Shown: positions 1 to 64,000 of the stretch, piece by piece
How positions within the stretch are numbered: the first letter of the stretch is position 1
Layout of the letters: every line of letters starts with the position of its first letter
Assembly: GCF_000321415.2 (NCBI RefSeq)
Contig: NC_019902.2
Span: forward strand, 1,984,001-2,048,000
Source of the DNA: Thioalkalivibrio nitratireducens DSM 14787
Lineage (GTDB): Bacteria; Pseudomonadota; Gammaproteobacteria; Ectothiorhodospirales; Ectothiorhodospiraceae
Reading direction: 5' to 3'
DNA: 64,000 bases
Notes under the pieces: generated by a model
The model's input: only the letters and a program-made list of their open reading frames with translations
The model's database searches: none
Told to the model about the DNA's origin: nothing
Program-made: the position numbers and the translations under genes

Positions 1-1
1 C

Positions 2-1822
2 ATCCGTGGTGTCGCCTATGACACGCCGATCCCCGGCTACGGCGTCTACAACAGCAACCTCCTGCGGCTCTGGGCGGCGGAAGCGACCGAATCCTTCGAC
101 TTCGGCAGCTTCAATGCCGGCGACTACCAGGGCGCAATGCGCAGGAAGATCCGCTCCGAGACGGTCAGCCGGGTCCTGTATCCCAACGACGAACCGGAAA
201 CCGGAAAGCGCCTGCGCCTGCTCCAGGGCTACCTGTTGGTATCCTGTTCCCTGCAGGACATGCTCCGGATCCATCTGGGCAGCGGTGACAGCCTCGACCG
301 GTTCCACCAGCGTTTCGTGGTGCAACTGAACGACACGCATCCCGCGATCGCGGTCGCGGAACTGATGCGCCTGCTGCTCGACGAGCATGGCATGCGGTGG
401 GATCCGGCCTGGGAGCTGACTCGCCGCACATTCGCCTACACCAACCACACGCTGCTGCCCGAGGCACTGGAAAAGTGGCCGCTGCCGCTGTTCGAGGAGA
501 CGCTGCCGCGGCACCTGGAGATCATCTTCGACATCAACCAGTGCTTCCTGGACGAGGTGCGCATACGCTTCCCGCATGACGACGCGCTCGCCACTCGGCT
601 GTCGCTGATCGACGAGACCGGGCCCCGGTACGTGCGCATGGCGCACCTCGCCTGTGTCGGCAGTTTCTCGATCAACGGGGTCGCACGGCTGCATACCGGG
701 CTCCTGACGGACACCGTCCTGCGCGACTTTCATGCGCTGTGGCCCGAGCGTTTCAACAACAAGACCAACGGTGTCTCGCCGCGCCGCTTCAGCAACCTGA
801 GCAACCCCGGCCTCTGCGCGCTGCTCTCCCGGGTGGCGGGCCCGGGCTGGGCCGCCGATGCCGAACGCCTGCGCCTGCTCGAGCCGTATGCCCACCAGCC
901 GGAGATCTACCCGGAATGGCGACGTATCAAGCTCGAGCGCAAGCGTGCGCTGGCCCGGTACATCGCCGCTCAGACCGGCGTCGCAGTCGACCCCGAGTCG
1001 ATGTTTGACGTCCAGGTCAAGCGGATCCACGAGTACAAGCGCCAGCACCTGAACGTGCTGCACATCATTGCGCTTTACAGCCGGATCAAGATGGATCCGG
1101 CACTGGACCCGGTGCCCCGCACGTTCGTATTTGGCGGCAAGGCGGCCCCCGGGTATGCCATGGCCAAGCTGATCATCAAGCTGATTCACTCGGTGGGCGA
1201 AGTCGTGAACCGCGATCCGGCAGTCCGGGATCGTTTGCGGGTGGTGTTCGTACCGGATTTCAACGTCAAGGTAGCCCAGCGCATCTACCCGGCCGCCGAC
1301 CTGTCGGAACAGATCTCGCTCGCGGGAAAGGAGGCCTCGGGCACCGGAAACATGAAGTTCGCGCTGAACGGTGCGCTGACCATCGGGACCCTGGACGGCG
1401 CAAACGTCGAAATCCGGGAGGAAGTAGGTCCGGAGAACTTCTTCCTGTTCGGACTGACCAGCGCCGAGGTGGATGCGCTGAAACGTTCGGGCTACTGCCC
1501 GTACGGCTGCTACCGCGAGAATCCGCTACTGCGAGAGGCAATCGACCTGCTGGCGGAGGGCCTGTTCTCGCACGGCGACCGGGACCTGTTCCGGCCGTTG
1601 GTCGATCACCTGCTGCACCGGGACGACTACATGCTCCTGGCCGACTTCCAGTCCTATGTCGACTGCCAGGACCGGGTGGATCGAGCGTTTCGGGATGCCG
1701 ACTCGTGGACGCGCATGTCGATGCTGAACGTCGCCCGCATGGGGCGCTTTTCCTCCGACCGGGTGGTGCAGGAGTACTGCCGCGACATCTGGAGGCTGGA
1801 GCCGGTGACCATCAGGCCGTAG
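2..1822 (+). CDS. glgP: Glycogen/starch/alpha-glucan phosphorylase, C-terminal part (5' end outside window)
   Basis: The frame is open from base 2, so the gene enters from the left; about 606 residues are present of the roughly 815-850 usual for the family. It removes glucose-1-phosphate from the ends of cytoplasmic alpha-1,4-glucans using pyridoxal phosphate. The PLP site is plain: [10 protein letters not shown], whose Lys forms the Schiff base, followed by [18 protein letters not shown]. The upstream [14 protein letters not shown] and the [12 protein letters not shown] stretches are also family hallmarks. No other glycogen gene is visible in the window. The gene ends 39 bases before the next start on the same strand. 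The family call is firm; the exact substrate (glycogen or maltodextrin) cannot be told. Confidence 0.96.
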
Positions 1823-1861
1823 GATGTCGCACTGTCACCCGCCTACTACACGGAGCCGCCG

Positions 1862-2545
1862 ATGGCCCAGACCAACCCAACCGACGACGCCCCCCCGGCA
1901 CATGCGCTGCTGCTGGTGGCGCCCGGGTGCCCGCACTGCGCCACGATGCTCGACGGGCTGGGCACACTGGTCAAGGAAGGCACGCTGGCCCGCCTCGAGG
2001 TCGTGAACATCGCCGCCGCACCGTCGGTCGCGGCCGAGTTGTCGGTACGCTCGGTTCCATGGGCACGCGTCGGAGCCTTCGACCTGGCGGGGCTCCACAC
2101 GCTGGAAGAACTCCGACACTGGACACGGCTGGCGGGCGAGGAAAACGGCATGACGCTGTACCTTGCCGACCTGCTCGCGACCGGGCGCCGGTCCCAGGTG
2201 GCAGAACGCGTTCGACAGGATCCCGCATTGCTGCAACGACTGGTGGACCTTCTCGGCGACGATGACACCGGGCTCAGTGTCCGGATCGGAGTGATGGCAA
2301 CCTTCGAGGAGCTGCAGGATTCGGGCATGCTGGATGGACTGGCGGAGTCGCTCGCCCCGCTCACCCGGCATCCGGAGCCCCGAGTACGCGCCGATGGCTG
2401 CCATGCCCTGGCCCTGACCGGTTCGACCGATGCGATCGGGTGGGTCGAATCCTGCACGAACGACCCGGATCCCGAGGTGCGCGAGACCGCGGCCGACGCG
2501 CTCGAAATGCTGGCCAAGGCCCGACCGGCGCGGGAAACACGTTAA
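1862..2545 (+). CDS. Thioredoxin-like fold protein with C-terminal HEAT-type repeats
   Basis: This 227-residue protein starts with a thioredoxin-like segment: LLLVAPGCPHC at about residues 15-25 gives a CPHC redox-type motif, and VRSVPW at about 60-66 is placed like the cis-Pro loop. The second half (about 110-220) is helical, with HEAT/PBS-lyase-like repeats such as HPEPRVRADGCHALAL and DPDPEVRETAADALEML. No signal peptide is seen, so it is probably cytoplasmic. The combination suggests thiol-disulfide chemistry on a protein partner bound by the HEAT part, which is inference. Its stop codon lies inside the first copy of the dispersed repeat that fills the spacer downstream. Confidence 0.75.
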   Translation: MAQTNPTDDAPPAHALLLVAPGCPHCATMLDGLGTLVKEGTLARLEVVNIAAAPSVAAELSVRSVPWARVGAFDLAGLHTLEELRHWTRLAGEENGMTLYLADLLATGRRSQVAERVRQDPALLQRLVDLLGDDDTGLSVRIGVMATFEELQDSGMLDGLAESLAPLTRHPEPRVRADGCHALALTGSTDAIGWVESCTNDPDPEVRETAADALEMLAKARPARETR

Positions 2546-2925
2546 CTCTCATGACCCTAGGCCACCCCCGACCATGAAAGGCGATCGGCCAGAGGGCTGG
2601 CCTCCGGGGGGCGCAGTGCTGTTTAGGGTGGCCCGCGACGTTGGAATCCACCGTGTAGGAGCGAGGCCATGACCGTGACTTTCACGTTAACTGTCATGGC
2701 GCGGGCAGCCACCCCCGATGATGAAAGAGGCGTAGGGCGGAAGAGGCCGAAGGCCGTCATCCGCCGACCGGCGTTGGGGATGCTGCGGGCGCCTGGGCAC
2801 TGCGAACGCCATGTGGCGGATGACGCTGCGCTCTTCCGCCCTACGGGTCGCCAGGGACACGAGACAGGCCGTGACTTTCACGCCAACTGTCATGGCCAGC
2901 GGCCACCCCGCAACATGAAAAGGCG
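2537..2925. repeat. Three copies of a ~50-60 bp dispersed repeat
   Basis: Near-identical blocks sit at 2537-2583, 2672-2732 and 2870-2925. The shared core runs GTGACTTTCACG, then AACTGTCATGGC, then GCCACCCC, then ATGAAAAGGCG, with small variations. The first copy is shortened at its left end and overlaps the TAA stop of the upstream gene. No reading frame crosses the copies, so this looks like a non-coding repeat family. Function is unknown. Confidence 0.75.
2732..2844. repeat. Inverted pair of REP-like units (MITE/BIME-like)
   Basis: GTAGGGCGGAAGAG...CGTCATCCGCC at 2732-2764 returns inverted as GGCGGATGACG...CTCTTCCGCCCTAC at 2815-2844. Each unit is also an imperfect palindrome. Two such units facing each other around about 50 bases is the layout of REP doublets or small MITEs known from proteobacterial intergenic regions. 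The pair lies exactly between copies 2 and 3 of the other repeat. Confidence 0.75.
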
Positions 2926-3005
2926 AGCCACGGAAAGCACGGACAGACACGGAAAAAGGATTTGATTTGTTTCATCTTCCGTGATTTCCGTGTCCTTCCG
3001 TGGCT
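2926..3005. repeat. Large hairpin built from CACGGAA motifs
   Basis: The left arm, AGCCACGGAAAGCACGGA from 2926, pairs with the right arm that ends CCTTCCGTGGCT at 3005, around an AT-rich loop (GGATTTGATTTG). The arms are about 30 bases with few mismatches. It lies downstream of lpxA on the minus strand and could act as a transcription barrier, but there is no clear U-run. The rest of the 2546-3044 spacer holds no gene that I can support. Confidence 0.6.
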
Positions 3006-3044
3006 GGTCTTCCTTGTTCGAGACGGCACGCAGCGCCCGGATCG

Positions 3045-3824
3045 TCAGCTGCGCCCTGCACGCAGGATGCCCCGCGTGCTGGTCTGAATGAATTCCAGCA
3101 GTCGCCTGACCTCGGCCACGTCGGTCTCGGCCAGCAGGCTCGCGACTCGGGCCTTGCGATCGCTGCGCCCCCGTAGAACCTCGGCGAACGCCCGGTGCAG
3201 CGCCTGAATGCCCTCCTCCGGGAAACCCTTGCGGCGCAGCCCCACCTTGTTGATGCCGATCAGCCGGGCGTAATTGCCACTGGCGAGGCAGTACGGCGGA
3301 AGATCGCGGTTCAGCGCGGCCCCCATGCTGGTGAATGCATGCATTCCGACACGGCAGAACTGGTGCACCAGGGTGAACCCGCCCAGCGTGCAGCCGTCCT
3401 GGACCTCAACGTGGCCGGCGAGCGAGGCCGCGTTCGAGAAGATGATGCCGTTGCCGATGATGCAGTCATGGGCGATGTGCACATAGGCCATGATCAGGTT
3501 GTCGTGACCGATGACCGTCTCCCCGCGGCCCTTCTCGGTGCCGCGGCTCAGCGTCGCGCATTCCCGGATCACGTTCCGGTCCCCGATCACCAGGCGTGTC
3601 GGCTCGCCACGGTAGCTGCGATCCTGGGGTGCCTCGCCGACGGAGGCGAACTGGTAGATGCGGTTTTCGCGCCCGATCTCCGTCGGACCCTGTATCACCA
3701 CATGAGGACCGATCCAGGTATCGGCCCCGATTCGTACATTCGCGCCGATCACCGAGAAGGCCCCGACATGCGCCGAAGAGTCGATCTCCGCGCTCGGGTG
3801 GACGTCGGCGCGCGGGTCGATCAT
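3045..3824 (-). CDS. lpxA: UDP-N-acetylglucosamine acyltransferase LpxA
   Basis: LpxA performs the first lipid A step, moving a 3-hydroxyacyl chain from acyl carrier protein to the 3-OH of UDP-GlcNAc in the cytoplasm. The 259-residue product has the left-handed beta-helix hexapeptide pattern ([18 protein letters not shown] and on), the HIAHDC motif with the catalytic His, and [13 protein letters not shown] segments typical of LpxA. I chose the ATG at 3824 ([10 protein letters not shown]) because it overlaps the fabZ stop as ATGA and matches family length; the frame is open slightly further upstream. It is last in the block. lpxB, which usually follows, is absent; the repeat-rich spacer comes instead. 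Confidence 0.96.
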
Positions 3825-4279
3825 GCGTCGATGTCCTTCCCTGCACACATCAGGTCGGCGGATGCACAGAGATCTTCGCCCACATGCGCCTCGGCAGTGA
3901 AACGCCAGATGCCGCGCACGGTACGCACGTGCTCCACCCGCAGCAGCAGCTGGTCGCCGGGTTCGACCTGGCGGCGGAACCGCGCCTGGTCGATACCTAC
4001 GAACAGGTACAACTGCTGCTTATCCTGGTTGACCCCCCGGTGTTCCTCGGTCTTGAAGGCCAGCAGTCCCGTCGCCTGCGCCAGAGCCTCGAGAATCAGC
4101 ACGCCGGGCATCACCGGCTTGATCGGGAAATGCCCCTGAAAGAAGGGCTCGTTGAAGCTGACGTTCTTGATCGCCGTCAGGTAGCGCCCCGGTTGGTAAT
4201 CGGTCACCCGGTCCACGAGGAGGAAAGGATACCGATGCGGAAGATAGCGCATCACCTCAAGAATGCTCAGACCGTCCAC
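3821..4279 (-). CDS. fabZ: 3-hydroxyacyl-ACP dehydratase FabZ
   Basis: FabZ dehydrates 3-hydroxyacyl-ACP in fatty acid elongation and so competes with LpxA and LpxD for the same substrate pool, which explains its place between them. The 152-residue hot-dog protein shows [11 protein letters not shown] with the catalytic His, the conserved GHFP, and [14 protein letters not shown] carrying the catalytic Glu. Length is normal for the family (about 150). It overlaps lpxA by four bases (ATGA), implying translational coupling, and lies 75 bases after lpxD. Confidence 0.97.
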
Positions 4280-4354
4280 GTGATCGTTCCCTTCTGTTTG
4301 TTCTGGATTCCGGTGCCGGCGGCACCCCTCCCTACCCTACCGTGCGGGCCTGAA

Positions 4355-5389
4355 TCACTGCCGTTGGCGGCGACCCAGCCTCCGGAGTGCGGCCAGACTG
4401 AAATTCCAGACCCGGGCCTCCTGATGCGGCACGCCCGAGGCATAGTGCCCGGAGCGGGGGATCGACCGCGTCACCAGCGTCATCGCATGGATGGTCACGT
4501 GGTCGGCAATCTGGAGATGCCCGAGTATACCGGCTCCCCCACCGATCGCGCAGTGCTTCCCGATATGCGCGCTTCCCGCGATCCCGGCACAGCCCGCGAT
4601 CGCGGTATGGTCCCCAATGCGTACGTTATGGGCGATATGGACCAGATTATCAATCTTGACACCGCTGCCGATCACGGTATCGTCCAGCGCCCCGCGATCG
4701 ATGGTGGTGTTGGCCCCGATCTCCACCCCGTCACCGATGATCACGGTGCCCAGCTGCTCGACCTTGATCCATTCTCCCTGATCCGCGGCGAATCCGAAGC
4801 CGTCCGCACCGATCACCGCCCCCGGCTGGATGATTACGCCGGATCCGATCCGGACACCGTCCAGGATCGAACAGTTGGCATAAATGTACCCGTCGGCTCC
4901 CACTTCGGCATCGTCGCCAATGACGGTGCCCGCACCGACATGGACACGGGCACCGATGCGGGAACCGGCGCCGATGCTGGCCCCGGCACAGACCCGGGCC
5001 GACGGGTCCACGACCGCCTCCGGGTGGACCCGCGCACCGGCCTCCACGCCCGAATGCACCGGGCGCTTTCGGTACAGCAGCGTGCTCAGCCGGGCGAAGG
5101 CGGCATGCGGATTGGCGACCAGCACAAAGCTGCGGCAGGAGGTATCCAGTTCCGCCGGTGCGACCAGGCCGTCGCGCAGCAGGACGATTCCTCCCGCCGC
5201 ATTCAGTGCCGCGATGTGGTGCCGGGCGGTTGCATAGGAAATATCACCGTCACCCGCCCGATCCAGCGGCGCCAGGCGAAAGCCGCGGCGCTCCGGGGAC
5301 CCGAGGACCCGTCCGTCAAGAAGATCGCCCAGCTCCAGTGCGGCAAGGCCGCGGTCACCGGCGACGCTGCATCGCGGCGATGATGTCAT
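4355..5389 (-). CDS. lpxD: UDP-3-O-(3-hydroxyacyl)glucosamine N-acyltransferase LpxD
   Basis: LpxD adds the second hydroxyacyl chain, at N-2 of the glucosamine, in lipid A synthesis. The 344-residue protein has an N-terminal uridine-binding region (about 1-105), then a long hexapeptide-repeat beta-helix ([13 protein letters not shown] onward), the HIAHNV motif with the catalytic His, GHLQIADHV, and a C-terminal helical tail. The ATG at 5389 puts the first 35 bases inside skp. Homology begins only around residue 15 and I found no better in-frame start, so the start is less certain than the identity. Confidence 0.95.
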
Positions 5390-5867
5390 CGGTTATGTCG
5401 ATACGTTCACTGGAATACAGCACGTTGCGTTCGGTGAGGATCAGGTCGATGTCCCGTTCCCGGGCCAAATCGATGATCGCATCGTTGATCATTCGCTGGA
5501 GCTTCGCCAGTTCCTCGTTGCGCCGGACGTTCAGGTCTTCGGTAAAGCTTTCCTGCGCCCGGCGGAATTCGCGCGAGCGTGCAGTGAACTCGCGCTCCAG
5601 GTCCGCTCGCTGGTTCGCGGTCATCAACTCGCCTTCGCGCTCGAGCCGATCCCGCAGCTTCTGGAGCTCCTCGCGCTCGGCGACCAGTTGCGAATCACGC
5701 GGTGAGAACTCGCGTTCGAGTTCGCGCATGGCCTGGGCCGCCTGAGGCGAATCTTCCAGGATCCGGTTCATCGTGACGAACGCCACGTTCTGTGCCACCA
5801 GCACCCCCGGCCACAACACCGCGCCGTAGACCAGCGCGCTGGCGACGATGGCGGTCCAAGTCTTCAT
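5355..5867 (-). CDS. skp: Periplasmic chaperone Skp/OmpH
   Basis: Skp is a trimeric periplasmic holdase that carries unfolded outer-membrane proteins to the BAM complex, consistent with bamA immediately upstream. The 170-residue product starts with a signal peptide ([15 protein letters not shown]... ending near LVAQ), then beta strand [15 protein letters not shown] and a long charged coiled-coil arm (about 45-125, rich in E, R and Q). The ATG at 5867 is chosen because AGGAGG lies seven bases upstream; the frame is open five codons further. The 3' end overlaps lpxD by 35 bases. Confidence 0.93.
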
Positions 5868-5924
5868 GCACCCTCCTGCCACATGGGTGAAATTGCAGTC
5901 ATGCGGGGCATCCCTGGTCCCGTT

Positions 5925-8210
5925 CTAGAACGCAGCCCCGAGCAAGAACTGCACGCTCTGCGTTTCATCGCCGCTCTTCTCGCGCAGCGGCACACCGTAG
6001 CTCAGCGTCAGCGGGCCCACCGGAGACATCCAGGTCATCGCCAGACCGGCAGACACCCGAAGTTCGTCAGGCTCGAAGTCGCTGACGCGCTCGAATACCT
6101 GTCCGGCATCGACAAAGGAGCTCATGCGCACCGCGTCGTTGTCCGCGGCAAACGGCAGCGGGAAATACAACTCGACGGAACCGGTGGTGCGGAAGCTGCC
6201 TCCGAAGGGCTCGTCGTTGCTGTCACGCGGTCCGAGGCTATTGTCCTTGAAGCCCCGCACCGAGCGGATACCGCCACCGAAGTAGTGTTCGAAGAAAGGC
6301 AGCCCATCCGTACCGCCGTAGCCGTCACCATAGCCGACGCCCGCCGACAGACTGAGCGAGTAGGTATCGGAGAGCTTGAAGATTTCCTGACCCGAATAGT
6401 TCAAGCGGTAATACTGCAGGTCACTCCCGGGGAGGACCAGTTCGGCACCGACGCGGTGCCGCCGACCGGAAGCCGCGAAGATCACGCTGTCCCGCGTATC
6501 GTGGGTATAGGACACCTCGGTCGAGAACAGGTTGTAGCGGTCGCCCTCGCGGTCGATGAAATCGAGGATCTCCCCCGGGGTACTCGCAACCGTGACGATC
6601 TCGACATCCTCCAACTGCGGTCGGATGGTCACGGTCCCGAACTCGGACAGCGGGATGCCGTAGGTCACGTTCGCCCCGAGCCGGTTGGTCGCAAAACGCG
6701 AAATATCGGCTTCTTCCGCGTCGAGCTCCTGGTAGAAGACCGAGAACCCGCGGCTCGCACCGTGGATCGTGTAATGCGGGTTCAGCACGCTGAAGTTCAC
6801 CAGCTGCGAGACATCGCTGCGGCTGAGCGAGATCGAGACCCGGTTGCCACTGCCCAGGAAATTATCCTGGGTCAGGCTGCCGGTGAGCAAGAGCCCCTGG
6901 TTCTGGGAGAACCCCGCTCCGAGCGACAGGGCCCCGGACATCCGTTCGACCACCGCAATCTCGAGATCGACCTCGTCGTCGCTCCCGGCGACTCGGCGCG
7001 TCTCGATGTTCACCCTCTCGACGAACGGGAGACGCTGCACACGGACCCGCGATCGGTCGACCTGGTCGCCATTGAACCAGGCTCCCTCCATCTGGCGCAG
7101 CTCGCGACGGTACACGGTCTCCAGGGTCCGGCTGTTACCGGTGATGCTGATCCGGCGCACGTATACACGCGGCCCCGGGTCGACGAAAAAGGTCAATGCG
7201 ATTTCCCGGGTGTCCTCGTCAACCTCCGGGATCGGATTCACGTTGGCAAACGCGAACCCGTCCGTGGTCAGACGGCGGGAGATGCGCTCGGCGGATTCCA
7301 CCACCTCGCGGCGGGAGAACACCTCACCGGGCTGTACCTCGATCAGTTCGCGCAGCTCCTCGGCCGGCACGATCAGATCGCCCGCGAGATCCACCGATCC
7401 GATCCGGTACTGCTCGCCCTCGTCGATGTTGATCGTGATGTAGATATCCTTGCGGTCGGGGGTCAGCGTCACCTGGGTGGAATCGATATCGAAATTCAGG
7501 AACCCTTCATCGAGATAATGCGAGCGCAGCTGTTCCAGATCGCCGGAGAGCTTCTGGCGGGAATAGTGGTCACGCCGGCTCAGAAAAGCCCACCAGCGCG
7601 GGACACCGGACTCGAACCGCCGGGTCAAGGCGCGATCGTCAAAGGTCTCATTGCCCACGACGTTCACTTCGCGGATCCGGGCCACCTGGCCTTCCGCGAT
7701 CGTGATCTCCACGTCGACCCGGTTGCGCGGCAGCTCGGTGATCTCGATGTCGATCTGTACGTTGTAGCGCCCGCGCGCGAGGTACTGCTGCCGCAACTCG
7801 TTCTCGATGCGGTCGAGGATGGTGCGGTTGAATACCCGCCCGCGCTGCAGACCGACCCCCTGCAGGGCGTCGGTCAGCGCATCGGTCGGGATGTCGCGGT
7901 TGCCCGAGAACCGGATGTCGTTGATCGCCGGTCGCTCCTGCACGATCACGACCAGCACGTCGCCGCGCCGCGCCACCTCCACGTCGCTGAAAAAACCGGT
8001 CTGGAACAGCGCGCGGATCACTTCGGGGCTGCGCGCATCGTCGAACACGTCGCCGACCTGAACGGGCAGGTAGGTCAACGTCGTTCCAGCGGTGATGCGC
8101 TCGAGCCCCTCGATCTCGATGTCCTCGATCACGTAGGTCGGCGCCCAGGCCATCCCGGAAGCCAGCAGCAGTCCGCACAGCGTCAAGGTCTGCAATAGGT
8201 GTCGCGTCAT
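5925..8210 (-). CDS. bamA: Outer membrane assembly factor BamA (Omp85)
   Basis: BamA is the essential barrel that folds and inserts outer-membrane proteins. The 761-residue precursor has a signal peptide (MTRHLLQTLTLCGLLLASGMAWA), five POTRA domains (about 25-420, beginning YVIEDIEIEGLERI) and a C-terminal 16-strand barrel. The loop-6 VRGF motif is present (GIRSVRGFKDNSLGPRD), and the protein ends in Phe as expected for a barrel beta-signal. It lies between rseP and skp, the usual gammaproteobacterial order. Confidence 0.97.
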   Translation of the reverse strand: MTRHLLQTLTLCGLLLASGMAWAPTYVIEDIEIEGLERITAGTTLTYLPVQVGDVFDDARSPEVIRALFQTGFFSDVEVARRGDVLVVIVQERPAINDIRFSGNRDIPTDALTDALQGVGLQRGRVFNRTILDRIENELRQQYLARGRYNVQIDIEITELPRNRVDVEITIAEGQVARIREVNVVGNETFDDRALTRRFESGVPRWWAFLSRRDHYSRQKLSGDLEQLRSHYLDEGFLNFDIDSTQVTLTPDRKDIYITINIDEGEQYRIGSVDLAGDLIVPAEELRELIEVQPGEVFSRREVVESAERISRRLTTDGFAFANVNPIPEVDEDTREIALTFFVDPGPRVYVRRISITGNSRTLETVYRRELRQMEGAWFNGDQVDRSRVRVQRLPFVERVNIETRRVAGSDDEVDLEIAVVERMSGALSLGAGFSQNQGLLLTGSLTQDNFLGSGNRVSISLSRSDVSQLVNFSVLNPHYTIHGASRGFSVFYQELDAEEADISRFATNRLGANVTYGIPLSEFGTVTIRPQLEDVEIVTVASTPGEILDFIDREGDRYNLFSTEVSYTHDTRDSVIFAASGRRHRVGAELVLPGSDLQYYRLNYSGQEIFKLSDTYSLSLSAGVGYGDGYGGTDGLPFFEHYFGGGIRSVRGFKDNSLGPRDSNDEPFGGSFRTTGSVELYFPLPFAADNDAVRMSSFVDAGQVFERVSDFEPDELRVSAGLAMTWMSPVGPLTLSYGVPLREKSGDETQSVQFLLGAAF

Positions 8211-8249
8211 ATCCGTCGCCAGGTAGATCGAGCCACAAGCGCCGCCGGA

Positions 8250-9611
8250 CTAGCCGAACAGGCGCGTGATGTCGTTGTACAGCGCCAGCATCATCAGCCC
8301 GGCGATCGCCACCAGCCCGAGTTGCTGGCCGATCAGCTGTGTCCGCTCGGAGACCGCGCTGCCCTTGATCCATTCCACCAGATTGAACATCAGGTGGCCG
8401 CCATCCAGCACCGGAATCGGCAGGAGATTAATGATACCGAGCGAGACACTGACGAGCGCAAGGAACCCGAGGAAGGCCGTGATACCGATGATCGCGGTCA
8501 TGCCCGCGAACTCAGCGATTGTAACCGGTCCGGCGATGTTTTTGACCGACGCCTCGCCAATGATCATCCGTCCGAGCACTCGCAGAGTCAGGATGCTGAC
8601 CTCCCAGGTCCGAGCCACGCCCGCCACCAGCCCGTCCACCGGCCCCAGGCGCACCAGCGTGGAGATCTCCCGCAACTGCGGCTGATCGGTATCCACGCCC
8701 GCACCGATGCGCCCGTGCCGCTCACCATCGGTCTCGACCTCGGCGGGAACCACGGTCAGCTCGATCGTATCGCCGTTGCGGATCACCCGCAGCTGCAGGG
8801 GCTGACCGGGAGCCGCCTGGATGGCCGCCACCCAGGTTTCCCAAGTCTCGACGCCGTCGCCGTCGACACTGACGACGCGGTCCCCCGGCTGCAGCCCACC
8901 CTCCGCGGCCGGGCTACCGCGCTCGACGCTCCCGATCAGCGGCTCCAGCGCGGGCCGGTAGGGACGCAGGCCCAAACGCGTGAGAAACTGGCCTTCGCCG
9001 AGCAGTTCGCGCCGATTCTCCAGCGCGATACTGCGCACCCGTTCGCGGCCGTCACGGTCGATCACGACCACCGACACTTCGTCGGCGCGGACCGCGTGGT
9101 CGAGCAGGCGCAGATTGGCCTGATCCCAGTCCTGAACCCGGTGTCGGCCGACCATTCGGATCTCGTCACCGAATTGCATCCCGCTGGCCGCCGCGGCACT
9201 CCCCGGTTCCACCTCCCCGACGACCGGCTTCAGCCCCGGCACGCCAATCATGAACATCAGTGCATAGGCCACCATCGCGAACAGGAAATTCGCGGCCGGC
9301 CCGGCGACGATCACGAAACTGCGGGCGGCCAGCGGCTTGCGGTTGAAGGCACGCCCGGCATCGCGCTCCGGAACCGGCGCCTCGCGCTCGTCGAGCATCT
9401 TCACGTAACCGCCCAGCGGGATCGCCGCCACCACGAACTCCGTGCGGTCGCGACCGAACAGGCGGCGATAGATCGGCTTGCCAAAGCCGACGGAGAAGCG
9501 CAGCACCTTCACGCCCATCAGCCGGGCCGCCAGGTAATGGCCGTACTCGTGCACGGTGACGAGGACGCCGATAGCCACGATGAACGCGGCGAGGCTGGTC
9601 AGGATAGTCAT
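8250..9611 (-). CDS. rseP: Site-2 zinc metalloprotease RseP
   Basis: RseP is an inner-membrane intramembrane protease that releases the envelope-stress sigma factor by cutting its anti-sigma factor, and clears signal-peptide remnants. The 453-residue protein has HEYGH (HExxH zinc motif) in the first membrane helix at about residues 21-25, two PDZ domains between about 115 and 310, and the LDG-type third active-site motif NLLPIPVLDGGHLMF near residue 395. It lies 12 bases after dxr and next to bamA, linking envelope stress sensing to barrel assembly. Confidence 0.96.
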   Translation of the reverse strand: MTILTSLAAFIVAIGVLVTVHEYGHYLAARLMGVKVLRFSVGFGKPIYRRLFGRDRTEFVVAAIPLGGYVKMLDEREAPVPERDAGRAFNRKPLAARSFVIVAGPAANFLFAMVAYALMFMIGVPGLKPVVGEVEPGSAAAASGMQFGDEIRMVGRHRVQDWDQANLRLLDHAVRADEVSVVVIDRDGRERVRSIALENRRELLGEGQFLTRLGLRPYRPALEPLIGSVERGSPAAEGGLQPGDRVVSVDGDGVETWETWVAAIQAAPGQPLQLRVIRNGDTIELTVVPAEVETDGERHGRIGAGVDTDQPQLREISTLVRLGPVDGLVAGVARTWEVSILTLRVLGRMIIGEASVKNIAGPVTIAEFAGMTAIIGITAFLGFLALVSVSLGIINLLPIPVLDGGHLMFNLVEWIKGSAVSERTQLIGQQLGLVAIAGLMMLALYNDITRLFG

Positions 9612-9623
9612 CGATTCAGTCTG

Positions 9624-10823
9624 TCATTGCTCGGTAGCGCGACCTGCGACGGATTCCCCAGCATAGTCCCGCGCCCGGGCATCCAACGCAAGAATCCTTT
9701 CCAGCGAATCCGCCGGCTCGACCGGGATCGCCGCCAGGGTGTCGTCGATCACGCGCGCGATCGCGGTGAACGGCATCCTCTCGTCCAGAAAGGCCGCCAC
9801 AGCGACCTCGTTCGCCGCATTCAGCACGGTTGTGGCGGTCCCGCCCGCCGTCAGCGCCCGATAGGCCAGTCCCAGGCAAGGGAAGCGTTCGGGCGACGGC
9901 TCGGCGAAGTCGAGCCGTCCAACGCTCAGCAAGTCCAGCGCGCCCACTCCGGACGCCATTCGCCCCGGCCAGGCCAGCGCGTGCGCGATCGGTGTGCGCA
10001 TGTCCGGCTGGCCAAGCTGGGCCAGCACCGAGCCATCGCTATAGGCCACCATCGAGTGGACGATGCTTTGCGGGTGCAGCACCACCCGGATGGCATCTGC
10101 TTCCAGCGCAAACAGCCAGCGCGCCTCGATCACCTCAAGACCCTTGTTCATCATCGTCGCCGAATCGACCGAGATCTTTCGGCCCATCTCCCAGTTCGGG
10201 TGCGCGCAGGCCTCGTCCGGCGTGATCGCGTCGAACGTTTCCAGGGGGCGGTCCCGGAACGGTCCGCCGGACGCGGTCAGCCAGATCCGCTGCGCACCGT
10301 GCGGATGAATCGGGTCCGCACAGCGATAGCCGGCGGGCAGGCACTGGAAGATCGCATTGTGCTCGCTGTCCACCGGCAGCAGCCGGGCGCCGCTGCGCGC
10401 AACGGCATCGATCAGCAACGCGCCGGACATCACCAGCGACTCCTTGTTCGCGAGCAGCAGCCGCTTGCCCGATTCGGCCGCCGCCAGGGTCGGCAGCAGT
10501 CCTGCAGCACCGACGATCGCGGCCATCACGATGTCGACCTCCGGGGCCGCGGCAGCGGTCGCCAGCGCCTGCGCACCGCTTCGGACCTCGGTGAGGCTGC
10601 CGGCCCGTGCCAACAGGTCGCGCAGTGCCGCGCCGGCCTCCGGATCGACCATCACCGCCACCGCCGGACGGTGCTCGAGGCATTGTTCGGCCAACCGCTC
10701 GACGTTCGACTGCGCAGTCAGCGCGTAGACCTCGAAGCGGTCGTGCTGGCGCGCCAGCACATCGAGCGTGCTAACGCCGATGCTGCCCGTCGATCCCAGG
10801 ATCGTAACCCGTTCCCGCGGCAC
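9624..10823 (-). CDS. dxr: 1-deoxy-D-xylulose 5-phosphate reductoisomerase Dxr/IspC
   Basis: Dxr makes 2-C-methyl-D-erythritol 4-phosphate, the first committed step of the MEP isoprenoid pathway, which also supplies undecaprenyl precursors to UppS in this block. Motifs: GSTGSIG (NADPH), [22 protein letters not shown] (metal site) and the long [17 protein letters not shown] stretch. I place the start at the GTG at 10823, giving 399 residues, close to the E. coli length of 398, with a run of Gs as ribosome-binding site just upstream. A start at 10859 would overlap cdsA by 34 bases. Confidence 0.96.
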
Positions 10824-10825
10824 GC

Positions 10826-11665
10826 TTACCCCCCCCCTTGCGGGAACAGGGCGGTCCATAGCAACCCAGCGGCGAAGACGGGCGCCGCGGCGGTCAGGCT
10901 GTCGACCCGGTCGAGGATGCCGCCATGCCCGGGCAGCAAGGCCCCGCTATCCTTTGCGCCTGCCTCACGCTTGAGCACGCTCTCCTGCAGATCCCCGGCA
11001 ACCGAGACCAGTGCCACCACGATCCCCAGCAGCACGAACACCAGCGCATCCATGGCCAGCAGCCCGAAGCCCCAGGCACCGACCAGCGCCACCGGGACGG
11101 TGGCAGCCAGCGTACCGAGCAGGCCCTCCCGGGTCTTGCCAGGGCTGATGTCGGGTGCCAGCTTGCTGCGGCCGAAACGCCGACCGACGACGAATGCCCC
11201 GGTGTCCGCAGCCGCCACCAGCAGGAGCAGATAGATCACCAGCATCGGGGCACTGGCATGCAGCCATACCAGCGCCAGCGCTGCCGGGGCCAGCGTTGGG
11301 AAAGCCGCACCGCGCAGCAGCCAGCGGCCCCACGTTCCCGCGCCGAGCCCGGGACGGTACGTCGGCAGCCCGACAAACACCAGCCCCCACCAGACGACCC
11401 CGAGCCAGAGCACCCAGGCATGCATCTCGGTCCACCCGGCACCGCCCCAGGCCAGCAGCAGGCTCGCCGGCACCGCCAGCACCAGCACCGCAAACGCGGC
11501 ACGCGTGCCCTTGGTGGCGAAGCGGCCGAGCCGCGCCCATTCGAAGGCACCCAGCGCGACCACCAGCAACACGAAGCCCGCGACCACCCCGCTCGGTGCG
11601 AACGCGATCAGCAAGAAGACGGGGACGATGACCGCGATCGCGGTGACGACTCGCTGCCTAAGCAT
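10826..11665 (-). CDS. cdsA: Phosphatidate cytidylyltransferase CdsA
   Basis: CdsA makes CDP-diacylglycerol from phosphatidic acid and CTP in the inner membrane, the precursor of all major phospholipids. The 279-residue protein is almost all hydrophobic helices (eight or so) and ends with the family signature: [13 protein letters not shown] followed by [14 protein letters not shown]. It overlaps the end of uppS by eight bases and ends two bases before the dxr start, so the three are surely co-expressed. Confidence 0.95.
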
Positions 11666-12395
11666 CGCGGGCCTCGGCCTGATGCGGGGTCTGGCCGAAT
11701 CGGCGCTGGCGCTTCAGGTAGGTTTCCAGCGTGCCCAGCAGATCCTGCTCCGTGACGTCGGGCCAGAGCGTATCCAGGAAGAAGAGTTCGGCATAGGCGG
11801 ACTGCCACAGGAGGAAGTTACTGATGCGCTTCTCGCCACCGGTGCGAATCAGCATATCCACCGGGGGCAGGCCTGTCGTGCTCAGGTAGTCTTCGAAGCG
11901 CTCGGGGTCGGGCGCACCGCCCGCACTGTCGCGCAACCAGCGCTGGGCGGCCTGCAGGATATCCCAGCGCCCCCCGTAACCAAGCGCCACCACCAGCGTC
12001 ATCACCTCGTTGGCCGCGGTCGCGGCCTCGGCCTCGGCCATCCGTTGCTGCAGCGGCTGCGGAAAATCCGCACGCTCGCCGATAAAACGCAGGCAGATCC
12101 CCTTCTCCGAGAGCTCCGGGAGTTCGGCCTCGATCGCGCTCACGAACAGGTCGAACAAGGCGTCCACCTCGCCCCGGGGCCGCTGCCAGTTCTCGCTGCT
12201 GAACGCGAAAATCGTCAGCGCTTGGACCCCGCGATTTGCGAAGAACTCGACCGCCCGGCGGGTCGCCTTCAGCCCTTCCCGGTGCCCGTCGCTGCGCGTC
12301 AGACCACGGGATTCGGCCCAGCGACCGTTGCCGTCCATGATGATCGCTACATGGGCCGGTCCTGCATCGGCGAGCTTCGGGGTTGCGGAGATCAA
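11658..12395 (-). CDS. uppS: Undecaprenyl diphosphate synthase UppS
   Basis: UppS adds eight cis-isoprene units to farnesyl diphosphate to make the lipid carrier for peptidoglycan and O-antigen. Motifs: [17 protein letters not shown] with the catalytic Asp, FSSENWQRP, and [20 protein letters not shown]. The start is the difficult point. By alignment with family N-termini the protein begins near [12 protein letters not shown]; the only suitable codon is TTG at 12395, overlapping the frr stop (TTGA), which gives 245 residues. GGAGG sits immediately before it, closer than usual. The frame stays open far upstream inside frr but that stretch is not UppS-like. Confidence 0.93.
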
Positions 12396-12949
12396 ACCTC
12401 CATCAACTCCGCTTCCTTCTCGGCCAGCATTTCGTCGATGCGGGCCACGTGCTCGTCGGTCAGCTTCTGGATCCGCTCCCCGGCGCGCCGTTCCTCGTCC
12501 TCCGAGATCTCCTTGTCCTTCACCTGCTGCTTCAGCGCGTGGTTCGCATCGCGCCGGATGTTGCGGATCGCTACCCGGGCGTTTTCGGCCTCTCCGCGCA
12601 CGACCTTGACCAAGTCGCGCCGCCGCTCCTCGGTCAGCGCCGGCAGCGGCACCCGGATCACGGTGCCTACCGTCGCCGGGTTCAGGCCCAGGTCGGACGT
12701 CATGATCGCCTTCTCGACCTTGCCGACCATGTTCCGTTCCCATGGCGTCACCGTCAGCGTCCGGGCGTCCTCGACGTTGACGTTCGCGACCTGGTTGATC
12801 GGCACTTCCGATCCGTAGTACTCGACCAGCACATGATCGAGCAGGCTGGAGTGGGCCCGTCCGGTACGAATCTTGGTGAACTCCGAGCGCAGCGCCTCGA
12901 GCGACTTGTCCATGCGCTGGCTTGCGTCGTTGAAGATGGCTTGCGTCAT
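12392..12949 (-). CDS. frr: Ribosome recycling factor
   Basis: Frr splits post-termination ribosomes together with EF-G. The 185-residue product, exactly the E. coli length, has the three-helix bundle sequence: [20 protein letters not shown] near the start, [15 protein letters not shown], and the long C-terminal helices. The ATG at 12949 overlaps the pyrH stop as ATGA; the open frame upstream lies inside pyrH and is not real. The C-terminus is acidic (KEAELMEV). Confidence 0.97.
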
Positions 12950-13680
12950 TGAATGGCCCCCTCGACCAGGGTACCCACCGGCTCGCCCATCACCAGCCGC
13001 TGCAGGTCGCCCTTGGCAAACATATTCATTACTCGCAGTGGCAGCTGGTTGTCCCGGCACATCACCAGCGCGGTCGTATCCATCACGCCCAGGCGGCGTT
13101 CCAGCGCCTCGTCGAACGTCAGACGCTCGAAGCGCCGGGCGTCGCTGCGCTGCATCGGATCGGCATCGTACACCCCGTCGACCTTGGTCGCCTTGATCAT
13201 CAATTCCGCGTTGATCTCGATCGCACGCAGGGCCGCAGCCGAATCCGTGGTGAAAAAGGGATTGCCGGTACCGGCCGCGAACACCACGATCCGGCCCTTC
13301 TCCAGGTGGCGCACCGCGCGGCGCCGGATGTAATCCTCGCAGACCTGGTTGATCCGGATCGCCGACATCACCCGACAGAACCGGCCAGTCCGCTCGATCG
13401 CATCCTGCAGCGCGAGCGCGTTGATCACCGTGGCCAGCATCCCCATGTGGTCGCCGGTGACCCGGTCCATCCCGCCCTTGGCCAGACCCGCGCCCCGGAA
13501 AATATTGCCGCCGCCGATCACGATCCCGACTTCGACCCCGAGTGTGGAGAGTTCGGCCACTTCCTGCGCCACCTGGTCGAGCACGGCCGGATCGACGCCG
13601 TACTCCTGGGCTCCCATGAAGGCCTCACCGCTCAGCTTGAGAAGAATGCGCCTGTACGCCGGCTGGCCTTCCTGATTCAT
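12946..13680 (-). CDS. pyrH: UMP kinase PyrH
   Basis: PyrH phosphorylates UMP to UDP and is the essential hexameric bacterial UMP kinase of the amino-acid kinase family. The 244-residue protein shows [12 protein letters not shown], the glycine loop [26 protein letters not shown] and [18 protein letters not shown] precedes the ATG at a good distance. It overlaps frr by four bases and is separated from tsf by a spacer with a strong hairpin. Confidence 0.97.
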
Positions 13681-13726
13681 GGTGCTCCTCGATGGCGAAC
13701 GGAAACTCTAGGATAGCGTCGGAACG

Positions 13727-13744
13727 GGGCGGCGTGCGCCGCCC
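13727..13744 (-). terminator. GC hairpin between tsf and pyrH
   Basis: GGGCGGCG and CGCCGCCC form a perfect 8-bp stem with a two-base gap in the 85-bp tsf-pyrH spacer. There is no U-run on the minus strand, so it may be a weak terminator, attenuator or RNA-stability element that lowers pyrH-frr expression relative to rpsB-tsf. Confidence 0.45.
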
Positions 13745-13765
13745 GTCTTGTACCCGGGCGGACCG

Positions 13766-14635
<870 letters not shown>

Positions 14636-14659
14636 GAAAAACTCCTGAAATGATAATGG

Positions 14660-14689
14660 GCCGGCCGCGCGCGCCGCGCTGCGGCCGGC
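14660..14689 (-). terminator. Palindrome between rpsB and tsf
   Basis: GCCGGCCGC (14660-14668) and GCGGCCGGC (14681-14689) form a perfect 9-bp stem with a 12-base loop between the rpsB stop and the tsf ribosome-binding site. It has no U-run. In E. coli a partial terminator lies at this position, so an attenuating role is plausible, but this is inference. Confidence 0.45.
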
Positions 14690-14697
14690 AGGAGGGG

Positions 14698-15438
14698 TCA
14701 GGCCTGGACGCCGGACTCGGCGGCCGCGAATTCCTCTTCCTTCACCGCGGTCGCGTTCGCACCCTTGGCCTCGACAATCGTGTCCGCAACGGCAGCCACG
14801 TAGAGCTGGATCGCGCGCATCGCGTCGTCGTTGCCGGGGATCACGTAATCGACTCCCTCGGGGCTGTTGTTCGAATCGACGATTGCGACCACCGGGATGC
14901 TGCGCTTTTTCGCCTCGGCCACAGCGATCTTCTCGTAGCCGACGTCGATCACGAACATCACGTCGGGCATGCGATTCATGTCCTTGATGCCTCCGAGGCT
15001 GCGCTCGAGCTTGTCCTGCTCGCGGATCAGCATCAGCCCCTCTTTCTTGTTCAGACGGTCGATGCTGCCGTCGGCGCGCATCGCCTCGATGTCCTTCAAG
15101 CGCTTGATCGACTGCTTCACGGTGCTGAAGTTGGTCAGCATGCCGCCTAGCCAGCGGTGATTCACGTAAGGCATGCCGCAGCGGCGCGCCTCTTCGCCAA
15201 CCACCTCGCGCGCCGAACGCTTGGTGCCAACGAACATGATCTTGCCGCCATCGGCAGCGACCTTGCCGACGAAGTTCATCGCGTCGTTGAACAGCGGCAG
15301 CGTTTTTTCCAGGTTGATGATATGGATTTTATTGCGTTCCCCGAAAATGTACGGGGCCATCTTGGGATGCCAGTAGCGGGTCTGGTGGCCGAAGTGCACG
15401 CCGGCCTCGAGCATCTGGCGCATAGTGACGAATGACAT
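14698..15438 (-). CDS. rpsB: 30S ribosomal protein S2
   Basis: The product is 246 residues. Landmarks are the start [42 protein letters not shown] cut across its conserved middle, and [16 protein letters not shown] near residue 160. I chose the ATG at 15438 for its AGGAG upstream and its match to the S2 N-terminus; the frame is open 11 codons further. It is the first gene of the long minus-strand block and is divergent from map. Confidence 0.97.
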
Positions 15439-15566
15439 GACAGTCTCCTGACGGGTTGAGCCTCCACGCATCCCGGCCTGAAACCCAACCGCGAGGGACG
15501 GGCACCCGACAGACCGTGCCGATACGTGTGTGGATTTAGGGTTTTCGTTGCCCCGAGGGCGCGCGC

Positions 15567-15575
15567 TTTATAGCA
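15567..15575 (-). promoter_or_regulatory. Probable rpsB promoter, extended -10
   Basis: Read on the minus strand, TGCTATAAA gives an extended -10 (TGn plus TATAAA) about 130 bases upstream of rpsB. It is followed at once by GCGCGCGCCC, the GC-rich discriminator typical of ribosomal promoters under stringent (ppGpp) control. No good -35 is seen, as expected for an extended -10. A leader of about 120 bases remains before rpsB. Confidence 0.55.
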
Positions 15576-15637
15576 TAGGACCCTGGTTCAAACCAAACGC
15601 GCGGGCCCGATCCGGGGCCGCGGGTCGGAAGCCCTGA

Positions 15638-16423
15638 ATGCCTGTGACCATCAAGACCCCGGAAGAAGTCGAACGCATGCGCGTAGCCGGCCGGCTGGCC
15701 GCGGAAGTGCTCGAAATGATCGCGCCCCACGTCGAGGCCGGGATCACCACCGACGAGCTCGATCGCATCTGCCACGACTATATCGTGAACCACCAGAAGG
15801 CGGTCCCGGCGCCGCTGAACTACCGCGGTTTCCCGAAGTCGATCTGCACTTCGGTGAACCACCAGGTCTGCCACGGAATCCCCGGCGATCGACAGCTGAA
15901 GAACGGCGACATCGTCAACATCGACATCACCGTGATCAAGGACGGCTACCACGGCGACACCAGCCAGATGTTCTGCATCGGCAAGCCGGGCATCCAGGCC
16001 AAGCGCGTCGTGGACGTGTCCCGCGCCTGCATGTACCTTGGCATCCAGCAGGTTCGGCCCGGCGCGACGCTGGGCGACATCGGCCATGCGATCCAGCGTT
16101 ACGCCGAGACCCACCGCTGCTCGGTGGTGCGCGAATACTGCGGCCACGGGATCGGCAAGTCGTTCCACGAGGATCCCCAGGTGCTGCACTACGGCAAGCC
16201 CGGCACCGGGTTGCGCCTCGAGCCCGGAATGTGTTTCACCATCGAACCGATGATCAACGCCGGACGCCGGCACACCCGGCTACTCGCCGATGGCTGGACC
16301 GCGGTGACCAAGGATCACAGCCCCTCGGCGCAATGGGAACACACGATCCTCGTCACCGAGGACGGCTGCGACATCCTGACGCTGCGCGCAGGCGAGACAC
16401 CGCCCCAGGCCCTGGCCGCATGA
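15638..16423 (+). CDS. map: Type I methionine aminopeptidase
   Basis: Map removes the initiator Met from new proteins. The 261-residue enzyme shows all five metal ligands: two Asp in NIDITVIKDGYHGDTS, His in EYCGHGIG, Glu in MCFTIEPM and Glu in QWEHTILVTEDG. Its own start lies about 200 bases from rpsB on the opposite strand. The stop overlaps the glnD start (ATGA), so the two are translationally coupled. Length and order (rpsB, map, glnD) are standard for gammaproteobacteria. Confidence 0.97.
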   Translation: MPVTIKTPEEVERMRVAGRLAAEVLEMIAPHVEAGITTDELDRICHDYIVNHQKAVPAPLNYRGFPKSICTSVNHQVCHGIPGDRQLKNGDIVNIDITVIKDGYHGDTSQMFCIGKPGIQAKRVVDVSRACMYLGIQQVRPGATLGDIGHAIQRYAETHRCSVVREYCGHGIGKSFHEDPQVLHYGKPGTGLRLEPGMCFTIEPMINAGRRHTRLLADGWTAVTKDHSPSAQWEHTILVTEDGCDILTLRAGETPPQALAA

Positions 16424-19080
16424 GTCCTGCCGCGCTGGTCTGGTCCGCGCAAGCGGCCAGCGCGGCACCGGGCCTCGACGAACTACGCGAACATCCCCGG
16501 GATACCGCGCGTTTCCGCCAGTACCGGCGTGACATCATCGACCGGCTGCACCAGGGCTTCCAGGACGGGGCGGATATCGATGCCCTGATTCACGGCCACG
16601 CCGCGCTGGTCGATGCCCTGCTGACCCTGATCTGGCGGCAGTTCGAGTTCGCGGCACAGTCTGACCTCTGCCTGGTCGCGGTCGGCGGCTACGGGCGCGG
16701 CGAACTGCATCCCGGTTCCGACATCGACATCCTGGTGCTCGCCGAGCGCGACGCCGAGGCCCGTCACGGCGACACCATCAGCCGCTTCGTGACCTTCCTG
16801 TGGGACGTCGGGCTCGAGGTCGGGCACAGCGTGCGCAGCATCGACGACTGCCTGCGCGAGGCCCGCGACGACATCACCATCGCGACCACGATGTTCGAGG
16901 CCCGGCACCTTTGCGGCGCGCGCGCGTTGTTCGAGGCCTTCCGCGAGGCGATGCACCCGGACCGCATCTGGGACTCGCGTTCGTTCTACGCCGCCAAGCT
17001 CGCGGAGCAGCAGGCGCGTCACCAGCGCTTCGGCGAGACCGCCTACCGCCTCGAGCCCAACGTGAAGGAAGGCCCGGGCGGCCTGCGCGACATCCAGATG
17101 ATCGGCTGGGTCAGTAAACGGCATTTCGCTGCCGAGCGGCTCGAGCAGTTGGTCGCGCACGGATTCCTGCGCGAGGGGGAACTGCGCGACCTGATCGAGG
17201 GCCAGCGCTTCCTGTGGAACGTGCGCTTCGCGCTGCACATGATCACCGGACGCCGCGAGGACCGGCTGCTGTTCGACCTGCAGCGGACGCTGGCCGGCAC
17301 CTTCGGCTTCGTCGACCAGCACCAGAACCTCGGGGTCGAGCAGTTCATGCAGCGCTACTTCCGCACCATCAGCGATCTGCAGCGTCTGAACGAGCTGCTG
17401 CTGCAACATTTCAACGAGGCGATCCTCCAGGATCCCGGTTCGATGAGCGAGGTACACCGAATTCACCAGCGCTTCCAGATCCGGGGCGGCTACCTGGAAC
17501 TGGTGCACGACCAGGTGTTCATGATCTACCCGCCGGCCCTGCTCGAGGCTTTTCTGCTGGTACAGACTCACCCCGAGGTCCAGGGAATCCGCGCGTCGAC
17601 GATCCGGCTGATCCGCGCCCACCGGCATATGATCGACGCCCAGTTCCGCCGCAACCCGGTCTGCCGCAACCTGTTCATGCAGATCCTGCGCGCGCCCCGC
17701 GGCGTGACCACCGAGCTGCGAAGGATGAACCGCTACGGCGTGCTGGGAGCCTACATTCCCGCCTTCGGCCGGATCATCGGGCGCATGCAGTACGACCTGT
17801 TCCATGTCTACACCGTCGACGAGCACACGCTGAACGTACTGCGCAACACGCGCCGCTTCGCACTGCCCGAGTTCGCCGATGAACAACCGCTCGCCAGCGA
17901 CATCTATTCCCGGGTGCAACGGCCGGAACGGCTGATTCTCGCCGCGCTGTTCCACGACATTGCGAAGGGCCGCGGCGGCGACCACTCCGAGCTCGGAGCG
18001 CTGGACGCGCTGCATTTCTGCCAGCACCACGGTCTCGGCAACGAGGACGCCGCCCTCGTCAGCTGGCTGGTCCGTTCCCACCTGCTGATGTCGCTGACCG
18101 CGCAGCGCAAGGACATCTCGGACCCCGAGGTCGTGCTGAACTTCGCGCGCGAAGTCCGCACCCGGGAGCGGCTGGACCTGCTGTACCTGCTCACGATTGC
18201 CGACATCCGGGGCACCAACCCCGAGCTCTGGAACAATTGGAAGGCCTCGCTGCTGCAAACCCTCTACAAGGCGGCGCTGCTGGTGCTCGAACGCGGACTA
18301 GACACACCCCCCGACACCGACGAGCAGATCGGCCAGACCTGCCGCGAGGCCCTGCAGATCCTGGCCAGCCATGGCCTGGACGAGGAAGCCGTCGAGGCCA
18401 TCTGGGAAGAATTCGAGGTCGAGTATTTCGTGCGCCATTCGGCGGACGAGATCGCCTGGCATACCCGGGCCATTGCCGGCATCCGGGACTCGGACCTGCC
18501 CCTGGTCCTGGTCCGGCACGAGACACCCCGCGGCAGCACCGAGATCTTCGTCTATACCGACGACCACCCCAGGCTGTTCGCGCGGATCACGACCACCCTG
18601 ACCCAGCTCGGGCTGGATATCGTCGATGCCCGGATCATCACCACCCACAGCGGCCGCACACTCGACACCTTCCTGGTACTCGAGGGCATGGGTCACGCGG
18701 TGGAACCCGGGTTCCGGGTGGACGAGATCCGCGAGACCCTGCGCGAGCGCCTGGTCGATCCGCGTTGCGACCACCACGCGGTCCAGCGCAGCCTGCCGCG
18801 CCGGCTGAAGCATTTCGACGTGGCCACCCAGATCGAGTTCGGCCCCGGCGTGCCGGCCGTCTCGAGCACCCGGATGCGCGTGCGCGCGCTCGACCGCCCG
18901 GGACTGCTGTCGACGATCGGCTGCGTGTTCGCCGAGCAGAACGTCAATGTGCGCACCGCCCGGATCAGCACGGCCGGCGAGCAGGTCGAGGACATCTTCC
19001 TGCTGTTCAACACCGACGGCCGGGAACTCACCCCGGAACAGCAGGATGCATTGCGCCGCCAGTTGGTCGAGGAGATCTGA
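16420..19080 (+). CDS. glnD: Bifunctional uridylyltransferase/uridylyl-removing enzyme GlnD
   Basis: GlnD senses glutamine and adds or removes UMP on PII proteins, setting nitrogen assimilation. The 886-residue protein contains the nucleotidyltransferase site GGYGRGELHPGSDIDILVL (about 86-104), a PII-UTase linker, an HD hydrolase domain with HDIAKGRGGDHSELGA (near 515), and two C-terminal ACT domains (ETPRGSTEIFVYTDDHPRLF and RALDRPGLLSTIG). The ATG at 16420 overlaps the map stop; the frame is open upstream only within map. Confidence 0.97.
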   Translation: MSPAALVWSAQAASAAPGLDELREHPRDTARFRQYRRDIIDRLHQGFQDGADIDALIHGHAALVDALLTLIWRQFEFAAQSDLCLVAVGGYGRGELHPGSDIDILVLAERDAEARHGDTISRFVTFLWDVGLEVGHSVRSIDDCLREARDDITIATTMFEARHLCGARALFEAFREAMHPDRIWDSRSFYAAKLAEQQARHQRFGETAYRLEPNVKEGPGGLRDIQMIGWVSKRHFAAERLEQLVAHGFLREGELRDLIEGQRFLWNVRFALHMITGRREDRLLFDLQRTLAGTFGFVDQHQNLGVEQFMQRYFRTISDLQRLNELLLQHFNEAILQDPGSMSEVHRIHQRFQIRGGYLELVHDQVFMIYPPALLEAFLLVQTHPEVQGIRASTIRLIRAHRHMIDAQFRRNPVCRNLFMQILRAPRGVTTELRRMNRYGVLGAYIPAFGRIIGRMQYDLFHVYTVDEHTLNVLRNTRRFALPEFADEQPLASDIYSRVQRPERLILAALFHDIAKGRGGDHSELGALDALHFCQHHGLGNEDAALVSWLVRSHLLMSLTAQRKDISDPEVVLNFAREVRTRERLDLLYLLTIADIRGTNPELWNNWKASLLQTLYKAALLVLERGLDTPPDTDEQIGQTCREALQILASHGLDEEAVEAIWEEFEVEYFVRHSADEIAWHTRAIAGIRDSDLPLVLVRHETPRGSTEIFVYTDDHPRLFARITTTLTQLGLDIVDARIITTHSGRTLDTFLVLEGMGHAVEPGFRVDEIRETLRERLVDPRCDHHAVQRSLPRRLKHFDVATQIEFGPGVPAVSSTRMRVRALDRPGLLSTIGCVFAEQNVNVRTARISTAGEQVEDIFLLFNTDGRELTPEQQDALRRQLVEEI

Positions 19081-19214
19081 GCCCCTGCCCCTCCACGCCG
19101 ACAGCCTTTTCCCCGCGAGCGGGCGAGGCGAGAAGGGCCCCTCCTGCGGTCACCGAGGATGGGTTGGGGAGGGGGCGAGTGCACGCCCCGCCGTGAAACG
19201 ATAGGCGACGAATG

Positions 19215-20036
19215 TCAGAGAGGCCAGGGGTGCAACTTCGCTCCCAGGCTCTGAAACAGGCTCAGGTAACTGTGATCGGTGATCAGCGGCGATGCCAGTA
19301 CCGCGACGACATTGAATGCAATCACGATCAGCACGAACCAGGCAGCGCCGCCGAGCCGGCGCTGCCAGGGCAGGTGCTCGGGGATCTGCAACAGTTCGGC
19401 GTCCTGCGCCCGTTCCTTCTCCGTGCGTGCGCGACCGGATGCCGCGCCGGGCGCGAGATAGCCCTCATCGCTGGCCGCCCGCGCCATGTCCGCCTTGCGG
19501 AACAGCAGCACCCGCGCCGAGAAGAAAACGTCGACCGCCTTGATACCCAGGCCGCGGAAGGCGCCGCCGACACGCAGCAGCCGACCCAGCCGCGCGAACA
19601 GCGAACCCGCCCGGCCCGTCACCGCGCCGAGGCGCCCTCCCAGCAGGCCGGCACGCGTCGCACTCTGCGCCCCGGCCACACCGGCGTTCACACCCGTGTA
19701 GCTCAGCAGCGTGAAGGCGAGAAACACCAGCGCAACGTCGAACTTGGTATCCCAGACGGTCCAGGCCGTACGATGCAACCCCGGCCGATAGCCCAGGTAC
19801 CCCTTCTTCAGCCACTCCAGCAGGATGTGGACAGCGACCACCGCCAGCAGCCAGAAATAGCTTACGAACACGCTGAGCACGATGGTCAGGGTGACATAGG
19901 CCGAGGCGAACAGCAGGCTGCGGTCGTGCCGGACGATCCATGCGCGCACCGGACCCATCCCGGCCAGCGGATCCGCAACCCGTTCGACCGAGGGATCGAC
20001 CTCCGGCACTTCGACCGCCGGTTCGCCGTCGTGCAT
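19215..20036 (-). CDS. Unknown inner-membrane protein, four predicted helices
   Basis: I do not recognise this 273-residue protein. Hydrophobic segments lie at about 40-65 and 65-80 (ASAYVTLTIVLSVFVSYFW, LLAVVAVHILLEWL), 100-120 (VALVFLAFTLLSYTG) and 232-252 (GGAAWFVLIVIAFNVVAVL). Between the last two is a soluble Gly/Arg-rich stretch, GLLGGRLGAVTGRAGSLFARLG, cut here at a natural boundary. The N-terminus is acidic. It is convergent with glnD and divergent from hrpB. The spacer toward glnD carries a GC-rich repeat-like stretch around 19105-19170. A scaffold or transport role is possible but not shown. Confidence 0.7.
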   Translation of the reverse strand: MHDGEPAVEVPEVDPSVERVADPLAGMGPVRAWIVRHDRSLLFASAYVTLTIVLSVFVSYFWLLAVVAVHILLEWLKKGYLGYRPGLHRTAWTVWDTKFDVALVFLAFTLLSYTGVNAGVAGAQSATRAGLLGGRLGAVTGRAGSLFARLGRLLRVGGAFRGLGIKAVDVFFSARVLLFRKADMARAASDEGYLAPGAASGRARTEKERAQDAELLQIPEHLPWQRRLGGAAWFVLIVIAFNVVAVLASPLITDHSYLSLFQSLGAKLHPWPL

Positions 20037-20206
20037 GAATTGCCTCCGCTGCAGTATCCCGGTGACAGTTTAGTGGACCGGGTGGCGGCAGACCAGATGG
20101 CGCCACGAAACGCATCGCGCCGGCCAGGCCTCGGCGCCGCTGGCCAGTTGCGCCGTACCGCCGCTATGATCCCGGCCATGACCAGCCCCCGCCGTCACGG
20201 CTCCGC

Positions 20207-22687
20207 TTGAATACGGAGCTGCCCGTCGCCACGGTCCTGCCGGCCCTGGCCGCGGCCCTGAACGACCCGGGCGTCGCATTGCTGCAGGCCCCACCCGGTG
20301 CCGGCAAGACCACCGTGGTGCCGCTGGCCCTGCTGGACGCACCGTGGCGCCGGGACCGGATCCTGCTGCTGGAGCCCCGGCGGCTGGCGGCGCGCGCCGC
20401 GGCCCGCCGTATGGCGACGATGCTCGGCGAACGCGTCGGATCCACGGTCGGCATCAGCACTCGGGTCGAGCGCAAGGTCGGACCGGGCACCCGGATCGAG
20501 GTTGTCACCGAGGGCATCCTGACCCGGCGCCTGCAGCGCGACCCGGCGCTGGAAGACACCGGCCTGGTGATCTTCGACGAGTTTCACGAACGCAGCCTGC
20601 AGGCGGACCTCGGCCTGGCACTGTGCCTGCAGGCCCGCGAACTGCTGCGCCCCGACCTGAGGCTGCTGGTGATGTCGGCGACATTGGAAACCGGGGGCAT
20701 CACGCGCCTGCTGCCCGCCGCCCCGGTCATCCGCACCGAGGGCCGCAGCCATCCCGTGCATATCGACCACCGCCCTCCGGCGCCGGCCCCCGCACGTGCG
20801 GCCGATGCAACCGCAGTCGCCGTGAAACGGGCACTGGCGACCCTCCCCGGCAGCATCCTGGTCTTCCTGCCGGGGCGGCGCGAGATCGATCGCGCAACCC
20901 ACGGGCTCGAGGCCTTGGCAGGATCCGGAATCCGGGTCACGCCGCTGCACGGGCAGATGCCTCCCGAGGCCCAGGACGAGGCGATCCGTCCGGCACCGGA
21001 GGGAACGCGCAAGGTCGTGCTGGCCACCGACATCGCCGAAACCAGCCTGACCATCGAGGGCATCGCGGTGGTGATCGATTCCGGGCTGGCGCGCAGGCCG
21101 CGCTTCGACCCGCGCCGCGGACTGAGCCGGCTCGAGACCGTGCGAATCAGCCGGGCGAGCGCCGCCCAGCGCTGCGGCCGTGCCGGCAGACTGGGTCCGG
21201 GAGTCTGCATCCGCCTGTGGTCGAAATCCGACGAGCAGCGGCTGCCTGCTCATGCGTCACCGGAGATCCTCGAGGCCGACCTCGCGCCGCTGGCGCTGAC
21301 TCTCGCCTGCTGGGGCGCCGACGCGGACGAGCTCGCCTGGCTGGATCCCCCGCCGGCACCCGCACTGGCCCAGGCGCGCGACCTGCTGCAACAGCTTGGC
21401 GCACTCGATGACACCGGCACGGTTACGGTACACGGGCGGGCGATGGACGCGCTCGGCACGCATCCGCGAGTTGCGCACATGCTGCTGACCGCAAACGAAC
21501 GTGGCCTGGGATACGAAGCGGCGCTGCTGGCTGCGCTGCTGGAGGAGCGCGACCCGTTGGACCGGGCGTTGGCCGGCAGCGACATTCGTGCCCGACTGCG
21601 TGCCCTGACGGCAACCGACGCGTCGATGTCATCGGCAGCGCGCCGTCGGCTCCGTACCCAGGCGGCCCGGTGGGCGAAGCAACTGCAATGCCGGGAGCCC
21701 GCGCAGCTCGATCCCGAGGTCGCCGGCGCACTGCTCGCCCTCGCCTACCCGGATCGGGTCGCGCTGCGCCGCCCGGGGCCGGAGGGCCGCTTCCTGCTGG
21801 CGAGCGGGCGCGGCGCGTTTTTTCCGCGCGAGGATGACCTCGCGCAGGCCCCCTGCATCGTCGCGGCGGTTCTGGATGCCGGCCAGCGCGAGGCGCTGAT
21901 CCATCTCGCGGCACCGCTGGACCGCTCCGCCCTCGCGTTCCTGCTCCCCGGACTGGTGCGCAGCGAAGAACACGTGGAGTGGGACGCCGACGCCGGAGCG
22001 GTGAACGCCCGCGTCGAACAGCGGCTGGGCGCGCTGGTGCTCGAGAGCCGGCCGCTGGACGGCGTCGCTCCTGAGGTCGCAGCCCGGATGCTGCTCGACG
22101 CGGTCGCGGCCCGGGGCCCGGAATCGCTGCCCTGGACCCCGGAGAGCCGCAGGCTGCGCGCGCGCATGGCTTTTGCCCGCGCACAGGACGGCGACGCCTG
22201 GCCGGACGTCAGCGACGAGGGGCTGCGCCGTATCCTGCACACCTGGCTCGCGCCCTGGGTCACCGGGATGGGCCGGATGAGCCACCTGCGCACGCTGGAC
22301 CTCGGCGCCGCGCTGCGCGCGCTGCTCGACTGGCCGCAGCAGCAGCGACTGGACCGCATCGCGCCCACCCACCTGACGGTACCCAGCGGCTCACGCGTAG
22401 CTATCGACTACGGCGACCCTGGCAACCCGGTCCTCGCGGTCCGGATCCAGGAGGTTTTCGGCTGGTCCGATACGCCCCGGATCGGCAATGACAGCGTACC
22501 ACTGACTCTGCATCTGCTCTCGCCGGCGCGGCGGCCGGTGCAGGTGACACGCGACCTGGCCGGATTCTGGGCGCGCACCTACGCTGAAGTGAAGAAAGAC
22601 CTGAAGGGGCGCTACCCGAAGCACGCCTGGCCCGATGACCCGCTGAACGCCCGGGCGCTGCGTGGCACGAAAAGAGCACGGCAGTGA
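20207..22687 (+). CDS. hrpB: ATP-dependent RNA helicase HrpB
   Basis: HrpB is a DEAH-family helicase of unclear cellular role. The 826-residue protein has Walker A PPGAGKTTVVPLALL at about 29-43, DEFHE (the DEAH box variant), SATLE, VLATDIAETSLTIEG, and QRCGRAGRLGPG, followed by the HrpB-specific C-terminal domain. The start is TTG at 20207; MNTELPVATVLPAL aligns with family N-termini, no ATG is available in frame, and the codon overlaps a TGA that closes a tiny upstream frame. It runs convergent to the DUF4124 gene. Confidence 0.94.
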   Translation: MNTELPVATVLPALAAALNDPGVALLQAPPGAGKTTVVPLALLDAPWRRDRILLLEPRRLAARAAARRMATMLGERVGSTVGISTRVERKVGPGTRIEVVTEGILTRRLQRDPALEDTGLVIFDEFHERSLQADLGLALCLQARELLRPDLRLLVMSATLETGGITRLLPAAPVIRTEGRSHPVHIDHRPPAPAPARAADATAVAVKRALATLPGSILVFLPGRREIDRATHGLEALAGSGIRVTPLHGQMPPEAQDEAIRPAPEGTRKVVLATDIAETSLTIEGIAVVIDSGLARRPRFDPRRGLSRLETVRISRASAAQRCGRAGRLGPGVCIRLWSKSDEQRLPAHASPEILEADLAPLALTLACWGADADELAWLDPPPAPALAQARDLLQQLGALDDTGTVTVHGRAMDALGTHPRVAHMLLTANERGLGYEAALLAALLEERDPLDRALAGSDIRARLRALTATDASMSSAARRRLRTQAARWAKQLQCREPAQLDPEVAGALLALAYPDRVALRRPGPEGRFLLASGRGAFFPREDDLAQAPCIVAAVLDAGQREALIHLAAPLDRSALAFLLPGLVRSEEHVEWDADAGAVNARVEQRLGALVLESRPLDGVAPEVAARMLLDAVAARGPESLPWTPESRRLRARMAFARAQDGDAWPDVSDEGLRRILHTWLAPWVTGMGRMSHLRTLDLGAALRALLDWPQQQRLDRIAPTHLTVPSGSRVAIDYGDPGNPVLAVRIQEVFGWSDTPRIGNDSVPLTLHLLSPARRPVQVTRDLAGFWARTYAEVKKDLKGRYPKHAWPDDPLNARALRGTKRARQ

Positions 22688-22706
22688 CCGGGGGAACCGA
22701 AGTGCA

Positions 22707-23327
22707 TCAACGCCGGCGTTCAGCAGGCCAGGGCGGCGCCTGGAACTCGGGCGCCCGACGCGGCTGGACGAACTCGGGCGCCCGACGCGGCTGGACGAAC
22801 TCGGGCGCCCGACGCGGCTGGACGAACTCGGGAGCTCGACGGGGCTGCGTGAACTCCGGTGCCCGAACACGCGCGGACGGGTCTTCGGGCGGCGGGTGCC
22901 GCAGGTGGGGCGGTCGGTGTCCGGGAGGAAACCAGCCGCCCGGACGGTAGTGCCGGTACAACGGCCAGGGATAGTACCGGATCTCGACCGATCGCTCCGG
23001 CGGAGGCTTGGCGGCCGGCGGGTCCGGCCAGGGTGGCTCACGCGCTGCGGCGCGTTCCTCGCGCTGGCGCCGCTCTTCGGCCAACGCGTCCGCGAGCCGC
23101 CGCCATTCCCGGGCGCGCTCCCGGGCGGCCTCAATCTCATCCTCGGATGGATCCGGCACGGGGCCGAGCTCCCGGTACTCCCGCCCCGGCGGTGGCCGGT
23201 CCGAGTAGATCATCCGGCCGTGTTCATCGACCCACTGGAAGATGCCCTGCGCCGCCGCCGGCGGCACCGGGCCGAAAGCCGCCACCAGGCACAAAAAAAG
23301 CAAGGGCGTGAGTGCTCGGACCCGCAT
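22707..23327 (-). CDS. Exported DUF4124-domain protein with Pro/Arg-rich tandem repeats
   Basis: The 206-residue product has a signal peptide ([19 protein letters not shown], cleavage near AAA-QG), a DUF4124 domain right after it ([21 protein letters not shown]), a charged helical segment (about 65-100, rich in E and R) and a C-terminal tail of repeats [12 protein letters not shown]4124 proteins are envelope proteins of unknown function. The start at 23327 is chosen because it begins the signal peptide; the frame is open 16 codons further. It lies 58 bases after a tRNA gene on the same strand. Confidence 0.82.
22743..22877. repeat. 27-bp tandem repeat, five units, inside DUF4124 gene
   Basis: Three identical units (22743-22769, 22770-22796, 22797-22823) are followed by two diverged ones (22824-22850, 22851-22877). 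Each encodes nine residues, read on the minus strand as RAPEFVQPR. Perfect identity of three units points to recent expansion, and copy number could vary between strains. Confidence 0.9.
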
Positions 23328-23385
23328 GGCCTCTCTCCACACGCCGGGGAGGGCCGCGCCCCAGCGGGCGGGCATGCCCCGAATC

Positions 23386-23462
23386 TGGCGTCCCCGGCAG
23401 GGTTCGAACCTGCGACCTGCCCCTTAGGAGGGGGCCACTCTATCCAGCTGAGCTACGGGGAC
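23386..23462 (-). tRNA. tRNA-Arg (anticodon CCT)
   Basis: The full cloverleaf is visible on the minus strand: acceptor GTCCCCG pairs with CGGGGAC, the D-arm has GCTCAGCTGGATAGAG, the anticodon stem GCCCC/GGGGC encloses CTCCTAA with anticodon CCT, and the T-arm is GCAGG-TTCGAAC-CCTGC. G73 and CCA are encoded. It reads AGG codons, which are rare in genomes of this composition. Confidence 0.97.
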
Positions 23463-23472
23463 CTGAAGGCCG

Positions 23473-23478
23473 ATTATA
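23473..23478 (-). promoter_or_regulatory. -10 element of the tRNA-Arg promoter
   Basis: A perfect TATAAT lies on the minus strand with its downstream edge 11 bases before the first tRNA base, so transcription would begin a few bases upstream of the mature 5' end. No convincing -35 hexamer is seen at 16-18 bases. Confidence 0.65.
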
Positions 23479-23666
23479 ACGCCTTGGGCGCGGATCGCGG
23501 GCCTCGATGTTGCCACGGTGCGCGCGGGGTAATGCAGCGCGCGGGTCCTGCTGGGCGAAAATGGCGCAAATGGCCCACCGCCCTCCCCGACCGCGGAGAT
23601 CCGGAGCATACCGATGAACATCGACCTCGCCCTGCGCAGCAGGTGCCAACGCATCGGGGCAACCCG

Positions 23667-23996
23667 ATGACCGCGACACCCCCCCGGCCTCGCAATGCCG
23701 TCACACTGCTGACCCCGCTGATCGGCATACGCGGCCGCTTTCAGGGCCGCACCCTGGAACTGGTCGAGGTGCTCGCGGACGGACCGCAAGTGGCCCTGCT
23801 GGACCTCAGCTCAACTCCCGGAATCCAGGCGAACCAGTATGGCGATCCGCTCTCCCGCCAGCCGCGGACGCTGACCATCCCGGTGGTAAGCCCGATCGAT
23901 GACGACATCCATCCCGCGCTGCGGGAACTGCTGCCCGAAGCGATCCTCCTGCAGCTGCGCAGCCTGAACGATGCTCGCGGCCTGGCAGGAGACTGA
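23667..23996 (+). CDS. Small protein of unknown function
   Basis: This 109-residue protein is not recognised. It has a basic, Pro-rich start (MTATPPRPRNAVTLL), a beta-rich centre (IGIRGRFQGRTLELVEVLADGPQVALLDL) and an acidic helical end. There is no signal peptide or membrane segment. The ATG at 23667 overlaps the TGA of an 18-codon open frame at 23614-23670, which itself has a GGAG at good distance; that could be a leader peptide coupled to this gene, or chance. Confidence 0.55.
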   Translation: MTATPPRPRNAVTLLTPLIGIRGRFQGRTLELVEVLADGPQVALLDLSSTPGIQANQYGDPLSRQPRTLTIPVVSPIDDDIHPALRELLPEAILLQLRSLNDARGLAGD

Positions 23997-24339
23997 GATT
24001 CGAGCTACCCCTGCAACTTCGGCCACAGGTCGTAGACTGCCGTATCGGCGGGATCCACGAGGATCCCGACAGCCTCACGGGCTGGAGTCTTGAATTCGAT
24101 GCGATGCCTCCGGCCAAAGACAGCGGTCCAGGACTCGACGCATGGTACCGGAATGCCGGTTTAAACCAGCCAGCCCTCAACAGCGGAGACCGTGCTCCCC
24201 ACCTTTCGCACAAAAAACCATTCCACGAGCGCGGGTAGACGCCTATACTTTTGGGAAGCACATTCAGGCGCTAGACGCGGCAGCCCGCGACATGGTCACG
24301 ATGGTCGTGTGTTGAAACTGGCGCATTCGGTATCATGCG
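23997..24339 (+). other. Spacer with a possible gene remnant
   Basis: No complete gene is supported. An open frame without a clear start runs to a TAG at 24236-24238 and reads like protein (FELPLQLRPQVVDCRIGG, then LTGWSLEFDAMPP). Its GGCTGGAGTCTTGA is shared with the RHS gene at about 24640, where GFGWSLEF is encoded. It may be a broken piece of an RHS-like gene, but the match is short. Confidence 0.3.
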
Positions 24340-26413
24340 GTGAGCGAACACGAACCCGGTGGCCCGGTCCCTCGGCACGCACGCACACCGAGATCGCGAC
24401 GCCTGTCCCTGCGCGACACGCCGGCAACTTGCCATTCCCACCACTGGTTGCCATGGTCGTTACTGGCCACCATCCTGATCGCCGCACTCTGCTCGCCAGC
24501 ACTTGCGGGGTTCACCACGGTATCCCCGCAGGGTGAACTGCAACGCGTGGAGACGGACGCCTGGCTAACGACACCAACGGGTTTGGTGCCAATCACGCGT
24601 CGTTACCACAGCAGCCTTCTGGAAGACACGCTGGGCTTTGGCTGGAGTCTTGAGTTCGCCTGGCAGGTGCATCGGATCGACCCGGAACGCCGTCTCGTCA
24701 CTAGCCCCGCAGGCGCATGGACCTTCCGCGGTGACCGGGAGGGGGGCTACCTCGGGCCGGAGGGCGCCGTTCTGATCGTCGACGAGGGCGCATACAGGCT
24801 GGCCCTCCCCGGCGGTTCGTGGATCGCATTCGACGCCGAAGGCCATGAGCGTCTGCGGGAAGACGCCAACGGGAATCGGATCCGCATCGCCCGGGATCAG
24901 CAGGGACGGGTCACCGAGATGGTCGGCGGCCCCGAGACCACTTTCAGATTCTCCTACCATGCCGACGGAAAACTGCGCAGCTTGGAGGATGACCAAGGAC
25001 GCCGGGTCAAGTACAGGTACGATGACCGTAGCCTGCTGAGCGAGGTGGTCGACGTCGACGGGCGCACCCTGGCCTACGGATACGACTCCATCGGGCGCCT
25101 GGAGGCCGTCGAGTATCCCGATGAACGCCGGGAAGAATACCGGTATGACGACCTTGGGCGCCTGAGTGAACGGGTGCATACGGACGGCCGGACCGAGTGG
25201 TTCGCCTACGATGGCAGGACGCTGCGAGGCTCGGATTCTCGGGGCGATGAGTGGGTACAAGCCCATGACGATGAAGGGCGGCCACTGTGGCGCACCGACG
25301 CGTCCGATACGCGTGAAAGCTGGGCTTGGAACGATGCAGGGCAATTGCTCGAGCGAACATACCCCGACGGATCCTCGGTCCGCCTGAGCTATGATCGCGA
25401 CGGGCGGCTGCTGAGCCAGGAGGCTTCGACCGGCACCTACCAATGGTTCGACTACGACGCTCCGGGCGGGCGCCTGCGCGCCCTGGATGCCAATGGCGCG
25501 CTCACACGCTTCGAATACGCGCGTAGCCAAGAACTGCACTTCGCCTACGACCCGGCCGGTCGCCTCGTGGAGAAGCAGACGCCGGATGAGATCTGGCGAC
25601 ATCGGTACGGGCCGAACGGAGAGCTGCTGGAAAGCAACATCGCCTGCGATCACCCGCCCATTTGCTATGAGGAACACCTCGGGTACGCCCCGATACCCGG
25701 ACCCGGCGGACAACGGTATTGCGGACTTGCTCCCGATCAGACCCGGGAATGCGGACATAAGGGCCTACCGCCGTGCCCCGGTCCGGACCCGTGTCGGGGC
25801 TTTAGCCTATTCAACGAAGGCGCCCCAATCTGCATTGCCTGCGGGCGGGTTGGCAACCCCTGCTGCGAACGCTATGCAGAATGCCACGACAAGACAGTTT
25901 GCGTGGACGGACGATGCATGACGCAAGGGGAGATGATCCAGACCATTGCCGAGCGTTACGAGGTGATCGGTACTGAGGGTGCAATCGTGCGGGATGTTGT
26001 CACCGGCCTGGAATGGCAGCGCTGTAGTCTGGGACATACCTGGGACGGGCAAACCTGCGTGGGCGAGGCTACGGGCTACACGCAGAGGGAAGCACAACAG
26101 GCGGCAAGCGAAATCGCAGGCTGGCGGCTGCCCACCATCGAGGAGCTGCGAACGCTGGTGTTCTGCTCCAGCGGTGAACCGGCGCGGTTTTTCGACCACG
26201 ACACCCGTGACCGCTGCCGGGGCCAATTCCAGCGGCCAACGATCGTTACCGAGGCATTTCCCAATACTCCAGAAAGCTTTTTCTGGTCGGCCTCGCCTTT
26301 TCCCGCTCCCCCCTCGAGACCGCGCATGGGGTGTCAGCTTCTACGCTGGCATAGACGGGTGGGGCTCTAAGAGCGGTTACAGCTTCGAGGTTCGGTTGGT
26401 GCACGACAGATAG
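24340..26413 (+). CDS. Exported RHS/YD-repeat protein with Cys-rich segment and DUF1566 domain; one-base frameshift near the end
   Basis: A GTG start at 24340 gives a long basic leader and a hydrophobic signal (SLLATILIAALCSPALA), so the protein is exported. Next come an RHS-type N-terminal part with GFGWSLEF (about 98-105), about ten YD repeats (YRYDD, AYGYDSIGRLEAVEY, RYDDLGRLSERV) to about residue 430, a Cys-rich part (about 440-530, with NPCC and VCVDGRC), and a DUF1566/Lcl-like domain (DVVTGLEWQRCS, WRLPTIEELRTLV). As read, the frame ends at 26370 in a nonsense tail. Removing one C from CCCCCC at 26308-26313 restores RAWGVSFYAGIDGWGSKSG and a stop at 26413, the normal DUF1566 end. No PAAR, T6SS or toxin domain is seen. 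Confidence 0.85.
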
Positions 26414-26510
26414 TAATCTTTGGTTCTTCGTCGTTGCATGTGATCCACGAATGCGTCAGCGATGATTGACCAGCAGATGGCGCCGGATCCTTTGAGAAGG
26501 AGTTACGATC

Positions 26511-26885
26511 ATGGATAAACGTTCATACCGAACTGCAACCCATCGACGTGCTCGCCTTCTGCGCGCTTATTGGGCACTCGCCACCATAGTACTACTGGTG
26601 ATGACATCGCCCGGCATGGCCCAGCAATCCTATAGCTTCCAGCCCTCACCCGCGCTGGCAGCGCTCTTCCAGCAGATCGAGAACACCATGCTCGTCGACC
26701 GTGGGCTCACCTTCCAACGGTTCCAGAACGCCCTCGATTCTGGGCTACCGGACCGATCGGGATCCTGCGTACTGGACAGATCCAGCGCCTCAGCAACGGC
26801 CGCCCGCGACACGTGCCGGTGGCACTCCGGGGTGGTAATCGGAACCGCGATCCCGGTGGCGACCGGTCTGAATGGCCGACACTGA
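26511..26885 (+). CDS. Small secreted protein, unknown; probable frameshift
   Basis: The unbroken frame gives 124 residues: a basic start, a signal peptide (LATIVLLVMTSPGMA, cleaved before QQ) and QSYSFQPSPALAALFQQIEN. AAGGAG precedes the ATG. After about residue 75 the translation turns into low-quality Ser/Ala/Arg sequence. Removing one C from CCC at 26731-26733 gives instead FQNASILGYRTDRDPAYW, then TDPAPQQRPPATRAGG and a TAA at 26836-26838. That looks like genuine protein and leaves 90 bases before the next gene. Function is unknown; it shares the strand and export of its neighbours. Confidence 0.55.
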   Translation: MDKRSYRTATHRRARLLRAYWALATIVLLVMTSPGMAQQSYSFQPSPALAALFQQIENTMLVDRGLTFQRFQNALDSGLPDRSGSCVLDRSSASATAARDTCRWHSGVVIGTAIPVATGLNGRH

Positions 26886-26928
26886 TTGGGGCCCACCGCA
26901 TAGGTGAATGGCGATGCGAGGAAATCCC

Positions 26929-28548
26929 ATGAACACCGAGCACGAACGCGAACCTTGCTCCAAGCCTTGGCCAGCCCTGCTCGCGGGCTGTCTGATCGCC
27001 GCAGCTTTTCTTGCCCTGTCGCCGCTGGACGCGGCGACCACGGCTGGCGGGCCTGCGGAACCCGCAACCATCTCTCCTGAGGCGCTGACCAACCCCGCAG
27101 GTATCGCATTGGCACGAGCCGGCGAGGCTCCACGGTTGCGAACGCCGATGACCGAGCCCCCCGAACTCGCCCGGCAACGCCTGCTCGAGATGCTGGGCCC
27201 GAATACACCAGCTCGGGGTGTCCGGTTTCACGTGCTGACCGTCGGGCAGAGCCCACGCGACCTGGTTCGAGCAGCACTAGGTACGCCCGGTACGTCTTCC
27301 CAGACCGAGGCTGCCTGGGACCAAGGCGCAGTACTTGATCTCCTGTTCCTGAGCCGCCTGCTGGCCGGGTTCGACGAAGACGGGATCCTGCAACAACTGA
27401 TGCTGGAACCTCGGGTTCCGTTGGCCGTCAACGAATTGGAGGCGGCACTGGCACTCGGGCCCGCAAGCGGTTCGCGCCCCCACCCGACCCGCCAAGGCGA
27501 ACTACGCTCCCACCGGGCTTCCGGTGCGGTGCTCGGAGTCGACGGCGAACAGGTCTACGCGATCTGGCTGTTCCCGGATACGCGGGACGCGGCCCGAGCG
27601 CCACCCGCCACTCGGCAGGTGGCGGAGTTCCCGTCCGCGAAGGCACGCCTTATTCGCGCGGCACGCGATGGCGACCTGGATCGCCTGAGGGATCTGGTGC
27701 ACCTGGCGAACCACGTGACGACCGTGGATGCATACGGGCGCACACCGCTGCACCATGCTGCGGCTCACGGCCACGTCGCAGCAGTCGAATTCCTCCTCGA
27801 ACAGCCGTCGTTACCACCTTGGACTGAAGCAAGAGAGGCGCCGCCCACGGTGCTCGGCGAAGGCCTGAGCGCGCCACGACCTGCCCTGCGTTTCGACGAT
27901 TTCGTAGACCTTATGCGCCAGCTCGAGGCACGGGACGGGCAAGGCCTGACACCCCTGCATCTGGCAGCGACAGGCGGGCACGAGGCTGTGGCCAAAGTCC
28001 TGTTGGACGCCGGCGCGGACATCAACGCCTCGACCGAGGATGGTGTTACCCCCCTGCACCTCGCAGCTCGCCATGGAGCCCCGGCGCTCGCCGCGACACT
28101 GATCGCTCGAGGTGCGGACACCAGCGCACCGGATGCAGCGGGTCGGCCGCCGGTCGACTGGGCACGCGACGATGCCATGGCCCGCAGCATCCGGATGGCG
28201 ACCGACACCTATCGGCGACAATCCGGTTACCAGACGGCATTCGAGACACTCGAGCGCTTTCTGCAGGGTGCACAACAGGGGAACATCGACGCCGTGCGCA
28301 GGACGGTGGCCGAGTTCCCCGACGGGATTCTTCCTTTGCTCGAACCAGACTCTGGCGCTTTCGATTACCAGATTCGGCGTTTCCACGCGGTCGGCGGTCG
28401 GGCCCGAGCGCAGGGTTTCCTCGAACTTCACGACGCGCCGCCGAATTGGGATCGTTTCCAGTTCGAGCTCTTGCTCGAGGATTGGACCGGAGACGACGAC
28501 TGGCGGGTGACGGATTCGCGGGTCGAGCCCACGGGTGAGCAGCCATGA
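26929..28548 (+). CDS. Exported ankyrin-repeat protein
   Basis: The 539-residue product begins with a signal peptide (LLAGCLIAAAFLALSPLDA). A region of unknown fold follows (about 40-240). Ankyrin repeats occupy about 245-430: LIRAARDGDLDRLRDLV, GRTPLHHAAAHGHVAAVEFLL, GLTPLHLAATGGHEAV, GVTPLHLAARHGAPAL. A tail of about 110 residues follows (FLQGAQQGNIDAVRRTVAEFP is one more repeat-like helix pair). I chose the ATG at 26929 because GAGG lies eight bases upstream; another ATG exists at 26908. It overlaps the next gene by ATGA. Ankyrins bind proteins; the target is unknown. Confidence 0.8.
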   Translation: MNTEHEREPCSKPWPALLAGCLIAAAFLALSPLDAATTAGGPAEPATISPEALTNPAGIALARAGEAPRLRTPMTEPPELARQRLLEMLGPNTPARGVRFHVLTVGQSPRDLVRAALGTPGTSSQTEAAWDQGAVLDLLFLSRLLAGFDEDGILQQLMLEPRVPLAVNELEAALALGPASGSRPHPTRQGELRSHRASGAVLGVDGEQVYAIWLFPDTRDAARAPPATRQVAEFPSAKARLIRAARDGDLDRLRDLVHLANHVTTVDAYGRTPLHHAAAHGHVAAVEFLLEQPSLPPWTEAREAPPTVLGEGLSAPRPALRFDDFVDLMRQLEARDGQGLTPLHLAATGGHEAVAKVLLDAGADINASTEDGVTPLHLAARHGAPALAATLIARGADTSAPDAAGRPPVDWARDDAMARSIRMATDTYRRQSGYQTAFETLERFLQGAQQGNIDAVRRTVAEFPDGILPLLEPDSGAFDYQIRRFHAVGGRARAQGFLELHDAPPNWDRFQFELLLEDWTGDDDWRVTDSRVEPTGEQP

Positions 28549-30320
28549 GATTGCCAGAAATGCATGCGACATGTGAACGTCGGGCGGCGCGAGACCTGCC
28601 GGGTCTCCCTTCGCGAGCAGGGGGGCGCGAGACCACGATACATCGGCAGACCATCCCCCGTCTGACGCACAGCCTGGTCGCCATGCTCTGTGGCCTTTTC
28701 TTGACCGGCTTCTACCCGACCCCTGCCCTCGCGGATCCCGATCCCGCACGCCCGGACCCCACTCAGCTGCTGACTGCACAACTGGAGCGACTTCAAATCA
28801 AACTGGAGCCCTGGGAACAACGGGACCAGCTCGAGCGTGAGCGAGCCACACTGAGCGCGCTGCTCGAAGGTGACGGACCAGAAGATCCGAACTCGCTACT
28901 CGGAATTCAGCGCCGCATCGATGACATCCGGCAACAACTGGTCCAGGCCCAAGAGCGTCTCGAAGTCGCGAACGAGCGTTTCCACCTGTGGAAAATCGAC
29001 CTGGGCATGCGCGTGTTCGACGGCGAGCCGGGAATCTGGCCGGTCGTCGACTGGCTCAATTTTCGGCAAACCATCTGGTACTTGAACAGCACGATGCGCG
29101 CCCAGGAACGCGAGTTGCGCCGCGAAATCGCCGCAGCGCAACAAGCCGTGCGCGACCAGGCGGAATTGCAACAGGAGCTGCAGCGACTTGAGCAGCGACG
29201 GCTGGACATGCCGCTACGCAGTGACTGGCCGCAGGAGTACCGGGAAATGGACCTTGCCGCACTCCAGCAGCGCTTCAAGGAGGTCGAACACCAAATCGAA
29301 ACCGCAAAACGGATGGATCTCAGCGAAGTACGCGAAAAGCAGAAAACCGTCGCCATGCTCAGCCGTCAGATCGAGGCCTCGATCGACCGTACCGCCGCGA
29401 CCGGTCGACCGAGCGATTGGGAAGACATACGGGGCACCTGGTCGCTCGAGGAAGCGCAGGATTGGTGGGAGCTCACCAACACGCTCGGTTTGGTTCCGTT
29501 GCGTTCGTTTCTCAAAGCGCCCTCGGGGATGCAAAAGCTGCTGCCACGGCATGCCGGGGAGTTTATTACCCGCGATCATTTCGTCGAGCGGCTTACAGAA
29601 GCACTATTGCTGGGCGAAATCAGCCCCGAACGTGCAATCCGGTTAGCCGATGAGTTCCGCCTCGCCTCGCGCGAGTTCAGGGGCTCGTTCCAGGAGTTCC
29701 TTACTGTAGCCGCAAATACGGATGACTTCCTGGATCCGCCCCGACCCGCCCCGGAACCGGTACCACCACAGCCCGAGCCGGATGATGAAACCCCGACTAT
29801 CCAAGACGAGGAAGTGGATCCAGCGGCCTGCCGGAGATTGCGTGGAAGGCTGAACCAGATCAATGGACAACTCGAACGATTGCAAGCCAGTTGGGACAAG
29901 GGCACCTATGAACAAAAGAGCCCCCGTTTCCATTGGCCCCCTTCCAAACGTGGATTAGAAGAGCGCTTGGAGCGTGAACGTAATAATTTGCAGGATTTCA
30001 TTGACGCAGGCGAAGATGCAAGGGTAACGGATGACAACTTCACAATCTTTCGCACAAAAACTCTCAGCGGAATCAAACGCACAATCGAGTCTTACAGAAA
30101 GCAAAACGCCCCGAGCGGGGTAGAAAATTGGTCGAGACAAATTCCCATATGGCACGATGGTCGTGCCCGGATGATTGCCGAAATGCAAGAAAGGATAGAG
30201 AAGACTGCACGTGCCCTCGTGCTGCTCAGGAGACAATACGAAGAAGATCTCTCGGAGCGGCGGGCACAGATCTCGGAGATCGAATCCGAAATGGTGAGAT
30301 TGCGTTGCCAACACCATTAA
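28545..30320 (+). CDS. Exported coiled-coil protein, unknown function
   Basis: The 591-residue product has a long N-terminus before a signal-like segment (SLVAMLCGLFLTGFYPTPALA, ending near residue 64); the true start could be the internal ATG at 28683. Most of the rest is Glu/Gln/Arg-rich heptad sequence: LERLQIKLEPWEQRDQLERE, MRAQERELRREIAAAQQAV, LEERLERERNNLQDF, ISEIESEMVRLRC. A Pro-rich hinge (DPPRPAPEPVPPQPEPDDE) splits it at about 402-420. No catalytic motif is visible. Base composition falls toward AT near the 3' end (29950-30300), unlike the chromosome backbone. It is coupled to the ankyrin gene by ATGA. Confidence 0.7.
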   Translation: MRLPEMHATCERRAARDLPGLPSRAGGRETTIHRQTIPRLTHSLVAMLCGLFLTGFYPTPALADPDPARPDPTQLLTAQLERLQIKLEPWEQRDQLERERATLSALLEGDGPEDPNSLLGIQRRIDDIRQQLVQAQERLEVANERFHLWKIDLGMRVFDGEPGIWPVVDWLNFRQTIWYLNSTMRAQERELRREIAAAQQAVRDQAELQQELQRLEQRRLDMPLRSDWPQEYREMDLAALQQRFKEVEHQIETAKRMDLSEVREKQKTVAMLSRQIEASIDRTAATGRPSDWEDIRGTWSLEEAQDWWELTNTLGLVPLRSFLKAPSGMQKLLPRHAGEFITRDHFVERLTEALLLGEISPERAIRLADEFRLASREFRGSFQEFLTVAANTDDFLDPPRPAPEPVPPQPEPDDETPTIQDEEVDPAACRRLRGRLNQINGQLERLQASWDKGTYEQKSPRFHWPPSKRGLEERLERERNNLQDFIDAGEDARVTDDNFTIFRTKTLSGIKRTIESYRKQNAPSGVENWSRQIPIWHDGRARMIAEMQERIEKTARALVLLRRQYEEDLSERRAQISEIESEMVRLRCQHH

Positions 30321-30333
30321 AGGAGGACATTCC

Positions 30334-32673
30334 ATGCTACGTACCGAACACGATTCCGGCCTAACACGACCAGTTTCCCGCTCGGTTTCGCAGCGACTGC
30401 TCGCCCCGCTGGTACCCGCATGCCTGCTTGCGCCGCTGCTGGCAGCCCCGGTGGCGGCAAGCGATCTTCCCAACCTGATCGGTCTTGATGCGCCGGACAC
30501 GGCCGCCGGACTCGAACGGCAGGCGCAGGAAGAGAGCGAACAGTTTCGTGGCGCGCTCGACGCAGAGACGACCGAAGCGCGGTTCGAGATCACCCTGGCG
30601 GCACCGGGCAGCCTGGAACTGACGGCCGAAGCCGGCGCTGACCTGACCATTCAACTGTTCCTGCTCGATCTCAACGGGACACGCAGGATCGCGGCCGATC
30701 AGTCCGGCGTATCCGCCACACGCTCCGTTCGCGCCGATGGGCTCGCCGCGGGCACCTACTTCGCGCAGGTGGGACGCAGCAGCGGGAGCGGCACCTTCGT
30801 GCTGCAGAGCCAACCCGCCCTGCTGGAGGAGCCCGGCGATCCGGAACCGCACGGCACCCGGGACACCGCGCGGGGCATCGAACCGAGCTCGTCGGTTCGG
30901 GGGCATCTCGGGTTCGGCAACGTCGAAGGCACCAATACCGAAGACTGGTTCGTACTGACCACCGACAACCCTGGACAACTGCAGGTCAACGTCCAGGGCG
31001 ACGAAGGACTCGCTCTGCAGCTTTACCTCTACCACCAGGAGAGTGGCCGGACGGTGGCGTCCGACACCTCGGGCACTGCGGCCTCCCGGGCGATTACGGC
31101 CGAAGCCCTGGCTGACAGCACCTGGCTGCTGCAACTGCGTCGACGCTCCGGTCACGGCGGCTACCGGCTCGACACCGCGTTCGCACCGGCGGCGGAGATC
31201 ACCCCGCCGGTAGCCTCCGACCGTCGCGACGAGGCTCCGCTGGCGGCGCTCGACACGCCCCGGGTCGGGCTGCTGGGCTACGGCACGCCGACGGCGACCG
31301 ATACCGAGGACTGGGTGCGCCTGCGCACCGAATCGCCCGGCACGCTGGAGCTCACGGTCCAGGGAGACGAGACCCTCGGTGTGCGGATGTCGGCCTTTCA
31401 CATCGATTCGACGCGAAGCATCGCGGCCGACAGGTCGGGCACCCAATCGGCGCGGTCGCTGCGTCTGGGCGGGCTGGAGCCGGGGGAATGGCTGGTGCAG
31501 TTGCACCGCAACACTGGGCACGGTGCCTACCGGTTCCTGCCAACGTTCGTCCCCGCGTCGGTGTCCGATGATCACGGTCCCAACGACCACCGCGACACAG
31601 CCCGCGATATCGCGCTGGGCGCAGAAACCCGGGGACTCCTCGGATACGGCATCCCTCCGAATTTCGAGCGGGATGACTGGTTCCGCGTGACGACCGACAC
31701 CCATGGCGCACTGAAGGTCAACGCCAAGGCGGAAGAGGAACTGGCCTTTCGGCTCAGCGTGTTCGCAGCCGGTCAAACGCGGGCGCTCGCCGCCGATACC
31801 GACGGGGCCGCCTCAACGCGGGCGGCCACCGCTTCGGCGCTGGCTCCCGGAACGTACCTGATTCATCTGCAACGCACCGGCGGTTTTGGCGCCTATCGGC
31901 TGCTGCCGGAACTGGTCGCGGCCAGCGGGACGAGCGATCCCGAACCCAACGATCATCGCGAACTGGCGGCTCCGATCATGCCCAATGCGGAACAAAGCGG
32001 GCTGCTGGGCTACGGCCTGCCGTGGGCGACCGATAACGAGGACTGGTTCCGTCTGCGGCTCGACGACCCCGGCCAGCTGCGGCTCGCGGTCGAAGCCGAG
32101 GAGGCCTTGACGCTCACGATGCAACTCTTCGCCGCTGGCAACACCCGCGCGCTGGCTGCCGACAGCGACGGCGCGGCGCCCACACGCGCGATCGGCCCGA
32201 TCGGCGCAGCGGCAGGCGAATACCTGATTCAACTGCGGCGCAGCGATGGACATGGGGCCTACGTGTTGACCCCCACCTTCAACCCGCAAACCGTTCCCAG
32301 CGATCCGGAACCCAACGATAACCGCGAAATGGCGCGGGCAATCGAACTGGATGAGGCGCAGGCGGGGCTCCTGGGCTATGGGCGAAGGGACGGCGGTACC
32401 GACAGCGAAGACTGGTTTCGGGTGACACTGCCGAAGCCCGGCACGCTGACCGTAAACGCTCAAGGCGAAGAGGCGTTGAGGCTCCAGCTGCATCTGTTCC
32501 GCGCCGGCGACCGGCGCGCGATCGGAGCCGACGCCCAGGGAATCAGTGCATCGCGTTCGGTCAATGCATCCGGACTCACGGCAGGCATCTATCTCATCCA
32601 GGTCAGCCTTTCCGAGGGTGCCGGGTCCTACAGCCTGACCCCGGAATTCGCGCCCGCTCCTTCGGTTCGATAA
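30334..32673 (+). CDS. Exported protein of six PPC-like beta-sandwich repeats
   Basis: A strong AAGGAGG sits before the ATG. The 779-residue product has a signal peptide (LLAPLLAAPVAAS, about residue 47) and six repeats of about 120 residues. Each holds a version of GLLGYG, EDWFRV, PGTLELTVQGDE, ALAADSDG, ALAPGTYLIQL and HGAYRLLP, joined by linkers such as SDPEPNDHRE. This fits the bacterial pre-peptidase C-terminal (PPC) fold, found on secreted proteases and as stand-alone surface modules. No protease domain is attached. Repeats 3 to 6 are most alike, pointing to internal duplication. A binding or adhesive role is inferred. Confidence 0.78.
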   Translation: MLRTEHDSGLTRPVSRSVSQRLLAPLVPACLLAPLLAAPVAASDLPNLIGLDAPDTAAGLERQAQEESEQFRGALDAETTEARFEITLAAPGSLELTAEAGADLTIQLFLLDLNGTRRIAADQSGVSATRSVRADGLAAGTYFAQVGRSSGSGTFVLQSQPALLEEPGDPEPHGTRDTARGIEPSSSVRGHLGFGNVEGTNTEDWFVLTTDNPGQLQVNVQGDEGLALQLYLYHQESGRTVASDTSGTAASRAITAEALADSTWLLQLRRRSGHGGYRLDTAFAPAAEITPPVASDRRDEAPLAALDTPRVGLLGYGTPTATDTEDWVRLRTESPGTLELTVQGDETLGVRMSAFHIDSTRSIAADRSGTQSARSLRLGGLEPGEWLVQLHRNTGHGAYRFLPTFVPASVSDDHGPNDHRDTARDIALGAETRGLLGYGIPPNFERDDWFRVTTDTHGALKVNAKAEEELAFRLSVFAAGQTRALAADTDGAASTRAATASALAPGTYLIHLQRTGGFGAYRLLPELVAASGTSDPEPNDHRELAAPIMPNAEQSGLLGYGLPWATDNEDWFRLRLDDPGQLRLAVEAEEALTLTMQLFAAGNTRALAADSDGAAPTRAIGPIGAAAGEYLIQLRRSDGHGAYVLTPTFNPQTVPSDPEPNDNREMARAIELDEAQAGLLGYGRRDGGTDSEDWFRVTLPKPGTLTVNAQGEEALRLQLHLFRAGDRRAIGADAQGISASRSVNASGLTAGIYLIQVSLSEGAGSYSLTPEFAPAPSVR

Positions 32674-32724
32674 CGGGAAAGCCGCCGTGCCGATGGGGTC
32701 GGTCCGCAACCGGATGGCAGTTCG

Positions 32725-33741
32725 ATGATCGAGGCATCGCACTCGCACCTTTCAGGGGCGAGTCGGGCTGTCCCGGTGCTGCCCGACTCCTCCCTGCATC
32801 GCCGGTCGGCGGTCAAGCACGGCCGGGCAACGGTCCGGCGATGCCGTCCGGAACGGACGCCACGGCCCTCTCGAACGTGCCGCGTCGCGGTCCTGTGCGT
32901 TGCTATTCCACTCGGATTGTTGCTGGTCCTGCAGTCCACAAACGCCTCTCCGGGAGCGGCCGTGGTGGAACCGGCCGCCGTTCTCCCTGAGGAAGCCGGT
33001 CTGGTTAAGCATTGCGAGGCTTCAGATGAACGGTCCGTTCCCTTGGCCCCGGACCCGGACGTGACCCTCCGGACCGGCAAAGCGATCGGCCAGGGTTTGC
33101 CAGGTCCCGCATCGGAGTGGCGATTCCACGGCCAGCACGACCCGACCCGGCGCGACGACGTTTGCGATGCCGCGGCGCAGGGCGACCTCAAGTTTCTCGG
33201 CGCGATGGTACGCCATGGGCTGGATATCGATATCGCCGATGACAAGGGTCGCACCACACTGATGTGTGCCCAAAACGGCGAGGTGGCCGATTTCCTGCTT
33301 CGCCAAGGCGCCGATCCGAACGCAGCGGACCGCGATGGGTACACGGTCCTGCACTATCACCTCTGGTCCGATGCCGCGCTGTCTCTCGTACCCGTGCTGT
33401 TGGAGCACGGGGTGGCTCCGCAGCGCAGCAGTTCCCCGCTGCTAAGGGAACTCGCGGTCCGCTTCATCGAGTGGCGGCGATACCACGAGGGCGAGATCCT
33501 GCTCGAGATGCTGGTCGCCGCCGGTTGGGATGTGGACGAGCGTGATCGGCACGGCGCCACCCTGCTGCACGTTGCCGCGCACAACGACAACCTGCCGCTG
33601 GCGGAGAGCGTGTTGCGCCTCGGAGCCGATCCCAGCCTTCGGGATCGTGAAGGCCAAACGGCGGCGGCCATCGCGCAGGAGCTTGGATCGTCGAGAGTCC
33701 TGTCCCGACTTCTGGAGGCCCAGGAACGCGAACAGCCTTGA
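32725..33741 (+). CDS. Second ankyrin-repeat protein, exported or membrane-anchored
   Basis: The 338-residue product has a basic N-terminus and one hydrophobic segment (VAVLCVAIPLGLLLVLQSTNA, about 53-73), either a late signal peptide or an anchor. Ankyrin repeats cover about 140-335: DVCDAAAQGDLKFLGAMVRH, GRTTLMCAQNGEVADFLL, RDGYTVLHYHLWSDAAL, GATLLHVAAHNDNLPLAESV. The start is uncertain, since the first 50 residues are not protein-like and a later start before the hydrophobic segment is possible. It closes the exported-protein cluster. Confidence 0.72.
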   Translation: MIEASHSHLSGASRAVPVLPDSSLHRRSAVKHGRATVRRCRPERTPRPSRTCRVAVLCVAIPLGLLLVLQSTNASPGAAVVEPAAVLPEEAGLVKHCEASDERSVPLAPDPDVTLRTGKAIGQGLPGPASEWRFHGQHDPTRRDDVCDAAAQGDLKFLGAMVRHGLDIDIADDKGRTTLMCAQNGEVADFLLRQGADPNAADRDGYTVLHYHLWSDAALSLVPVLLEHGVAPQRSSSPLLRELAVRFIEWRRYHEGEILLEMLVAAGWDVDERDRHGATLLHVAAHNDNLPLAESVLRLGADPSLRDREGQTAAAIAQELGSSRVLSRLLEAQEREQP

Positions 33742-34460
33742 CCGGCGAGCGTTTCGCCGTGCCTGAGATCTGGCAGCGGTAGACGAGATGCGCAGTCTGG
33801 CGATCCTTCCCTCGGCACTCCGGGTCTCCAAGGCAGATCGTTACGGGCAGGGCAAGAGTGGACCCAGCCGTGGAAATCGAATCCATGGACGGGGATCCGC
33901 CCGATCAACCGGTCGGGGCCATTGTCAACGCCCGGAACCGCAGCATCATCGCAGGGTGGCTGCTGCAAAGGAGTTTCGGGTGCGATCAGGAAGCGCCGGG
34001 GGGTACAGCCCTTCTGCGAACCGACATCCCGGCCACTTGCCCTCAGATTCCACCAGCAATGCGGCCCCATGGTCTACCCTTATCATTAAAGATTGTGTGG
34101 TCATCTGGGGCGGTTGTAGCCATAGAACCTCCAATCCCAGACGGGTTAGTCGTAATTCGCAGACATCGCAAGGTCGGCGAAGTCTCACGTTTCGGTCAGG
34201 AGCACGAAGACGTCCTTTACACGGTACCGTCACTCAATACGGGGCGCGGCGGCGTTCGCAGCTCTGCTTGGCACTTTGGCCGCGATACTCTTCACCGCGA
34301 CCGTGGCGGAATGTCTGACGTCAATTATTCTGTCCGGTCGGCAGCTACCCGATCGGCCGCCGGCCCGAGGGCGAGGCGGCAGCCGGGCCACCGCCCGGTG
34401 AGCCCCCGTCCGGAAAGGGGGAAACGACGCGTTGAGGTCCTGGCGTTTCGGGTCCCGATG
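33742..34460. other. 719-bp spacer with no supportable gene
   Basis: Open frames exist on both strands, but their translations are Arg/Ser/Pro-rich and resemble no protein. GC content dips around 34060-34160. Downstream of tesA (minus strand) are two GC hairpins, CCGGGC-cacc-GCCCGG at 34384-34399 and CCCCC...GGGGG at 34403-34421, which may end tesA transcription. This may be the decayed edge of the exported-protein island. Confidence 0.5.
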
Positions 34461-35156
34461 TCACGATTGCGGAACACCTTCCGGCTCGATCCGGACGATC
34501 AGCGGTTCGAGCTCCGCCCAGACGTTTTTCAGGATGCGTGGCTGGGCACCGGCAGCGGGGTGGATGCCGTCGTCCAGCATCAGATCGGCATCCAGCGCGA
34601 CCCCGTCGAGCAGGAACGGCAATAGTGGCAACGCGCGCGCCTCGGCCAGTTCGGCGAAGATTCCGGAGAATCGTTCCGTGTACCGCGGGCCGTAGTTGGG
34701 CGGGATCTCGATCCCGACCAGCAGCACCTGCGCGCCGGCCGCATCGATCGCGTCCAGCATCGCCTCGAGGTTCGCGCGCATCGCGCGCAGCGACAGCCCG
34801 CGCAGGCCGTCGTTGCCGCCGAGTTCGAGAATCACGAGATCGGGACGAAAATCCTCCAGCACGGTCGGCAGGCGGGTTCGGCCGCCGGCGGTGGTCTCCC
34901 CGCCTACCGAGGCATTGTGAACCTTCCAGGCCGCATCCCGGTCCATCAGGCGTCGTTCCAGCAACGTCACCCAGCCGGCGTCTCCGGCGATCCCGTGGGC
35001 CGCGCTGAGCGAGTCTCCGAAGACCAGCAGCCGATGGGGCACCTCCGGATCCGAGGCATTTCCGGCGGCGACGACAGTCCATGGCAACGCCGCCCCCGCG
35101 GCCACCGTCAGTGCCAGTACCATTGCTCTCGCGACAGCGATCAGGAAACGGAACAT
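34461..35156 (-). CDS. tesA: Periplasmic SGNH lysophospholipase/thioesterase/arylesterase TesA
   Basis: This 231-residue GDSL/SGNH hydrolase cleaves acyl esters and thioesters in the periplasm. After a signal peptide (MVLALTVAAGAALPWTVVAAG) come LLVFGDSLSAAHG (block I, nucleophile Ser), VGGETTAGG (block II Gly), LGGNDGLRG (block III Asn) and LDDGIHPAA (block V Asp and His). The ATG at 35156 has GAGG upstream. It is divergent from ybbA, as in E. coli, but here the two start codons overlap by two bases on opposite strands. Confidence 0.93.
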   Translation of the reverse strand: MFRFLIAVARAMVLALTVAAGAALPWTVVAAGNASDPEVPHRLLVFGDSLSAAHGIAGDAGWVTLLERRLMDRDAAWKVHNASVGGETTAGGRTRLPTVLEDFRPDLVILELGGNDGLRGLSLRAMRANLEAMLDAIDAAGAQVLLVGIEIPPNYGPRYTERFSGIFAELAEARALPLLPFLLDGVALDADLMLDDGIHPAAGAQPRILKNVWAELEPLIVRIEPEGVPQS

Positions 35157-35862
35157 GGATGCAACCTCGAACTCCATCGTGCAGGCACAGGGCCTGGAAA
35201 AGCGGATCGACGGACCCAGCGGCCCGCTGGACATTCTGCGCGGAATCACGCTCGCGGTCGCGCCGGGCGAGAGCGTTGCGATCCTCGGCGCCTCCGGCTC
35301 GGGCAAGTCGACCTTGCTGGGACTCCTTGCCGGTCTGGACGCTCCGAGTGCCGGAGAAGTTCGCCTGCTCGGCGAGAACATCGGCCAACTCGACGAGGAC
35401 GGTCGCGCGGCGCTGCGCGCAGGAAGCGTCGGCTTCGTGTTCCAGTCGTTCCAGTTGCTGCCGGCACTGACCGCTTTGGAGAACGTGGTATTGCCGCTCG
35501 AACTCAACCCCGCCCACGATGGCCTGGCGTCGACGGCAATCACCGCGCGGGCGCGAGAAGCGCTGGATCAGGTCGGGCTGGCCGCGCGCGCAGCGCACTA
35601 CCCGTATCAGCTCTCCGGCGGCGAACAACAGCGGGTGGCCATTGCGCGGGCGATCGTGGACCGCCCGGCAGTGCTGTTCGCCGACGAGCCCACCGGCAAC
35701 CTCGACGCCGACACCGGCACCCGCATCATCGACCTGCTGTTCCGCCTGGCCGGCTCGGGCGATGCGGGCACCGGGGCCGCGATGGTGCTGGTCACCCATG
35801 ACCCGGCGCTGGCCGAGCGCTGCGACCGCGTGATCCACCTCCAGGACGGGATCCTGGCATGA
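35155..35862 (+). CDS. ybbA: ABC transporter ATP-binding protein YbbA
   Basis: This 235-residue LolD-type ATPase has Walker A LGASGSGKST, the Q-loop VFQSFQLLPAL, signature LSGGEQQRVAIARAI, Walker B VLFADEPTGNLD and an H-loop VTHD. With YbbP it forms a MacB/LolCDE-like mechanotransmitting complex in the inner membrane, linked to tesA in many proteobacteria. The ATG at 35155 overlaps the tesA start on the other strand; a GTG at 35179 would avoid this. It is coupled to ybbP by ATGA. Confidence 0.93.
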   Translation: MDATSNSIVQAQGLEKRIDGPSGPLDILRGITLAVAPGESVAILGASGSGKSTLLGLLAGLDAPSAGEVRLLGENIGQLDEDGRAALRAGSVGFVFQSFQLLPALTALENVVLPLELNPAHDGLASTAITARAREALDQVGLAARAAHYPYQLSGGEQQRVAIARAIVDRPAVLFADEPTGNLDADTGTRIIDLLFRLAGSGDAGTGAAMVLVTHDPALAERCDRVIHLQDGILA

Positions 35863-38354
35863 GCGCCGGCCGCTCGCGCCTGTACGGCTTCCTGCGCGAT
35901 ACCCTGCGCGAATGGCGCAGCCCGGAGCTGCGGGTGCTCGCCGCCGCGCTGGTGGTCGCGGTCGCCGCGGTCGCCGCAGTGGGTTTTTTCACCGACCGCG
36001 TCGACCGCGGGATGGAACAGCAGGCCGCAACGCTGCTGGGCGGCGACCTGGCCGTGGTCTCGGACGCGCCGATGCCCGAGCGCTGGCGCAGCGAAGCGCG
36101 CGCGCTCGGCCTCGAATCGATCCGCAGCGCGACCCTGCCCAGCGTGCTGTTCACCCCGGACGACGAGTCGCTGCTGGTGTCGGTGCGCGCCGTCGATCCG
36201 GGCTGGCCACTGCGCGGCGCGGCGCAGGTCGCGGGCGACCCGCAGCCGGAGGAACGTACGCGTGGCCCCACGCCAGGCACGGCATGGGCCGACGGGGCCG
36301 TGTTGCAGGCGCTGGAGATCGCACCCGGCGCCAGTGTCGAACTGGGCCGGCTGCCGCTGGCGATCGACGCGCAACTGTTGCTGGAACCCGACCGCGGCAG
36401 CAACCTGTTCGATATCGCACCTCGCCTGCTGATCCATTTCGACGACCTCGACCGAACCGGATTGATCGGACCGGGCAGCCGCGTGCATTATCAACTCCTG
36501 GTCGCCGGGCCGCCCGCTGCGGTGCAGGATTTCCGCGGCTGGATGCAGACGGAACTCGACGCCGGGCAGCGCCTGCTCGACCTCGAGGACGCCAACCCGG
36601 AACTACGCGAGGCCGTGAACCGCGCGCGCCGCTTCCTCGGGCTCGCGTCGCTGATGGCGGTGCTGCTCGCCGGGGCCGCGATCGCGGTGGCCGCCCACCA
36701 TTACGCCGAACAACGCGCCGATGCGGCTGCGGTGATGCGCGCGCTGGGCGCCCGCGGACGGCGCGTGCTGCGCCTGTTCTTCCTGCGCGTACTGGCGATC
36801 GCGGCGCTCGCCAGCGGCATCGGGCTGGCACTGGGCTTCGCGGCGCAATTCGTGCTGAGCACGTTGCTCGGCGAATGGCTGGCCACCGGGCTGCCGCCGC
36901 CGGGCATGCGGCCGGTCGCCGCGGGGCTCGGAGTCGGGCTGGTGACCGCCGCCGGCTTCGCGCTGCCGGCGCTGCTGCGCATCGGCCGCGTCCCGCCGCT
37001 GCGCGTGCTGCGCCGCGATCTGGGCCTGCCACCAGTGTCGGTATGGCTGTCCGGGTTGCTCGCGCTGCTGACCTTCGGCGCCCTGCTCTACTGGCAGGCG
37101 GCGGACCCGGCGCTCGCGCTCTGGGTGCTGCTGGGTACCGTGCTGGCGCTGCTGCTGCTCGGGGCGCTCGGCCTGGTGCTGATCGTGCTGCTCCGGCCAT
37201 TGCGCGACCGCGGCACGATGGCGCTGCGCTTCGGACTCGCGAACCTGTCGCGCCGGGGCGGGTTGAGCGCGATCCAGATGGTCGCCTTCAGCATCGGGAT
37301 CCTCGCGCTGCTCTTGCTCGCGATCGTGCGCGTCGACCTGCTCGCGGCCTGGGAACGGAATATCCCGCCCGATGCGCCGAACCTGTTCTTCATCAACATC
37401 CAGCCGGGCGAGGAACAGGCCTTCGCGGACCGCGTCGCGGCCTCCGGGCTGCCGCGCCCACAGATGGAACCGATGATCCGCGGCCGGCTGGTCGCGGTGA
37501 ACGGCGAGCGGGTACGGGCCGAGGATTTCGCCGACGAACGCGCCCGCCGCCTGCTGGAACGGGAGTTCAACCTCTCCCATGCCGAGGCCATGCCGAGTCA
37601 CAACCGCCTCGCCGCGGGGCGTTGGTTCGACCACAGCACGGGCGACGAATGGTCCGTAGAAAGTGGCCTGATGGAGCGTTTCGGACTGGATCTCGGGGAC
37701 GAGCTCACCTTCCGCGTTGCCGGGGTTCCGGTGAGCGGGCGTATCACCAGCGTCCGCGACGTCGACTGGGACAGTTTCCAAGTGAACTTTTTCGTGATCG
37801 GCCCGCCAGCGCTGCTCTCGGACCAGCCGCGCACCTACATCACCAGCCTCCATCTGCCCCCGGAACGCGAGGCGGACAAGAACCGCTGGCTGCGGGAATT
37901 TCCGGCGGTGACCGCGATCGACGTCGCGGCGCTGCTGGCCCAGGTCCGGAGCGTGATCGACCAGGCCACGCGCGCGGTCGAGTACGTCTTCCTGTTCACG
38001 CTGTTCGCGGGGCTGACGGTCCTCTACGCGGCCGTGCAGGCGACCCGCGAGGTACGTCGGCGCGAGACGGCGCTGCTGCGTACGCTGGGAGCGCGCCGGC
38101 CACAGATTCGCAACGCGCTGCTGGCCGAGTTCGGCACGCTGGGGCTGCTCTCGGGCCTGCTCGCCGCGGTGATCGCCAGCGCGGTCGGAGCACTGCTGGC
38201 CTGGCAGGTGTTCGGCTTCGACTACGCGGTCAATCCGATGACGTTCGTGTTGGGCATCGGTGGCGGTGCACTGGGCATCGGGCTGGCCGGATGGCTGGGC
38301 ACGCGCCAGGTGCTGCACCAGGCGCCGCTGACGGTGCTGCGCGGCCCGGAATGA
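35859..38354 (+). CDS. ybbP: FtsX-like ABC transporter permease YbbP
   Basis: The 831-residue inner-membrane protein has a first helix at about 25-46 (LAAALVVAVAAVAAVGFF), a periplasmic domain with TLLGGDLAVVSDAPMPE, a FtsX core of helices at about 265-455, a second periplasmic domain (about 500-700), and a second FtsX set near the end (FLFTLFAGLTVLYAAVQATREVRRRETALLRTLGARR cut at its conserved start). Two FtsX modules with about ten helices is the YbbP architecture. It pairs with YbbA, and the specific substrate remains unknown for the family. Confidence 0.93.
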   Translation: MSAGRSRLYGFLRDTLREWRSPELRVLAAALVVAVAAVAAVGFFTDRVDRGMEQQAATLLGGDLAVVSDAPMPERWRSEARALGLESIRSATLPSVLFTPDDESLLVSVRAVDPGWPLRGAAQVAGDPQPEERTRGPTPGTAWADGAVLQALEIAPGASVELGRLPLAIDAQLLLEPDRGSNLFDIAPRLLIHFDDLDRTGLIGPGSRVHYQLLVAGPPAAVQDFRGWMQTELDAGQRLLDLEDANPELREAVNRARRFLGLASLMAVLLAGAAIAVAAHHYAEQRADAAAVMRALGARGRRVLRLFFLRVLAIAALASGIGLALGFAAQFVLSTLLGEWLATGLPPPGMRPVAAGLGVGLVTAAGFALPALLRIGRVPPLRVLRRDLGLPPVSVWLSGLLALLTFGALLYWQAADPALALWVLLGTVLALLLLGALGLVLIVLLRPLRDRGTMALRFGLANLSRRGGLSAIQMVAFSIGILALLLLAIVRVDLLAAWERNIPPDAPNLFFINIQPGEEQAFADRVAASGLPRPQMEPMIRGRLVAVNGERVRAEDFADERARRLLEREFNLSHAEAMPSHNRLAAGRWFDHSTGDEWSVESGLMERFGLDLGDELTFRVAGVPVSGRITSVRDVDWDSFQVNFFVIGPPALLSDQPRTYITSLHLPPEREADKNRWLREFPAVTAIDVAALLAQVRSVIDQATRAVEYVFLFTLFAGLTVLYAAVQATREVRRRETALLRTLGARRPQIRNALLAEFGTLGLLSGLLAAVIASAVGALLAWQVFGFDYAVNPMTFVLGIGGGALGIGLAGWLGTRQVLHQAPLTVLRGPE

Positions 38355-38394
38355 GCTGGCGTGCTTTCGCGGCCTGCGTGGATATACTGAGCCG

Positions 38395-40569
38395 ATGCGT
38401 CACTCACTGCTGACCGACCAGAAGCTGCAGGGACTCGAGCGCGAGGCGCTTGCACGCCACTTTTCCGGGTCCGAAACCCCGGACGTCCAGGTCTCGGCGG
38501 CCATCCACTATGCGCTCGACTCGGTCGACCAATCCGGGCTGCAGGCGCACCCGCTGGACGTTGCGGAGATGCTGCGCCGGCTGAACGTCGATCGCCAGAC
38601 GCTGATTGCGACGCTGCTGATTCCCGCGGTGTTTGCCCGGCGTCTGACGCACGAACAGATGAGTCAGCAGTTCGGCGAGGTGGTCGCGCGCCTGGCCGAA
38701 AACGTCAGCGAACTGGTGCGGCGTCGCTTCGAGGCCCCGACCGGGCGGCCCGAACAGGCCGAGCGGCTGCGGCGCATGCTGCTGGCAATGGTCGATGACG
38801 TGCGCGCGGTGCTGATCAAGTTCGCGTTTCGCCTGCAGAACCTGCGCCTGGCGGTGAAGCAGATGGAACCCGGTACGAAGCTGCTCGCCCAGGAGACCCT
38901 GGACGTGATCGCGCCACTGGCGAACCGCCTCGGGATCGGCTCGCTGAAGTGGGAGATGGAAGACCTGTCGCTGCGCATCCTGGAACCCGAGGCGTACCGC
39001 GCGATCGCGAACGGGCTCGATGCGAACCGCCGTGCCCGGGAAGCATATGTCGAGACCTTCACGCGAACGCTGGAATCGGCGCTGAAGGCGGAAGGCATCC
39101 AGGCCCGCGTGTACGGCCGCCCGAAGCACATCTACAGCATCTGGCGCAAGATGCAGAAGAAGCAACTGGCACTGGAAGAATTGACCGACCTGCGCGCGAC
39201 GCGTGTGATCGTCGACGACCTCTCCGCCTGCTACACCGTGCTCGGGATCGTGCACAACCAGTGGCCGCACCTGCCGCGCGAGTTCGACGACTACATCGCC
39301 AACCCGAAGGACAACGGCTACCAGTCGTTGCATACCGCAGTGGTCGGGCCCGAGGGCAAGGTCGTCGAAGTGCAGATCCGGACCCGCGCGATGCATGAAT
39401 TCGCCGAGCTCGGGGTCGCGGCGCACTGGCGCTACAAGGAAGGCGGCCGCGAGGATCTGGCGCTGGCCAGGGCCATCAATTCGCTGCGCCAGCTGCTCGA
39501 ATCCGATGGCGACGACCAGAACCTGCTGGAGGAATTCCAGAGCGAGATGCTGCACCAGCGGGTGTTCGTGCTGACCCCGCGCGGCGAGGTGCTCGACCTG
39601 CCGGCCGGCGCCACACCGCTGGACTTCGCCTACGGGGTGCACACCGAGGTAGGCCACCGCTGCCGCGGGGCGAAGGTCGACGGACGCATCGTACCGCTGA
39701 CCTACCGCCTGCGTTCCGGCCAGCGCGTCGAGATCCTGACCACGCGCCAGGGTGGTCCGAGCCGCGACTGGCTCAACCCGGCGCTCGGCTACCTGCATAC
39801 CACCCGCGCGCGCAACAAGGCGCGCAGCTGGTTCCGTCAGCAGAACCAGGAGGAACATCTGGCGAACGGGCGCAACCTGCTGGACCGCGAGTGCCAGCGT
39901 CTCGGCGTGAGCCAGGTGGACCACGACGAACTCGCGACCAAGCTCGGCTATCGGCGCTCCGAGGACATGCTGGTCGCGCTCGGCGCCGGCGATCTGACCA
40001 CCGCGCAGGTCGCGCAGAAGCTGCAGGTCGACGCGGCGACGCCGATCCTGGCCCCGCGCCCGCGCCGCCGGCCGGTCAACGATGGCACGCCGGCCGGCGG
40101 CGGCGACATCCACATCCGCGGCGTCGGCGGGCTGCTGACCACGCTCGCGAATTGCTGCAAGCCGGTGCCCGGCGACGCGATCATCGGTTTCATCACCCGC
40201 GGCAAGGGCGTGTCGGTGCACCGGCGCGACTGCGTGAACGTCCTGCGCCTGCCGGACGAGAAGCGCTCGCGCCTGATCGCGGTGAGCTGGGGTCAGGAAC
40301 CGCCGACCCAGGCGGTCGACCTGCTGGTCGACGCACAGGACCGGCCCGGGCTGTTGCGCGACATCAGCAACGTGTTCGCGAACGCGAACGTGAACCTGCT
40401 CGCGGTCCAGACGCGCACCGATCCGATCGACCGGTCGGTGCGCATGGAACTGACCGCCGAGGTCGAAAGCCTGAGCCAGCTCAGCGGTCTGTTCGACCGG
40501 ATCCAGTCGCTGGCCAATGTCTACAGCGTTCACCGGCGTTCCAGCGTCGCCACCACCTCTGCTCGCTAA
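38395..40569 (+). CDS. relA: GTP pyrophosphokinase RelA ((p)ppGpp synthetase)
   Basis: RelA makes (p)ppGpp on ribosomes stalled with uncharged tRNA. The 724-residue protein has an N-terminal pseudo-hydrolase domain lacking the HD pair (LLIPAVFARRLTHEQ where active enzymes carry HDxxED), a synthetase domain (GRPKHIYSIWRKMQ, DLRATRVIVDDLSACYTVLG, NPKDNGYQSLHTAVVGP, AAHWRYKEG), a TGS domain (VFVLTPRGEVLDLPAGATPLDFAY) split here at its natural motifs, and a C-terminal ACT domain (RPGLLRDISNVFANANVN). The missing HD residues identify RelA rather than SpoT. It stands alone after ybbP and before the repeat region. Confidence 0.96.
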   Translation: MRHSLLTDQKLQGLEREALARHFSGSETPDVQVSAAIHYALDSVDQSGLQAHPLDVAEMLRRLNVDRQTLIATLLIPAVFARRLTHEQMSQQFGEVVARLAENVSELVRRRFEAPTGRPEQAERLRRMLLAMVDDVRAVLIKFAFRLQNLRLAVKQMEPGTKLLAQETLDVIAPLANRLGIGSLKWEMEDLSLRILEPEAYRAIANGLDANRRAREAYVETFTRTLESALKAEGIQARVYGRPKHIYSIWRKMQKKQLALEELTDLRATRVIVDDLSACYTVLGIVHNQWPHLPREFDDYIANPKDNGYQSLHTAVVGPEGKVVEVQIRTRAMHEFAELGVAAHWRYKEGGREDLALARAINSLRQLLESDGDDQNLLEEFQSEMLHQRVFVLTPRGEVLDLPAGATPLDFAYGVHTEVGHRCRGAKVDGRIVPLTYRLRSGQRVEILTTRQGGPSRDWLNPALGYLHTTRARNKARSWFRQQNQEEHLANGRNLLDRECQRLGVSQVDHDELATKLGYRRSEDMLVALGAGDLTTAQVAQKLQVDAATPILAPRPRRRPVNDGTPAGGGDIHIRGVGGLLTTLANCCKPVPGDAIIGFITRGKGVSVHRRDCVNVLRLPDEKRSRLIAVSWGQEPPTQAVDLLVDAQDRPGLLRDISNVFANANVNLLAVQTRTDPIDRSVRMELTAEVESLSQLSGLFDRIQSLANVYSVHRRSSVATTSAR

Positions 40570-40880
40570 CCCTGAACGGCCAGCACCGCGGCATGGGCGC
40601 CGCACGGATGCGCTGTCTGGCGTGCACGCCGATCATTCCCGCCCTGACTACTTCCCGTAGACCCCGCCCCACACCCCTCGACAACCGGCAGGCAAGGTGA
40701 CGACGCTGCTTGCAGTGCAGCCCACGCGGCCGGATCGCATCAATGGTTGCCCGTTCTCCAGCCGGGGGTTCTTCCAGACCCTCCGGCGCACGGACGTAGA
40801 CGAAATCCCGACCCTCGCCGGCCGGCTGTACTCAATTGACCTCGTCCCCGCCCACTGGCACGAAGGCCCTTATGACTCTT
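40570..40880. other. Spacer after relA
   Basis: I see no recognisable gene. A 62-codon frame starting with GTG at 40697 lies here (ending HWHEGPYDSS) but has no convincing ribosome-binding site or family resemblance, and it runs into the repeat array. Confidence 0.4.
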
Positions 40881-41380
40881 CCTGATTATCACCGATGCTC
40901 CGCAATCTGGAACGGGCCGTCTCGTAACCACCGTCATCGCGAGGCGCGAAGCCTTTGGCCGCGAGCGCAGCATGGCGGGACGTGGCAATCCATACGGAGT
41001 TCGTCCTCCCGGCTACCTGATCATCAGGGAAGCTCCGCAAATTGGAACGGGCCGTCATCGAAACCACCGTCATCGCGAGGCGCGAAGCAACGTGGCAATC
41101 CATACGGAGTTCGTCCTCCCGGCTACCTGATTATCAGGGAAGCTCCGCAAATTGGAACGGGCCGTCATCGAAACCACCGTCATCGCGAGGCGCGAAGCAA
41201 CGTGGCGATCCAAACGGCGTTAGTCCTCCCCGCGCCGCCTGGATTATTCGCTGCGCTCACCCTGCGGGCCAGCCCGCGGCTGTTCAATGCGCTACGGGCA
41301 GGAGTGACAAGCGACGCTCGCAATGACCACCGAGACGGAACGTCTGTCGTGCTCGCTGCGGAGGTTCCGTGATAATCAGG
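40881..41380. mobile_element. MITE-like composite array with terminal inverted repeats
   Basis: The 500-bp stretch begins with CCTGATTATCAC and ends with its inverse, GTGATAATCAGG; the match extends inward about 24 bases with a few mismatches (CTCCGCA also matches). Inside, a unit starting CCTGATYATC is repeated at 40881, 41016 and 41126. Units 2 and 3 are 110 bases apart and nearly identical; unit 1 is 135 bases because of an insert of about 25 bases. Each unit carries GTCATCGCGAGGCGCGAAGC, the left end of a smaller element. There is no transposase frame. The remaining bases to 41646 hold only the leader of the next gene. Confidence 0.8.
41179..41327. repeat. Complete inner MITE copy (149 bp)
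   Basis: Ends are GTCATCGCGAG and CTCGCAATGAC, imperfect inverted repeats (GTCATYGCGAG). The interior contains GGATTATTCGCTGCG, CACCCTGCGGG and CTGTTCAATGCGCTACG. The same interior occurs at 51808-51953, so this is a dispersed non-autonomous element. The two preceding tandem units hold only its left end. Confidence 0.8.
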
Positions 41381-41646
41381 TGACTCTTTGTGATTAGTTC
41401 GTTCTTGCTATCGTCACTACTGATAAGGTCAGTCAAACTATACTGTTCTTCTCCTTATGCAAGCTCTTCTCTACACGGAAAAAAACCTTCGTTTCTCAGC
41501 CCGTCCTGGTGTTGACAACACGACCCCGCTGGAAGATCCTTTCTGCGCAAACTTTCGTACGACACACGCTTGGGGTCCCCCGAAATGCGGGGCGCTCGTT
41601 GAGAGTTCCCACGAATGTCGATCATCGGAATCTGAAGGGGGGAGTT

Positions 41647-42471
41647 GTGGGGCCATCACTAAAAGAACACCGGATTGTTTCGCTGGCCTTGGTCGGATTG
41701 ATCGCATTCGCCGTCATTCCCGACAGGGTCGCCAGTGCGTTTCCCGATCTTGAAGTTCCCGTTTCGCGGCTGGGCGAAGGATTCCTGCGAATCGGCGAGG
41801 ACATCGAGAAAACAACGCTTCTTGAACTGGTCCCGGGAACACCGCAGGCAAGGGTCCTGGATCGGTTGGGTATGCCCGAAAGCCAGGCGTCGCGCAGGGC
41901 AGGCGTCGACTGGTTCTACAACATCAATCTCCCCATCGCGGACGGGACCGATGTCCTGGTCTGCCAGTTCCGGGTGCGTTTCGACCGGAATCGCAACGTT
42001 GCCGAAACCTCCTGGAGGCGCTTTGCCTGTGAGCGCATATTCGATGAGCTGGGGGTTCCGCCCCGCATCCCGGAGTTCGAGGTTCTCACGCTGGGCGCGG
42101 ACGTCCTGTTCGAGTTCGACAGCGACCATATCACCCCGGACGGGCGCCGCGAGCTCGATCGCGTTGCCGAGCACTTGAGGAACGAATACACGGATCCCAT
42201 GATCACGCTCGTCGGACACACCGACCGGATCGGCGACCCCGCGTACAACCAGGGGCTTTCCGAACGCCGTGCCAATGCCGTGCGTACCTACCTTGCTACC
42301 CGCGGCCTGCCCCGTAGGTCCATGGTGGCCGAAGGGCGCGGCCATCGAGAACCTCTGGTGTTCTGCGAGGGATTCCAGGTGACCCAGCAACTGAAGAACT
42401 GCCTGCAACCCAATCGCCGCGTCGAGGTGCAGGTCGTCGAACGCGCAGCGCCGCGCGAGGTGCCCGAGTGA
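41647..42471 (+). CDS. Exported protein: SmpA/BamE-like domain plus OmpA peptidoglycan-binding domain
   Basis: A GTG at 41647 with an AGGGGGGAG ribosome-binding site gives 274 residues; the longer open frame upstream is not protein-like. A signal peptide (VSLALVGLIAFAVI, cleaved near ASA) is followed by an SmpA/OmlA-like part (about 45-115: LELVPGTPQARVLDRLG) and an OmpA C-terminal domain (VLFEFDSDHITPDGRREL, LVGHTDRIGDPAYNQGLSERRA, NRRVEVQV). It should tether to peptidoglycan in the periplasm. OmpA-type proteins commonly accompany type I-secreted adhesins, and the adhesin gene follows 282 bases later. Confidence 0.85.
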   Translation: MGPSLKEHRIVSLALVGLIAFAVIPDRVASAFPDLEVPVSRLGEGFLRIGEDIEKTTLLELVPGTPQARVLDRLGMPESQASRRAGVDWFYNINLPIADGTDVLVCQFRVRFDRNRNVAETSWRRFACERIFDELGVPPRIPEFEVLTLGADVLFEFDSDHITPDGRRELDRVAEHLRNEYTDPMITLVGHTDRIGDPAYNQGLSERRANAVRTYLATRGLPRRSMVAEGRGHREPLVFCEGFQVTQQLKNCLQPNRRVEVQVVERAAPREVPE

Positions 42472-42753
42472 TCTCCGCCGGCGTCCGGCCGCGCGCCGGC
42501 GCCCTACAAGGTGCCGTGACAGAGATCGGAGTCTCGGAGTTTCATCCCACGCATGACACGCGGACCTTCGCACCGATGGGTTGGGTATCCTCCAAGACGT
42601 CGAACCGAACCTACATCAGCCGGCCTGCGAACGAACGGCATCACCCGCCTGCGGCAGGAAACGGTTTCCAGAAGAAATCGGGTAGCCGTGCACATGCTGC
42701 TGACGGCTGTCAGTCGCATTGCCTACCCAACGACCATAACGAGAGGTGAGTGA

Positions 42754-45370
42754 ATGCGGCCTTCTACTGAAGTAATCGTTGTCGACAAGGCGACCGGCGC
42801 ATCCTCGGAAGTCGCAATCGATGCGCTCGCACTAACGCAGGCACCGGCGAGTATTGTCCAGCTCCCGGTAGGGCCCGAGGAGGTGGCTTCGTTCCGCCAG
42901 ATCGGCGACGATCTGGTCATCCTGCTTAAGTCGGGACGCGAGATCACGGTAGACGGGTTCTTCGCGCCGGCCGAAGGGCGCCACGAACTGATCCTCCGAG
43001 GACAGCAACGGGGTTCTCTGGTGGGGCCAGTACGAAGAACCCTGGGCCGAGTTCTCGTTCACCGAGATCAACGAATTGACCGGGCTTCTGGTAGCAGAGG
43101 ACGAAGGTGGCGCCGGAGCCGCAGCCCTACTGGCGCTCGGTGCATTGGCAGCGGCGGCCGCAGCGGGCTCGAGCAGCTCGGACGGTCCCCGCAACCCCCG
43201 GTTCGAGAGCGCTTCGATCGCAGACTCCGGACGGGAAGCGATGGGTCAGTTGGTTGACTGGGAGGGACATCCCGATCTGACGGTGGTGATTCGGTCACCC
43301 GACGGCACACCCCTCGCCGAAGGCGACGTCGACGACCAGGGGCAGTTCCATCTGGAGTGGGACGAAGCGTTCACCGGGGGGGAAACCCTGATGCTCGCGC
43401 TGCATGACGCGGACGGCGCAGTACTCGACCAGCTCGAAATACAGGCACCCGATATCGACCCCGCGGAACGACCGAACCCACCCGAGAACGTCGAGGTCAG
43501 TGACGACGGCACCGTGGTGACGGGCGAAGGCGAAGCCGGCCTGGTGGCGGTGGTGCGCAACCCCGATGGCCAGATTGTCGGCGAGGCGCAGGTTCGCGGC
43601 GACGGGACCTTCCGGGTGCTGCTGGACCAGGCGTTCACCGACGGTGAACAGCTCGAGGTCCGCCTGAGGGACGACGACACCGGGCTCGAATCGGACGCCG
43701 TATTCGTCGACGCGCCAACCGACGTCGACCCGCCCGATGACCGGCCTGCCCCGCCCGAGGATCTCGCGATCAACGACGAGGGCACGATGGTCACCGGCAA
43801 GGGGACCCCGGGCCTGACGGCGGTCGTGCGCGATCCGCAGGGCAACATTGTCGGTAACGCCCTCGTCAACCCGGATGGCACCTTCGAAGTTCACCTTGCG
43901 CAGCCGTTCGTCGAAGGCGAGCGGCTCGAAGTTCGGATCGTCAACGACGCCGGCGTCGAATCGCTGCCCGGCATCGTGTTCGCCCCCGATCTGACGGACG
44001 AGGGTCCGGATGCACCGATCATCACCCAGGCGGACTTCGAGGGCGTCGGCGGTACCGCCGAAGTCGGTACGACCGTGCATCTGAACGATGCCGACGGCCA
44101 CCCCCTGCTCGATGACCAGGGTGCCCCAATCGTCGCTTCGGTGGATGCGTCCGGCAATTGGTTCGTGCCGGCGTCGGATTTCCCCGGCGGCAGCAGCGTC
44201 GGCGTCGAGGGCCAGGCCACCGCGCGCGATGCCCAGGGCCGCGAATCCGACCCCGCCGACTTCGCCGTCCCGTCGTTGTTCGCGTTCGACAATTCGGCGT
44301 CCGCTGGAATCCAGATCCAGCCCGCGTTCGAGACCCAGGAGCTCGACGACCTCGAGGTTTCGAACGTGTTGTTTCTCTTGGGCACCGACAGCGATGAGCT
44401 CGAGTTTACGGTGCCGGAAGGCAGCGTCGGCGCTCTGTCCTTCGGCGCACAAAGCGCCTCTCTGTTGCAAGTCCTGGGCAACGACCTGCATGTCGAACTC
44501 CAGCGCAAGGACGAGTTCGGGAACTTCGTCAAGGTCGGCGAATGGGACGGCGACCCGTTTCTGCTGGGCCTCGACCTGCTCGGGCTGTTCGGAACCAGCG
44601 GTTCCGTTGCCGAGAGCGGCCTGCCGCCCGGCGAATACAAGCTGGTACTCTCGCAGTCGTCGGTGCTGAGCCTGCTGAGCAGTGCATCGCTGACCGACGT
44701 CCAGCTGTTCCTCGTGAATCCCGATGAGTTCGACGTGGTCGGCGTTTCTCCGATCACCGGCAACGTGATCACCGATCCCGGCGACCAGGGCCGCCCCGAC
44801 ATTCCGGGCCACGCCGACACCAGCATCAGCATCCTGACCGAGAGCGGGATCTTCGTCGTCGTCGGCCCGGAAGGCCGGACGGTGCAGGGGGAATACGGTT
44901 CCCTGTTCATCGATGCGAGCGGCAACTACCGCTACGAGCCAAACCCGGATGCCCAGGGCATCGGCCAGACGGATACCTTTACCTACAAGCTGACGCACCC
45001 CAACGGCGATACCGCGGAGGCCACCCTGACGATCACCATCGAGGCAGAGGAAGTGCCGATCCAGCCGATGGACACGCAGGCCGACGGTGACGCGGTCGTG
45101 CTCGCAGCGATGGAGGATTCTTCCGTCGACGAAGCCAGTGAAGGCGGCTCCGAAGCGGATGAGGAATCGCTCCCCGAGATGCAGGCGCTGATGGACGAGG
45201 ATCCGGGCCCCGATACGACTCCGATGGGAGATGAAGCCAGCGGATCCGCCGCAGGTGAACCCGCACCGTCCGGGGCCGAGTCCGACCCGATGACGGTCGA
45301 GTACCATGACGAAGGCCCACCTCCCGGCACCGCGGACGACATGGACCAAAACCACCTATCGATGGTATAA
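42754..45370 (+). CDS. BapA-like type I-secreted adhesin; one-base frameshift at about 42997
   Basis: AGGTGA precedes the ATG. The first 81 residues match a BapA N-terminal (prefix) region (VILLKSGREITVDGFF). The frame then breaks; dropping one C at 42996-42997 joins it to EDSNGVLWWGQYEEPWAEF, SFTEINELTGLLVAEDEGG and an Ala-rich hydrophobic stretch, the usual BapA continuation. In total about 871 residues: four bacterial Ig-like repeats (DGTVVTGEGEAGLVAVVRNP and similar), a conserved late domain (DTSISILTESGIFVVVGPEG; GNYRYEPNPDAQGIGQTDTF) and an acidic tail. There are no RTX GGxGxD repeats. As read, the second frame alone could start near 43076. Exporter genes follow at once. Confidence 0.83.
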
Positions 45371-45521
45371 GCTCGGCACTGGACGTCCACCCTGCGCGGG
45401 CCACAGCCGGAAATCTCCTTGCGGCTGGCCCGCCGCATTCTGGGCCAATCTTGTTCCCGGCGGCGGACCGGCGGCCGGTCGCGCCGCCGGGGGCTGCCCG
45501 GCCGCCCATCGCGAGACCCTC

Positions 45522-46832
45522 ATGGTGCTGACAATGCGTGTTCCCCGCATCTTACCCGCGGCCGGCGCTAGCATGCTGCTGATCGCCGCGCCGCTCATGG
45601 CGCAGAACCAGGCTCCGCCACTCGGAATGACCGCGGCGGTCACCCAGGCGGTCGAAACCGACCCTTCGGTCACCGAGGCGCTTGCCCAATTGCTGGAACA
45701 GGGCGAGGCGGTCGCGGTCGCGCGCTCCGCCTATTTCCCCCAGGTCACCGTCGGCACCCGCTCGGAGTTCAACAGCTCGCTCAACCGCAACGTGAACGTC
45801 GCCAGCGTCACCGCGTCCCAACTCTTGTACGATTTCAACAAGACCGGCAGCGCGGTGGATCAGGCAAGCGCCGGCAAGCAGCGCCGGCACGCCGAACTGC
45901 TGGAAGCGGTGGACCGGGTGGCTGAGGATACCGGCAACGCCGTGATCGAAGTGCAGCGCAATCATGCGCTGCTGGCAGTCGCCGAAGACCAGGTCCAGGG
46001 GGTTTCCTCGCTGGTGGAGCTGACCCGGCGCCGTGCCCGCGATGGCGCCGCGGCACGGTCCGACGTGCGCCAGGCGGCCGCCCGCCAGGACGCGGCGGCG
46101 GTGGTTCGTTCCGAGATCGCGTCGGCCCTCGCCGACGCGATGTCCCGGCTGCGCGTGTACGTCCCGCTAGACTCTCCCGAAGTACTCGACCCGGATCTGC
46201 CGGCGCCGGTCGCCCGTGCCTGTGCCACCGTCGGCGACGAAATCGATGACCTTCCCCGCATGCAAGCAGCCCGGGCCGTCCGCGAGGAGGCCAAGGCGCA
46301 ACGGGATGCGGCCCGCGCCGCCGGCCTGCCCACGGTTTCGCTCGATCTTCGCGTCGACCGCTTCTTCGACAGCGCCCTTGACGACCAGACCGCGTCCAGC
46401 GTCTTGCTCAACGTGCGCAGTGACCTGTTTCGCGGAGGCGCGAACCGCGCCCACCAGGCCGCGGCGCGATACCGGCAACAGGCGGCCGATGCGGCCGGCG
46501 AATCCGTGCATATCCGCGCCAGGCAGGTTCTCGACGACGCCCGGCGCACGGCCGCGGACCTACAGGACCGGATCGCGACCCTCGAGCGCCGAATCGAGCA
46601 TCTGGCCGAAACCCGCGATCTGTATCGCACCCAGCATTTGTCCCTCGGTACGCGTTCGCTGCTCGACCTTCTGAACGTCGAACAGGAGTATCACCAGGCG
46701 CGTTTCGACGCGCTGAACGCCGTCTACGACCTGCGCCGCATCCAGGTCGATTGCCTGGCCAGCGGCGGCGAACTGCGCCAGGCGTTCGCCCTCGACACCA
46801 CCCGGGTCCAGGGGGTCGAAGTCCTGCCGTGA
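45522..46832 (+). CDS. TolC-family outer membrane channel (type I secretion)
   Basis: The 436-residue protein has a signal peptide (ILPAAGASMLLIAAPLMA, cleaved before QNQ) and two outer-membrane-factor repeats: GMTAAVTQAVETDPSVTEAL, SAYFPQVTVGTRSEF and QLLYDFNKTGSAVDQA in the first half, and LRVDRFFDSALDD, RSDLFRGGANRAHQ and LSLGTRSLLDLLNVEQEY in the second. It would form the outer-membrane tunnel for the adhesin. The start is the ATG at 45522 or 45534. It overlaps the ABC exporter by GTGA. Confidence 0.9.
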   Translation: MVLTMRVPRILPAAGASMLLIAAPLMAQNQAPPLGMTAAVTQAVETDPSVTEALAQLLEQGEAVAVARSAYFPQVTVGTRSEFNSSLNRNVNVASVTASQLLYDFNKTGSAVDQASAGKQRRHAELLEAVDRVAEDTGNAVIEVQRNHALLAVAEDQVQGVSSLVELTRRRARDGAAARSDVRQAAARQDAAAVVRSEIASALADAMSRLRVYVPLDSPEVLDPDLPAPVARACATVGDEIDDLPRMQAARAVREEAKAQRDAARAAGLPTVSLDLRVDRFFDSALDDQTASSVLLNVRSDLFRGGANRAHQAAARYRQQAADAAGESVHIRARQVLDDARRTAADLQDRIATLERRIEHLAETRDLYRTQHLSLGTRSLLDLLNVEQEYHQARFDALNAVYDLRRIQVDCLASGGELRQAFALDTTRVQGVEVLP

Positions 46833-49039
46833 GTACCGGCGACGTCAACCGCGCTGCCGACGAGGCGGAGACTCTGGCAGCGGAAGCCCCATCGGGCATC
46901 GAAACCTTCCAGCCCTGGCTCGATGCCTTTCTCCAGGTCGCGCGCCACTATCGCTGCGACTTCTCCGAGGAGAACGTGCGGGTGGCCACGGCCTGGGAAC
47001 ACGGGGCCAACGACCCGGACCGGGTGCTGCAGTCGATCGCCCGGCAACTCGGTCTGTCCCTCAGGATCGAGCATCCGCCCCTGAACGCGCCGACACCATG
47101 GCGGCTTCCCCTGGTGGTGGAACTTTCGGACAGGCAGGTGGCCGTGCTCGAGTCAATCGACGGCGACGCCTACTATCTTGCATTTCCTCAGGATCAGGGG
47201 CTATCGAAACCCCTGCCCCGCGACCGCATCGAAGACTCGATCGTCCGCATCCTGACCCTCAGGCCCGCCCGGACCGGTGCCGATCCGCGCGTGGACGAGT
47301 ACGTCGCACCCTACCGCGAGCACTGGTTCCGCGAGATCGTACTGCGCGACCTGCGCCCCTACGGGCATGTGATGGTCGCCTCGTTGCTCGCGAACACGCT
47401 GTCGCTCGCCGGCCTGTTGTTCGCGATGCAGGTCTACGACCGGGTCATTCCCGCCGAGTCCTTCCCGACCTTGTATGTGCTGTTCAGCGGGGTCGTGCTG
47501 GCTCTGACATTCGAGCTGACGATGCGGGTAGCGCGGGTCCGGCTGATCGACGTGCTGGGCAAACGCGCCGACCTGCGGCTCTCCGACCGGATTTTCGGAC
47601 ACTCGTTGCGGTTGAAGAACACGGTACGCCCACGATCGACCGGCACCTTCATCAACCAGATCCGCGAGATCGAGCGGGTCCGCGAGATGATGACCTCGAC
47701 GACCGTGTCGGTGCTGGCGGACATGCCTTTCTTCGTTCTATTCCTGTTCGTGTTCTGGTATCTCGCAGGGCCGCTCGCGCTGATCCCGCTGCTCGGTCTC
47801 CTGGTACTGGTGACCCCGGGCCTGCTGTCCCAGAGGCGTTTGAACCAGCTCGCGCACGCATCGATGCGGGAATCGTCGCTGCGCAATGCGCTGCTGGTCG
47901 AATCCGTGCAGGGCGTCGACGACATCAAGTCCCTGCAAGCCGAACCGCGCTTTCAGAACCAGTGGAACCACTACAACACGCTGACCACCGACACCAACCT
48001 GCAGCTGCGCTTCTTGACCAACTCGCTCACGGCCTGGAGCCAGACGGTGCAGACCGGCGTGTTCGCGGTCGTGATCCTGTTCGGCGCGCCGATGGCCATG
48101 ACTGGAGATCTCACGACCGGGGCACTGGTCGCCGCGTCGATCCTGGCATCGCGGATGCTGGTACCGATGGCCCAGCTGAACCAGTTGCTGAGCCGCTGGC
48201 AGCATGCCCGGATCGCCCTCTCGGGCCTGGACCAGATCATGGCTCGGCCAGTCGACCATCCAGAAGGCGACAAACGCGTACACCGGCCTGCACTCAACGG
48301 GCACTATCGGTTCCGGGACGCAGCCTTCCGCTACTCGGCCGAGGAACCCGGGACAGCGCTGCAGGTACAGGAGCTGACCGTTCGCCCGGGCGAGCGCATC
48401 GCCGTGCTGGGCCGCAACGGCGCCGGCAAATCGACGCTGCTGCAGGCGCTGTCCGGGCTGCTGGAACCCTCTGAGGGTCAGGTGCTGTTGGACGGTGTAC
48501 GGCTCGCCCATCTGGACCCTGCGGACGTGCGCCGCGACGTCGGACTGCTTACGCAGAATGCTCGTTTGTTCCACGGCACCGTGCGCGAGAACCTGACGCT
48601 CGGGATCCCCGGCGCTCGCGACGAGGCGCTGCTCGAGACCTTGACCCTGGTGGGCGCACGCGAGATGCTGAACAGCCTCTCCAGCGGCCTGGACCACGTC
48701 GTCCAGGAAGGCGGACAAGGTCTCTCGGGCGGGCAGCGCCAGGCGCTTCTGCTCGCACGGCTCATGTTGCGCGAGCCACGCATCGCGCTGCTCGACGAAC
48801 CCACGACGGCGCTGGACGAGGCTTCGGAGCGGCAGGTGATCACCAGCCTGGGTGCCTGGTCGCAAGGCCGGACGCTCGTGGTCGCGACCCATCGGCGCAG
48901 CGTGCTGGAACTCGTCGACCGGATCATCGTCGTCGACCGGGGCCGCATCGTACTCGACGACAGCAAGAAGCAGGCTCTCGCACGTCTGGCATCGGGAACG
49001 CCCGCACGTCCGAACCCTGGAACACGACGCGGTGGCTAG
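46829..49039 (+). CDS. Type I secretion ABC exporter (LapB/LssB type)
   Basis: The 736-residue protein starts with GTG at 46829, overlapping the TolC-family stop. Its N-terminal 125 residues form a C39-like domain with no catalytic Cys, a recognition module for the substrate. Six membrane helices follow at about 160-430 (VMVASLLANTLSLAGLLFAM; LADMPFFVLFLFVFWYLAG). The ATPase has Walker A LGRNGAGKST, signature LSGGQRQALLLARL and Walker B IALLDEPTTALDEA. It powers one-step export of the adhesin across both membranes. Confidence 0.93.
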   Translation: MSTGDVNRAADEAETLAAEAPSGIETFQPWLDAFLQVARHYRCDFSEENVRVATAWEHGANDPDRVLQSIARQLGLSLRIEHPPLNAPTPWRLPLVVELSDRQVAVLESIDGDAYYLAFPQDQGLSKPLPRDRIEDSIVRILTLRPARTGADPRVDEYVAPYREHWFREIVLRDLRPYGHVMVASLLANTLSLAGLLFAMQVYDRVIPAESFPTLYVLFSGVVLALTFELTMRVARVRLIDVLGKRADLRLSDRIFGHSLRLKNTVRPRSTGTFINQIREIERVREMMTSTTVSVLADMPFFVLFLFVFWYLAGPLALIPLLGLLVLVTPGLLSQRRLNQLAHASMRESSLRNALLVESVQGVDDIKSLQAEPRFQNQWNHYNTLTTDTNLQLRFLTNSLTAWSQTVQTGVFAVVILFGAPMAMTGDLTTGALVAASILASRMLVPMAQLNQLLSRWQHARIALSGLDQIMARPVDHPEGDKRVHRPALNGHYRFRDAAFRYSAEEPGTALQVQELTVRPGERIAVLGRNGAGKSTLLQALSGLLEPSEGQVLLDGVRLAHLDPADVRRDVGLLTQNARLFHGTVRENLTLGIPGARDEALLETLTLVGAREMLNSLSSGLDHVVQEGGQGLSGGQRQALLLARLMLREPRIALLDEPTTALDEASERQVITSLGAWSQGRTLVVATHRRSVLELVDRIIVVDRGRIVLDDSKKQALARLASGTPARPNPGTRRGG

Positions 49040-49040
49040 C

Positions 49041-50345
49041 ATGGTACTCCGGACCGGCATCAAGGCGGCCCATCAGCATGCTGTCGCCTGGGGCCAGCGG
49101 CTGCGTGCTTTCTGGGGGCGTATCCCGGCCAGATCCCTTGCCAACCGCCTACTCCGCGGCAACGTCCTCGGCGACCACCGACACAGCGACCGCGACGAGA
49201 TCGACGATTCGGCGATGACTGGCGCCACCCGGATCATCTGGCTGGCAGCAGGATTCATCACGGTGTTCCTGATCTGGTCGTACTTTGCGACGGTCGACGA
49301 GGTCTCCAGCGGGCAGGGAACGGTCATCCCGCATACCCGCTCCCAGGTGATCCAGTCGCTGGAGGGCGGGATCCTGCAGGCACTGTACGTGTTCGAAGGA
49401 GACACCGTGTCACCCGGACAGCCGTTGGCACGGCTCGACCCGACCCGTTCCGAATCCGATCTCGAGGAGACCGAGGCCCGCTATCGCGGGGCGCTTGCCC
49501 GCGCGAGCCGTCTGGAAGCGGAGGTGAACCGAGAGCCACTGACGTTCCCGGATGAACTCCTGGATCACCCTGCCCTGATCGCCTCGGAGTCTGCGTTGTA
49601 TGAATCGCGCCAGCAGGGCCTTGAGCAATCGCGGCAGGGACTCGCGGAATCGCTCGACATGGTACAGCAGGAACGGCGCATCACCGAACGGCTCGTCTCA
49701 GGGGGTGCCGCAAGCCAGGTGGAGCTGCTACAGCTGCGTCGCCAGGAGGCCGACCTCACGCGTCAGCTGCACGAACTGGAATCGGAGTTCCTCGTGCGCG
49801 CCCGCGAGGAGATGGCACGAGCCAGCACCGAGGTCGAGGCGCTTGCGTCCGTGCTGCGCGGCCTGCGCGACGCGGTCCAACGCCAGACCCTGCGCTCGCC
49901 CGTGCGTGGCGTGGTCAAGAGCATCCACGTCACGACCCTCGGCGGTGTACTGCCGGCCAACGGCCAATTGATGGAGATCGTCCCCATTGAGGACCAGCTG
50001 CGGATCGAGGCTCGGATTTCCCCGCGCGATATCGCGTTCATCCGGCCGGGCCAGGATGCCAAGGTCAAGGTCACCGCGTACGACTACGCGACCTATGGCG
50101 CACTCGACGGTCAGGTGGTCAGTATCTCGCCGGATACGATCCGCGACGAGGTCAACCCCGAGGTGTTCTATTACCGCGTGTTCATCGAGACCGAGTCGGA
50201 TGCCCTGATCAACCGAGCAGGGCGGCGGTTCCCGATCGAACCGGGCATGATTGCGCAGGTCGATATCCGGAGCGGCCGCAAAACCGTTTGGCAGTACCTC
50301 ACCAAGCCGCTGAACCGCGCGGGGGAGGCTCTGCGCGAGCGCTGA
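49041..50345 (+). CDS. HlyD-family membrane fusion protein (type I secretion)
   Basis: The 434-residue adaptor has one membrane helix (IIWLAAGFITVFLIWSYFATV), a biotinyl-lipoyl-like half with VIQSLEGGILQALYVFEGD, a long periplasmic coiled coil (about 135-285), the second lipoyl half LRSPVRGVVKSIHVTTLGGV, and a C-terminal AprE-like beta domain with DAKVKVTAYDYATYG. It bridges the ABC exporter and the TolC-type channel. A GTG at 49032 is an alternative start overlapping the ABC gene. It ends the type I cluster; no LapD/LapG-type release system is present. Confidence 0.92.
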   Translation: MVLRTGIKAAHQHAVAWGQRLRAFWGRIPARSLANRLLRGNVLGDHRHSDRDEIDDSAMTGATRIIWLAAGFITVFLIWSYFATVDEVSSGQGTVIPHTRSQVIQSLEGGILQALYVFEGDTVSPGQPLARLDPTRSESDLEETEARYRGALARASRLEAEVNREPLTFPDELLDHPALIASESALYESRQQGLEQSRQGLAESLDMVQQERRITERLVSGGAASQVELLQLRRQEADLTRQLHELESEFLVRAREEMARASTEVEALASVLRGLRDAVQRQTLRSPVRGVVKSIHVTTLGGVLPANGQLMEIVPIEDQLRIEARISPRDIAFIRPGQDAKVKVTAYDYATYGALDGQVVSISPDTIRDEVNPEVFYYRVFIETESDALINRAGRRFPIEPGMIAQVDIRSGRKTVWQYLTKPLNRAGEALRER

Positions 50346-50556
50346 CCGAAAATCCTCCCGTCGCGCGGTCCGGACAAACCCACCCCATCACCGCTGGCGG
50401 CCGTCGCGCACAGGTGGATCCCGCTTCCCATCCGATCCTGCCACTCGTGCGAGTGGCGCCCGGGTTCCGGCTGGATCGAGGATCTGCCGGCCCCGTGCAT
50501 CCCCTCCCAAACCGATTCCGCGCCAGCGGGATGTGCGCGTCGGCCGGGGACCGCGG

Positions 50557-51738
50557 TCATCCGCCTGCGTCTGCCCGTGTGACGCGGAGCACGCGTCCGT
50601 CTGGCTTGTCGGTCAGCAGGTACAGCGCGCCGTCCGGGCCCTCACGCACGTCGCGCAGGCGCTCGCCGACTTCCACGAACAGCACCTCCTCGCCGATCAC
50701 CCGCGTACCGTCGAGCGACAGCCGGCGCACTTGGCGCTGCACCAGCGAACTGATCAGCAGGCTCCCCCGCCACTCGGGAAACTGATCGCCGCGGTACAGC
50801 GTCATTCCCGACGGCGCGATGGCCGGTGTCCAGTGACGCACCGGGTCACGCATGCCCGGCAACGAGGTATAGGGCGTGATCCGGGCCCCCGAGTAATCGA
50901 TGCCATGACTCGCCACCGGCCATCCGTAGTTCACACCGGGCTCGATCAGGTTGAGTTCGTCGCCGCCACGCGGCCCGTGCTCGTGCGCCCAGAGCACCCC
51001 ATTCTCCGCATCAAAGACGATCCCCTGCACGTTTCGGTGCCCGTAGCTGTAGATTTCGGGAAGTGCGTTGGCCCTGCCGACGAACGGGTTGTCTGCCGGC
51101 ACCCGCCCGTCGCGATGCACGCGGACAATGCTGCCAGTGTGGCTGTCCAGGCGCTGCGCGTCCTCGCGATCGTCGAAGGCATCGCCCAGACCCAGCACGA
51201 GCGTGCCGTCCGGAAGCAGCGCCAGGCGTCCGCCGAAATGCACGGGGGTCGCACGCATCGGGCGTGCCTCGAACAGAACCTCGACATCCGCCAGCCGCTC
51301 GCCGTCGAGCCGTGCGCGCAACAGGCGCGTCGTGTTCGCGGCGCCCGTTCCGTGCGCCTGGGTCAGGTAGATCAGGCCGTTGTCGTCGAAACCGGGATCG
51401 GGCAGCACCTCCAACAGGCCGCCCTGGCTGCGAACGAAGGACTCGGGCACTCCGGCCACCGGCGCGTCCAGCAAGCGCCCCTCGTCGATGATGCGCAGCC
51501 GGCCCGCGCGCTCGGTCACCAGCATCCGGTCGTCCGGGAGGAAAGCGATGGCCCAGGGATGTTCGAGCCCGGACGCGACGGTCTCGATCCGGTATTCGAC
51601 CGCCTGGACGCCCCCGGAAACGACGAACAGCACGAGCAGCAGTCCACGGCACAGGCAAACGAGGGAATCGTTCTTGACAAACGAACTGCCAGAACAACAT
51701 GAAATCAGTGGGTTACCAGAGTGTCGATGGTGCCCCAC
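50557..51738 (-). CDS. PQQ-dependent soluble aldose sugar dehydrogenase
   Basis: The mature part (VEYRIETVASGLEHPWAIAF onward) is a six-bladed beta-propeller of the GDH-B/YliI family that oxidises aldoses in the periplasm with PQQ. Motifs include TERAGRLRIID, YLTQAHGTG, HFGGRLALLPDGTLVLGLGD, YSYGHRNVQGI and HEHGPRGGDELN. A signal-like LLLVLFVVSGGVQA precedes. The start is unresolved: the GTG at 51738 is the nearest usable codon, and the frame continues up into the MITE at 51808-51953. An ATG lies in another frame just upstream of the signal segment, so an indel near the start is possible. Confidence 0.85.
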   Translation of the reverse strand: MGHHRHSGNPLISCCSGSSFVKNDSLVCLCRGLLLVLFVVSGGVQAVEYRIETVASGLEHPWAIAFLPDDRMLVTERAGRLRIIDEGRLLDAPVAGVPESFVRSQGGLLEVLPDPGFDDNGLIYLTQAHGTGAANTTRLLRARLDGERLADVEVLFEARPMRATPVHFGGRLALLPDGTLVLGLGDAFDDREDAQRLDSHTGSIVRVHRDGRVPADNPFVGRANALPEIYSYGHRNVQGIVFDAENGVLWAHEHGPRGGDELNLIEPGVNYGWPVASHGIDYSGARITPYTSLPGMRDPVRHWTPAIAPSGMTLYRGDQFPEWRGSLLISSLVQRQVRRLSLDGTRVIGEEVLFVEVGERLRDVREGPDGALYLLTDKPDGRVLRVTRADAGG

Positions 51739-51807
51739 TGCAGTCCCCGTTTCTCCACGAACGCCTGCCCCGGTATGGACCGGGGATGGGATGCTGATTA
51801 AACCGTC

Positions 51808-51953
51808 GTCACGAGGAGCGGAGCGACGTGGCGATCCATAAAGCATTGATTCAATCCGCGCCGTTTGGATTATTCGCTGCGTTCACCCTGCGGGTCAGCC
51901 TTCGGCTGTTCAATGCGCTACGCGCATTCGTGCCGCGTTTCGCTCGCAATCAC
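51808..51953. repeat. Second MITE copy, diverged
   Basis: This is the same element as at 41179-41327, with about three quarters of positions alike by eye: GACGTGGCGATCCA, GGATTATTCGCTGCG, CACCCTGCGGG and CTGTTCAATGCGCTACG are shared. The ends are eroded (GTCACGAG and GCTCGCAATCAC). It lies just upstream of the sugar dehydrogenase gene and before a divergent membrane protein gene. Confidence 0.8.
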
Positions 51954-52081
51954 AGGATGGATTCCTCTGCGCTTCCCGAGGGACATCACGGGATGATTTT
52001 GCGGGTTGTGGCTGCAAGAATAGCAGATGCATCGGGCCGGGCGGCGGCGGTTCCGTAACACAACTGGGGAGTTCCAATCGG

Positions 52082-52525
52082 ATGCAAAGGCTCAGAGCGG
52101 CGTTGGCGTGGTTCGGAGCGGTCGTCGTGACCGCGGCGGCCGGCAGCGTGATCCAGACCCAGTTCAATCTGGCGATGATCCAGCGCCTGGGCGCCCCGAT
52201 TCCCTGGCCGGTGCGGCTCGAAACCACGCTGCACGACCTGGCGGGCTTCGCTCCGACCTACGCGCTGCTGGTCGCTGCGGGATTTCTGGTCGCGCTTCCG
52301 GTCAGCGGCCTGCTCGCCCGCCGGTGGCCCCGCGCGCGCATCGCACTGCATGCGCTGGCCGGGTTTGCCGCGATCGCCGGGGCGCTGCTGGTAATGAACG
52401 CGCTGCTCCCGGCGACGATGATCGGCGCCGCGCGCTTTGCCTCGGGCATCGGCGCGCTCGCGGCGGCGGGCGCGCTCGGTGGGTGGCTGTTCGCGCTCTG
52501 GATCCGGCCGCATGGCCCGCGCTGA
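52082..52525 (+). CDS. Small four-helix membrane protein, unknown
   Basis: The 147-residue protein has hydrophobic segments at about 8-28 (AWFGAVVVTAAAGSVI), 55-75 (FAPTYALLVAAGFLVALPV), 88-108 (IALHALAGFAAIAGALLV) and 120-140 (GIGALAAAGALGGWLFALW). It ends in a short basic tail. No family is recognised. It sits alone between the MITE and a convergent ATP-grasp gene. Confidence 0.7.
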   Translation: MQRLRAALAWFGAVVVTAAAGSVIQTQFNLAMIQRLGAPIPWPVRLETTLHDLAGFAPTYALLVAAGFLVALPVSGLLARRWPRARIALHALAGFAAIAGALLVMNALLPATMIGAARFASGIGALAAAGALGGWLFALWIRPHGPR

Positions 52526-52680
52526 TCGCCAGCGCGCGCTGCCACACCCGCATTGTCCCGCAGCGACACTTCGCGGAGCACCACTTCGCGGAGCGCAGCA
52601 ACCCGTTGATCACGCGCCGCGCTGCGTACGCATCAGCTCCGGGTGCCGGGCCTTTCCCGCCCGGACCGTCGCCAACGCGC

Positions 52681-53979
52681 TCAGGCAATGACCGTCCCGG
52701 TATCCTTCTCGATGTCGAACTGCAGTACCGCGAGCGCCTCGTCGTATTTGTCCAGCAGTTCCGACTGATCGCGCCCGCCGATGAACACGTTGGCGATCTC
52801 GTAGCTGTACATGTCCTGGCCCTGAAGATCCCTCAGGTGCTGCCCGGGCCTGACCGGGATCTTCACCTCGGTGCCCGGTTGGCGGCTCTTCAGGCGCTCG
52901 ATCGCGCCGGGACTCGGGACACGCACTACACGCCCGCTTTCCACGGTGCGGAACATGAAGTGCGCCGCGACGTTGAACGGACCCTGGCGTTCCATCGGCT
53001 TCGGCTTGCGCCCCAGCGCCAGGTCCACCATCACCGAGTGGTGGGAGACGCCGTGCACCTTCTCGAAGATATCGGTGTGCGCCTGCGAGATGCGCGGGTT
53101 GATCTCGAGCAGCCAGACGTGATCGGCGTTCGGGTCGTAGAAGAACTCGACGTTGAACGGCGAGTGATCGAGCCCGATGCCCCGTACTGCCGAGCGCGCG
53201 ACATCGATCATGCGGTGCTGGATTTCCAGCGGCAAGCAGGATGGGTATTCGTAGCGCGCGAACGAGGAACTGTCCGGGGCGCGTACCGAATCCACCACGC
53301 CGTAGACGTTCACCTCGCCCTCGCAGCTGTAGCCCTCGAGCGTGCACTGGCGCCCGCCGATCTGTGATTCGGCGACGAAGCTCTCGGGCATCTCGGCGAT
53401 CTCCGGCGGTGCACCGAACTGGCGCATCAGGTAGCGGAACGGCTCGTTCATGAAACCGCCGCGCTCGCGGCAGACCGGCATCGCCGCGCGAAACTGGCGC
53501 TCGTCGTTGATCTGGAACGCGAGGAACGAGCGGAACGACTTGATCGGCTTGATCCAGAATGGCGGCAGCAGGTTGATGTGGCTCCAGGCGTCGTCGTCGA
53601 ACGGATCGAACGGCCAGAACTGCGGAATATGCTCGGGAATCGCCTTGCGCTGTTCCAGCCGGCTCCAGTACTTGTTCTCGCACTTGAGCACGGACTCCAG
53701 CGTCGGCCCGGGCACGCCGAAGCGCTCGGCCAGGACCGGCACCAGCACGGTGCCAGGAAAGTCGTAATAGCTGGCGATCGCATCGACCGAGCCGCCAGCC
53801 GACTCGATATTGCGCACGGCCTTGTCGATCAGTGCGGCCATGTCGAACTGCTCGACATTCCGGATGTCGGCAATGTCCAGCGCCGCGTGGAAATCGCATT
53901 CGGCGGCCTGCGGCAGGCGCTCCAGCTTGGCGCGGTTGAAGGGATCGAGCCCGATGATGAAGACGTTTTTCCTGCTCAC
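52681..53979 (-). CDS. ATP-grasp enzyme of unknown specificity
   Basis: The 432-residue protein has an N-terminal Rossmann-like part (VFIIGLDPFNRAKLERLP), a central ATP-grasp region (KPIKSFRSFLAFQINDE, VAESQIGGRQCTLEGYSCEGEV) and the metal-binding end FNVEFFYD...VWLLEINPRISQAHTD, where Glu and Asn bind Mg-ATP. Such enzymes join a carboxylate to an amine or similar nucleophile through an acyl phosphate. The GTG at 53979 has GGGAGGAG upstream. The neighbour upstream, 54 bases away, is a CocE-type hydrolase on the same strand, so they are probably one operon acting on related amides or esters. The substrate cannot be told. Confidence 0.85.
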   Translation of the reverse strand: MSRKNVFIIGLDPFNRAKLERLPQAAECDFHAALDIADIRNVEQFDMAALIDKAVRNIESAGGSVDAIASYYDFPGTVLVPVLAERFGVPGPTLESVLKCENKYWSRLEQRKAIPEHIPQFWPFDPFDDDAWSHINLLPPFWIKPIKSFRSFLAFQINDERQFRAAMPVCRERGGFMNEPFRYLMRQFGAPPEIAEMPESFVAESQIGGRQCTLEGYSCEGEVNVYGVVDSVRAPDSSSFARYEYPSCLPLEIQHRMIDVARSAVRGIGLDHSPFNVEFFYDPNADHVWLLEINPRISQAHTDIFEKVHGVSHHSVMVDLALGRKPKPMERQGPFNVAAHFMFRTVESGRVVRVPSPGAIERLKSRQPGTEVKIPVRPGQHLRDLQGQDMYSYEIANVFIGGRDQSELLDKYDEALAVLQFDIEKDTGTVIA

Positions 53980-54033
53980 CTGAACTCCTCCCGGCAAGGG
54001 TTGCTCATGGGTGGCCGCACGCGGCGGCCGGCA

Positions 54034-56040
54034 TCACAGGCAGTCGCGAGGGACGGTCTCGTCCCAGCTCTTGGCGAACACTCGCACGTCGCCGTCATAC
54101 GCATCGAGCGTCGCGCGGATCAGGAATGCATCGCGGGTCGACGTCAGCACAGTGCGCGTGACCGTGCGTGCCGACCAATCGCCACGGCGGAAATGGCGGG
54201 TGTGCACCACCTCGCCGCGCACGGTGTCGTAGACGTCGCTGCGGTAGCTGTAACGCTCCCGCACATCGCGGCCGAACACCAGGTCGTTGTCGTGCAGGTG
54301 CAGCACCGGGTCGTTGTTGGTCACATCGAGCGCGACTTCGTTGGTCGCGAGGTTGTGTTCCACCTTCCACTCGCGGTGCGCCGGTGCCAGCAGGGTATGT
54401 GCGGGGGTCGGCGCCTGGCGCGGTTCACCGAGGTCGCGCGGCACTGGGGTGTCCGCGGGCGCGCGGCGCTCGGGCAGGTGCAGGCGGCAGCCGTCTAGAT
54501 GCAGCGTCAGGCGCGCGGGCTCGGGCGCCGGCCACGCCAGCGGCCAGTAGGAGCTCGAGATCGCCAGGCGAATGCGGTGGCCGCGGCGGAAACGCTGGGC
54601 GACCTCGTTCAGGCGCATGCGGGTGCGGTAGCGACGCCCGGGCTCCAGCGGCTGGGGATCGTCGTGGCCGTCGCGGTGGGCCAGGTTGCGGATGCCGAAG
54701 GTGACGCGCGTCGCACGGTCGTCGGGGTCGACGTCGGACAGGCGCGCCGCGACCTGGGCCACCGGCCGGTCGGCCGAGATCTCCAGTTCCAGCACGCTGT
54801 CCCCGAGCAGGTCGAGATCGGTCTCCAGCGGATCGGTATCGAAGACCAGCGCGCCGCCGTCCTCCAGCCGCTGGTCGGAGGGCAGGTCGGTGATCTCGGC
54901 ATAGGAACACCACTTGCCGGCGAACAGGCCGACGCTCAGCGGGCTGCGGATGGTCAGATCCTCGGCGCCGTCGGTGCGTTCAGCGCCGGCAACCAGACGT
55001 CCCTTGGCCAGTTCGAACTCGCGGTAATGGATATTGGGGCTGGGCCAGTGCTCCTCGGCGATCCACTCGCCGGTGATCTCCGGCACCAATGGGCTGCGGG
55101 CGTCGTGCAGCCACAGCCGCGCCATCGGATCGGAGTCCACGCCGCGGTCGATGCCCTTGAGCCAGTGATCCCACCAGCGCACGCACTCGCCGAGGAAATC
55201 GATCGTCGGCCCGGGACCGCCCATGTGCGGGTACTTGTGCCCCCAGGGCCCGACCAGCCCGGCGCGCGGAACTTGCAGATGCTCGAGCAGGCGGAATACG
55301 GTGTTCGAGTAGCCGTCGGCCCAACCGCTGACCGCCATCACCGGCACCTCGATCGCGCTGTAGTCCTCGCAGACCGAGGCGTGCTTCCAGTAGTCGTCGC
55401 GGCGCTGGTGTTCCAGCCACTGGCGCAGCCACAGGCCGCTGTCCTCCAGCCGCTCCAGCCACATCTCGCGCCAGCGGTCGCCGACCACGCGCGGGTCCGG
55501 CGGGCAGGAGTTGAAGCCGAACATGGTCGAGGCCCAGGAGAGATTGTCGGTCAGCAGGCAGCCGCCCATGTAATGCACATCGTCGGCGTAGCGGTCGTCG
55601 GACGAGCACACCGAGATCACCGCGCCGAGCTCGGGCGGCTGCAGCGCCGCCAGCTGCAGGCCGTTGAAGCCACCCCAGGACAACCCGAACAGGCCGACCT
55701 TGCCCGAGCACCAGGGCTGGTCCGCGATCCAGCGCAGGATCTCGAGGCCGTCGTCGAGTTCCTGTTGCAGGTATTCGTCGCGCAGCACCCCGTCCGAGTC
55801 GCCGGAGCCGCGCAAGTCCACGCGCACCCCGGCATAGCCGTGGGCGGCGAAGAAGCCGTGGATCTCGGCGTCGCGCAACGCCTTGTGGTCGTTCTTGCGG
55901 TAGGGGATGTACTCGAGGATCGCCGGCACCGGGTTCTGTTCGGCGTCCTCGGGCAGCCAGATGCGGGCCGAGAGGCTGCAACCGTCGGACATCGTGATCC
56001 AGGTATGCTCGATCACGCGCACGCGGGTTTCCCGATCCAT
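54034..56040 (-). CDS. CocE/NonD family hydrolase (peptidase S15-like)
   Basis: The 668-residue protein has an alpha/beta-hydrolase domain with the nucleophile in GLFGLSWGGFNG (about residue 121), an Asp in VSGWADGYSNTVF and a His in GPWGHKYPHMGG, forming a complete triad. The C-terminal jelly-roll (about 350-560: SDRPVAQVAARLSDVDPDD-like stretch and RRGHRIRLAISSSYWP) is the CocE/X-Pro dipeptidyl-peptidase type. A further domain of about 90 residues follows. There is no signal peptide. The family cleaves esters, amides or peptides; the partner ATP-grasp gene suggests a make-and-break pair. Confidence 0.9.
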   Translation of the reverse strand: MDRETRVRVIEHTWITMSDGCSLSARIWLPEDAEQNPVPAILEYIPYRKNDHKALRDAEIHGFFAAHGYAGVRVDLRGSGDSDGVLRDEYLQQELDDGLEILRWIADQPWCSGKVGLFGLSWGGFNGLQLAALQPPELGAVISVCSSDDRYADDVHYMGGCLLTDNLSWASTMFGFNSCPPDPRVVGDRWREMWLERLEDSGLWLRQWLEHQRRDDYWKHASVCEDYSAIEVPVMAVSGWADGYSNTVFRLLEHLQVPRAGLVGPWGHKYPHMGGPGPTIDFLGECVRWWDHWLKGIDRGVDSDPMARLWLHDARSPLVPEITGEWIAEEHWPSPNIHYREFELAKGRLVAGAERTDGAEDLTIRSPLSVGLFAGKWCSYAEITDLPSDQRLEDGGALVFDTDPLETDLDLLGDSVLELEISADRPVAQVAARLSDVDPDDRATRVTFGIRNLAHRDGHDDPQPLEPGRRYRTRMRLNEVAQRFRRGHRIRLAISSSYWPLAWPAPEPARLTLHLDGCRLHLPERRAPADTPVPRDLGEPRQAPTPAHTLLAPAHREWKVEHNLATNEVALDVTNNDPVLHLHDNDLVFGRDVRERYSYRSDVYDTVRGEVVHTRHFRRGDWSARTVTRTVLTSTRDAFLIRATLDAYDGDVRVFAKSWDETVPRDCL

Positions 56041-56306
56041 GTCGCCACCTCCGCCGATGGTGCATCACGCCCGTTGTACATCACGCCCGCCAGCCCCGAC
56101 GTCTTTACGGGTGCTCGGGCCGCGCACCGGTACCGGCGATTGTATACCCTGCGTACGGTGATCGTGGCCCATGCCTCGGCCAGAAAATCCCTGGTGGTTG
56201 GAGCACGTAAGTCGTTGCAAAGCTGCCACCGGGTTAGCCGACCGATCCTGCCTCTACGGAGGCCATTGCCCGAATGTCACAGCGTCCACGCACACCAAAG
56301 AACCCC

Positions 56307-56330
56307 GGGCACGGCAGTCAGGCCGTGCCC
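56307..56330 (-). terminator. Hairpin downstream of the PA2779-like gene
   Basis: GGGCACGGC and GCCGTGCCC form a perfect 9-bp stem with a loop of about six bases, seven bases past the stop. On the minus strand it is followed by GGGGTTCTTTGG, a weak T-rich stretch. The rest of 56041-56306 shows no gene. Confidence 0.6.
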
Positions 56331-56337
56331 AGCCGGG

Positions 56338-56733
56338 TCACCGGGAATGAACAAACGGGAAAATGTCCGTAACCCCGAGCGCATCGGTGATCACGAACAC
56401 CAGGAACAAGAACACCAACACGCCGAGGGCGCCAGCGCCCGCGGGCATCTCGTCCAGGCGCTCGTTGAGCATGCGCACCTCCGCATCGGTCATGCGCGTA
56501 ATGCGCGCCGCCGCATCGGCCTCGGTCACACCCATCGCCTGTAACTGCTGCTGAACGTCCTTGCGCTCGAGCATGGCCACCAGACGTTCACGTTCGGCCT
56601 GTGCGTGCTCCAGTTCGATCATGCTGCCGGTGCCGATCATCGACGCCTGCAGGGGCGCCGCGACGGTCGCAGCGGCGAGCAGCACCGCACACAACAGCCC
56701 CAGCACCTGCTTCAAGGTCATTTTGTCGTTCAT
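56338..56733 (-). CDS. PA2779-family envelope protein
   Basis: The 131-residue product has a signal peptide (VLGLLCAVLLAAATVAAPLQA), a short helical part (LEHAQAERERLVAMLERKDVQ split at its heptads, then LQAMGVTEADAAARITRM) and one membrane helix near the C-terminus (GALGVLVFLFLVFVITDALG). This is the PA2779 layout. In pseudomonads the family sits beside a C39-like/TPR partner, which is not present here. Confidence 0.8.
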   Translation of the reverse strand: MNDKMTLKQVLGLLCAVLLAAATVAAPLQASMIGTGSMIELEHAQAERERLVAMLERKDVQQQLQAMGVTEADAAARITRMTDAEVRMLNERLDEMPAGAGALGVLVFLFLVFVITDALGVTDIFPFVHSR

Positions 56734-56771
56734 GAATCACCTCGTCTGGCGATGGCTTCGGGGGCAACGGA

Positions 56772-56924
56772 TCACATCATCACCTGTCCGGAATTCACCA
56801 GCCCGAGCACACCGATCACGATCAGGTAAATCGCCACGATGTAGTTCAGCAACCGGGGAACCAGCAGGATCAGAATACCCGCCACCAGGGAAACGATGGG
56901 TGTCAGGCCAAGCGTCAGGTTCAT
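56772..56924 (-). CDS. DUF3096 small membrane protein
   Basis: The 50-residue protein is nearly all membrane: PIVSLVAGILILLVPRLLNY and IVAIYLIVIGVLGLV, two helices joined by a short turn, with the LNYIVAIYLIVIG signature of DUF3096. A GGAGG lies seven bases before the ATG at 56924. It is 38 bases upstream of the PA2779-like gene on the same strand. Confidence 0.85.
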   Translation of the reverse strand: MNLTLGLTPIVSLVAGILILLVPRLLNYIVAIYLIVIGVLGLVNSGQVMM

Positions 56925-57069
56925 CTCAAGACCTCCGTATGGACAATGGCTCCACGTGGCAGCGGGCGGCTGCAGCGCATGTGCATACTCGCAGTTTAAG
57001 CGATCCCCGCAGCCCGTTCCGAGGCACCGATCACATCGGCTCCTACCGTTCCCGCAGGGGCCGGAGTAT

Positions 57070-57522
57070 CTATCCGTCCGGACGGGCGTTGCCGCTGCGC
57101 TTGCGCAGCGCATACCGGCTGACCGCCCGCACCACTTCCCCGTACGGAATCTCCGCCAGCGATCCGTACTGCCGGATCGCGGCCTGCAACACAGCATCGA
57201 TGTCGTCGGGATGCCCATGACCGGAAAGCACAGACAGCGCCTGCAGCCCGCCACACTCGACCTTCATCTCCTTGCCATGCGGCAGCCGCTGGCCCACCTG
57301 TGTGATGCCGAGCGCAAATGCGGCCTTCTCGCGCAACAGGCCCAGCAACTCGCCACATCGTGCGTGGCCCGCCCGCGACAGACAGCTGAGTGCTTCGCGC
57401 TCGGCAATCAGCACGCGCTGCGAACGGCTGCAGCCGGCACAGCCGAGCAGGATCGCCTTGTTGAAATGGCAGCGCTGCGGGTCATATCCGCTGAAGATGG
57501 TCTTGAACTCGTTCTCTTCCAT
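57070..57522 (-). CDS. Cysteine-bearing cytoplasmic protein, unknown
   Basis: The ATG at 57522 (MEENEFKTIFSGYDPQRC) gives 150 residues; the open frame upstream is not protein-like. Six Cys lie at about 18, 28, 31, 47, 56 and 90, including CAGC and VECGG, with His residues near them (CHF, AGHARC). This could bind a metal or Fe-S cluster, or form disulfides, which is inference. There is no signal peptide. The C-terminal half is helical. I do not recognise a named family. Confidence 0.65.
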   Translation of the reverse strand: MEENEFKTIFSGYDPQRCHFNKAILLGCAGCSRSQRVLIAEREALSCLSRAGHARCGELLGLLREKAAFALGITQVGQRLPHGKEMKVECGGLQALSVLSGHGHPDDIDAVLQAAIRQYGSLAEIPYGEVVRAVSRYALRKRSGNARPDG

Positions 57523-57741
57523 GGCCGGGTCACACGCTCGGTTCCGGATCGGGCAAAGGCGTCGCCATTCTGGCACAAACCAGGCGCTCTTCTGGCGCAA
57601 AGGCCATGTGATTTCCCCGGAGATTTCGCGGAAGCGACTATACGGGAAAGGAGGGAAAGACGGACAGAACCCTGGCTGTTGAATGCCGGCCATCCGGCGC
57701 ACCCGGCGCGTCGGTCTGCAGACCCAGGCTGAACACCTCGC

Positions 57742-57974
57742 GGGGCCGAGCTGTCTGTCGGCGAACGCGCCGACCGCGTGCTGCCGTTCCTGCCGCTGTC
57801 ACACACGCTGGGCGCACGGTCGGCTACTACGCGGCGGTCTCGCCCGGAATCGTGATCGCCTACGCTCGATCGACCAGCCGGTTGGGCGAGGGTCCGGTAC
57901 AGGTTCGGCCCACGAACCTGATCGCGGTGCCCCGGGTCTTCGAACGCATGCACGCGCGGATCCAAACGAATCGG
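57742..57974 (+). pseudogene. Remnant of an AMP-forming long-chain acyl-CoA synthetase
   Basis: Two joined segments in different frames match the middle of FadD15/ACSL-type enzymes. The first, from about 57748, reads ELSVGERADRVLPFLPLSHT. The second, from 57813, reads RTVGYYAAVSPGIVIAYARS, then LIAVPRVFERMHARIQ. Intact enzymes carry FLPLSHxxERTxGYY as one stretch, so a frameshift splits this piece. Both ends of the gene are missing, and the frame runs into low-complexity sequence near 57980. The remaining bases of 57523-58048 show no other gene. Confidence 0.8.
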
Positions 57975-58023
57975 GGGCGGCCACGACCGTGCTGCTGTCG
58001 CGCCGCCCCCGCCTCTCCGTCCC

Positions 58024-58044
58024 GCCGGCCGTGAAACGGCCGGC
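58024..58044. terminator. Strong hairpin after the small acidic gene
   Basis: GCCGGCCGT and ACGGCCGGC form a perfect 9-bp stem with a GAA loop, five bases past the stop of the minus-strand gene. No U-run follows on that strand, so it may act as a terminator or RNA-protecting structure. Confidence 0.55.
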
Positions 58045-58048
58045 CCGG

Positions 58049-58279
58049 TTACTCTTCTTCCTGCAGTTCCTCGTGCCAGCCCCGGTCGAGACCGAACTCG
58101 AAGCTGTGCACCCGCAGGCCTTCCGGGAAAGCCTCCTTCATACGGCGTTCGAATTCCGTGTACACCTCTGCCTTGTGCTGCTGCACGTCCCAGTCGCGGC
58201 TGTCGATGTCGACGCCCTCGACGTCGAGGTCCATCTTCAGTTCCATCTCCGGCGCCATCTGCAATCGAATCTTGGGCAT
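58049..58279 (-). CDS. Small acidic protein of unknown function
   Basis: The 76-residue protein starts at the ATG at 58279 (MPKIRLQMAPEMELKMDLD) with AAGGAG upstream. It alternates beta-like and helical stretches (VYTEFERRMKEAFPEGL) and ends in an acidic tail (WHEELQEEE). It lies 47 bases after the pyrophosphatase gene on the same strand and is probably co-transcribed with it. No family is recognised. Confidence 0.65.
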   Translation of the reverse strand: MPKIRLQMAPEMELKMDLDVEGVDIDSRDWDVQQHKAEVYTEFERRMKEAFPEGLRVHSFEFGLDRGWHEELQEEE

Positions 58280-58326
58280 GGTCTTGGTTTCTCCTTGTCG
58301 GATGCGGAAGCGGGCCCGGGCCTCGC

Positions 58327-60384
<2,058 letters not shown>

Positions 60385-61230
60385 CACTGCCTCCCCTTGA
60401 GACATTTTGGTGGTGGTATCGGGAAGCGCGGCACGAGCAACGGCAGGCCCGGGGGATCACCGGCACGGCCGGCCATCACTGTCCCGGGGGACACCCCCTC
60501 GATCTCCTTCAGCGCTCCCCTGTTCTTCTTTTATTTGCGCCGCGCACACGAGCATGCGGCAGCCCACGCCGATGGCCGCAGCCATGCGGTTGCTTGTCAG
60601 GGTGAGTCCGGCGCGGCATTGCCCCAACGCCGCGCCTGGCCACGGGATACGGCTTCGACACCGCACGCACCGCAACCTGATTTCAGGAAGGCTTGCGGCC
60701 CGTCGCGAACGTCCGCGTCGGGATCGCCCGGGCAAGCGCCCCTGCCTTTCGCTGGGCGCCGAACCTACTCCCCGCTTCGCGGCGAGTCAAGGCCGAACTG
60801 GCAGGACCGGGTTGGCATGCGCTGTGTACTCGGCGGGTACCCGGCAGCCGACCACGCTGGCGGCGCGGCAACATGCCGCGCCGCTACGGCGGGTCGGCTA
60901 GACTTCGGGGGGAACCGTCAAGCCAGGACACGCGATCCGGAGCCCACCGTCCTGAAGCCGCGCCTTCATCAGCAGCGGGACCGTCAGAGCCGGGAGCCTG
61001 AACCTGTGTCCGGGAAGCGGACCACGAACGCGCCCGCGCGGAATTCGGCACTGCGAGTGGCTGGACCCCACAGGCCGTATCATCCGGCCGGGCGGCCTGG
61101 TCCCGCTGGTTGCACAGGAGCGGCTGGGCTACGGCGGCAAAACGGAGGCGCTGGCCTGAGCGCAGATACGCCGATCCCGGATCCTGAACCCGTGGCCGGC
61201 GATGGACTCAACAACGAACGGGAGGATGCA
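60385..61230. other. 846-bp spacer with a possible EAL-domain fragment
   Basis: No complete gene is supported. At about 61031-61162 a plus-strand frame reads RGIRHCEWLDPTGRIIRPGG, then LVPLVAQERLG, and stops at TGA. This resembles the start of an EAL domain (IRHxEALxR, DPxGRxIPPGxFIPLAE), but ALVR is missing and nothing follows. The rest is GC-rich with short palindromes and no protein-like frame. Confidence 0.35.
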
Positions 61231-61872
61231 TTGGCGAACTGGTTACGGGTGCCGCTGGCGCTGAAATACTTCCTTGCGATCACGCTGGTGCAGGCGGTCA
61301 CGGTGCTACTGGTGCTGGCGTGGTGGCACACCGGGTCCACCGACATCGCGTTGACCTTTGCCGCCCTCGGCCTGGTCAGTGGCCTTTTTGCCGCGCTGTG
61401 GCTGGCCTCCATGGCTCGTGGCGCCCACCGCGAGGCGCTGATCCGGGCCCAGGCCCACCTGGCCCGAGAGCGCGAGCGCCACCGGCGCCTGACCGAGCAG
61501 GAGCGTGCAAAAGCCGCCGAGGACGCGCGCCGGCAGGTACAGCGGGAAACTCAGCGCGTGAAGACCCGGTCGAGCCTGCGCATGGCCGGCGCAGTCGCAG
61601 GGATGGCGGGTCTGGGTACGCTGCTCCTGCTGACGCAGTTCCTGTCGCTGGGCGTGCTGCTGATCAGTTCCTCGGGCGGTGCGGTGGCCGGCTATCTGTT
61701 CCGGATCCGCCAGGAGATGCGGCGCCGCGATCCGAGCGGGAACGGTGGCAACGGCGGGAACGGTGGCAACAGCCTGCCCCGGATGGTCCCGGGGACACGC
61801 CTGCTGAATGGCAATGCCCGGCGGGCCGACACCCCGCTGACGGAATCGGCCGACCAGGAAACCCGATCCTGA
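61231..61872 (+). CDS. Membrane protein with coiled coil and Gly/Asn-rich tail, unknown
   Basis: The start is uncertain; I chose TTG at 61231 because GGGAGG lies five bases before it and it begins the first hydrophobic part. The 213-residue product has two helices at about 12-55 (YFLAITLVQAVTVLLVLAWW; ALTFAALGLVSGLFAALWLA), a charged coiled coil at about 65-115 (ARERERHRRLTEQERAKAAE), two further helices at about 120-155, and a tail with repeated GNGGN. Family unknown. Confidence 0.6.
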   Translation: MANWLRVPLALKYFLAITLVQAVTVLLVLAWWHTGSTDIALTFAALGLVSGLFAALWLASMARGAHREALIRAQAHLARERERHRRLTEQERAKAAEDARRQVQRETQRVKTRSSLRMAGAVAGMAGLGTLLLLTQFLSLGVLLISSSGGAVAGYLFRIRQEMRRRDPSGNGGNGGNGGNSLPRMVPGTRLLNGNARRADTPLTESADQETRS

Positions 61873-61974
61873 AACCCCTCGGGTGCAGGCGCATGGCGGT
61901 AAAACCGACGCCGCCGGCGGGGCATGTGTCCTGGGGCCGCACGCCGGGTACCCAGGAGCCAGCGGGGCGGGGGT

Positions 61975-62487
61975 TTACATCGCAAAGTCGATGCGGTCAG
62001 CCAGCGCGTCAAGTGCGGCCTGAGCACATTGCTCGTCCAGGTGACCACCGGGGGCACCGGAAACGCCGACCGCTCCGACCATGCTGCCGGCGACTTCCAC
62101 CGGCAGACCTCCGTCGAGCACCAGAATCCCGTCCACGTGATTCATTTCCATGCGAATGTCGTTCCGGTTGGTCCGGAACGCGGACGACGCGACGTTGGAC
62201 AGAATGACCGCCCGCGCCTTGTCGTGCGCGATCTGGATCGTGAACGGCGCGGCGAGCGAGTCGCGCAGGATCGCCTGCGGATGCCCACCCCGGTCGACCA
62301 CCACGGCGCTGGTCTGGTATCCCATCTCGCGGCAGGCGTCGACCGTCGCCTGGGCGATATCCCGCGCCATTTCCATGCTCATCACGCGTTGCGTCAGGAA
62401 GTCGCTGGCCAGCAGGGCCGGTGTCACGACCAACAGGGCCAGTGCGGGCAAACCTCGGGTCAATGCTTTCGAAGCGAGTCTGAACAT
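61975..62487 (-). CDS. Exported GlcG/HbpS family (DUF336) heme-binding-like protein
   Basis: The 170-residue product has a signal peptide (LPALALLVVTPALLA, cleaved before SDF) and a GlcG/HbpS domain: ARDIAQATVDACREMGYQTS, VVVDRGGHPQAILRD, AHDKARAVI, GILVLDGGLPVEV and GAVGVSGAPGGHLDEQCAQA. Family members bind heme or serve as redox or stress sensors, often as octamers; GVSGAPGGHLDE is the conserved loop. The ATG at 62487 has GGAGG upstream. It stands alone, with no two-component partner nearby. Confidence 0.87.
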   Translation of the reverse strand: MFRLASKALTRGLPALALLVVTPALLASDFLTQRVMSMEMARDIAQATVDACREMGYQTSAVVVDRGGHPQAILRDSLAAPFTIQIAHDKARAVILSNVASSAFRTNRNDIRMEMNHVDGILVLDGGLPVEVAGSMVGAVGVSGAPGGHLDEQCAQAALDALADRIDFAM

Positions 62488-62726
62488 GGGTGCATCCTCC
62501 AGGATCACGAGCATCGAAACAGGGACGGCCCTGCCGCGGCCGTCCCCTGGAGGACGTAATCCGTCCCGCCTGGATTCCAGCGCACCCGCCGCAGGCCAGC
62601 CTGAACACCGCAAGAGCCACGGCCCCGGGGCGCGGGTCGCCACGCGCGTTCGCCAGTGACCCGCGGCTCAAACCCGCCCGGGGCAGAGACGATCCGGCCG
62701 GTCCCGACCGGGAGGATGTGCTGGAT

Positions 62727-63056
62727 CTATATCGATGGATATACCGAGCGCGCAGCCCGGGAAAGGCCATTGCGCATCAGCATCTCCGACGACGACCGCA
62801 GATCGCGCTGGAAACGGACCCAGATCCCGTCCGGCCAGCGCCCGGCCACCACACCGAACACATGCTGGCCGCCATCATCGGAACCGAACTCCGGAAAGAT
62901 GATTTCGACGGCATCGTCGTCGATCGGTCCGGTATATTCGATGAATGCGCCACTGTTGCACAGTTTGCGCGTTTGCACCTTCACCGGCAGACCATCACCC
63001 GTATCGAGCCAGACATCGGTACGCACCCAGATGCATTCGTCATCGTGGTGATCCAT
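62727..63056 (-). CDS. Possible PilZ-like c-di-GMP-binding protein
   Basis: The 109-residue protein is beta-rich: WVRTDVWLDTGDGLPVKVQT, then RKLCNSGAFIEYTGP where PilZ domains carry (D/N)xSxxG after an Arg-rich stretch, and GVVAGRWPDGIWVRFQRD at the end. The fold and length fit PilZ, but the motif is degenerate (C in place of the first S, and no RxxxR). It lies 126 bases after a c-di-GMP phosphodiesterase gene on the same strand, which supports a role in c-di-GMP signalling. GGAGG lies upstream of the ATG. Confidence 0.55.
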   Translation of the reverse strand: MDHHDDECIWVRTDVWLDTGDGLPVKVQTRKLCNSGAFIEYTGPIDDDAVEIIFPEFGSDDGGQHVFGVVAGRWPDGIWVRFQRDLRSSSEMLMRNGLSRAARSVYPSI

Positions 63057-63182
63057 TGCTGCTTACCTCCAAGCGCCATCGTCGAGAATTCGGGAATTGC
63101 ACGCTCTGACTGGCGCGCTTGCCCGAACCTTGGTCTTAGAACATAGACGAATCTATATGACATGGGTAAGCCTGCCGACCAC

Positions 63183-64000
63183 CTAGGTATTACTACGCCC
63201 CGATGGGGAAGGCCAGGCTGCGAGCCAGCCCGGCAGGTCCTCGGCTGGCAGCGGGGCACTGGCGAAAAACCCCTGGTAGGCATCGCACTCCAGCATTTTC
63301 AGAATCTCCAGTTGCCGAACATTCTCCACCCCCTCGGCCAATACCTCTAGCGAGAGGTTGTGCCCCATTGCGACCACCGTCGACGCGATCTCGCGCGCGC
63401 TGTGATCGGTTTCGATATCGCGGACAAAGCTTTGGTCGATCTTCAACCTGTCGATCGGAAACTCGCGCAGATACGCCAGCGACGAGTAACCGATCCCGAA
63501 ATCGTCGATCACGAGCCTTACGCCGAGATCCTTCAGACTGCGCAGCATCGCCGGAGCCGAGTCGCCCTGCCGCATCAGCAGGGACTCGGTAATCTCCAGT
63601 TCCAGGAACTCCGGAGGCAGGCCGCTGAGTTCCAGTGCCTCCGATACCCGCGCCGTCACGTCCTGCAGCAGAAACTGCTGGCTCGAGAAATTGACCGCTA
63701 CCTGCGGCAGGGCGAGCCCTCGATGCCGCCAGACCTGGAGCTGGCGACATGCCTCCTTCAGCACCCAGAGGCCCAGCGGGGCGATCAGGCCCGATTCCTC
63801 GGCCACCGGAATGAACTCGTCGGGACCGACCAGCCCCTTCTCCTTGTCGTTCCAGCGCACCAGTGCCTCGACCCCGATCGTCCGCCCATCGGCGACCGAG
63901 ACCTGGGGCTGGAAATACAGCACGAATTCCCGATGCTCGATCGCCCTGCGCAGCCGGGTCTCCATCGCCAGCCGGCGGCCCGCTGCGCGGGTCAGCTCCT
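63183..64000 (-). CDS. EAL-domain c-di-GMP phosphodiesterase, C-terminal part (5' end outside window)
   Basis: The frame is open to the window edge, so the gene starts beyond base 64000. The visible 270 residues are a complete EAL domain: YFQPQVSVADGRTIGVEALVRW (EAL motif with the catalytic Glu), NFSSQQFLL, LELEITESLLM, LVIDDFGIGYSSLAYL (DDFGIGYSS), IDRLKIDQSFV and VLAEGVENVRQLEIL. All metal and catalytic residues seem present, so it should be active. ELTRAAGRRLAMETRLRRAI before it is the linker usual after a GGDEF domain. Confidence 0.93.
   Translation of the reverse strand, partial: ELTRAAGRRLAMETRLRRAIEHREFVLYFQPQVSVADGRTIGVEALVRWNDKEKGLVGPDEFIPVAEESGLIAPLGLWVLKEACRQLQVWRHRGLALPQVAVNFSSQQFLLQDVTARVSEALELSGLPPEFLELEITESLLMRQGDSAPAMLRSLKDLGVRLVIDDFGIGYSSLAYLREFPIDRLKIDQSFVRDIETDHSAREIASTVVAMGHNLSLEVLAEGVENVRQLEILKMLECDAYQGFFASAPLPAEDLPGWLAAWPSPSGRSNT

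Follow-up and report, generated by a model that had tools for sequence, protein, structure and literature searches.

Six consecutive open reading frames (ORFs), all on the plus strand, occupy positions 24340-33741 of a 64,000-bp window of the Thioalkalivibrio nitratireducens DSM 14787 genome, and raise the question of how they came to stand together and whether their products work as one system. The window is the whole stretch of DNA that was analysed, G000:C1:1984001-2048000 of a 4,002,350-bp single-contig genome (G000). The ORF list contained the six genes in the order given by an earlier sequence-only reading (Table 1), including the ATGA through which genes 3 and 4 overlap (28545-28548). 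Coding scores based on a rough training set ranked the own frame best of six for all six ORFs. The domain content described by the same reading was recovered with Pfam, gene 1 matching RHS_repeat (5e-29) and Lcl_C (9.6e-16, 58.6 bits against a cut-off of 34.9), genes 3 and 6 matching ankyrin models, and gene 5 matching PPC (2.1e-13, one significant stretch). Toxin, lipase, PAAR, VgrG and T6SS families did not reach their cut-offs in any of the six proteins in the Pfam and NCBIfam scans, as the sequence-only reading had stated for T6SS, PAAR and toxin domains, with the reservation that divergent toxins could escape such scans. Family scans of the six proteins likewise returned no secretion or assembly family and no integrase, transposase or other mobility family, and an Rfam scan of positions 20000-38000 at gathering scores returned nothing but the tRNA.

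Table 1. Features of the block and its flanks (positions in the window).
Feature	Position	Strand	Description
tRNA-Arg, conserved left flank	23386..23462	-	
Left edge fragment	24005..24160	+	matches a stretch of a 349-aa G011 ORF from another site (107 bp, 80% identity)
Gene 1	24340..26370	+	676 aa; exported-type YD/RHS-repeat protein, Cys-rich segment, Lcl_C (DUF1566)
Rest of gene 1 Lcl_C domain, other frame	26300..26413 (approximate limits)	+	
Gene 2	26511..26885	+	124 aa; small orphan ORF, hydrophobic start, doubtful coding status
Gene 3	26908..28548	+	546 aa; exported-type ankyrin protein, orphan N-terminal region
Gene 4	28545..30320	+	591 aa; exported-type coiled-coil orphan, start overlapping gene 3 stop
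Gene 5	30334..32673	+	779 aa; exported-type, six PPC-like units
Gene 6	32725..33741	+	338 aa; ankyrin protein, exported-type or membrane-anchored
Right end of insertion	33742..34331		two tested ORFs: coding score below zero, no NCBIfam match
31-bp repeat, right junction	34312..34342	+	three further copies in G000
GDSL lipase/acylhydrolase, conserved right flank	34464..35009	-	

The composition of the block differed from that of the backbone, as claimed from the letters alone. Its tetranucleotide distance was 0.170, whereas none of the 33 overlapping control windows from the same 64 kb exceeded 0.133, and its GC content was 0.639, against a control mean of 0.663 (sd 0.006). GC content in 1-kb steps along the window reaches its minimum (0.576) elsewhere, at 41001-42000. 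Alignment with the sister genome G011 ran from 19001 to 24083 (85%) and resumed at 34332, continuing as far as the compared piece extends (93%); at the site of the block, G011 carries 2,128 bp of other sequence with ORFs matching DUF6361 and DUF302. In four relatives the aligned flanks nearly touch, with 188 bp (L123), 202 bp (L124), 132 bp (L125) and 123 bp (L127) between them, while L126 was not comparable, because its tRNA match is on the opposite strand and the small ORF finds no match. In the six relatives read, the site was near-empty in four, different in one and not comparable in one. The GDSL gene on the right flank is presumably tesA-like.

Fragments were found at both edges of the insertion. 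The G011 ORF that the left fragment resembles had no Pfam match, and a reading of this fragment as a phosphoesterase found no Pfam support. The only candidate attachment repeat of the island, 31 bp long, stands at the right junction alone; its 23-base core was not found in G011 with up to three mismatches allowed. Its other copies (L144 8862-8892, L145 8933-8966 and L146 9023-9053) share 58 bp among the three. The L146 copy is neighboured at ∼0.2 kb, outside the repeat, by an ORF for a Tn5-type transposase that includes a DruA part (L146 6491-8815), and no transposase was present among the three ORFs scanned near the L144 copy. We presume that the right-junction repeat may derive from an IS21-like end; a literature search on its origin found nothing. 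The insertion relative to the sister genome and congeners, together with the edge fragments, upholds the view of an acquired block with decayed edges. The different DNA in the sister genome and the fragments at both edges would also fit a random pile-up, at an insertion hotspot, of separate exported accessory genes with their own origins and roles, an explanation taken up again below.

Gene 1 combines YD repeats with an Lcl_C domain. Its YD repeats align to a solved Rhs-family protein (E 2.7e-29) and, by our reading of the domain matches, cover residues ∼66-420. This region of ∼350 aa is about a third as long as the chains of solved structures that bear the name Rhs core (1,065 and 1,077 aa), and the RHS_core model scored 54.9 bits against a cut-off of 2000, so that a full core was not detected in gene 1. 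Because the YD part is too short, a closed Rhs cocoon is hardly possible; of the cocoon-type protein proposed earlier, the YD/RHS repeats stand, while the closed cocoon, a shell of ∼1,000 residues, is not supported. The Lcl_C match ends at profile position 85 of 117, and the last strands of the domain lie in another frame, where 26 residues align at 54% identity with the last part of an intact relative; the in-frame part is 43% identical over 131 aa to the same relative. Gene 1 is therefore broken in its last domain, through decay or a sequencing error. The Cys-rich and DUF1566 parts attributed to its C-terminus are both present, but the domain is not complete in frame.

Relatives of gene 1 occurred in 37 of 96 genomes, the own genome counted, and among the matches listed outside its own locus each covered either the YD or the Lcl_C part, never both. 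In plasmids, gene 1 matched 255 records; among the 10 matches listed, all were below 60% identity and none covered 80% of gene 1. A passage in PMC6642488 gives DUF1566 as the commonest Pfam domain of the targets of diversity-generating retroelements and mentions an rhs toxin linked with DUF1566. Gene 1 was rejected as such a target, as no template copy of its end was detected in G000 (E ≤ 0.001), and the five RVT_1 matches in G000 are all more than 300 kb away. The DUF1566-bearing end of Legionella Lcl is described in part of PMC11162425 as C-type-lectin-like, trimeric and binding glycosaminoglycans, and its authors suggest there that this end serves in carbohydrate recognition or trimer formation.

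The alignment of the YD repeats to solved Rhs proteins bears on another explanation, in which the block is the remnant of a polymorphic toxin/immunity locus, gene 1 being a worn Rhs protein and the exported ankyrin proteins periplasmic immunity proteins. A precedent is Tli, which passages in PMC10294624 and PMC11470151 present as an immunity protein that has ankyrin repeats and a signal sequence and acts against the T6SS lipase Tle. Against this, none of the toxin, lipase, PAAR or VgrG families passed its cut-off in the six proteins, and gene 1 ends in Lcl_C rather than in a toxin, behind a YD part of about a third of a shell. We consider a toxin remnant improbable.

The two ankyrin genes have relatives mainly through their repeats. 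Matches to the ankyrin part of gene 3 were found in seven of 47 genomes and matches to gene 6, mostly to its ankyrin part, in 11 of 47, the own genome counted in both cases; the N-terminus of gene 3 had no confirmed relative in genome_contigs, which detects close relatives only. The ankyrin stretches of both matched models of Dot/Icm effectors (AnkY, AnkH, AnkX and others) and of MzaA far below the cut-offs, and also the PADLOC models PDC-M72A (1.2e-15 and 2.2e-18), Ankyrin and MzaA. These matches were read as shared repeats, and genes 3 and 6 were not retained as effector or defence proteins.

Gene 5 agrees well with the six-repeat PPC-like protein described from the letters, consisting of five motif-marked units at a spacing of 122 residues plus one divergent first unit. 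In an ungapped comparison, units 2-5 were mutually 38-51% identical, and units 1 and 6, which are out of register, gave 6-13%. Relatives were found in eight of 96 genomes (own counted), the own genome having a second locus, and the matches, 34-44% identical, mostly formed part of a larger open frame; the frames span 145-2,583 aa, and the majority exceed 980 aa. Two of four such proteins scanned carried an extra domain, one PKD and one FecR. In another congener, a PPC-FecR protein lies near an outer membrane usher gene (L063 4659-11464).

The sister genome has four Lcl_C places within ∼19 kb (L051 6173-18592 and L052 2589-11469), in large proteins. In the three of these proteins that were scanned, Lcl_C is C-terminal, preceded in one case each by an S8 peptidase (subtilase), a BACON domain and an M23-fn3-PPC part; a protein combining reprolysin and PPC adjoins the cluster. 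This cluster supports the view that Lcl_C and PPC are likely modules of secreted proteins in the genus. The C-terminal segment of a Grimontia collagenase, its PPC domain included, binds collagen according to the title of PMC6168687.

Genes 2 and 4 are orphans of different standing. Gene 2 had a coding score below zero and is absent from the gene-caller output for the window; it had no Pfam match and no credible relatives in 369 genomes. A match in G385 (E 3.6e-4) overlaps an ORF on the opposite strand and was taken as chance. Its status as a gene is doubtful, and it may be no gene at all. Gene 4 also lacked a Pfam match. The coiled coil assigned to it earlier was borne out by its heptad contrast of 0.363, against 0.260 ± 0.018 in 200 shuffles, although in the number of strong heptad windows, 44, the highest of the 200 shuffles came to 45. 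Among 96 genomes it was present in its own genome only, and searches of genome_contigs and viral_contigs, both of which detect close relatives only, and of plasmids gave no confirmed relative. A 26% match in G225 (E 8e-4), the one other genome matched among 369 of the class, was taken as coiled-coil noise, as were matches to LmuB and SbcC-like models.

An early hydrophobic segment without a later membrane segment was present in all six block ORFs and in six of 33 other ORFs of the window, but the block had been picked partly for this feature, so that the comparison is not an independent one. These counts come from a hydropathy rule of our own rather than a trained predictor, and the rule has false positives, since a RelA/SpoT protein was also flagged. 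The comparison set comprised the 36 ORFs called outside the block, minus six short ones (45552, 46167, 52082, 56338, 58049 and 62727) and plus three (22707, 23682 and 34461); the window genes 45306 and 48852 are in neither list. In genes 1, 4 and 6 the hydrophobic segment begins at residues 41, 44 and 59, respectively, and their start codons are for this reason uncertain. The statement that all six carry a signal peptide or an anchor is thus sustained for the hydrophobic start, on hydropathy, whereas gene 6 has no AXA-type site. Export of the block proteins seems likely from these features. Elsewhere in the window, an OmpA-family protein, a Big_6 Ig-repeat protein, an outer membrane efflux protein, an ABC transporter and an HlyD protein follow in a row (41509-50342), an arrangement suggestive of a locus for type I secretion of a repeat adhesin.

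The intergenic gaps from gene 2 to gene 6 are 22, -4, 13 and 51 bp, and gene 1 is separated from gene 2 by 140 bp. Purine-rich sites precede genes 2 and 5. Promoter and terminator scans of the block gave nothing above chance. From the spacing, co-transcription of genes 2-6 is plausible. The common strand, the tight spacing and single overlap within genes 2-5, and the row of six export-like starts, compared with 6/33 elsewhere in the window, argue against the pile-up of unrelated genes introduced above, even though relatives of genes 1, 3/6 and 5 are found apart elsewhere. We regard such a pile-up as unlikely.

Whether the genes travel together was read from 152 loci, nine copies of the window region having been set aside, of which 92 match at least one block gene. 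Gene 1 alone was matched at 35 loci, gene 5 alone at 28, genes 3 and 6 at 28 and gene 6 alone at one; where genes 3 and 6 were both matched, it was always on the same ankyrin ORFs. No locus outside the window (0/92) had relatives of two different block genes, although this negative is limited because most of the 92 loci are short, 74 being under 5 kb and 18 being 5 kb or longer, and several of the 92 overlap. The result rests on genes 1, 3/6 and 5, neither gene 2, gene 4 nor the N-terminal region of gene 3 having credible relatives. The idea that the six genes travel together, and with it the surface-assembly or contact system proposed earlier, received no support.

The same count weighs on the reading of genes 1-6 as one co-adapted envelope or surface assembly, a complex contacting other cells or surfaces. 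It would be consistent with the uninterrupted run of six export-like ORFs sharing a strand, with the ATGA overlap and with the close spacing of genes 2-6. Nevertheless, no second locus among the 92 with matches, 74 of them under 5 kb, has two different members, gene 1 is both set apart by its 140-bp gap and broken, and no secretion or assembly family appears in the six proteins. We judge a co-adapted assembly to be quite unlikely. In a more specific form, genes 2-6, with or without gene 1, would build an undescribed envelope assembly with a coiled-coil and PPC scaffold, ankyrin gates or caps and a YD-Lcl_C surface-binding head; this we hold to be very unlikely. If the six did work together, they would represent a new kind of envelope assembly, which the evidence does not demand.

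The reading that we favor, as rather likely, makes the block an accessory island specific to its lineage and coding for exported proteins with binding or scaffold roles, in which genes 2-6 probably form one operon and function in envelope or surface binding. The island measures about 10.2 kb, and its variable insertion site lies between the GDSL acylhydrolase gene and a small conserved ORF by the tRNA-Arg gene. The products of genes 2-6, expressed from one operon, would be exported by the Sec pathway and, once in the periplasm or at the cell surface, would bind proteins or polysaccharides. The PPC units and, before the break, Lcl_C may have served as sugar- or polymer-binding modules; scaffolding through protein binding would fall to the ankyrin and coiled-coil proteins. 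Points against this reading are the lack of relatives for genes 2 and 4 and for the N-terminal part of gene 3, the derivation of export from hydropathy, the lack of a promoter above chance and the lack of an integrase or transposase family in the six proteins. The island is partly decaying, and part of it may not work, because the last domain of gene 1 is broken and gene 2 is perhaps no gene. It illustrates clearly the gain, at a variable site, of a now partly decaying block of putatively exported proteins, orphans as well as repeat proteins, by a chemolithoautotrophic sulfur bacterium of soda lakes. To our knowledge, the surface traits of this organism have been little studied.

The block was compared with the closest known systems. 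Gene 1 shares YD repeats with the Rhs/YD-repeat proteins, such as T6SS Rhs effectors and teneurins, but differs from them in its short repeat region without a full RHS core or a recognised toxin, and in ending in Cys-rich and Lcl_C parts. It resembles the Lcl/DUF1566 proteins in an Lcl_C domain above the cut-off, yet this domain is incomplete in frame and is fused to YD repeats instead of a collagen-like region. Genes 3 and 6 recall the Tli-type ankyrin immunity proteins in combining an export-like start, by hydropathy, with ankyrin repeats, but the six proteins include no lipase or T6SS family and the ankyrin similarity is generic. In contrast to the Tle/Tli pair, no cognate lipase gene was identified among the six, and the GDSL gene is a conserved flank. 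Large proteins with PPC repeats from the same bacterial family mostly exceed gene 5 in length, and gene 5 consists of PPC-like units alone. Apart from the absence of an integrase or transposase in the block, it shares with lineage-specific genomic islands a near-empty site in relatives, a deviating composition and decayed edges.
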